NCBI GenBank assembly: GCA_022771695.1
Contig: JALEKJ010000025.1
Span: forward strand, 1 to 33,276
DNA length: 33,276 bases
Reading direction: 5' to 3'
Source: Roseburia sp.
GTDB taxonomy: Bacteria; Bacillota; Clostridia; Lachnospirales; Lachnospiraceae
This document shows, in pieces, positions 1 to 33,276 of the stretch (the stretch's first letter is position 1; each line of letters begins with the position of its first letter). A program made the position numbers and the translations under genes. Below the pieces are notes generated by a model, which made no database searches, had not been told where the DNA came from, and saw nothing but the letters and a program-made list of their open reading frames with translations.

Positions 1-33
1 CTTGGATTTTCAATCAGAAAGGAATGAATAACT

Positions 34-1050
34 ATGGGAAAAAGAAACCCAAACGGTTACGGTTGTGTAACCAAACTAAAAGGCAACAGGTCACGCCCTT
101 GGGTTGTCAAGGTTACTGTATATGATGACCAAGGCGGTTCAAAGCAAGTACCAGTTGGGTATGCAGAATCAGAAGAAAAAGCCAACATCCTTCTTGCGGA
201 ATATAACAACAATCCTTGGGATATTGACCGGGAAAAAGTTACCCTTGCGGTATTATATCAGCGTTGGTCACAAATCAAGCTGCCAAAACTGGGAAAATCA
301 AATCAGCAATCATTGCGTTCAGCGTTCAAACATTGTTCAAAATATTATGGTGTGAAGTATAGAAGTCTGAAATCATATCAGATGCAAGACTGCATTGACA
401 ACTGTGGGTGTGCATACTCTACACAATGGGCAATCAAGAATCTTTTCGGACACCTTGACCGATTTGCATTTGAAATAGACCTGATTGATAAAATGTATTC
501 ACAAATAACCACTGCCCCACCAATACCTGAAACCACACGTGAACCATTCACCGATGAACAGATTGAATCATTGTGGAAAATAAAAGATGAACCTTGGGTT
601 GACACTGTTCTGATTTATCTATATACAGGGTTTAGGCTTCAAGAATTACTTGGTATGAAAACTGAACAGGTGAATATGAAAGAAGGATATTTTTCAGGCG
701 GTATCAAATCGGCATCCGGCAAGAATAGAATTGTACCGATACACCCACGCATTGAACCATTTGTGAAAGCACTGGTTGACCAAGGCAACACATACCTGTT
801 CAGTTATCAGGGAAAGAAAATTTCACAAACCCAGTATTATCAGTTTTGGGGTGAAGTCATGGGGAAGATTGAAGCAGACAAGACACCACATGAAGCAAGG
901 CACACTTTTGAAACACGCCTTGACAACGCAAAGGGTAATAGAAAGTGTATTGATATGTTGATGGGTCATAAGTCAAAAGATGTTGGAAATCGTGTATATA
1001 ATCACAAGACAATTCAGCAGTTGAAGGAAACAATCAACCTTCTGAAATAA
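34..1050 (+). CDS. Tyrosine recombinase / phage-type integrase
   Basis: This 338-aa protein should catalyse site-specific strand exchange for an integrated element. The whole catalytic set is visible: Arg201 in TGFRLQELLG, a lysine near 225-230 (SASGK), His286-x-x-Arg289 in HEARH, His312 in MGHKS and the nucleophile Tyr322 in RVYNHKT. The first ~65 residues look like the AT/DNA-binding arm domain of ICE and phage integrases, and ~70-160 like a core-binding (SAM-like) domain. The start follows AAAGGA about 10 nt upstream. The gene looks intact, is transcribed rightward and is followed by a hairpin. No excisionase or other element gene lies to its right, so the element, if still whole, extends left of the window. 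The family is clear; the particular element is not identifiable from this sequence. Confidence 0.93.
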   Translation: MGKRNPNGYGCVTKLKGNRSRPWVVKVTVYDDQGGSKQVPVGYAESEEKANILLAEYNNNPWDIDREKVTLAVLYQRWSQIKLPKLGKSNQQSLRSAFKHCSKYYGVKYRSLKSYQMQDCIDNCGCAYSTQWAIKNLFGHLDRFAFEIDLIDKMYSQITTAPPIPETTREPFTDEQIESLWKIKDEPWVDTVLIYLYTGFRLQELLGMKTEQVNMKEGYFSGGIKSASGKNRIVPIHPRIEPFVKALVDQGNTYLFSYQGKKISQTQYYQFWGEVMGKIEADKTPHEARHTFETRLDNAKGNRKCIDMLMGHKSKDVGNRVYNHKTIQQLKETINLLK

Positions 1051-1068
1051 TGATTTTCACATTGAACC

Positions 1069-1088
1069 AGTAACAAATTAGTAACAAA
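1069..1088. repeat. Two direct AGTAACAAA repeats after the integrase
   Basis: AGTAACAAA occurs at 1069-1077 and again at 1080-1088, an 11-bp period, directly after the integrase stop. Short helically phased direct repeats beside int genes can be arm-type binding sites for the recombinase. This role is inference. Confidence 0.4.
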
Positions 1089-1092
1089 AAAG

Positions 1093-1130
1093 GCGGGAAG
1101 TGCTGAAAAATCAAGCACCGCCCGCATTTT
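1093..1130 (+). terminator. Hairpin terminator after integrase
   Basis: GCGGG (1093-1097) pairs with CCCGC (1121-1125), and GTGCT (1100-1104) pairs with AGCAC (1114-1118), around an A-rich loop. ATTTT follows. The stem is strong but the T-run is short, so this is a probable rather than certain intrinsic terminator for the integrase. Confidence 0.65.
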
Positions 1131-1416
1131 GAACATCATTATATCACAAATTCAGATAGTTGGAACATTATTTCATCTTTTTAATCATCCGCACCTAACG
1201 TTTCAGTTCCGGGTGTTCTCTAATTCATACATCTGATTATCCGCCATTCTTTTGAACTCACCTAATATGCAAAATTCTATTTTACAAAAAAATGGTACGC
1301 AAATCAGCTCATCCATTCAATGAACCGATTCACATACCATTTTTTAATCAAATAATTTAAAAGAAAAAAGAAATTATGTAAAATACCTCATAATTGGAGA
1401 GAAAACAAGAAACATT
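1131..1416. other. Gene-free junction between integrase and kinase operon
   Basis: No convincing gene is present. The stretch is AT-rich. It contains an imperfect inverted repeat whose arms AAAAAATGGTA (1287-1297) and TACCATTTTTT (1335-1345) flank about 37 nt. The right end of the integrated element, and hence one att core, should fall somewhere between 1051 and 1416. I see no tRNA 3' end that would mark it. Confidence 0.45.
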
Positions 1417-1447
1417 TCCCACAGCAGGCTACACACCTGCCGTGGGA
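1417..1447 (-). terminator. Terminator of the kinase operon, overlapping its stop codon
   Basis: On the minus strand TCCCACGGCAGG pairs, with one G-U type mismatch, with CCTGCTGTGGGA around a 7-nt loop. AATGTTTCTTGTTTTC follows. The kinase stop codon TAG (1429-1431) lies at the loop/stem boundary, so the end of the coding region forms one arm of the terminator. Confidence 0.8.
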
Positions 1448-2991
1448 TGAATAATATCATTAATCTTCTGATACAGTGGAGACAATTTTCCGTATATATT
1501 GCGGAAAACGTCTTCATACAGCGCGTTATAAATTTTATGTTGCTCCAAATCCGGTTCAAACCGTTCCTTTTGAAATACCATATTTTCCGCCGCTTCTTTG
1601 TAGCTATTAAATTCACCCATGCCGACAAACACAGTCATCGCTGCACCGATACCTGACACTTCAAAGGTCTGCGTACGGATGACGGGGATTCCAAACATAT
1701 CCGCTGTAATCTGGCAGATTTCATCGCTTTGCGCACCTCCGCCACCAACATAAATTTCTTCAAACCGGCTCCCCGACTGTTTCTCCAATAGCCGCATTCC
1801 ATCCATGAGCGCAAAATTGATTCCCTCAATAATGGCACGGTAAATATGTATTCTGGTATGCGCATCCGAAAAACCAATTACCGCTCCTTTTGCTACCGGC
1901 ATTGTCGTATTTGGTGTAAAATACGGCTGAAACAGCAGCCCGTCACAGCCCGCCGGCACTTCTTTTAGCTTGCGGTTTAAAAGCTCCTCTGCTGAAATTC
2001 CAAATACTTTTGCCTGTTCCACTTCCTTTTCCGCAAATTCTTTTTTAAACCATGACACCAGCCAATACCCTCTGAAAATCTCGATTTCAGGATTGTAATG
2101 ACCTTTCATAATGGATGCATAAGGCGGGATGAACCGCTCCGGCTCGACATACTGATCGGTCGTAAACGTAATGGTTGCCGTGGTGCCAAAGCTGATAGCC
2201 GCTTTTTCTTTCGTGATACAGCCAAGTCCTAAGATTTCACACGCCTTGTCAGCACCTGCCGCAATTAACGGCAGCCCCTCCCGAATTCCGGTGTCCTTTG
2301 CCGCCTGTGCCGTTATCAAACCAATCTGCTCTCCCGGCTCAATGATTTCACAAAGTTTCTCCTTCTCCACCGGGAATATCGGTCTTGTGAGGTCACCCTG
2401 TTTCTGCCATTTACGCATTCTATGGTCAAACGGTATACGTCCTACCATGCTCGCCGCGGAATCTGCCATTCGTCCGCACAACTTAAAAATAAGGTAGCCG
2501 CTGATCATCAGATATTTATCTGTCTTTTCCCAGAGCTCATTCTCCTTTTCACGCATCCAGTTGCACTGTGCCTTCCGGTACTGCATATTCGCGGTTTTTT
2601 CCATTCCCACTGCCTTAAGCATCAGCTTTGCGAGTTGGGAAAACGTAGGTTTTCCGCCAGCCTTACGGTTGTCCAGCCAGACAAACGCCGGGCGCAGAGG
2701 CTTTCCCTCGCTGTCCACGCAGACGGTCGTACCGCGAATCGTGGTGATTGTCACCGCCTCGATTCGCTGCCACCGTTCCGGTTGCTCTTCCTTTAACTTC
2801 TGAGACACACTACAGATACGCTCATAGTAAAAGTCCGCATCCTGCTCTGCCAAGTCAGCATTCACAGAAAAATATGCCGGTTCATGCTGCATCTTCACTT
2901 TTGCCAGAATCTCTCCCCGGTTATTGACCAAAAGAGCACGAGTACTCTGTGTTCCAACATCAAAGACAAGCACAATTCTTTCGTTTCTCAT
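1429..2991 (-). CDS. FGGY-family carbohydrate kinase (substrate unknown)
   Basis: This 520-aa ATP-dependent sugar or polyol kinase has the two-domain actin-like fold of the glycerol kinase/xylulokinase family. Visible signatures are the N-terminal phosphate loop DVGTQSTRALL (about 11-21), WLDNRKAGG, the catalytic-base region AAGADKACEILG, the second phosphate loop SFGTTATITFTT and the C-terminal GGGGAQSDE adenosine motif. Length is normal. The start abuts the upstream oxidase stop (TAA then ATG) with AAAGGAAGG about 10 nt before it. It is the last gene of a five-gene flavoprotein operon. The neighbours suggest a glycerol-like or other polyol substrate, but the sequence does not separate GlpK from other FGGY kinases, so no symbol is given. 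Confidence 0.88.
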   Translation of the reverse strand: MRNERIVLVFDVGTQSTRALLVNNRGEILAKVKMQHEPAYFSVNADLAEQDADFYYERICSVSQKLKEEQPERWQRIEAVTITTIRGTTVCVDSEGKPLRPAFVWLDNRKAGGKPTFSQLAKLMLKAVGMEKTANMQYRKAQCNWMREKENELWEKTDKYLMISGYLIFKLCGRMADSAASMVGRIPFDHRMRKWQKQGDLTRPIFPVEKEKLCEIIEPGEQIGLITAQAAKDTGIREGLPLIAAGADKACEILGLGCITKEKAAISFGTTATITFTTDQYVEPERFIPPYASIMKGHYNPEIEIFRGYWLVSWFKKEFAEKEVEQAKVFGISAEELLNRKLKEVPAGCDGLLFQPYFTPNTTMPVAKGAVIGFSDAHTRIHIYRAIIEGINFALMDGMRLLEKQSGSRFEEIYVGGGGAQSDEICQITADMFGIPVIRTQTFEVSGIGAAMTVFVGMGEFNSYKEAAENMVFQKERFEPDLEQHKIYNALYEDVFRNIYGKLSPLYQKINDIIHPTAGV

Positions 2992-4734
2992 TTATTTTAC
3001 GCCTTCCTTTAAAAAACGCTTTTCCTCCTCCGGGGTGTCAAGTCCTAAGGTTCCGCCCGGATTCATGTTGTTGTTCGGGTCAAAGTATTCTTTCAGCGTG
3101 CGAATCATACCATATTCCGTTCTGCCGAGCTGTCCTTCCAGCCATGGACCAAACATCTTACCGATACCGTGGTGATGGCTCATCGCCGCACCGGAACGCT
3201 GAATTGCATCCAGAATCGTACTGTGGTATGCCTTGAATTTATCCGCATCATCCATTCGCGTGATAAATATAAAGTAGAGGTTTGCCCCCTGCGGATAGCA
3301 GTGAGACATATGTGTCGTCACAATCGTATTCGGCAGTGCATGACAAACCGCGCGCACCTCATCATGTACCTTTGCCATATTAGACCAGTTGACGGTACAT
3401 TCCAGTGTATCTGTCATAATTCCAAAATCAAGCATGGTATCGCGCAGATATGGGTCCGTAAAGCGACCATGCTCCCAACTCTTTGTCACGAAAGAAGTTA
3501 AGCTCATACCGCCATACTTATGGGCGATACGTCGGATATTTTTCGCCACGTTTTTAGAATATCCCTTTTCGCCATCCGTGAATCCCAAAAACAGACAGCG
3601 CTCCATATCCTTATAACCGCGCACATCAAACAACTTCTGCAACGGTGTCTCATCTACATTGTAAAGACGGAGCATCAAATTGGTTTCCTCCGGGTCAGAG
3701 AGACGGAAGGCAGAAGAGAATCCTGCTTCACACTGCATCATTTCTCTTGCAGCCTCCATCGCTGTTTCCCAGTCGTGGAAAATAAAAGAAAAACGCTTTC
3801 TGTTTTCCGGCATATAGCGGAATATCTTTAAGGTTACCTCTGTCAATACACCGAATGCTCCCTCTGAGCCCATCATAATCTGATTTAAGTTTGGACCGGT
3901 TGCCTCACGAGGATATCTGCTGGTTTCGATTGTACCGATAGGTGTCGCATACTTCTGGCTCACAACGATATCTGTAATACATCCATAATAGGTACTGTTC
4001 TGACCTGCGCCTCTTGTGACTACCCAGCCGCCTACACTGCTGTACTCAAAGGATTGCGGGAAGTGTCCGCAGGTATATGCGCGTTTTGCTCCGAAAAGCT
4101 TTTCTGCCTGATTTAATGTCTCCTCCAGCTTTGGACCTGACATACCGGTCTGTACGGTAATCGTCTGGTCTGTTTCATTAAAGGAAAGAACCTTATTGTA
4201 ACGCATTCTCATATCAAGAGAGATTCCGCCCTTAGTAGGCTCCACACCTCTTGTAACACTGCTTCCGCCGCCGTACACATAAAGCGGGATGTTGTGCTCT
4301 GTGCTGTATGCTACAATTTTTTCAATCTGCTCTGTTGTGTCCGGATATACTACTACATCCGGGAGACAATCTATCCGGCGATTTCTCAGACGCAGTGCGT
4401 CATAACCGGTCTTACCATAAGCGACTGCCAGACGTGGATAATCTTCTGTCGTGACAAATTCTTTTCCAACAATCTCTTCTAACGCTCTAATATGCTCCGG
4501 TGCCAGATTGCATGGTGCATCCAGTTTTACTTCATCCATTCCAATGTCACCGTCATATTTCTTAAAATCATCATCCGTCATTTGGAACTTTTCTTTCATC
4601 ATTTTATACAATGATTCTTTCGGATATTTGATATACGTTGGGTCACCCCAGCGGAAAATAGAACGGTAGCTGTTGCTCGGTGCTACTGTCTTTACCCAAT
4701 TTGGTTCAAATCCTTTATACGGTTTCGTGCTCAT
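2992..4734 (-). CDS. FAD-binding oxidase, alkyl-dihydroxyacetonephosphate synthase-like
   Basis: This 580-aa flavoprotein belongs to the vanillyl-alcohol-oxidase/PCMH fold family. The FAD_binding_4 half contains YGGGSSVTRGVE (about 154-165) and GSEGAFGVLTEVTLKI. The C-terminal FAD-oxidase half has the SHHHGIGK motif (His520-522) that is characteristic of alkylglycerone-phosphate synthases and related D-2-hydroxyacid dehydrogenases. The start at 4734 is chosen over an in-frame ATG eight codons upstream because AAGGAG lies 8 nt before it and it gives an ATGA overlap with the stop of the DUF1667 gene, a sign of translational coupling. No ether-lipid acyltransferase is nearby. I infer that it oxidises a phosphorylated or hydroxy-acid intermediate of the operon rather than making alkyl-DHAP. 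Confidence 0.85.
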   Translation of the reverse strand: MSTKPYKGFEPNWVKTVAPSNSYRSIFRWGDPTYIKYPKESLYKMMKEKFQMTDDDFKKYDGDIGMDEVKLDAPCNLAPEHIRALEEIVGKEFVTTEDYPRLAVAYGKTGYDALRLRNRRIDCLPDVVVYPDTTEQIEKIVAYSTEHNIPLYVYGGGSSVTRGVEPTKGGISLDMRMRYNKVLSFNETDQTITVQTGMSGPKLEETLNQAEKLFGAKRAYTCGHFPQSFEYSSVGGWVVTRGAGQNSTYYGCITDIVVSQKYATPIGTIETSRYPREATGPNLNQIMMGSEGAFGVLTEVTLKIFRYMPENRKRFSFIFHDWETAMEAAREMMQCEAGFSSAFRLSDPEETNLMLRLYNVDETPLQKLFDVRGYKDMERCLFLGFTDGEKGYSKNVAKNIRRIAHKYGGMSLTSFVTKSWEHGRFTDPYLRDTMLDFGIMTDTLECTVNWSNMAKVHDEVRAVCHALPNTIVTTHMSHCYPQGANLYFIFITRMDDADKFKAYHSTILDAIQRSGAAMSHHHGIGKMFGPWLEGQLGRTEYGMIRTLKEYFDPNNNMNPGGTLGLDTPEEEKRFLKEGVK

Positions 4735-5147
4735 ACTTCTCTCTCCTTTGTACTCCATAATAAAATATTACTGGTGGCGATTACATCCACTCCCAAACCA
4801 CAGACATTCTGCAAAACGATATCTCCGCGGCCTACCGGCGTTTTCACACATACACCGGCAATTTCTGCCATCACATCAAAAATACGCTCCTTCGGAATCT
4901 CTGCCGACACTCGCACCGGCAATACCGGCACATCCGCAAACGCGGTCTGCACAGTGGAACATATCGTACGCTTTGGCGCTGTCATTTCTGTCTTGGCAAA
5001 ATCGATGCCTCTTTGACACCGATTCCCACTCACCGTGTAAGACATCCCGCTTCCGTCTTCCGCCGGATGACTCTCCACACGAAGTGGGCAGCCGTTCGGA
5101 CAGACGATACATACAAACTCTGTTATATTTGACATTTCACTCTCCAT
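4731..5147 (-). CDS. DUF1667 small cysteine-rich redox protein
   Basis: This 138-aa protein carries the DUF1667 pattern: Cys13, Cys16 and Cys20 in CIVCPNGC, then Cys44 in GNRCQRG, which suggests an iron-sulfur or other metal site. In Clostridia such genes sit between a NAD/FAD oxidoreductase and a GlpA-type glycerol-3-phosphate dehydrogenase, exactly as here, and probably encode an electron-transfer partner. The start overlaps the upstream stop as TGATG, with GGAGG about 9 nt before it; an alternative ATG four codons later (5135) follows GGAGAG. The stop overlaps the next gene as ATGA. Family call is firm; the biochemical role is inferred. Confidence 0.87.
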   Translation of the reverse strand: MESEMSNITEFVCIVCPNGCPLRVESHPAEDGSGMSYTVSGNRCQRGIDFAKTEMTAPKRTICSTVQTAFADVPVLPVRVSAEIPKERIFDVMAEIAGVCVKTPVGRGDIVLQNVCGLGVDVIATSNILLWSTKEREV

Positions 5148-6412
5148 CAGTCGGCACCTCCCTTCAGATGGAATATCACCTTGCTGTTCTCTTTCAATTC
5201 AAGCTTTGCGGTATCTAATACAAGCCGCTCCATCTCAGGCGGTTTTACTTGACGGTAATCTCTGCTAAAAACAGTTTTTCCATCGACATCTATCGTAAGT
5301 TTTGCCTGTTCTAAGCTCTGTCGGCTGCGGAAATAAAGCGTTACTTTGCCATCCTGCTCACCTGATGGCAACTGCTGTGGTACCAGATAGGCAAATCCTT
5401 CGTCCTTTTCTATAGATACCATTCTGCGAGTCTTGGCTTCTCCCTTACAGTAACGCGCTGCACTGGCACCGGCAAGTTCGCCGCTCTCTGACACATAATC
5501 AACCAAATCATTGACATGCAGTGCATTTCCACAGGAAAACACTCCCGGTACACTGGTCATAAAATTGGTATCGCAGACAGGTCCTTTGGTTGCCGGGTCG
5601 AGCTCAATTCCAAGCTGCTTTGCCACCTCGTTTTCCGGGATTAATCCAACAGACAAAATCAACGCATCACAATCGATTCTCTCTCTGCTTTCCGGCACGA
5701 TTTTACCGTTTGCATCCACTGCCGCAACCTCTACTCCGGTTAAGCGTTCCTCCCCAAATACCCTTGTCACTGTATGGGACAAATGCAATGGAATGTCAAA
5801 GTCTTCCAGACATTGTCTGATATTACGCGACAATCCGGAAGGTTCCGGTTTCACTTCATACACACCTAAGACTTTTGCGCCCTCTAAGGTCAAGCGGCGC
5901 GCCATAATCAGTCCAATGTCTCCGCTGCCCAAAATCACACAGCGCTTTGTCACCATCTCTCCCATCAGGTTTACAAAGTGCTGCGCCGTCCCCGCTGTAA
6001 AGACTCCTGCCGGTCTTGTTCCATGAATAAAAACCTGCTTTGCCGTACGCTCCCTGCATCCGGTTGCCAGAATCAGTGACGTGCTCTCATAAGTATGTAC
6101 CCCATGGCAATCCACAACCGTAATGAAAAACGTCTTTCCTTTTTTCTGAATGTCTGTCACAAATGCCTGGGTCAGGCAAGTGATATTTCGTCCCATACAT
6201 TCCTCAATAAAACGCTCCGCGTATTCCGGCCCCGACAGCTTTTCGCCAAACCGTACCAGACCGAATCCGTCATGAATACACTGTTTTAAAATACCGCCTA
6301 ACCTCGCTTCACGTTCTACAATCAGTACACTGGCGCCTTCTTTATCCGCGGCAATGGCAGCCGCCAGTCCTGCCGGTCCACCACCGATTACCACCACATC
6401 TAATCTTTCCAT
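5147..6412 (-). CDS. NAD(P)/FAD-dependent oxidoreductase (GlpA-partner type)
   Basis: This 421-aa pyridine-nucleotide-disulfide-type oxidoreductase has an N-terminal FAD loop GGGPAGLAAA (about residue 9 onward), LATGCRERT before the second nucleotide-binding loop ILGSGDIGLIMARRL, and a C-terminal CGNALHVNDLVDYVSESGE FAD motif. Members encoded beside GlpA-like and DUF1667 proteins are thought to pass electrons between the flavin dehydrogenase and NAD. ATG at 6412 is preferred because AGAGGA lies just upstream; the ATG at 6424 has no ribosome site. It follows the GlpA-like gene by 38 bp and is coupled to the DUF1667 gene. Exact electron acceptor is not visible. Confidence 0.88.
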   Translation of the reverse strand: MERLDVVVIGGGPAGLAAAIAADKEGASVLIVEREARLGGILKQCIHDGFGLVRFGEKLSGPEYAERFIEECMGRNITCLTQAFVTDIQKKGKTFFITVVDCHGVHTYESTSLILATGCRERTAKQVFIHGTRPAGVFTAGTAQHFVNLMGEMVTKRCVILGSGDIGLIMARRLTLEGAKVLGVYEVKPEPSGLSRNIRQCLEDFDIPLHLSHTVTRVFGEERLTGVEVAAVDANGKIVPESRERIDCDALILSVGLIPENEVAKQLGIELDPATKGPVCDTNFMTSVPGVFSCGNALHVNDLVDYVSESGELAGASAARYCKGEAKTRRMVSIEKDEGFAYLVPQQLPSGEQDGKVTLYFRSRQSLEQAKLTIDVDGKTVFSRDYRQVKPPEMERLVLDTAKLELKENSKVIFHLKGGAD

Positions 6413-6450
6413 GTTTCCTCTCATTCTGTCGCTTCAAGCGGCTTTCCATT

Positions 6451-8175
6451 CTATTTTACTTGTTCTCTGGTCGGTCCAAAACTGATCACTGCATCTGCTC
6501 CTGCTTTTTTGACCTCTGATACCGGTACCTTGTCATGTTCACTGATGATTTTTGTTACCAGAGGCATACAAAAGCCGCCCTGACACCGTCCCATGCCCGG
6601 ACGAAGTCTTTTTTTGATGCCATCCACCGTATGTACGGAAAATGGCGCATTCAACGCATCGAGAATCTCACCCTTACTGATTTCTTCACACCGGCAGACA
6701 ATAATGCCGTAATCCGGATTCTCCCGAATCAGCTTTGCTCTCTCCTCCGGCGGCAATTCTCTTACTCTTGGAATCGCCTTCCGAACCGGGTCAAACTCAG
6801 GGTTCTTCTCCACCGCCTGCTGCTCCGACAGCATGGATACCGCCAACTCTGCCAGATCCAATGCCACTGCCGGTGCTGTGGTCAGTCCCGGTGACTGAAT
6901 TCCAGCACAGTGAATCAGATTTTTTGTCTTTCTGCCTCTTTCTAATATAAAATCTTCCTCAAAAACAGGCGCCCGCACTCCGGTAAAGTAAGTAATAATG
7001 TCCTGCTTACGCAGCCCCTCTGCGGTATGCTGCTGTTTGGCAAAAACATTGTCGATTGATTCCTGACTGGTTGCAAAGTTCTCCTTCTCCCAGGTTTCCA
7101 CTGCATCCGGTCCGGCAAGAATATTTCCGTCCACCGTATGCAACAATCCACCGCCTTTGGTGTGCCCTGCCGCGCCTGCCGGCTTGCGCAAGGTCTTAAT
7201 CGAAGAAATGCTTTGTACCAGATGCCCTGCTCCCTTATCCAAAATAGAGTTCGTGCCCCTTCTCGGATGAATGGAATAAAAACGGTCCTGTGCCATTCGC
7301 GCTACATCTTCCGCAAATACACCTGCAGCGTTGATCACCAGCTTCGGATAAATACGTCCGCGGTTGGTCATTACACTTACAATCTTCCCGTTTTCCACCT
7401 GCATATCTGTAACTGCTGTATTTAATGATATTTTTGCTCCGTTATGCACCGCATTTTCTCCATAGGCAATCGTAAGCTCATACGGGCAGACACAGCCTGC
7501 GCTGGAATTATAAAGTGCAAATGCAAACTTCGGATTCAGTTCCGGCTCTGCCTCGCGCAACTTTTTCCTGCTCACAATCTTCGTATCCTTCACGCCACAA
7601 ATATATTTTCTGTGACAGGCATACAAAAATATTGCCGGCAAAGTCAACCAGTCCGTAAATCCCACGTATTGTCCGCAACGCCGGAACGGCACTTCCAACT
7701 GGCTGCATACCTCCCCGTACATCTTGTTTCCGAGAAGAACGTAATGCTGCTTTAAGCTGCCTTTTCCTAAATCCACTCCGGGGTGAACCTCTCCGTCATT
7801 TCTCCCGGATGCATGGACCGCCAAGTCTGCCTCCTTATCAACTAACAGGATGTCCAGCTTCCATTTGGAAAGTTCTCTTGCGATGCTCGCCCCTGAGATA
7901 CCTCCGCCTATAATCAAGACATCCGGACTGCATCCTTCTAAGGAAGTATCCTGTATCTTTGGCAAGCGCATAGTCGGCATCTCCACTCCATCCAGGACAA
8001 TGTCATTCACCACATGAATGCGCTTATCCTTCTGCACGCACATATTGCACGCCTCTACGATATCCTGCCAACGCTCCAAATGACCGGACACAACCATGCA
8101 GTCATTCTCGAGCCGGGCACTCACCCGGCCCCCAAATTTCTCTCTTAATTTCTGATTCAAACGCTTCTCGTTCAT
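6451..8175 (-). CDS. GlpA-like FAD-dependent glycerol-3-phosphate dehydrogenase with [2Fe-2S] tail
   Basis: This 574-aa flavoprotein has a DAO-type FAD domain (VLIIGGGISGASIARELS, about 87-104) and a C-terminal BFD-like domain with Cys494-x-Cys496 and Cys531-x4-Cys536 for a [2Fe-2S] cluster, the layout of anaerobic glycerol-3-phosphate dehydrogenase subunit A. Before the FAD domain, residues 1-65 form a separate segment that reads like a BON-type domain (FGGRVSARLENDCMVVSG then IHVVNDIVLDG). The start at 8175 is set by GGAGGG just upstream; an ATG 34 codons earlier would run into the promoter. First gene of the operon, divergent from tetR. The substrate could be another phosphorylated or hydroxylated compound; glycerol-3-phosphate is only the family default. 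Confidence 0.85.
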   Translation of the reverse strand: MNEKRLNQKLREKFGGRVSARLENDCMVVSGHLERWQDIVEACNMCVQKDKRIHVVNDIVLDGVEMPTMRLPKIQDTSLEGCSPDVLIIGGGISGASIARELSKWKLDILLVDKEADLAVHASGRNDGEVHPGVDLGKGSLKQHYVLLGNKMYGEVCSQLEVPFRRCGQYVGFTDWLTLPAIFLYACHRKYICGVKDTKIVSRKKLREAEPELNPKFAFALYNSSAGCVCPYELTIAYGENAVHNGAKISLNTAVTDMQVENGKIVSVMTNRGRIYPKLVINAAGVFAEDVARMAQDRFYSIHPRRGTNSILDKGAGHLVQSISSIKTLRKPAGAAGHTKGGGLLHTVDGNILAGPDAVETWEKENFATSQESIDNVFAKQQHTAEGLRKQDIITYFTGVRAPVFEEDFILERGRKTKNLIHCAGIQSPGLTTAPAVALDLAELAVSMLSEQQAVEKNPEFDPVRKAIPRVRELPPEERAKLIRENPDYGIIVCRCEEISKGEILDALNAPFSVHTVDGIKKRLRPGMGRCQGGFCMPLVTKIISEHDKVPVSEVKKAGADAVISFGPTREQVK

Positions 8176-8218
8176 ATCACCCTCCATAAGTCGTCCGCAC
8201 GACCGACTTCTTATGTTC

Positions 8219-8247
8219 ACAGTACCAGATAATCTTATCAAAGTCAA
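8219..8247 (-). promoter_or_regulatory. Promoter of the GlpA-like/kinase operon
   Basis: On the minus strand TTGACT (8242-8247) is followed after 17 nt by TACTGT (8219-8224), preceded by TGG as an extended -10. It lies 44 bp upstream of the GlpA-like start. Confidence 0.55.
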
Positions 8248-8252
8248 CCAGA

Positions 8253-8312
8253 TTTTGTGCATTTCGTTTAGTTTCACTTATTTTTGCATCAAAATATAGA
8301 CAAAGTGCACAA
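8253..8312. promoter_or_regulatory. Inverted TGCACAAA half-sites, candidate TetR operator
   Basis: TTTTGTGCA (8253-8261) and TGCACAAA (8306-8313) are inverted copies of one motif. One sits just upstream of the -35 of the flavoprotein operon; the other lies between the -35 and -10 of tetR. The position suits autoregulation and control of the divergent operon by the TetR protein. The link is inferred. Confidence 0.45.
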
Positions 8313-8325
8313 ATTACTATATACT
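8297..8325 (+). promoter_or_regulatory. Promoter of tetR-family gene
   Basis: TAGACA (8297-8302) and TATACT (8320-8325) are separated by 17 nt and lie 33 bp before the chosen ATG. Confidence 0.6.
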
Positions 8326-8358
8326 CAAAAAAAGAATATGTTTTTAAGGAGTAACATC

Positions 8359-8916
8359 ATGGCAGCACCTCGTAAAGATAATGTAAAAGAATTGATTCTT
8401 GAAGCAACCGAAACACTTTTGCAGAACAAAAAAATTTCCGACATTTCTTTGGCTGAAATTGCCAAAACCGCCGGAATTTCTAAGGGAACCCTCTTTTATC
8501 ATTATAAAAATAAAAATGATTTGATGATTGATTTGACTGATAAATATCTGGATTTACAGTACCATGATCTCATCACGTGGACGGAAGATGCCTCAAAAGA
8601 TACCTCTTTGCATCGTCTGATTAAATATGTGTTAGAGCGCGATGTATCCACGGTAAATATGCGTCTGCATTTCTTCTATGATGCAATGCTTGGCAATGAG
8701 GATATCCGCGAAATGCTGCTTGCACGCTATCAGGAATTCGCCACCTTGATTGCGGGAAAGATTGCAGAGCGTACCGACAAAATCGATGCCGAATATCTTT
8801 CCTGGTTGATTCTGCTTCTCTCTGACGGTCTTTTCATTCACAAGATGCTGCACAACGAAGATATCAATATTGATGCTTTCATCAAACAGACTGCCGAACT
8901 TGGAAAGTTATTGTGA
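8359..8916 (+). CDS. TetR/AcrR-family transcriptional regulator
   Basis: This 185-aa regulator has a TetR N-terminal helix-turn-helix (ISLAEIAKTAGISKGTLFYHYKNK region, about residues 30-53) followed by a helical ligand domain without recognisable ligand specificity. ATG at 8359 is chosen because AAGGAG lies 7 nt upstream. The in-frame ATG at 8284 lies upstream of the likely -10 box and cannot be in the mRNA from that promoter. It is divergent to the flavoprotein/kinase operon, which makes that operon the probable target, presumably with the substrate or a product as inducer. Confidence 0.9.
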   Translation: MAAPRKDNVKELILEATETLLQNKKISDISLAEIAKTAGISKGTLFYHYKNKNDLMIDLTDKYLDLQYHDLITWTEDASKDTSLHRLIKYVLERDVSTVNMRLHFFYDAMLGNEDIREMLLARYQEFATLIAGKIAERTDKIDAEYLSWLILLLSDGLFIHKMLHNEDINIDAFIKQTAELGKLL

Positions 8917-8931
8917 ATACATCAGAATATC

Positions 8932-8975
8932 AAAAAGCTCGGAAGATTCATCTCATCGAATCTTCCGAGCTTTTT
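8932..8975. terminator. Bidirectional terminator between tetR and rlmD-like gene
   Basis: An 18-bp perfect stem (8932-8949 with 8958-8975) around an 8-nt loop is flanked by five A on the left and five T on the right, so it can stop transcription from both convergent genes. Confidence 0.92.
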
Positions 8976-9113
8976 ATTGCACCTTATCCGTCTCACATAC
9001 TCTACAGTATTAATCATTCTCCGTAGCCAACTACGTCTCCAATAATAACCGCGACAATATTGCAGAAGTTATTAAGAATTCTTTTATTACGTGTAACTTT
9101 CTTGCAGCTTTCT
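8976..9113 (-). other. 3' region of the methyltransferase gene, possible coding remnant
   Basis: Between the terminator and the methyltransferase stop, the minus strand in a different frame reads CKKVTRNKRILNNF, then CNIVAVIIGDVVGYGE and a stop at 9014. The composition looks protein-like, but there is no independent start with a ribosome site. It may be a gene remnant or chance. I cannot name it. Confidence 0.25.
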
Positions 9114-10595
9114 CTAATTGATTTTAGACAGTAAGCAAATACTTTCGCAATGCACAGTCGCCGGGAACATATCGACGCAGCAAACTTTTTTGACCTCGTA
9201 CCCCCTTGCCTGCAATACCTCCAAATCCCTTGCCAGACTGGTCGGCTTACAGGAGATGTATACCATCTGCGGTACGCCGTATCGGATAATCTTCTCCAAC
9301 GCCTTTGGATGAATACCATCGCGCGGCGGATCAAGCACGATGTAATCCGGTTTTTCCTCGATGTCATCGATAACCTTTAACACATCACCTGCGATGAATT
9401 CACAGTTATCAAGTCCATTTAATTTTGCATTCTCTTTTGCTGCTTCTACCGCCTCCTCAATAATTTCAACCCCGATGACCTTCTTTGCTACCGGAGCAAG
9501 CATCTGTGCAATGGTTCCCGTACCGGAGTACAAGTCAAAGACTACCTTGCCGGAGTTCTTTTCCCCGGAAATATCCGTACCTGTTGCAGCATCCCAAGCC
9601 GTAAGCGCATCTCCGATGAACTCACGCGCTGTCGTATAAAGCACCTCTGCCCCCAGTGAATTTGTCTGAAAGAAGGAGAACGGTGTAATCTTAAAGCGAA
9701 GCCCCAAGAGTTCTTCATAAAAATAGTCTTGTCCAAACAGGATATCTGTCCCCTCATTCGTCACCGTATCTGCCACACTGTCATTTTTTGTGTGAAGAAT
9801 ACCTGTCATCTTCCCGACATAAGTTGCCGCCAACACTGCATCCTTCCACCCCTCAAGAAGCGTCGTCTCCCAGCCTTCTGTCGCTTCAGCATTCCATGCC
9901 GTTCCTGCTGCCGGAACCCAATCTTCCTGCGTCGTCGTCACAAGGTCTACCAATATCTCCCCCGTTTTTACCGCCTTGCGCACCAAAAGATGCCTCAGAT
10001 AGCCGGTATGACGCAGCTTGTGGTAATACGGAACCTGCTTTTCCTTAAAATATGTAAGGGTCACATCAAGCACGGTACGAAAATCCTCATCCACAATCTG
10101 GCATTCCGGCACATTTACAATGTCGTAAAAGCTTCCCTTCTTGTGCATCCCGAGCGCCAGCGGTCCGCCCTTATATTCATCGCCAAAAGAAAATTCCATC
10201 TTATTACGATACCCCTTCTGACATGGACTCGCCTTAATCCCCAAGAACTCATAGTCGCGATTTTCCGGTACAATCACATCGTCAATTAATTTCTTTACCT
10301 GCTTTGCCTTTAGCGCAAGCTGCTCCTCGTACTGAAGGCTCTGATAAGTACAGCCCCCACAGATGCCCGCATGCACACAGCCCGGCTCCTTTAATTCCAG
10401 TGGAGACTTCTCCAATACCTCCAGCAATCGCCCCTCACACTTTCCTTTACGCACCTTATTGATTGCAACAGACACCTTCTGCCCTTCGATGCCGTTTTTT
10501 ACAATAACCTGCTTTCCCTCTTCTGTCATAATAATTCCCTTATTCGGGAACTCCACGCGCTTAATTACGCCTTCCATAATCTGTCCTTTTTTCAC
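9114..10595 (-). CDS. rlmD: 23S rRNA (uracil-5-)-methyltransferase, RlmD/TrmA family
   Basis: This 493-aa SAM-dependent RNA methyltransferase should make 5-methyluridine in rRNA. It opens with a TRAM-like domain (about 8-60). Cys73, Cys79 and Cys82 (CVHAGICGGC) with Cys125 (SPCQKGYRN) form the [4Fe-4S] set of RlmD/RumA enzymes. VVFDLYSGTGTIA is the SAM loop, VLDPPRDG motif IV, and VYISCKPTSLARDL carries the catalytic cysteine. The start is GTG, supported by GGAGG 6 nt upstream; an ATG six codons later lacks comparable spacing. Which uridine is modified (RlmD or RlmCD type) cannot be told from this sequence, so the symbol is provisional. Confidence 0.88.
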   Translation of the reverse strand: MKKGQIMEGVIKRVEFPNKGIIMTEEGKQVIVKNGIEGQKVSVAINKVRKGKCEGRLLEVLEKSPLELKEPGCVHAGICGGCTYQSLQYEEQLALKAKQVKKLIDDVIVPENRDYEFLGIKASPCQKGYRNKMEFSFGDEYKGGPLALGMHKKGSFYDIVNVPECQIVDEDFRTVLDVTLTYFKEKQVPYYHKLRHTGYLRHLLVRKAVKTGEILVDLVTTTQEDWVPAAGTAWNAEATEGWETTLLEGWKDAVLAATYVGKMTGILHTKNDSVADTVTNEGTDILFGQDYFYEELLGLRFKITPFSFFQTNSLGAEVLYTTAREFIGDALTAWDAATGTDISGEKNSGKVVFDLYSGTGTIAQMLAPVAKKVIGVEIIEEAVEAAKENAKLNGLDNCEFIAGDVLKVIDDIEEKPDYIVLDPPRDGIHPKALEKIIRYGVPQMVYISCKPTSLARDLEVLQARGYEVKKVCCVDMFPATVHCESICLLSKIN

Positions 10596-10642
10596 ACAAA
10601 ACCTCCATATTTTGAGTCTTACAATATCTTTTCTATACAGTT

Positions 10643-10673
10643 AAAAAGAGGCTGCGATGTATGCAGCCCCTCT
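10643..10673 (-). terminator. Terminator after small acidic membrane protein gene
   Basis: On the minus strand AGAGGGGCTGC and GCAGCCTCT pair, with one bulge, around a short loop, followed by TTTTTAA. It lies between the 98-aa gene and the methyltransferase gene. Confidence 0.8.
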
Positions 10674-10688
10674 ATTATCTGATTTCTA

Positions 10689-10985
10689 TTATTCTTCCTC
10701 GGTTGTCTCCTCTGCCGGTGTCTCTGCCGGTTTCACTGGCTCATCATCCTCATCGTCCTCAAAGAAATCATCATCGAATTCGTCGTCGAACTCATCTTCA
10801 AAGTCATCCAGATAATCCGGTGCAAAGAAACGATAAACGCCATAGATTGCTGCTGCAACGGCAACAATAATACCTATGATTGCAAAGAGCCATACAACCT
10901 TGGAGGTCTTCTTTTCTTCTTCTTCTCTCTTGTTCAGAAGTTCGTTTAACTTGGTCATGTTGATTAAATCTTCCATCTTGTTCAT
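10689..10985 (-). CDS. Small single-pass membrane protein with acidic tail
   Basis: I do not recognise a characterised family. The 98-aa protein has a short charged N-terminus (LLNKREEEEKK), one transmembrane helix (about 29-50, VVWLFAIIGIIVAVAAAIYGV) and a C-terminal half made almost only of Asp, Glu, Phe and Tyr (DDFEDEFDDEFDDDFFEDD) ending in a Pro/Glu/Thr-rich tail. Positive residues before the helix suggest the N-terminus is inside and the acidic tail outside, where it could bind cations or wall material. AGGAGG lies 7 nt before the ATG. It has its own terminator. A -10-like TATAAT on the minus strand (11048-11053) suggests its own promoter downstream of pcrA. Confidence 0.8.
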   Translation of the reverse strand: MNKMEDLINMTKLNELLNKREEEEKKTSKVVWLFAIIGIIVAVAAAIYGVYRFFAPDYLDDFEDEFDDEFDDDFFEDDEDDEPVKPAETPAEETTEEE

Positions 10986-11091
10986 TACACATCCTCCTGT
11001 TATTTATACGTTATAATTTTACAATCAGTTCCTTTATTTATTTATCAATTATATCATATGTTTCCCATTTCGCCTACATAAATTCGCAATT

Positions 11092-13329
11092 TTATATATT
11101 TTTTAACTTCGCAAAAGAGGCAAACATCTTCTTTGTGCCGGCTGTATCAAAGTCCACTGTCACCTCAAAGTCTCTTCCGCCTTCAATGATGCCGGTAACT
11201 GTACCGTTACCGAACTTCATATGTGCGACACGGTCTCCCACACCATAGCTTAAACTTCCCTTGGCTGTACTCGCTGAAGCAAAAGCTTTTGCCTGCATAC
11301 TCTGTCCGGAAGGCTGTTTTCGCATACTGGGAATCTTGGCACGCACTGCTGCCTGCTCACGCTCTCTGCGCTCCAGATACGCCGGTTGTCGCATCTCTCC
11401 TGCAAGCAGCTCAGACGGAATTTCCTTTACAAAACGCGACACTTTATTGTACTGCGTCTCGCCGCGAATCATACGTTGTCTCGCACAGGTAATTGTAAGT
11501 TCCTTCATCGCCCGCGTGATTCCGACATAAGCCAGGCGACGTTCCTCTTCGAGTTCCTCACTTGAATTATCCGAAGTAATTGACATATAGCTTGGAAAAA
11601 GTCCGTCCTCCATACCTGCCAGGTATACTTTCGGGAACTCCAAGCCCTTCGCACTATGTAAGGTCATAAGTACAACGTACTCATTACCCTCCTCCAGATT
11701 ATCAATATCCGCTACCAGCGCAACCTCCTCTAGGAATCCGCTCAGCGTCGGCTGCTCCTCGCCTTCCTCATAAGCCACAACCTTGCTCAAAAGTTCGTCA
11801 ATATTCTCGATACGTGCCTGTGCCTCATCCGTTCCATCAGCTTCCAATTCCTTGACATAACCGGTCTCCTCAATGACCTCGCGTAAAAGCTCTGACACGC
11901 CGATATACGGCAGTTTGCTTCGCATTGTCTGGATAAAATTCACAAACGGCTTGATTTTCGCTGCCGCTTTCCCCATGGCCGGAATCTCTTCCGCCTGCTT
12001 TAGTGCATCATAAAAGCTGATGTCGTACGCCTCCGCATAATCAGACACGCGGTTTAATGTCGTGGCACCAATACCTCGTTTTGGCACATTAATAATACGG
12101 CGCACCGCAAGGTCATCCCTTGCATTATCAATCGTCTTTAAGTAAGCCAGTAAATCCTTGACCTCTTTTCGCGCATAGAAGTTCACACCACCAACAATCT
12201 TATATGGAATATTGGAAACAATAAAACGCTCCTCAAACAAACGTGACTGCGCATTCGTACGGTAAAGTACAGCATAATCTCCATAGCGATATCTGCCCTC
12301 ACGCATTCCTGCCAAGATATCTCTTGTAACATAATCCGCTTCCTCATAAGCCGTATCAAACTGTTCAAAGTCAATCTTCTCGCCCACATCATTCGCGGTC
12401 CAGAGTGACTTTCTCTTTCTGTCGACATTGTTCGCAATCACACCGTTTGCCGCGTCTAAGATGGTCTGCGTCGAGCGGTAATTCTGCTCCAGCTTGATTG
12501 TCACAGCATCCGGAAAATGCTTCTCAAAATTCAGAATATTATAAATATTGGCACCGCGAAACTTATAAATCGACTGATCATCATCACCCACCACACAAAG
12601 ATTCTTATACTTTCCTGCCAACAAGCGGATTAATTGGAACTGTGCTGTGTTCGTATCCTGATACTCATCAACCATGATATACCGGAAACGCTCCTGATAA
12701 TATGCAAGCACCTCCGGGTCTGATTGTAACAGCTCCACGGTCTTTACAATCAAATCATCAAAATCAAGCGCATTATTCTTGCGCAGTACATCCTGATACT
12801 CTCTGTATACTTGTGCCTGCTTGCGCTTTCCAAAGTCGCTGGCGCTCGCTGCCCGCAGCGCAAACTCATTCGGAGAGATCAGTTCATCTTTCGCAGAGGA
12901 AATCGCTGCCAAAAGGCTGCGTTCCTTATATATCTTGGTATCGATATCCAGACGCTTGCAGATTTCCTTCATCACAGCCTTGGAATCATCGGCATCATAA
13001 ATCGTAAAATTCGTATCATATCCAATGCGGTCAATATGGCGCCTTAAAATGCGCACACAAGTCGAATGGAACGTAGATACCCAGATGCTCTCGGAACCGT
13101 ATCCCACCATAGCATCAATTCGTTCTCGCATCTCGCCTGCTGCCTTGTTCGTAAAGGTAATCGCCATGATATTGTACGGGTTGACTCCCATCTCCTCAAT
13201 AAGGTAGGCTGTACGGTGTGTAAGCACACGGGTCTTACCTGAGCCGGCACCCGCCAGAATTAGAACCGGTCCCTCTGTCGTCGTCACTCCAAGCCTCTGC
13301 TGTTCATTCAATGTATCATAAATACTCAT
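11092..13329 (-). CDS. pcrA: ATP-dependent DNA helicase PcrA/UvrD
   Basis: This 745-aa superfamily 1A 3'-5' helicase acts in nucleotide-excision repair, clearance of recombination intermediates and rolling-circle replication. Motifs in order are NEQQRLGV (Q motif), Walker A GAGSGKTR (27-34), TFTNKAAGEMRERI (Ia), DEYQDTNTAQ (II), VVGDDDQSIYKFRGA (III), NYRSTQTIL (IV), VVLMTLHSAKGLEF (V) and RRLAYVGITRAMKELTI (VI). The C-terminal ~90 residues after VSRFVKEIP are the less conserved tail, ending in a small VGDRVAHMKFGNGTV domain seen in PcrA proteins. Length is typical. It is divergent from the DUF1836 gene across a 153-bp gap. Confidence 0.96.
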   Translation of the reverse strand: MSIYDTLNEQQRLGVTTTEGPVLILAGAGSGKTRVLTHRTAYLIEEMGVNPYNIMAITFTNKAAGEMRERIDAMVGYGSESIWVSTFHSTCVRILRRHIDRIGYDTNFTIYDADDSKAVMKEICKRLDIDTKIYKERSLLAAISSAKDELISPNEFALRAASASDFGKRKQAQVYREYQDVLRKNNALDFDDLIVKTVELLQSDPEVLAYYQERFRYIMVDEYQDTNTAQFQLIRLLAGKYKNLCVVGDDDQSIYKFRGANIYNILNFEKHFPDAVTIKLEQNYRSTQTILDAANGVIANNVDRKRKSLWTANDVGEKIDFEQFDTAYEEADYVTRDILAGMREGRYRYGDYAVLYRTNAQSRLFEERFIVSNIPYKIVGGVNFYARKEVKDLLAYLKTIDNARDDLAVRRIINVPKRGIGATTLNRVSDYAEAYDISFYDALKQAEEIPAMGKAAAKIKPFVNFIQTMRSKLPYIGVSELLREVIEETGYVKELEADGTDEAQARIENIDELLSKVVAYEEGEEQPTLSGFLEEVALVADIDNLEEGNEYVVLMTLHSAKGLEFPKVYLAGMEDGLFPSYMSITSDNSSEELEEERRLAYVGITRAMKELTITCARQRMIRGETQYNKVSRFVKEIPSELLAGEMRQPAYLERREREQAAVRAKIPSMRKQPSGQSMQAKAFASASTAKGSLSYGVGDRVAHMKFGNGTVTGIIEGGRDFEVTVDFDTAGTKKMFASFAKLKNI

Positions 13330-13433
13330 AAAATCCTGTCCTTTTCCTTTGATGAGTTTTAGTATAACATACTTTTCTCTCTATTTCGATAGAAAACAGA
13401 ACATATTTTCTTGTTTTTCCAAATATTTATCTC

Positions 13434-13462
13434 TTGTCATCTGGTTTTGAAAACTATATAAT
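13434..13462 (+). promoter_or_regulatory. Promoter of DUF1836 gene
   Basis: TTGTCA (13434-13439) and TATAAT (13457-13462) are separated by 17 nt, 20 bp before the ATG. Confidence 0.75.
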
Positions 13463-13482
13463 ATGATAAGAGGTGACAGAAT

Positions 13483-14112
13483 ATGGATACAAATACGAAG
13501 CAATTCCTTAGTGAACTCTTAGAAAGCTTAAAGAAAATCGATTATGTCAAACCGGAAGATATTCCGAACATCGATTTATATATGGATCAGATTACAACCT
13601 TTATGGATTCACAGCTTGCAGATTTCAAGCGTCATGAAGACGATAAGATTCTGACGAAGACCATGATTAATAATTATGCAAAAAATGATCTGCTCCCACC
13701 TCCGGAGAAGAAAAAGTACAGCAAAGAACATGTCCTGACACTGATTTTTATTTACTATTTCAAAAGCATCTTAAGTATCAGCGATATCCAGAGCATCTTA
13801 AACCCAATTACGGACAAGTACTTTGGCAAAACCGGCGAGAGCAATTACAGTTTAGAGGATATTTATAAGGAAGTATTTGGGTTAGAGCACGAGGAGACTC
13901 TCAACGTCATGAAAGACATTACGAAAAAGTTTACCACTGCTCAGCGGACTTTCCCGAATGCTTCTGGGGAGGACGCAGAGCTTTTGCGAACCTTTAGCTT
14001 TATCTGTATGTTAAGCTATGATGTGTACGTGAAAAAAGCCTTGATTGAGAAAATGCTTGACCGTGCAACTGTCAAGCAGGATGACACCAACGAAAAACGT
14101 AAGAAAAAATAA
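13483..14112 (+). CDS. DUF1836 domain-containing protein
   Basis: This 209-aa protein matches the DUF1836 family of Firmicutes. It has a winged/MerR-like helix-turn-helix region around ILTKTMINNYAKNDLLPPPEKKKYSKEHV (about 65-93), where TMINNYAK and LLPPPEKKKYS are the family signature, followed by helices with no further known domain. The N-terminal helical part (1-55) may be for dimerisation. The resemblance to MerR-type HTH suggests a DNA-binding regulator, but no target is known to me. AGAGGTG lies 7 nt before the ATG, and a consensus promoter is adjacent. It is convergent with the YerC-like gene. Confidence 0.85.
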   Translation: MDTNTKQFLSELLESLKKIDYVKPEDIPNIDLYMDQITTFMDSQLADFKRHEDDKILTKTMINNYAKNDLLPPPEKKKYSKEHVLTLIFIYYFKSILSISDIQSILNPITDKYFGKTGESNYSLEDIYKEVFGLEHEETLNVMKDITKKFTTAQRTFPNASGEDAELLRTFSFICMLSYDVYVKKALIEKMLDRATVKQDDTNEKRKKK

Positions 14113-14115
14113 TAA

Positions 14116-14143
14116 ACAGCCGTATGAAATATCATACGGCTGT
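14116..14143 (-). terminator. Terminator between convergent genes
   Basis: A 12-bp perfect stem (14116-14127 with 14132-14143) has a 4-nt loop. In the minus direction it is followed by TTTATTATTTTTT, so it ends the YerC-like transcript. In the plus direction the T-run is missing, so read-through from the DUF1836 gene is possible. Confidence 0.85.
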
Positions 14144-14151
14144 CACTATAT

Positions 14152-14457
14152 CTACTCCTTGTCGGAATCCGTGTTCTGCATTCTGGCAAATACCATATCA
14201 TATCCATCATTGCCATAATTGAGAGAACGGTTCACACGGCTGATTGTCGCTGTGGATGCGCCGGTCTTCTCTGCGATATCCAGATATGTTTTCTGGTCAC
14301 GAAGCATCTTGGCAACTTCAAATCGCTGCGATAAAGAAAGTAACTCATTCACAGTACAGACATCCTCAAAAAAAGTATAACACTCTTCTCTATTCTGCAG
14401 GCTTAAGATTGCATCAAAAAGATGATCGACTGCCTCTGTCCTAAGTTTCTTACTCAT
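14152..14457 (-). CDS. YerC/YecD-type TrpR-like DNA-binding protein
   Basis: This 101-aa protein belongs to the TrpR/YerC family. LFDAILSLQNREECYTFFEDVCTVNEL is followed by the helix-turn-helix SQRFEVAKML then TYLDIAEKTGASTATISRVNRSL, and the tail carries the YGNDGYDMVF signature. Members are small repressors without the tryptophan-binding role of E. coli TrpR. Some are described near amino-acid or nucleotide biosynthesis genes. Length is normal, and AAAGGAG lies upstream of the ATG. A promoter (TTTACT-17-TAAAAT) is seen on the minus strand. Target is unknown; the AT-rich upstream stretch could allow autoregulation. Confidence 0.88.
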   Translation of the reverse strand: MSKKLRTEAVDHLFDAILSLQNREECYTFFEDVCTVNELLSLSQRFEVAKMLRDQKTYLDIAEKTGASTATISRVNRSLNYGNDGYDMVFARMQNTDSDKE

Positions 14458-14492
14458 AGTTCTTCTCCTTTTTTGTTTTAACTCTCCTTTTA

Positions 14493-14521
14493 TTTTAGCA
14501 TATTAAAGTTTTAAAGTAAAT
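14493..14521 (-). promoter_or_regulatory. Promoter of YerC-like gene
   Basis: On the minus strand TTTACT (14516-14521) and TAAAAT (14493-14498) are separated by 17 nt, 35 bp before the ATG. Confidence 0.6.
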
Positions 14522-14578
14522 ACCATTTTAACGCTTTATACACTTAAAATCTAAAGTTATAGTGTGCCGCAAGATGCC

Positions 14579-14607
14579 TTGCATTCAATGCGCACGATTG
14601 ATATAAT
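14579..14607 (+). promoter_or_regulatory. Promoter of CPBP protease gene
   Basis: TTGCAT (14579-14584) and TATAAT (14602-14607) are separated by 17 nt, 65 bp before the ATG. An A-rich leader follows. Confidence 0.7.
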
Positions 14608-14672
14608 AATAAAAATATCAAAAAAAAGCAAGAACTTTATTTAATATTTACCATAACCGGAGATTATATACT

Positions 14673-15587
14673 ATGAGAAAAATCGGAAACTTCTTTTTAG
14701 CCTTTGTACCAATTCTTTTAGCAACCGCAATTCAATATCTCGCTGTCTTCTTTGCAATGGGCATATCTACCTTGATTGAAGGCACTTGGTATACCTTCTC
14801 AGGGACTGCGGATTTCTATACCATTTTTGACGATTTAGGTTATCTGTGGATGACTTCTCGCTTTAACACTTACATTATGATAATCTATGCTGCTATGACA
14901 ATCATCGTGTTTGGTCTGTGGTACTATATGCGCTACGAGGGCAACTATCTGCCGAATCTGCGCCACACATTCCACCCGCTTACGATCCTCGGTGTTGTCA
15001 TGCTGACTCCCGGCATGCAGTACCTGTCTACCTATATCGTCAGCTTCACCGCTTCGCTTTTTCCAAAGTGGTTAGAACAGTACGAAAAACTGATGGAAGG
15101 TGCCGGATTTGATGAAGCTCTGACTCTCGGCATGTTCCTATACTCAGTTATCTTTGCACCATTTTCCGAGGAACTTATCTTCCGCGGAGTGACAATGCAC
15201 CAGGCACGAAAAGCTTTACCGTTCTGGGCGGCTAATCTGATGCAGGCTGCGCTCTTTGGCATATTCCATATGAACATGATACAGGGAATCTATGCTTTCT
15301 TCCTAGGTCTCATTTTAGGATATATCTGTGAACGTGGCGGCAGTATCTATCACGCAATCCTGTTGCATGTGCTCTTTAACTTCTGGGCGGCAGTCATCAG
15401 CCAGTTTATCACATTTGGCGATTCCGCTTTCGCGTTCTTATTCTGGCTCTTCTTTGGTGTAGCCATGACCATCTGTGGCATAACGGTCTTTACCTTAGGC
15501 GCAAAAAAATGCAGTCTTGCCGCTACATCCGGTATATCACCGGATAACACGGACAACGACTGCACTCCAAATGCTACAAATGCGTAA
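14673..15587 (+). CDS. CPBP-family intramembrane metalloprotease
   Basis: This 304-aa polytopic membrane protein is a CAAX-protease-and-bacteriocin-processing (CPBP, ABI) family member. The active-site pattern is visible: Glu166-Glu167-x3-Arg171 (SEELIFRG), His199 in FGIFHMNMIQG and His232 with Asn236 in LHVLFNF, all in or next to predicted helices. About eight hydrophobic helices are seen, beginning at residue 8. Substrate is unknown; relatives process or confer immunity to small peptides or act as membrane scaffolds. The 45-residue C-terminus after the last helix is hydrophilic. GGAG lies 10 nt before the ATG. The last 14 bp overlap the 3' end of the convergent hisC gene. Confidence 0.9.
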   Translation: MRKIGNFFLAFVPILLATAIQYLAVFFAMGISTLIEGTWYTFSGTADFYTIFDDLGYLWMTSRFNTYIMIIYAAMTIIVFGLWYYMRYEGNYLPNLRHTFHPLTILGVVMLTPGMQYLSTYIVSFTASLFPKWLEQYEKLMEGAGFDEALTLGMFLYSVIFAPFSEELIFRGVTMHQARKALPFWAANLMQAALFGIFHMNMIQGIYAFFLGLILGYICERGGSIYHAILLHVLFNFWAAVISQFITFGDSAFAFLFWLFFGVAMTICGITVFTLGAKKCSLAATSGISPDNTDNDCTPNATNA

Positions 15588-16632
15588 GATATGTTTCTAA
15601 GAATCTAATCAGCGTTTCCATCTCTGTCTGCGTACCGATACTGATACGCAGATAATTATCAATGCGCTCCTTTGAAAAATATCGGACATAGATATTTTCT
15701 TTTCGCAATGCTTCAAAAATCTCACGTGCCGGAACTGTCTCATGTGTCGCAAAAATAAAATTGCTTTTAGAATCCCCAAATGAAAATCCTAATCTCTTAA
15801 GTTCCTGCTTCGTCCATTCTCTCGTTGCAATTATTTTCGCCCTCGTCTCCTCAAAATATTCCTTATCACGCATTGCCTCCACGCCAAGCGCCAATGCTGT
15901 CTGATTCATGGTGTAGGAATTGAATGAGTATTTCACATCGTTGATATAGCGGATGAGTTTTGGATTGCCCATCGCATAACCGATACGCATGCCTGCCATG
16001 GAACGTGACTTTGAAAACGTCTGTACCACCAAAAGATTGTCATACCTTTCGATAAGCGGTAACGCAGATACTCCGCCAAAATCAATATACGCTTCATCCA
16101 CAACCACAATAACGTCGCGATTATGTGCCACAATATCCTCAATCTCGGACAACTCCATCAAGATTCCCGTAGGTGCATTGGGATTTGGAAAAATGACGCC
16201 ACCATTCTCTCCATAGTAATCCTCTTTTTTGATTTTAAACTTCTCATCTAGCGGCTTCGTCTCGTACGGAATCCGAAGCATATCTGCCCATACATCATAA
16301 AAAGAGTATGTAATATCCGGAAATACAATCGGCTTTTTGTCATTAAAAAAGGTCAAAAATATCATCGCAAGCACATCATCCGACCCCACACCTACAAACA
16401 CCTGGCTACTATCCAGTCCGTAATATTCTGCGATTGCATCTACAAGCACCTTACAGGTCGGCTCCGGGTAAAGACGAAGTCTATCCACATCAAAGCCGGC
16501 AAGCAGCTTTGCCACCCCCGGTGCAGGCGGATAAGGATTCTCGTTTGTATTCAACTTAATCATCTTCGCTTCATTCGGTTGCTCTCCCGGTACATACGGC
16601 ACTACTTTTCTCACATAAGATTCCCAGCCCAT
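15574..16632 (-). CDS. hisC: Histidinol-phosphate aminotransferase
   Basis: This 352-aa class II-type PLP aminotransferase transfers an amino group from glutamate to imidazole-acetol phosphate in histidine synthesis. LNTNENPYPP (about 28-37), PNPNAPTG (149-156), VVVDEAYIDFG (177-186) and the PLP lysine Lys208 in TFSKSRSMAGMRIGY are all present. YVRKVVPYVPGE at the N-terminus is typical of clostridial HisC. AAGGAG lies about 7 nt before the ATG. It is not in a his operon here, so a broader role (for example tyrosine or phenylalanine transamination, as in some HisC homologues) is possible. Its 3' end overlaps the convergent CPBP gene by 14 bp. Confidence 0.88.
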   Translation of the reverse strand: MGWESYVRKVVPYVPGEQPNEAKMIKLNTNENPYPPAPGVAKLLAGFDVDRLRLYPEPTCKVLVDAIAEYYGLDSSQVFVGVGSDDVLAMIFLTFFNDKKPIVFPDITYSFYDVWADMLRIPYETKPLDEKFKIKKEDYYGENGGVIFPNPNAPTGILMELSEIEDIVAHNRDVIVVVDEAYIDFGGVSALPLIERYDNLLVVQTFSKSRSMAGMRIGYAMGNPKLIRYINDVKYSFNSYTMNQTALALGVEAMRDKEYFEETRAKIIATREWTKQELKRLGFSFGDSKSNFIFATHETVPAREIFEALRKENIYVRYFSKERIDNYLRISIGTQTEMETLIRFLETYLTHL

Positions 16633-16680
16633 CTTCGCTCTCCTTACTGCTCTCTTAATCTATCCTACTTCTCACTCCGG

Positions 16681-16744
16681 TCCGCGCAAGCTTCCCAGCT
16701 TTCTGCCTTCTCGGCTTTAGTCCACACAAACTTCCCGGCTTTCT
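16681..16744. repeat. Imperfect 40-bp tandem repeat between the two aminotransferase genes
   Basis: A unit beginning TCCGCGCAAGCTTCCCAGCT at 16681 is repeated 40 bp later as TCCACACAAACTTCCCGGCT (16721). The matching block CTTCCC(A/G)GCTTTCT is at 16691-16704 and 16731-16744. The gap to 16632 otherwise holds no feature I recognise. Confidence 0.55.
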
Positions 16745-16748
16745 CGTC

Positions 16749-17948
16749 CTACCTGTATGTCTCAGCCAGCTTTGCAAATGCCGCCAGCGATTTTTTTACC
16801 GTCTCATGAGAAACACAGTATGCCAGTCTGACATAGCCCGGACATCCGAATGCACTGCCCTTAACCATTAAAATATTATACTTCTTTCCTTCATTTACAA
16901 AATCTTCCTCATTTACCACCGGAGACTTCACCCACAGATAAAATGCCCCTTCCGGCTTAATGCAGGTAAATCCAAGCTTTGTAAGTCCTTCGTAAAGCAT
17001 CACACGATTCTCATCATAAAATGCCACATCCGTCTTCTCATCAAGACATCTCGCCACCGCCTTCTGAATCAGGGACGGTGCATTGACAAACCCCAGTGTA
17101 CGGTTCGAAATCTCGATACCACGAATTAAGTCCTCCGCATCAGAAGCCTCGTTCGGTACAACTACATAGCCGATACGCTCTCCCGGCAGGGATAAGGATT
17201 TACTAAAGGAATATCCCACCAATGTATTTTTATAATATTTCGTCAAAAAGTCTTCCAGATTGCCGTCATATACAAGTTCACGATACGGTTCATCGGAAAT
17301 CAGATAGATATCTGTACCGTATTCCTGCTGTTTGCGCTCTAAAATCTCGGCAATCTTCTTCATCGTCTCCGGTTTATAGATAACACCTGTCGGGTTGTTC
17401 GGTGTATTTACAATTAGAGCCTTCGTCTTAGACGTAATCTTCGCTTCAAAATCTGTCAAATCCGGTTGGAAGTCTGCCTCATTTGGCTGTACAGTCACCA
17501 GCTCGGCATCAAAATTTGCCGCATACTGGCGATACTCTCCAAAAAAAGGGGCAAATACAATCACCTCATCGCCCGGGTCTAAGATGGTCTTAAAGATAAT
17601 ATTTAATCCGCCTGCCGCTCCGACTGTCATAATAATATTGTGCGCATCAAATCCGGTGCCAAAACGCTTATTCAAATTCTCTGCGATTTCCTGACGCACC
17701 TCACTGTATCCGGCATTCTCCATGTATCCGTGAAGTTCTAACGAGCCTCCCTCTATGGCATCACTCTCGTCTAACAATGCACGTATGGCATCGTTCAATG
17801 CCGCCGGTGCCGGTGTCGCGGGATTGCCCAGCGAAAAGTCATAGACATTCTCTGCGCCATACTTTTCTGCCATCGCCTTGCCCTCTACAAACATTGCCCG
17901 AATTGCAGAATTTCCCAATAATGCTTTCTGAATTCTTTTGGAAACCAT
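16749..17948 (-). CDS. Pyridoxal-phosphate-dependent class I aminotransferase (AspB-like)
   Basis: This 399-aa fold type I aminotransferase has FSLGNPATPAP (about 38-48), VNTPNNPTGVIY (180-191), LISDEPYRELVYDG (216-229) and the PLP-binding lysine Lys250 in YSFSKSLSLPGERIGY. The pattern matches the pyridoxal phosphate-dependent aminotransferases often annotated AspB in Clostridia; aspartate, alanine or aromatic substrates are all possible. ATG at 17948 is chosen because AGAGG lies 6 nt upstream; an in-frame start 60 codons upstream would add a sequence unrelated to the family. It lies upstream of hisC with a 116-bp gap and may be co-transcribed. A TATAAT box on the minus strand (18063-18068) marks a likely promoter. 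Confidence 0.88.
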   Translation of the reverse strand: MVSKRIQKALLGNSAIRAMFVEGKAMAEKYGAENVYDFSLGNPATPAPAALNDAIRALLDESDAIEGGSLELHGYMENAGYSEVRQEIAENLNKRFGTGFDAHNIIMTVGAAGGLNIIFKTILDPGDEVIVFAPFFGEYRQYAANFDAELVTVQPNEADFQPDLTDFEAKITSKTKALIVNTPNNPTGVIYKPETMKKIAEILERKQQEYGTDIYLISDEPYRELVYDGNLEDFLTKYYKNTLVGYSFSKSLSLPGERIGYVVVPNEASDAEDLIRGIEISNRTLGFVNAPSLIQKAVARCLDEKTDVAFYDENRVMLYEGLTKLGFTCIKPEGAFYLWVKSPVVNEEDFVNEGKKYNILMVKGSAFGCPGYVRLAYCVSHETVKKSLAAFAKLAETYR

Positions 17949-18126
17949 ATAAAACCTCTTTTCCGGCAACAGCCCATCTTTCCTGCGCGTCGCCACATAT
18001 CCATTCTTATACTTTACCAAATTACCACGTGAAAGTAAATGATATTTTTTATTTTCCAATACATTATAATACAAATTTCGATACCGGGAAACAAAAACAA
18101 GAAATCTGCCTGAAGTTTTCTCACAC

Positions 18127-18162
18127 AAAAAACAGAGGGCTTTACATAAGCCCCCTGTTTTT
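18127..18162 (-). terminator. Terminator of galK-galT
   Basis: On the minus strand AAACAGGGGGCTTA and TAAAGCCCTCTGTTT pair, followed by six T. It begins directly after the galT stop codon, so galKT transcription ends here and the downstream aminotransferase needs its own promoter. Confidence 0.88.
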
Positions 18163-19728
18163 CTATCGGTTCACATATTCTACAAATCGTAAGAACGCTG
18201 CGCGTCCCTCCTCGTTGCACTTATACACACCGGCATCCTCAAGTACTTCCATGAACACCAGACCAATCTCCGTCTGCACAATCTCATGAAGTTTCTCCGG
18301 CGTAATCTCTCCTTCGAGACCACTTCCCGCCGTAAATCCATATTTCGGCAGGAACTCTTCCACCCAGTCCGCATGTTTTGAGAGCACTTCGTCGTTCCGA
18401 ATTGCCGCACCGTCAAGAAGTGCCTGCTCCAATGCTGCCATCTCGTCCTTAAGCCGTGCCGGAAGAACCGCAAGACCCATAACCTCAATCAGCCCGATAT
18501 TCTCTTTCTTGATGTGATGAAGCCTTGCATGAGGATGATAAACGCCAAGCGGATGCTCCTCCGTCGTAATGTTGTTGCGAAGCACGAGGTCAAGCTCATA
18601 GTCCTCGCCGCGGCGTCTTGCAATCGGGGTAATCGTATTGTGCGGCTCACCGTCCGTCTCTGCCAGTACAAATGCCGCTTCATCCGTGTAACCTCTCCAT
18701 GCAAGCAATATCTTATCTGCAAGCTCGATTAAACGCTCCTTATCCTTCGCACTGATACGAATCACGGACATCGGCCATTTTACAATACCCGCCTTTACAT
18801 CCCCAAACCCTGCAAAAGAAATCTCTTTTTCTATCGGGGCTTTTGCCATTGCAAACTCATAATGTCCGCCCTGGAAATGGTCGTGACTTAAGATAGAACC
18901 GCCGACAATCGGCAAATCAGCATTCGAGCCGACAAAATAGTGTGGAAACTGTGTCACAAAATCAAGCAGCTTGCCAAATGTCGCACGCTCGATTTTCATC
19001 GGCGTATGCTCCCCGTTAAAAATAATGCAATGCTCGTTGTAATATACATATGGAGAATACTGGAAAAACCAGTCGCTGTTATTAATCGTCACCGGAATAA
19101 TTCTGTGGTTCTGTCTTGCCGGATGATTAATACGTCCCGCATAACCCTCGTTCTCCTTACACAACAGGCATTTCGGATAACCGCTCTGCTTTGCAAGCTT
19201 CGCTGCCGCAATCGCCTTTGGATCCTTTTCCGGTTTGGAAAGGTTGATGGTAATATCAAGCGTTCCGTACTCGGTATCCGCCGTCCACTTTACATCCTTT
19301 TTGATACGGTATCTGCGAATGTAATCACTGTCACAGCTCAACTTATAGAAATAATCGGTTGCCGCCTGCGGGGACTCCTCCTCATATAAATGGTTAAAGG
19401 TACGAATCACTTCGCTCGGTCTTGGCATTAGCATACTCATAATTTTCGTATCAAACAAATCACGGTATGTAATCGTATTCTCCGGCATCAGCCCGTGTTC
19501 TGCCGCATAGTCAAGCATCTCGGCAAGGATTCCCTCCAACGCCTCCTTGACCTGTTCCTGTGTCATACGAGGCTTCTTCGCATGCGCCACAAGCACTTCG
19601 TCCTCCAGTTCTTCTAACTGAAATAACTCGAGCAGACGGTTTACGGTATAGCGCTCATCCTCCGGCGCCACCAATCCAGTCGCAAGTCCATACTCTGTCA
19701 ATTCCAAAATACGTTCCTGTATCATCAT
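18163..19728 (-). CDS. galT: UDP-glucose--hexose-1-phosphate uridylyltransferase (Bacillus-type GalT)
   Basis: This 521-aa enzyme exchanges UMP between UDP-glucose and galactose-1-phosphate in the Leloir pathway. It belongs to the long Firmicute type (family 2), not the ~350-aa E. coli type: the N-terminal ~130 residues are the family-specific extension, then FKYPKCLLCKENEGYAGR-like (SGYPKCLLCKENEGYAGR), NSDWFFQYSPYVYYNEHCI and the active-site region SILSHDHFQGGHYEFAM. YHPHARLHHIKKENIGLIEVMG follows. Length matches the family. The ATG lies 10 bp after the galK stop, and the AAGGAG ribosome site overlaps that stop, so the two genes are translated together. Provides glucose-1-phosphate and UDP-galactose from galactose released by GH53 and GH2. 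Confidence 0.95.
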   Translation of the reverse strand: MMIQERILELTEYGLATGLVAPEDERYTVNRLLELFQLEELEDEVLVAHAKKPRMTQEQVKEALEGILAEMLDYAAEHGLMPENTITYRDLFDTKIMSMLMPRPSEVIRTFNHLYEEESPQAATDYFYKLSCDSDYIRRYRIKKDVKWTADTEYGTLDITINLSKPEKDPKAIAAAKLAKQSGYPKCLLCKENEGYAGRINHPARQNHRIIPVTINNSDWFFQYSPYVYYNEHCIIFNGEHTPMKIERATFGKLLDFVTQFPHYFVGSNADLPIVGGSILSHDHFQGGHYEFAMAKAPIEKEISFAGFGDVKAGIVKWPMSVIRISAKDKERLIELADKILLAWRGYTDEAAFVLAETDGEPHNTITPIARRRGEDYELDLVLRNNITTEEHPLGVYHPHARLHHIKKENIGLIEVMGLAVLPARLKDEMAALEQALLDGAAIRNDEVLSKHADWVEEFLPKYGFTAGSGLEGEITPEKLHEIVQTEIGLVFMEVLEDAGVYKCNEEGRAAFLRFVEYVNR

Positions 19729-19738
19729 CTTTCACTCC

Positions 19739-20908
19739 TTACGCAAGCTTTACCGGGCCATCGCCAATCTCTACCACATAGAAATCTGCTGCATAGCCAA
19801 TCTTATCCTTGTAAGCAGAACCAACTTTTTCAATGAAGGTATCGACTGCCTCGTCTTTTACAATGCTGACTGTACAGCCACCGAAGCCTGCACCGGTCAT
19901 ACGAGAACCGATGACACCGTCAATCTTCCAGGCTTCCTCTACCAGCGTATCAAGTTCAACACCTGTTACCTCATAATCATCGCGCAGAGAAACATGAGAG
20001 GCATTCATCAGTTCACCGAACAGCTTCACATCGTTGTTCTGTAATGCCGCAACCGCCTTAATCGTTCTCTGATTCTCATAGACTGCATGCTTTGCACGCT
20101 TTCTGCAAATATCACTCTTGATGGCATCCTTGTGCTGCTCAAATTGCTCTTCGGTCAAATCTCCGAGTGTCTGAATGTCAATAACTTCCTTTATCTCTGC
20201 AAGTGCAGTTTCGCATTCGCTACGTCTCTCATTGTACTTAGAATCACCGAGTCCGCGCTTTTTGTTGCTGCAGGAAATTACAATCTTTGCGTTTTCGAGC
20301 TTGATTGGCGCATACTCATATTTCAAAGTTGCTGTGTCTAAGAAGATTGCATGACCTGCCTTGCCCATCGCAATCGCAAACTGATCCATGATGCCGCAGT
20401 TGACACCGTTAAACTTATTCTCGGAGTACTGACCGATGAGTGCCAAATCCTGATTGGTCACATCAAATCCAAACATATCTCTCAAGATAAATCCGGTCAG
20501 CACCTCAACGGATGCGGAAGAAGAAAGTCCGGAACCGTTTGGAATATTGCCGAACAGTACCAAATCCATGCCCAGTTCTACCTTCATCCCCTTCTCTCCG
20601 AACGCCCACATTACGCCCTTCGGATAATTAGTCCAATCTGCCTCTTTCTCCGGCTTTAAGCCTTCCACAGAGGACTCTAACACACCAAGCTCCTCGAAGT
20701 TCATGGAATAAAAGCGAAGCTTCTTGTCCTCTCTTTTTCTGGCAACGCCATAGGTACCAATCGTAAGCGCGCATGGAAATACATGGCCACCATTGTAATC
20801 GGTATGCTCACCGATCATATTGACACGTCCCGGTGCAAAATAGACACCGATTTCTCCCTCGTCTCCAAACAATTCTTTAAACTTTGCAAGTACCTCTTCC
20901 CAAATCAT
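19739..20908 (-). CDS. galK: Galactokinase
   Basis: This 389-aa GHMP-superfamily kinase phosphorylates galactose at C1 with ATP. It shows the galactokinase signature GRVNMIGEHTDYNGG (28-41), the ATP-binding motif IPNGSGLSSSASVEV and the C-terminal motif SRMTGAGFGGCTVSIV. The N-terminal motif fixes it as GalK rather than another GHMP kinase. AGGAGG lies 7 nt before the ATG. It has its own promoter 110 bp upstream and is separated from the GH53 gene by a terminator. Direct repeats just upstream of the -35 suggest regulation by the AraC protein encoded in this locus. Confidence 0.96.
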   Translation of the reverse strand: MIWEEVLAKFKELFGDEGEIGVYFAPGRVNMIGEHTDYNGGHVFPCALTIGTYGVARKREDKKLRFYSMNFEELGVLESSVEGLKPEKEADWTNYPKGVMWAFGEKGMKVELGMDLVLFGNIPNGSGLSSSASVEVLTGFILRDMFGFDVTNQDLALIGQYSENKFNGVNCGIMDQFAIAMGKAGHAIFLDTATLKYEYAPIKLENAKIVISCSNKKRGLGDSKYNERRSECETALAEIKEVIDIQTLGDLTEEQFEQHKDAIKSDICRKRAKHAVYENQRTIKAVAALQNNDVKLFGELMNASHVSLRDDYEVTGVELDTLVEEAWKIDGVIGSRMTGAGFGGCTVSIVKDEAVDTFIEKVGSAYKDKIGYAADFYVVEIGDGPVKLA

Positions 20909-21016
20909 ATGATTTCCTCCTGTACATCATTTTTCTATTCTTTTTATTCGCCTACACTTCTGCACCATTCGCGCCGCAGGAGCGCAGGATAGTGCTAAAA
21001 TTCTCTTGATAATAAC

Positions 21017-21044
21017 ATTATAACGCATGATTTCTGCTTTGCAA
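21017..21044 (-). promoter_or_regulatory. galK promoter
   Basis: On the minus strand TTGCAA (21039-21044) and TATAAT (21017-21022) are separated by 16 nt. A leader of about 100 nt with a GC-rich segment (GCGC...GCGC, about 20972-20985) precedes the galK ribosome site. Confidence 0.7.
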
Positions 21045-21060
21045 TGCCTGGCAGATAAAC

Positions 21061-21103
21061 TGCAACAAAGTTAAGAAAACATGCAACAAAATTACATGTT
21101 TTC
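21061..21103. promoter_or_regulatory. Direct and inverted repeats upstream of galK, candidate activator site
   Basis: TGCAACAAA(G/A)TTA occurs at 21061-21073 and 21082-21094, a 21-bp period (two helical turns). GAAAACATG (21075-21083) and CATGTTTTC (21095-21103) form a perfect 9-bp inverted repeat across the same stretch. The block ends 17 bp upstream of the -35. AraC-family activators commonly bind two direct half-sites with about this spacing. Which protein binds is inferred. Confidence 0.5.
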
Positions 21104-21113
21104 ATATCTTTTA

Positions 21114-21147
21114 AAAAAAGAGGGAGCACTTTGGCATCCCTCTTTTT
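21114..21147 (-). terminator. Terminator after GH53 gene
   Basis: On the minus strand AAAAAGAGGGA pairs with TCCCTCTTTTTT around the loop TGCCAAAGTGC, ending in a T-run. It follows the GH53 stop closely. Confidence 0.9.
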
Positions 21148-21155
21148 CAAAATAA

Positions 21156-22307
21156 TTATTCCGCCTTAAAATCCCTAATTAGCTTCCACGTCGGCAATGC
21201 ATTCCCGTCATAATCAAACAGTGCCTGATTCGCCCACTCGTTGCCACATGGACCCGGGTCCTCGATATACTTAAGCGATGCCGGGGTTGCCCATCCGGAG
21301 CCTTTCACCGGAATCCATGCCGGTTCCCAATAGAAAAAGCCCCTGCCCTTGTTTCCCTTGATATGACTGATGCGATACAGGAAATCCTGCATGAAATCAT
21401 ACTGTCCCTGCTTTGTCATCGGATACTCGATTTTCTCCACCAAAGCCGGGCGGGTCGCATAACCCTTGCGTTCCTCATCGGAAAGCTGCTCGTAATCTTT
21501 GTAGTCCTCCATCGTATATCCCATGGATACCTCTGCCACAATCAGCTCCTTGCCGTAACGCTCTGCAATATCGTTCATGTTGTCCTCAAGCATCTGAAGT
21601 GAGCCATGCCAGAACGGATAGTAGGAAAGTCCAATGATTTCAAATTCCTCTCCACGCTTCGTAAAATTGTCAAACCACTCACGGTACAGAGCATTGTTAC
21701 CGCCGTTGTCCAAGTGAATCATAATCGGAATTCTGTCGGCTTCATCACAATGCACTGCATCTTCACTGCGACCCTCTTCGTCCGCCGTGCGAACCGCACG
21801 AATCCCTGCATTGACAAACTTCGCAATGTTGTCATAGTTTGGCACTTTCCCCTCCGGCCAGAGCAAGCCGTTAGACAGTTCATTGCCGACCTGCACCATT
21901 GTGATGTTTACGCCCTCATCCAGAAACGTGTGCATCGTTGCAAGTGTATAGTCATAGACTGCCTGCTCTAGCTCTGCCACACCATAGGACGCCCAAGCCT
22001 TTGGTTTAAACTGCTTTCCCGGGTCTGCCCAGAAATCGCTGTAGTGGAAGTTTAAGAGTACGCCAAAGCCTGCCTCTGTCACCTTCTTCGCGATAGCAAG
22101 TGAAGTCTTAAGGTCATTTTCCCCTGCACCATAAGACTCGCCGTTTTCTGACCATGGGTCATTCCACAAACGGATACGGATGGTATCGACATCATACTTT
22201 TTCATGATGTCTAAAATATCCATCTCTTCTCCTTCATCATAATACTTTGCGCCACATTTCTCTAACTCCAACAATGTGGACAAATCCATTCCTTTTACAA
22301 ACTTCAT
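21156..22307 (-). CDS. Arabinogalactan endo-beta-1,4-galactanase, GH53
   Basis: This 383-aa family 53 glycoside hydrolase should cut beta-1,4-galactan or galacto-oligosaccharides with retention. The barrel starts at once with FVKGMDLSTLLELEKCGAKYY, followed by VDTIRIRLWNDP, LLNFHYSDFWADPGKQ and QVGNELSNGLLWPEG, where Glu143 is the acid/base. The nucleophile Glu259 is in LIVAEVSMGYT, and the calcium/C-terminal region GKGRGFFYWEPAWIP closes the domain. ATG at 22307 follows GGAG by 7 nt; a longer in-frame reading starts in an intergenic hairpin. No signal peptide is present, unlike secreted GanB, so the enzyme is predicted to be cytoplasmic and to work on imported oligosaccharides. Same operon as the GH2 gene. 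Confidence 0.94.
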   Translation of the reverse strand: MKFVKGMDLSTLLELEKCGAKYYDEGEEMDILDIMKKYDVDTIRIRLWNDPWSENGESYGAGENDLKTSLAIAKKVTEAGFGVLLNFHYSDFWADPGKQFKPKAWASYGVAELEQAVYDYTLATMHTFLDEGVNITMVQVGNELSNGLLWPEGKVPNYDNIAKFVNAGIRAVRTADEEGRSEDAVHCDEADRIPIMIHLDNGGNNALYREWFDNFTKRGEEFEIIGLSYYPFWHGSLQMLEDNMNDIAERYGKELIVAEVSMGYTMEDYKDYEQLSDEERKGYATRPALVEKIEYPMTKQGQYDFMQDFLYRISHIKGNKGRGFFYWEPAWIPVKGSGWATPASLKYIEDPGPCGNEWANQALFDYDGNALPTWKLIRDFKAE

Positions 22308-22338
22308 TATTTTTCTCCAACTGTTTCTATTTATTTCT

Positions 22339-22368
22339 GCATGTACCGCCCTCTGTGACGGCACATGC
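22339..22368 (-). other. Intercistronic hairpin between GH2 and GH53 genes
   Basis: GCATGT-A-CCG (22339-22348) pairs with CGG-C-ACATGC (22359-22368). No T-run follows on the minus strand, so it is more likely an mRNA-stability or spacing element than a full terminator. Confidence 0.55.
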
Positions 22369-22381
22369 AAGCTTCAAATTT

Positions 22382-25300
22382 TCAAATACCGCGGAAACGG
22401 AACGTAAACTCTAACGGCTTTGTCACATCGATATGATACTCCGGATGTACCAGAGAACCCCAACTGTCGTCTCCGCCGACACCCATCTGTGCGAGTGCCA
22501 CGCGCACTACCGTGTAGTGTACCTGTGACAATTCATACGGATGCATCGCATGTTCCATCTCATGTGGCGTATACGGAAGTGCTGAGAAGGATAAGTTCTC
22601 ACCCTCAAAAAGCAATCCTCTGCCACATGCATCCGTTACCTTAGCGTAGCGGACTCCCATCTTGTTGCCACACTCCTGCGGCACAAGGTACTGTGCCATG
22701 TTATCTGCCACGCGATTTTTATAGATACCAAGCTTCGCCCCATGTTTTCTGTCCGCATAGGTTTCCTCCGGTCCAAGTCCGTACCACTCCAAACGGTCAT
22801 AGTCGGCATTCATTTTGAACATCATACCAAACTCCGGCATGTCACCAAGCTCTACTACAGGCTCATAGCGCAGTGTTGTCTCCACGCTTCCGTCACCTGT
22901 CACCTTGTAGGTAACGCTGCAGGAGCTCTTTGGAGTCGTCGGCAAATCATAATTATATGTAATCGCCACCGCCTGTTCGCTCTCTTGCACTACCGGGTCC
23001 GCATAATTGAACATTCCGTCGCTGCCAATACCTGCATAAAGGCTGGCTATCTTCCACTGTGCCATTCTTCCCTGCATACGGTTTCCACAGTCATTGTCCA
23101 ACGGTGCTCTCCAGAAGTTCGGCATCGGAATCTTCTCAAGCATTTCCTGTCCCTCATAGCGATAGGACACCAAACCACGGCTGTTATATGAGAAAAGTAC
23201 CTCAAACCCCTCTCCCTTAACGCCGAGATTGCATTTGCCGTGAATCACACGTATCGGCTTTTTATCTACCGCAGCTTCTTTGCGAATCACCGGATACACC
23301 TTCTGTCCGAAAGCGACCTCATGACCTGCGCTTGCCCAGAGCATATCTGTCTTCAGTCGGAAGGAAACCGTCAATGCATACTCTGCTCCCGGCTCACTGC
23401 CGCCTGCTGCCGCTAACAATTCCGCTACAAATTCGCCAAACTCCTTTAGCTGATAGGTCTGCTTTGCAAGCGGTGCCACGGAAATCGTCACCTTTTTCTC
23501 CCGAATACATTTTCCGTTCTTCTGCAAAAGCAGATATGCATCATAATTCGATGTATCTGTAAACAAATTTTTATTGATTACCGTAAACGCATCGCCGGTC
23601 TCAGAAAAATCTACGCTGATATTCTGATAATTGAACTTCACTTCCTGCATCTTTGGCGAAGGCGCCCTATCCTTCGCATAGCAGATACCGTTACCGCTGA
23701 AATTGTAGTCTGTCGGACGCTCTAAAAAGTCTCCGCCATATGCCTGAAACTCTCTGCCATAGCGGTCTTTCTTTAAAATAGACTGGTCAATGTAGTCCCA
23801 GATAAATCCGCCCTGATAACGCGGCTCGGTATCGGTCAAATCCGTATACTTGTGCATGGCACCGCAGGAATTTCCCATCGCATGGGTATATTCACAGCAA
23901 ATAAACGGCTTCTCTTTCTGCTCTGCGAGATTCTTCTTGATGCGCTCTACCGGCGGATACATCTGGCTTTCCATATCGCTGGAACCGTTGTAGCGTCTGT
24001 CATTGTAAACACCCTCGTAGTGTACAAGCCGATCCGGATCAAGTGCACGGAATTTCTCTGACATTTCAAAAATTACTTTTCCGCCATAAGACTCGTTACC
24101 GCAGGACCAAATCAGAATTGCCGGATGATTCTTATCCCGCTGATAGCATGTATTCACGCGATCAAGCATGCGCGCAGTCCATTTTTCATTATCGCCCGGC
24201 ACAATGGTTTCCTCGGTACCGCCGTTGCGAAGTGCTGCCACATCCCATGTCCCGTGAGACTCCAGATTGTTCTCCGCAATCATGTAAATTCCATAGCGGT
24301 CACAAAGTTCATAGATACCGGAACTGTTCGGATAATGACTGGTGCGAATCGCATTGATATTGTTCTGTTTCATCGTCACGATGTCGGTAAGCGTCTCCTC
24401 CATGCTCACGACACGACCGGTCAGACAACTGAACTCATGGCGATTGACGCCCTTAAACACGATGCGTTTGCCATTTAAGCACATCAGTCCGTCCTTCATT
24501 TCAAATCTGCGGAAACCGATGCGCTGGGAAGTAACCTCCAAAAGCTCTCCTGTCCCATCATACACTTCCAGTTCCAATTCATATAAGTATGGTTCTTCGG
24601 CACTCCAGAGCTTCGGTGCCGCTAACGAATAAGAAAACTCACTCTGTGCCCTCAGCGTCTCTTCTTTTTCCAGCACAGCTTTTCCTGTAACGCACTCTCC
24701 ACCTGCCGTAGCAGCGGTTTCGTGCACTGCACTGTCCTGACATCCGATTTCAAGCAGACGCAACTTTATTTTTCCTTCCTGCGGCGCCTCATTTCTCTCT
24801 AATGCAGTGCGAATCGTAAGATTTAGCTCAGCATTCTTTAAATCCTCTGCCACAAGCGGGCGCACCTTTATGTCCCAGATATGTACCTTCGGTATCGTAT
24901 AGAGATAAACACTGCGGAATAATCCGGAAAAACGGTAGAAGTCCTGTTCCTCACACCAGCTTCCGATGGTCCACTTGAACACCTGCACTGCAAGCTTGTT
25001 CTCTCCCGGCTTCACATATGGGGTAAGTTCAAATTCAGATGGTGTGAAGGAATCCTCCGCAAACCCCACATACTGACCATTCAACCACACAACCAGTCCG
25101 CTCTCCGCCCCTTGGAAAGAAACAAAAAGGCGCTCTCCCATAAAATATTCCGGCAACGTAAAATATTTTACATAGCTTGCCACCGGATTAAACTCACGCG
25201 GCATCTCTTCTGTCCAGATTTCTTCTCTGCCATCCCAGGGATACTGCGTATTCACATATTGCGGAGCATCGTAGCCCTCCATCTGAATATGTGCCGGCAC

Positions 25301-25567
25301 ACGAATATCCCCCCAGCTCTTGCAGTCATATGATTCCTGCTCAAATCCCGGAATCGTCTGTTCATAATTTCTCGCATAATGAAACTTCCACGTTCCATCC
25401 AAAAACAAGCGAAAACTACTCTTTTTTCCCAACACATCCGGTAGCACGGCATACCTCTCCCTTGCTTCCTCCCAATTTTTGTAACAAACATGGTCGGAAT
25501 GCGCCGTCATACGGTTTTCCATAAAAAGCTCCGGATTCCCCAACTTCGTCACTTCAAATTTGTTCAT
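22382..25567 (-). CDS. Beta-galactosidase, GH2 (LacZ-type)
   Basis: This 1061-aa enzyme hydrolyses terminal beta-galactosides. It has the five-domain LacZ layout: sugar-binding jelly roll (about 50-225, WVWLNG-like LVVWLNGQYVGFAEDSF), immunoglobulin-like domain, TIM barrel beginning FKGVNRHEFSCLTGR (371-385), second Ig-like domain and C-terminal Bgal_small_N domain (FWRAPLDNDCGNR, LGPEETYADRK). Acid/base Glu492 is in WSCGNESYGG and nucleophile Glu559 in CCEYTHAMGN. ATG at 25567 has a G-rich ribosome site (GGGGG) upstream; an earlier in-frame start would lie inside the araC terminator. No signal peptide, so cytoplasmic. It is followed by GH53 and probably works on its products. Confidence 0.95.
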   Translation of the reverse strand: MNKFEVTKLGNPELFMENRMTAHSDHVCYKNWEEARERYAVLPDVLGKKSSFRLFLDGTWKFHYARNYEQTIPGFEQESYDCKSWGDIRVPAHIQMEGYDAPQYVNTQYPWDGREEIWTEEMPREFNPVASYVKYFTLPEYFMGERLFVSFQGAESGLVVWLNGQYVGFAEDSFTPSEFELTPYVKPGENKLAVQVFKWTIGSWCEEQDFYRFSGLFRSVYLYTIPKVHIWDIKVRPLVAEDLKNAELNLTIRTALERNEAPQEGKIKLRLLEIGCQDSAVHETAATAGGECVTGKAVLEKEETLRAQSEFSYSLAAPKLWSAEEPYLYELELEVYDGTGELLEVTSQRIGFRRFEMKDGLMCLNGKRIVFKGVNRHEFSCLTGRVVSMEETLTDIVTMKQNNINAIRTSHYPNSSGIYELCDRYGIYMIAENNLESHGTWDVAALRNGGTEETIVPGDNEKWTARMLDRVNTCYQRDKNHPAILIWSCGNESYGGKVIFEMSEKFRALDPDRLVHYEGVYNDRRYNGSSDMESQMYPPVERIKKNLAEQKEKPFICCEYTHAMGNSCGAMHKYTDLTDTEPRYQGGFIWDYIDQSILKKDRYGREFQAYGGDFLERPTDYNFSGNGICYAKDRAPSPKMQEVKFNYQNISVDFSETGDAFTVINKNLFTDTSNYDAYLLLQKNGKCIREKKVTISVAPLAKQTYQLKEFGEFVAELLAAAGGSEPGAEYALTVSFRLKTDMLWASAGHEVAFGQKVYPVIRKEAAVDKKPIRVIHGKCNLGVKGEGFEVLFSYNSRGLVSYRYEGQEMLEKIPMPNFWRAPLDNDCGNRMQGRMAQWKIASLYAGIGSDGMFNYADPVVQESEQAVAITYNYDLPTTPKSSCSVTYKVTGDGSVETTLRYEPVVELGDMPEFGMMFKMNADYDRLEWYGLGPEETYADRKHGAKLGIYKNRVADNMAQYLVPQECGNKMGVRYAKVTDACGRGLLFEGENLSFSALPYTPHEMEHAMHPYELSQVHYTVVRVALAQMGVGGDDSWGSLVHPEYHIDVTKPLEFTFRFRGI

Positions 25568-25616
25568 CGCCACTACCCCCATATTGTAGATTCTTGATAA
25601 ATCTATTATATATTCA

Positions 25617-25662
25617 AAAATGCGCGTTTTGTGCAAATATCTAGCTACAAAACGCGCATTTT
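25617..25662 (-). terminator. Terminator after araC-type gene
   Basis: A 16-bp perfect stem (25617-25632 with 25647-25662) surrounds a 14-nt loop. On the minus strand it ends in TTTTT. It begins just after the AraC stop. A TATATAAT box (minus strand, about 25604-25612) follows it, so a GH2 promoter may overlap this hairpin. Confidence 0.85.
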
Positions 25663-25668
25663 CAATCA

Positions 25669-26619
25669 TTACCAGCCTTTTCGTGCAGAAATATTATAAT
25701 TGAGCAATTTCCGCTCATAATTCTTAGGATTAATTTTCCACTGGTATGGCGACGTATTTAAAATCTTTTTGAAATTGCGGTTGAACGTAGATGTCGTCGC
25801 AAATCCAACCTTTTGCGCAACAATATCCATGGAATCATTGGTCTTCTTCATCAGGTCACACGCTTTTTGAACACGCACTAAATTAATATAATCCACCGGC
25901 GACATATTCATGCACGCTTCGAATATCCTTCTAAAATGCGTCTCGCTCATATGACAAACCTGCGCCAGTTCCTCTACGCGGATGGAATGTGTGTATTCCA
26001 TACGAACATAGTCAAGCGCCTCTGCAATCTGCGCCAAACCAGAGTTTTTTCTACCCCGGTTTTCCTGCTCATTTCTGCGCTCATTCTGCTCATTCATCCG
26101 CACTATTTCTGTGACCAGTGCAAACAGAAGTCCCTTTACACTATCCGTATAGTAAGATCGCCTCCCACGCATCTCTTCCATAATCATCTTCACAAGCAAT
26201 GCAATATTACGGTTTTCCCACTCGTGCACAAAAAGCGCCTTGCGGTTAATCTTCTCAAGTATTTCTCTCTGTAAAAGCTCATTATCCGGATACATTTCAT
26301 TAACCATCTGTATCGGATCAAAAAACAGATACTCCCAAAAAGACGGTCCTTCTTTCGCATTACTTATCGTAACATGCGGATAATTGTGTGGTATGATGCT
26401 CACCATTGCAGACTGGTATGGGAGTTTTTCCTCATCAAGGACAAGTTCTCCCGTTCCACTTCTGCACACTCCGATTTCCATCAGATTATGAAAGTGAAGA
26501 TTGACCTCATCATGGCCGTAGTCACGAATCCAGTTCTCCCCCAGGAGCGCCAGCACATATTCATTTTGTGGTATTTCGTAAAAACGGAGTTCGATAGTAT
26601 CTTTCTTCTTTTTTCCCAT
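25669..26619 (-). CDS. AraC-family transcriptional regulator
   Basis: This 316-aa protein has an N-terminal cupin-like sugar-sensing half (VNLHFHNLMEIGVCRSGTGELVLDEE, about 39-64) and a C-terminal pair of helix-turn-helix motifs: IRVEELAQVCHMSETHFRRIFEACMNMSP and MDIVAQKVGFATTSTFNRNFKKILNTSPYQW. Such regulators usually activate the carbohydrate genes beside them. AAGGAAG lies before the ATG. It sits 11 bp after the zinc-ribbon gene in the middle of the galactan locus, ends in a strong terminator, and probably controls the transporter, GH and galKT promoters in response to a galactoside. Confidence 0.92.
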   Translation of the reverse strand: MGKKKKDTIELRFYEIPQNEYVLALLGENWIRDYGHDEVNLHFHNLMEIGVCRSGTGELVLDEEKLPYQSAMVSIIPHNYPHVTISNAKEGPSFWEYLFFDPIQMVNEMYPDNELLQREILEKINRKALFVHEWENRNIALLVKMIMEEMRGRRSYYTDSVKGLLFALVTEIVRMNEQNERRNEQENRGRKNSGLAQIAEALDYVRMEYTHSIRVEELAQVCHMSETHFRRIFEACMNMSPVDYINLVRVQKACDLMKKTNDSMDIVAQKVGFATTSTFNRNFKKILNTSPYQWKINPKNYERKLLNYNISARKGW

Positions 26620-26630
26620 AAAAATCTTCC

Positions 26631-26849
26631 TTAATCGAAGTCAAACTTATCAAATCTTTTTGCCATCGCACGATAGCGGAAACGAATCATCTCGTTTTTC
26701 TCCAGTACATCCTCCTCCGTACCGGTATACTGGCAGCGGAGACAATAGTACTCTCCTTTTTCTTTATCAAAGAACATATCGATGTCTAAGTCACGCATGA
26801 AGCAGGACGGACATCTATAATTTAATTTGCCTTTTCCAGATTGAGCCAT
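26631..26849 (-). CDS. Small zinc-ribbon protein
   Basis: This 72-aa protein has two CxxC knuckles, Cys13-Pro-Ser-Cys16 and Cys36-Leu-Arg-Cys39, 19 residues apart, which form a zinc ribbon. The C-terminal half is charged and helical (EKNEMIRFRYRAMAKRFDKFDFD). AAGGAGG lies 10 nt before the ATG, inside the coding end of the 617-aa protein gene, which it overlaps by 28 bp in another frame. I do not recognise a named family or a function. The overlap and operon position tie it to the unknown enzyme upstream or to the AraC regulator 11 bp downstream. Confidence 0.82.
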   Translation of the reverse strand: MAQSGKGKLNYRCPSCFMRDLDIDMFFDKEKGEYYCLRCQYTGTEEDVLEKNEMIRFRYRAMAKRFDKFDFD

Positions 26850-28675
26850 GTCGCAAATACCTCCTTATCAGCCATCATCTTCTTGTATCCTAATGTGAAC
26901 ATTGGAGAGAATGCATACCCCTCTCTGATGTATCCTTCTGCATCTGCTGCCGTAGCAGTCATAGATACTTTTGTTTCAATCGCCGGAATCACAGCGCTTA
27001 CCTCATCAGCTCCCATAACCGCAGCCTCACGGCACTTGTATTCATAACTGATGGTCTCTGTCTCGCTTCCTTTTGCAGCCTTTAAGGTAATTCCTGTCAT
27101 ATCCTCCGGATATTCGGTCGTTCCGTAGCATGCAACCATATATTCGTTAATTTCAACCTTTGCAGTCGGGTCGCTCATCTCTAAGATTTCACGCTCAATA
27201 CGAATGTTACCGCTTCCCTCCTCAAAGTATTCCTTGGTCTGAAGCTTTACCGTCAGCCCGTCGAATTCGATATCTACCGGATCAAGTGTCAGCACTCTTG
27301 TCACCTTGCCGGAAGCGTCCTTCTCCTCAGAGAAGTGTGCCTTTGTACGGCATAAACAGAGGTCTACTTCCTCGCCGTTATAGCATACTTTCGCGCTTCT
27401 TACGGTACCCTCACCTGCATAGTGTGTGAAGTAACCTGCGCGGTATTTCTCCTGAATCAGGAACGGATAAGATGCATCCTGTACATGCTTCGTGCCGATA
27501 CCGACTTCCCACTTCAATTTTGCCGCATACGGACGAAGGTCAACGATTGCTCCACCCTGATCCATGTTCACACATGCTCTCATGTATGGGTCACAATACC
27601 AGAATACCTGCTTGTCTGAACCGTACAGGATATCTCTCCAAAGAGCACATTCCGGTTCTGTATAGTGCTTCTTTTCACGATAGTAATCAGCGAACTCAGA
27701 CATTGTCATATCAACAAGCTTGCCTTCTTTTTTCAGCTTACCATAGTAAGCGCAACCATCCTCATAGGATTTTAAGAGCAGCTCATAAGGAGCCTCCCAA
27801 CGTCCCATCTTATTCATCCAGCCCGGTCCGACAAACATCATATTATATGCATAGCCGTTGTTGTATTTTGCAAGATCACGATACTGGTCAATCAAGTTGT
27901 AAAGATATGGATACTCCCATGTCTTGGAATCGTAAATCATACCACGCAATACGTTCTGCGGATGTGTTCCGAAGTTAGAGCCATTTCCGTCATAGCATGC
28001 AATCAGGTCACGTGACAGATGTGGAATTGCAACAATTCCGCTGTCTTCTGCCTCATTTGCTGCCGGTGCATGGGTATTCTGTTTAGAAGGAATCCACGGC
28101 GCCCATGGGCCTCCATCAAACAATGTGTACCAGGAATTGTTACAGGTATGGTAAGCTTTTGGTCCTTCCTCCCAGCAGGTAGCAACGGCGCATTTCACCA
28201 TTGGATATTTCTCTTTAATATAGTTGGTGAGTTCTGCATCCATGTAGTAAGAGCCGGTAGACTCCGGGTAGAATCCAAATCTCTCATGGAATTTTTCAAA
28301 TACATCATTTACAATTTCCTTTTTATCTTCCATAGAGAACATCCAGATACAAAAATCCTTGGTGTTGTATTTCTCACGGAACTCTTTACATGGAAGTCCA
28401 AGCAGAGACAACGCGATTTCATCGCCGTATTTCTCATGATGCTCTTTTGCAAGTGCTACCGCCTCGTCGTTAAATAGGCTGGCATAGGTCATCTGAATCG
28501 TTACTTTTAAACCATTCTTGTGCGCGGCCTCCTGCTGTGTCTTAAAGATATCCAAAGATTCTGTCAAAAGTGCCTTTCTTCCGATATCCTCGGTCTTTCC
28601 ATGACCGGTTACTTTTTCTGCATATTCCGGAACCATCTCCGGTCTATGTATCAGATTCAATACAAATTGATCCAT
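26822..28675 (-). CDS. Uncharacterised 617-aa protein, possible new carbohydrate-active enzyme
   Basis: I cannot assign a characterised family. No signal peptide or membrane segment is seen, so it should be cytoplasmic. Residues 1-~360 alternate strands and helices in the way of a TIM-barrel or deacetylase-like (beta/alpha) barrel; conserved-looking acidic or aromatic sites are ESTGSYYMDAE (138-148), ATCWEEGP (165-172), DGGPWAPWIP (187-196), HLSRDLIACYDG (219-230) and GPGWMNKMGRWE (283-294). Residues ~400-617 are beta-rich. It faintly recalls the structure-known but functionally unknown DUF3863/DUF3864 family of Bacteroidetes; I am not sure of that. GGAG lies 7 nt before ATG 28675; an earlier in-frame ATG has no such site. 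It follows the permease genes and overlaps the zinc-ribbon gene. Context suggests action on an imported galactoside. Confidence 0.85.
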   Translation of the reverse strand: MDQFVLNLIHRPEMVPEYAEKVTGHGKTEDIGRKALLTESLDIFKTQQEAAHKNGLKVTIQMTYASLFNDEAVALAKEHHEKYGDEIALSLLGLPCKEFREKYNTKDFCIWMFSMEDKKEIVNDVFEKFHERFGFYPESTGSYYMDAELTNYIKEKYPMVKCAVATCWEEGPKAYHTCNNSWYTLFDGGPWAPWIPSKQNTHAPAANEAEDSGIVAIPHLSRDLIACYDGNGSNFGTHPQNVLRGMIYDSKTWEYPYLYNLIDQYRDLAKYNNGYAYNMMFVGPGWMNKMGRWEAPYELLLKSYEDGCAYYGKLKKEGKLVDMTMSEFADYYREKKHYTEPECALWRDILYGSDKQVFWYCDPYMRACVNMDQGGAIVDLRPYAAKLKWEVGIGTKHVQDASYPFLIQEKYRAGYFTHYAGEGTVRSAKVCYNGEEVDLCLCRTKAHFSEEKDASGKVTRVLTLDPVDIEFDGLTVKLQTKEYFEEGSGNIRIEREILEMSDPTAKVEINEYMVACYGTTEYPEDMTGITLKAAKGSETETISYEYKCREAAVMGADEVSAVIPAIETKVSMTATAADAEGYIREGYAFSPMFTLGYKKMMADKEVFATWLNLEKAN

Positions 28676-28750
28676 GTTATCTCTCCTCTGTTTTTTTACT
28701 TTCATATATGTGGAAGAATACTGCTTTTGTACTCTTCTAATGCAAGATTA

Positions 28751-28799
28751 GAAACACTTAGGCGATGCGCCCTCTGGCGCGACGTCTACCTAGTGTTTC
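28751..28799 (-). other. Intercistronic hairpin between permease and 617-aa protein genes
   Basis: GAAACACTTAGG (28751-28762) pairs with CCTAGTGTTTC (28789-28799) with one bulge, and an inner GCGCC/GGCGC stem (28767-28771 with 28776-28780) closes a CCTCT loop. No long T-run follows in the minus direction. It may protect the transporter mRNA 3' end or lower downstream expression. Confidence 0.65.
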
Positions 28800-28809
28800 T
28801 TCTTGCTAT

Positions 28810-29658
28810 TTAACCCTTCACAGAACCACCTGTGATACCCTCTACATAGAATTTCTGCATGATGATGAACAGAATACCGATTGGAATACCAACCAATACA
28901 CCGCCTGCGCAGAATCTCGAGAAGTAGTTCGGAAGCAACTGACGTTGCAGCATATTATAAAGTCCGATTGCCACAGTCCAGTCCGTAGAAATACCGGAAT
29001 TTAAAATAATTCTCGCAAATACGAAATCCGTCCACGGTACCAGGAAGGAACTGATTACTGTATACACAATAATCGGCTTTGACAGCGGAAGTACAATCGT
29101 AAAGAAAGTTCTCGCCTCCGATGCCCCCTCAAGGTAGGCTGCCTCACGCAAAGAGTTCGGAATTGTGTCAAAGAAGCCCTTTGCCACCAGATAACCAAGT
29201 CCCGCACCGCCGGAATACACCAGAATCATACCGATATGACTGTTGGTCAGGTTTATTGACTTTAGAATAAAGTAAATCGCAATCATGGATAAAAAGCCCG
29301 GGAACAGTTGCAGCATAACTGCAATGTTCATCAATGCTTTTCTTCCCTTAAAGCACATACAGCTCATCGCATAACTGACCATCAATACAAAAGAGGTAGA
29401 AATCAGGCATACGAAAATTGCAATAATTAATGTATTCTTAAACCAAACCGGGAACTGTGCTACGGAATCCGGCTCAAAGAGGATTCGCGTATAGTTATGA
29501 AGTGTCCAGTTTTCCGGGAAGAAACGACTGGTATTCATTCCATCGTAGCCGCTGAAAGAGGTTACAACCAGCCATATAATCGGCACAAGCCATATAACGG
29601 CAAGCACGGTCAACACTACATGTAATAATACAGAACTAATAATTTTCTTCTTACCCAT
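28810..29658 (-). CDS. Carbohydrate ABC transporter permease, MalG/GanQ-type
   Basis: This 282-aa inner-membrane permease has six hydrophobic helices and the cytoplasmic ATPase-contact EAA loop LREAAYLEGASEARTFFTIVLPLSKP (about 177-202). It belongs to the CUT1 family (MalG, GanQ). The start codon shares its A with the stop of the upstream permease (TAATG), with AGGAGG about 13 nt before it, so the two are translationally coupled. Together with the MalF-type permease and lipoprotein it should import oligosaccharides; the neighbouring GH53 and GH2 enzymes point to galacto-oligosaccharides. Confidence 0.93.
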   Translation of the reverse strand: MGKKKIISSVLLHVVLTVLAVIWLVPIIWLVVTSFSGYDGMNTSRFFPENWTLHNYTRILFEPDSVAQFPVWFKNTLIIAIFVCLISTSFVLMVSYAMSCMCFKGRKALMNIAVMLQLFPGFLSMIAIYFILKSINLTNSHIGMILVYSGGAGLGYLVAKGFFDTIPNSLREAAYLEGASEARTFFTIVLPLSKPIIVYTVISSFLVPWTDFVFARIILNSGISTDWTVAIGLYNMLQRQLLPNYFSRFCAGGVLVGIPIGILFIIMQKFYVEGITGGSVKG

Positions 29659-31109
29659 TATCTGAATGTCTCCTCCTTATCTCCCTTAATCAAGAAGTTA
29701 AAGGCAAATAATGTGATTATCGCACATACGATAAATACACAGATACCGATAACCGCAGCCATCTTATAGTTGTACTGTTCACTTGTCAGTCGGTAAAGCC
29801 ATGTTACCAGAAGGTCAATTTCCTTACCCCAGGAAGCCGCCAGTTTCTGGTCTGTCGTGACATATACGTCCTGTGTTAACAGGTAGATGACATTAAAGTT
29901 GTTGATATTTGCAGTAAACTGTGTTACCAGGTATGGTCCCGTAATAAAGAACATATACGGCATTGTAATTTTTCGGAAAATCTGGAATGCGTTCGCGCCA
30001 TCAATTCTGGCGCTCTCTTTTAACTCCTCCGGAATATTCATAAGAACACCGGTTGCAATCAGCATCAGGTATGGCACACCGACCCAAATATTGATGACAA
30101 TAATTGTAATTTTCGCCCAGGTCGGATCTGTAAGGAATGGGATGTAATTCGTCGAAATCCAACCCCAATCCTTAAAAAGGTCTGTAAGTCCTATGCTCGC
30201 GCAGAACGTATTGGCGAGACCGTTATTTGCAAAAAAGTTACGCATCAGCAGTAAGGTTACGAACTGAGGAATGGAGATTGCTGCTACAAAAAGCGTTCTC
30301 CACATCTTTTTCAGTTTTGTCTGTTTGTTGTTAATTAACAATGCAAGAATGATTCCGCCAAAGTATGTCGTAAATGTCGCAAATACTGCCCAGGTAAGTG
30401 TCCATCCAAGTACCTTCCAGAAAGTATATCCGAAGGTTGATGTAATTGTCGTTGTAAAAAGACTTTTGAAGTTTGTAAGTCCTGTCCATGTAAATAACGC
30501 ATTTGGCGGCATATGATTCTGGTCATAGTTCGTAAATGCCACGCAAATCATAACGATTAGCGGCATGATGTTAAAAATAACAACACCTGCTATCGGAAGT
30601 GCCAATAATGTAAAATGGAACTTCTCATTCAGCATAGACACCATGTCTTCTTTGAATGTATTAATATGTTTTCCTGCTTCCGCACTCTGCTGCAGACGGT
30701 ATGTGTTTCTAACATTTGCCATCCACAGAATGACTGCTACCACAAGAAAGCTCAAGCTGATAACTCCAAATAGCAGAATCAACAGCGAATTATCATAGTC
30801 ATTCACCTCGTTTTTCATGGTTGCCGGGTTATAAACCATCGCCCGCTCCACCGTACCGAGGGTACTAAATTTTCCAATATATGGAATTCCAATCAATGCG
30901 GTATATAAAATCACTCCGATTTCCAACAATGTCACAAGGAAACCTTTTATTATCTGTTTTCTTCTCCAATATCCGGCTCCCGCTACAATCAGGGATGCCT
31001 TGACTGCCCAGTCACCTTTGCTGACAGCCTCGCCAAATTCTTTTAAGAATGTACCGATTGCACCAAAGAAAACTGCCACCGGACTCTTCTCTTTCTTTTC
31101 TTTACCCAT
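29658..31109 (-). CDS. Carbohydrate ABC transporter permease, MalF/GanP-type
   Basis: This 483-aa CUT1 permease carries about eight hydrophobic segments: an N-terminal extra part (residues 1-~170 with helices near 55-80 and 105-130) as in MalF and GanP, then the permease core. The EAA loop is EELKESARIDGANAFQIFRKITMPYM. The large first half explains the length beyond the ~300 aa of minimal permeases. The start is uncertain: ATG at 31109 (MGKEKKEK) is used, but an ATG at 31121 and a GTG at 31139 are in frame and no ribosome site is decisive. It pairs with the MalG-type permease, which overlaps its stop. No ATPase gene is in the locus. Confidence 0.9.
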   Translation of the reverse strand: MGKEKKEKSPVAVFFGAIGTFLKEFGEAVSKGDWAVKASLIVAGAGYWRRKQIIKGFLVTLLEIGVILYTALIGIPYIGKFSTLGTVERAMVYNPATMKNEVNDYDNSLLILLFGVISLSFLVVAVILWMANVRNTYRLQQSAEAGKHINTFKEDMVSMLNEKFHFTLLALPIAGVVIFNIMPLIVMICVAFTNYDQNHMPPNALFTWTGLTNFKSLFTTTITSTFGYTFWKVLGWTLTWAVFATFTTYFGGIILALLINNKQTKLKKMWRTLFVAAISIPQFVTLLLMRNFFANNGLANTFCASIGLTDLFKDWGWISTNYIPFLTDPTWAKITIIVINIWVGVPYLMLIATGVLMNIPEELKESARIDGANAFQIFRKITMPYMFFITGPYLVTQFTANINNFNVIYLLTQDVYVTTDQKLAASWGKEIDLLVTWLYRLTSEQYNYKMAAVIGICVFIVCAIITLFAFNFLIKGDKEETFR

Positions 31110-31153
31110 GCAAGCACCCATGCCTTTCCATATCTGCACCTTAACTCACGAAA

Positions 31154-31190
31154 AGACCCACTCCGTATTAAGCCTGCCGTATGTGGGTCT
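31154..31190 (-). terminator. Partial terminator/attenuator between binding protein and permease genes
   Basis: AGACCCAC (31154-31161) and GTGGGTCT (31183-31190) form a perfect 8-bp stem with a 21-nt loop; on the minus strand TTTTCG follows. Such weak terminators after binding-protein genes commonly leave the lipoprotein mRNA more abundant than permease mRNA. Confidence 0.65.
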
Positions 31191-31225
31191 CTTCTGAATT
31201 TATTTTTGATTTGCTTGTATTGCCA

Positions 31226-32491
31226 TTACTCTGTAGGCTGTCCTACTGCTGCTACAAGGTTATCTAACAATGTCTGTAAATCAGTTCCTTCCGGATTTCC
31301 CTGTGCCATAATCTCACCAAAGGTCTTTGTCGGCTCCCAGTATCCGCCGCCAACTACCTGAACAACACCGTTTGTACCGTTCTGCATGGTTACTGCTACA
31401 AGTGCTACGTTCTCCTGTACTTCCGGAGCTTCGCCTGCTGCAATGTTAGAAGGTCCAATCTGTCTCTGTGAGAAACGCTCTTTCTGGCTCTCCTCGTTGG
31501 TCAAGAACTTCGCTAATTCCATAGCCCAACCAACCTGTGCAGAGTTTGCATTCACACCAATCATCTTATAACCTGCTGCGGAACCCATCGGAACCTGCTC
31601 ACCGGCGCATGTATAGGTAGGAAGTGCAGTTGCTGCATATCCATCGCCAAAAGCTTCCTGAACTGCTGCTGCATCCCATGTACCGGAAATGATTGCGCCT
31701 AACTCACCGCCTGCAATCTGGTTACTTGTATCACCGTCTGTAATAGGAAGGAAAGCAGCGTTGCCTGCGATATCAAGCATTGCCTGTGCAACATCCGTTC
31801 CTGCGATTCCGTCTGCTGATGTTCCGTTCCAGTCCATACTTGTGCTTCCGTCTTCATTCAAAGCAGTTGTAAACCCTGCGCCATAGAAGAAACCTGCATT
31901 ATACCAACCGGATGCCATTACCATACCAGCCTTCTTACCGGCTGCTGCACAATCTGCAAGAATTGCATCCCAGTTTGAAGGATCTGTAACAACTGTGCTA
32001 TCATAGAATAAGAAGTATCCGTTATCAGCAGACATTGGATATGCATATAAAGTTCCATCAACGGTAGCTGCATCCACAGAACCTGCTACGTTTTCAGAAG
32101 AAATAGTATCCACATCCTGAACTGGCTGTAAAACACCTGCGTTTACGAGGTCTGTAATCTGATCGCTTGCAAATGCGAATACATCTGCTGCTGCTTCCGG
32201 GTCAACTAAAATATCATCTTTTGCTTTTGCTTCAGACTCAACACCGATTGTGATATCGAAAGTCTGATCCGGGTTTGCAGCCTTGAAATTTTCAACCAAC
32301 TCAGCCGTTAATGTCTGATCTTCCTCTGCTGCCCATACAGTCAATGCGATTGTCTCGCCGCTTGCTGCCGGTGCTGCTGCCTCTTCCGTTCCTGCCGGTG
32401 CTGCTGCGCCTTCATCTTTGCTTCCGCATCCTGTAACCATGGTAGCTACCATGCTCACACATAACAATGCGCTCAAAACTTTTTTCTTCAT
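31226..32491 (-). CDS. Extracellular sugar-binding lipoprotein, MalE/GanS-type
   Basis: This 421-aa solute-binding protein starts with a lipoprotein signal peptide (MKKKVLSALLCVSMVATMVTGC), whose lipid-attachment cysteine is Cys22. An Ala/Glu/Gly-rich linker (about 25-48) leads to the binding domain (IALTVWAAEEDQTLTAELVENFKAANP), typical of family 1 (maltose/galactan-type) proteins. DVFAFASDQITDLVNAGVLQPV and NGYFLFYDSTVV are also usual for this group. GGGAGG lies upstream of the ATG. It is the first gene of the transporter operon with a near-consensus promoter. By operon context it should bind beta-galactosides, galactan fragments or related plant/host glycans. Confidence 0.93.
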   Translation of the reverse strand: MKKKVLSALLCVSMVATMVTGCGSKDEGAAAPAGTEEAAAPAASGETIALTVWAAEEDQTLTAELVENFKAANPDQTFDITIGVESEAKAKDDILVDPEAAADVFAFASDQITDLVNAGVLQPVQDVDTISSENVAGSVDAATVDGTLYAYPMSADNGYFLFYDSTVVTDPSNWDAILADCAAAGKKAGMVMASGWYNAGFFYGAGFTTALNEDGSTSMDWNGTSADGIAGTDVAQAMLDIAGNAAFLPITDGDTSNQIAGGELGAIISGTWDAAAVQEAFGDGYAATALPTYTCAGEQVPMGSAAGYKMIGVNANSAQVGWAMELAKFLTNEESQKERFSQRQIGPSNIAAGEAPEVQENVALVAVTMQNGTNGVVQVVGGGYWEPTKTFGEIMAQGNPEGTDLQTLLDNLVAAVGQPTE

Positions 32492-32535
32492 TTTGAAAAT
32501 CCTCCCTTTTAAATCTCTTTTCGAGCTATTCTACC

Positions 32536-32554
32536 TTGCGCATCGTTTGCGCAA
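32536..32554. promoter_or_regulatory. TTGCGCA pair in the binding-protein leader, candidate operator
   Basis: TTGCGCA (32536-32542) and TGCGCAA (32548-32554) form a perfect 7-bp inverted repeat just downstream of the likely transcription start; TTGCGCA also repeats directly with an 11-bp period. The related palindrome TTTGCGCAAA is at 32801-32810. They may be repressor or activator sites. Confidence 0.45.
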
Positions 32555-32573
32555 TCGGTTGCTCTATGGTTAT

Positions 32574-32602
32574 ATTATATCTATCACATTCTTTTGCGTC
32601 AA
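32574..32602 (-). promoter_or_regulatory. Promoter of the transporter operon
   Basis: On the minus strand TTGACG (32597-32602) and TATAAT (32574-32579) are separated by exactly 17 nt, about 83 bp before the binding-protein ATG. This is the strongest promoter match in the window and suits a highly expressed binding protein. Confidence 0.85.
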
Positions 32603-32914
32603 TGTGTATAATTTATAATAAATTCAAACATTTTTTAGCACAAATGCACAATTTCAATTTTGTAAATATATGGTTCATCTTCCTTTTTTCGCCTTTTGAA
32701 CAACCGTTAAACCTTTAAAATTTACGCATTTTCGCCTATTTTACCTTCAAAAATGTTCTTATATCGCCTCAAAAATGCGTTTCACGACTGCTGTTCTGTT
32801 TTTGCGCAAATTCCGGTTTGTAGGGGAGAAATATTGTTGTTTACAGTGATATGATTTATGTGTAAATAGTTACTGTGTAAATAGTTTCATAAAATATACG
32901 GTATAAAAATAACG
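32603..32914. other. AT-rich gene-free stretch upstream of the transporter promoter
   Basis: No gene is supported. It holds an inverted repeat ACGCATTTT (32724-32732) / AAAATGCGT (32772-32780), the palindrome TTTGCGCAAA (32801-32810) and a 13-bp direct repeat TGTGTAAATAGTT (32859-32871 and 32874-32886). These may be sites for the AraC protein or for upstream elements, but no shared motif with galK is clear. Confidence 0.4.
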
Positions 32915-32991
32915 ATATTTTCGCCTACAAGCCTCCATTGTCTAAAAACTGGCGGCAACACCAGACGATGTAGGCTTGTAGGTGAGAATAT
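32915..32991. repeat. 77-bp palindromic hairpin
   Basis: The outer 20 bp at each end (32915-32934 and 32972-32991) are inverted with 18 of 20 matches, including a perfect CCTACAAGCCT/AGGCTTGTAGG core. An inner CAT-GTCT part continues the pairing. It may be a small mobile palindrome, or an RNA hairpin or protein site. Confidence 0.65.
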
Positions 32992-33044
32992 CTATTCCAT
33001 AACGCGGAAGAGAATTTCTGTCGCGGTCAAAGTTCCGAAAAAGA

Positions 33045-33262
33045 GACGGCTGCCTGCTGCTTGAGGTGATTTGCGCAGGGTATTAGAAATTCTTATGTTC
33101 TGCTGTAAAAGCAGCAACGCCCGGACAGGACGTCAGGGCGAGGAGCACCCGCGGCATGGATGCCGCGTGTACTCCGGTTGCGTCAGCTTGTAATAACTGT
33201 TCGCAGAACATTAGAATTCCTTATGCCCGAAGCACTTAAACCTCAAGCAGCAGGCAGCCGTC
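33045..33262. repeat. ~218-bp structured palindromic element (MITE-like or structured RNA)
   Basis: Perfect 23-bp terminal inverted repeats (33045-33067, starting GACGGCTGCC and ending TTGAGGT; and 33240-33262) enclose a second inverted pair of 26 bp (33078-33103 with 33203-33228, 22 matches). Inside, GCAAC (33114-33118) can pair with GTTGC (33177-33181) around two further hairpins: CGCCC/GGGCG with GAC/GTC (33118-33140) and GGAG/CTCC with the perfect CGCGGCAT/ATGCCGCG stem (33142-33175). Similarity continues a few bases outside the repeats. Only ~14 bp lie beyond it, so its surroundings on the right are unseen. Orientation, transcription and copy number cannot be judged here. Confidence 0.8.
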
Positions 33263-33276
33263 CTTTTCAGTAACAT

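Follow-up and report, generated by a model that had tools for sequence, protein, structure and literature searches.

The window, that is, the whole stretch of 33,276 nucleotides analyzed here, contains a galactan locus in which the genes of the minus strand run in the order binding protein, two permeases, a protein of 617 residues (X), a small four-cysteine protein (ZnR), AraC regulator, GH2, GH53, galactokinase, and GalT. The features of this locus are the following:

31226..32491, minus strand: sugar ABC transporter binding protein, with weak GanS/MalE similarity, under the curated cut-offs
29658..31139, minus strand: ABC permease, MalF-like
28810..29658, minus strand: ABC permease, MalG-like
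28683..28688, minus strand: GAGGAG, a Shine-Dalgarno-like sequence serving the 617-aa start of X
26822..28675, minus strand: X, 617 aa, a putative catalytic subunit, modeled as a barrel (residues ~1-340) and a beta domain (~340-617)
28106..28165, minus strand: codons 171-190 of X, the conserved segment after C167-E169-E170, a candidate contact for ZnR or a ligand
26860..26866, minus strand: AAGGAGG, the Shine-Dalgarno sequence of ZnR, within the coding region of X, 10 nt ahead of the ATG
26631..26849, minus strand: ZnR, 72 aa, CPxC...CxRC, a putative zinc-binding partner sharing 28 nt with the 3' end of X
25669..26619, minus strand: AraC-type regulator
22382..25669, minus strand: GH2 beta-galactosidase, LacZ type
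21156..22370, minus strand: GH53 endo-beta-1,4-galactanase, single domain, with no obvious signal peptide by eye
19739..20908, minus strand: galactokinase
18163..19728, minus strand: galactose-1-phosphate uridylyltransferase

This arrangement bears out the neighborhood given in the original prediction, with transporter genes upstream of X and GH2 and GH53 downstream. Elsewhere in the window, a recombinase of the phage integrase family lies at the edge (34-1050), while an FGGY sugar kinase, an FAD-linked oxidase, and FAD oxidoreductases with a BFD-like iron-sulfur domain (1429-8277) form what looks, by eye, like a cluster for the oxidation of glycerol or a related polyol, and a DUF1836 protein is found beside a PcrA/UvrD helicase and a CAAX protease-like protein (13483-14112).

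The minus-strand frame of X is open from 26822 to 28705, which gives 627 aa in full or 617 aa when started at 28675, and the latter start agrees with the N-terminus of the relatives, the longer alternative being that at 28705. The protein is probably cytoplasmic, given that a signal-peptide-like N-terminus is absent by eye. The attempts to name X by its sequence yielded nothing useful, with the Pfam search recovering no family at E<=10 (DUF3863 (PF12979), GH57, GH38, and NodB included), the NCBIfam search none at E<=0.001, and the PDB sequence search a single match (E 0.4) of no weight. Relatives at E<=0.001 nevertheless account for 2427 of the 7997 scored database proteins, and a relative is encoded in 574 of the 594 candidate stretches among the matches listed in the search of species genomes, so X is not a chance open reading frame. 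Identity to the window copy is 84-95% in the 80 best loci of this search, and 72-91% in the full-length X-clade matches of the Lachnospiraceae sample (own genome excluded), with a pN/pS of approximately 0.15, a rough value, as the synonymous differences approach saturation. When genomes were sampled evenly across the phylum, X was matched in its own genome only (1/398). A search of 391 genomes of the class with the divergent L113 protein as the query gave matches in 22, including weak ones to the distant P0121-like relatives. A cultured strain, Eubacterium ruminantium ATCC 17233 (locus L027), is among the carriers of the genes.

The original prediction treated X as a single gene, and while the gene itself stands, this description was incomplete, as it overlooked the small four-cysteine reading frame at 26631-26849, whose start lies within X, giving an overlap of 28 nt. 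The ATG is at the expected overlap position in all 123 loci, and AGGAGG precedes ZnR in 111 of the 123, whereas among 6150 control positions taken within X genes its frequency was 0.9%. The cysteines C13, C16, C36, and C39 are invariant in 73/73 aligned copies and form two CxxC-type knuckles. The pN/pS of ZnR outside the overlap is approximately 0.18 (again rough, with synonymous differences near saturation), and this comparison indicates that the portion beyond the overlap is under purifying selection.

The downstream scan covered 130 X-like genes (the own genome appearing twice, as L001 and L083), 129 of them followed by 230 nt or more of sequence, and a CxxC..CxxC reading frame was recovered behind 124 of these 129. 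Among these small frames, 122 scored with the 28-nt overlap; in L113 the overlap is 31 nt, and the one remaining frame was scored from an in-frame start farther upstream. The genes that have no such frame are five P0121-like ones, L082 and L114-L117, and ZnR is found behind X in 124/124 X-type loci with downstream room; L021 is not included in the count, its sequence stopping 4 nt past X. In a second set, recovered with the L113 protein, the small frame was present at 17/17 distinct places (16 from the search plus a second G860 copy, with the own genome and one genome counted before among them, and with L147, a fragment with stops, and four further weak matches left out). The same set had no small frame at the 3/3 P0121-like places examined, which brings the absence of ZnR to 8/8 of the distant relatives examined in both sets. 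In the 397 Lachnospiraceae genomes, X is matched in 56 and ZnR in 54. The genomes with ZnR are exactly those with X-type genes (53 of the X clade plus G427, the source of L113), while the two others, G400 and G448, have only weak P0121-like matches. No ZnR match occurred without an X match in any of the 397. The reading of X as a lone gene was dropped because the small frame accompanies all the X-type genes with room that were examined, and the comparison across genomes indicates that X and ZnR are a coupled and conserved gene pair.

The overlap would in itself favor the two genes staying together, and it is conceivable, if improbable, that ZnR is not a subunit at all, but an accessory or regulatory protein (binding nucleic acid, for example) held beside an X that works alone. 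In G740 (L173, G740:C4), an intact ZnR lies beside an X shortened to ~250-260 residues, in what looks like a decaying pair, and ZnR can thus occur without a whole X. The Pfam search with ZnR found nothing above the cut-off (best E 0.036), and its structure model is weak (pLDDT 69), with no significant match to the PDB when this model was used as the query (best E 0.43); the best of these weak matches, none of them significant, are to the zinc ribbons of nucleic-acid-binding proteins. An accessory role is, however, at odds with the purifying selection on ZnR outside the overlap, and with the retention of the pair where X is only ~33-46% identical to the L113 protein.

The predicted structure of X combines a NodB/GH57-type barrel with a galactose-mutarotase-like beta domain, and both the model and its fold matches agree with the barrel and beta-rich C-terminal domain that had been foreseen. 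A confident match to a characterized family did not emerge, the best being 3lm3, deposited as an uncharacterized protein under the record title 'putative glycoside hydrolase/deacetylase', which the profile of 130 relatives reached at E 0.039 only. The barrel fold is common to X and the DUF3863/DUF3864 structural group of 3lm3, and this relationship, among those proposed for checking, was recovered, with the NodB and GH57 folds farther off and the GH38 structures aligning loosely with the model (rmsd ~20).

In an alignment of 22 representatives, which was used for the residue counts, D223 is kept in 22/22, D or E occupies position 169 in 21/22, and D146 is found in 20/22. These residues lie at strand ends of the model, and D223, E169, and D146 are candidate active-site residues on the basis of conservation and strand ends only. 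In GH57 enzymes, catalysis depends on a Glu nucleophile and an Asp acid/base at the ends of the barrel strands, while the metal motif of NodB/CE4 enzymes is Asp-His-His, with the Asp on the first strand and an HxxxH. Neither the canonical NodB nor the GH57 motifs are evident in X, and no HxxxH was seen by eye at the expected strands in the sequence and model. It is unlikely, then, that X is a NodB-like O- or N-deacylase that strips acetyl or other acyl groups from imported oligosaccharides, with ZnR as a structural or metal-supplying aid, as the barrel type would allow, given that the metal motif is not visible and that the mutarotase-like C-terminal domain is, in the fold matches, the build of GH38/GH57 enzymes (1k1x, for example), and is not known as that of simple deacetylases. 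A non-catalytic X, with a sugar-binding or other role as a sensor or chaperone-like protein with an enzyme fold, appears very improbable; the catalytic residues are candidates, and regulators (AraC, LacI) are common nearby, but in the alignment and model the invariant polar residues are grouped at the barrel strand ends, as for an active site.

Two groups can be told apart in the alignment, namely proteins in which C167 is followed by an additional stretch, and the P0121-like proteins, which do not have it. This stretch reads CFEEG or CWEEG...CNNSWY in most of the proteins, and is altered in L163 and L164. Six of the rows that carry it have a known ZnR (X, L118, L134, L144, L163, and L164), and eight P-numbered rows, known as protein sequences alone, without genomic context, also carry it, whereas the rows with neither the stretch nor ZnR are L114-L117, L148, L150, and P0123 (representing the protein of L082). 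This distribution also argues against a ZnR that is only accessory to X. Segment 171-190 is well conserved, yet the confidence of the model is low (mean pLDDT 52 in 171-180 and 71 in 181-190), which would fit contact with a partner or ligand missing from the model.

The linkage of X to sugar transporters, predicted for the relatives, is also found there, with transporters and galactosidases near X. Within 6 kb of X, in the 54 of 80 fetched loci with this length on both sides (the other 26 were too short and were left out), GH53 is present in 47, part of an ABC importer in 33, and GH2 or GH42 in 30. At least one of GH53, beta-galactosidase, or importer genes is found in 53/54, and tblastn revealed GH53 in the remaining locus, L040. 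The neighboring genes in these counts, like those given below for the divergent pairs and for the genomes without GH53, are greedy picks of reading frames, which hide some genes, such as the GH53 of L040 and L033, both shown by tblastn. In the Lachnospiraceae sample, GH53 is matched (E<=0.001) in 93/397 genomes, that is, in 45 of the 53 X-clade genomes, as against 48 of the 344 others (Fisher p ~4e-25), and the two genes share a contig in at least 38 genomes, lying within 600 nt in at least 34. Among the matches listed (150 rows), X is present in 36 of the 41 genomes with short GH53 frames (<=430 aa), as against 7 of the 39 with only longer frames, and X therefore follows the short, presumably cytoplasmic GH53. 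Identity to the window copy in the compared loci is 84-95% for X, 49-84% for GH53, and mostly 50-70% for GH2 (with one distant GH2 at 29%), which means that X is better conserved than the adjoining galactanase. The comparison thus argues strongly for the galactan linkage of the X clade. Given the presence of GH53 in 48/344 genomes that have no X, however, X is not required for the use of galactan in general.

The galactan setting of the original prediction holds for this clade, but its confinement to the Gan pathway does not, as further divergent pairs are found in other sugar loci. These include L113, with an alpha-L-fucosidase and importer nearby, L152, adjoining a melibiase-like gene, L163, with GH31, rhamnosidase, and GH42, and L153 and L154, with importer and sensor-kinase genes (by eye), while L158, an X-type copy from another family, has GH53 after it. 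Within the X clade, 8/53 genomes have no GH53 match, and a galactan-only reading was rejected for the wider family. In seven of the eight (G412, G454, G545, G655, G733, G760, and G767), ABC permease genes adjoin X, with GH2 nearby in four, two of which also have GH42 and one GH20; the eighth is G740, with its truncated X. A melibiase-like gene lies near X in G545, and a very large, secreted-looking protein in G733 and G412. In two loci of genomes without GH53 (L120:9475-16001 and L123:9259-15888), proteins of ~2200 aa follow X-ZnR directly, and that of L120, which combines FIVAR, Big_2, and F5/8 C domains with a GH39 match under the threshold, is possibly a new surface galactan enzyme.

The explanation we prefer, at slightly less than an even chance, is that X and ZnR function together as a single carbohydrate-active enzyme made up of two proteins, located in the cytoplasm and acting on imported galacto-oligosaccharides. 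X would be the catalytic subunit, with a barrel of the NodB/GH57/GH38 type, a mutarotase-like domain, and distant kinship to the DUF3863 proteins, and ZnR a second subunit, coupled to it in translation and probably binding zinc. The pair of the X clade would act on galacto-oligosaccharides brought in by the ABC importer, alongside the short, probably cytoplasmic GH53 and GH2/GH42, and would most likely hydrolyze a linkage, cap, or branch that these enzymes do not handle. Complex formation, zinc binding, chemistry, and substrate are all inferred here, and the X-less genomes with GH53 (48/344), the X genomes without it (8/53), the truncated X of G740, the divergent pairs in other sugar loci, the canonical motifs not evident in X, the weak model and matches of ZnR, and the overlap as a reason in itself for the genes to stay together count against this explanation. 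More tentatively, and with a good deal of doubt, X-ZnR may be a new kind of two-subunit enzyme, in which the active site of a GH57/NodB-like barrel is completed by a small zinc-ribbon subunit, serving a general cytoplasmic step on oligosaccharides in anaerobic Clostridia that became specialized for galactan in the X clade.

As X is highly conserved, more so than the adjoining GH53, and has no family name, it points to an undescribed step in the use of pectic galactan by gut bacteria. The overlapping small gene predicts a two-part enzyme, and X expressed alone could therefore well look inactive. Full-text literature searches turned up no paper that, judged by title or abstract, deals with X, with DUF3863/DUF3864, or with a zinc ribbon in galactan use, nor did they turn up the overlapping four-cysteine partner or the association of X with short GH53; one paper includes GH53 and GH2 in the loci it gives for Roseburia and E. 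rectale, with no mention of X in those passages (PMC5320581). The fold group of the barrel is a known one, the closest solved member of which (3lm3) has no known function, and what appears to be new, as far as these searches go, is the overlapping four-cysteine partner and the link of X to short GH53.

Among the known systems, the closest in structure is 3lm3, Parabacteroides distasonis BDI_3119, a DUF3863 + DUF3864 protein (PF12979, PF12980) with 17% identity to X. In contrast with this group, X goes unrecognized by the Pfam models, has a large mutarotase-like domain, and is accompanied by ZnR. The L113 protein has 2301 relatives at E<=0.001, and a precomputed PF12979 label is carried by 7/120 of them among the matches listed. 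The P0121-like proteins (a Parabacteroides PUL lipoprotein and its relatives) are 24% identical to X over 271 residues and share C167, D/E169, and D223 with it, but have neither ZnR (8/8 loci) nor the insertion after C167, and P0121 looks secreted by eye, whereas X does not. Relatives of P0121 at E<=0.001 make up 5323 of 7999 scored proteins. In a SusC/SusD locus on a P. distasonis plasmid (L082:7587-10710), a P0121-like protein with no Pfam match directly precedes a DUF3863/DUF3864 protein, placing two members of one fold group side by side, and an 805-aa P0121-like protein (L115:6568-8985) has an extra chitobiase C-terminal/Fn3-associated domain. The GH57 enzymes (the 1k1x 4-alpha-glucanotransferase and the Aquifex amylopullulanase) are 9-13% identical to X, in which their catalytic motifs are not evident, and we know of no ZnR-like partner for this family, while the NodB-type polysaccharide deacetylases and PuuE allantoinase (10-13% identity) have no counterpart of the C-terminal domain of X. 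The Gan loci (GH53, GH2/GH42, and ABC importer) have the same neighbors as most X-clade loci, although the usual Gan pathway includes, to our knowledge, no X-ZnR unit, and the GH53 that adjoins X is in most cases short.
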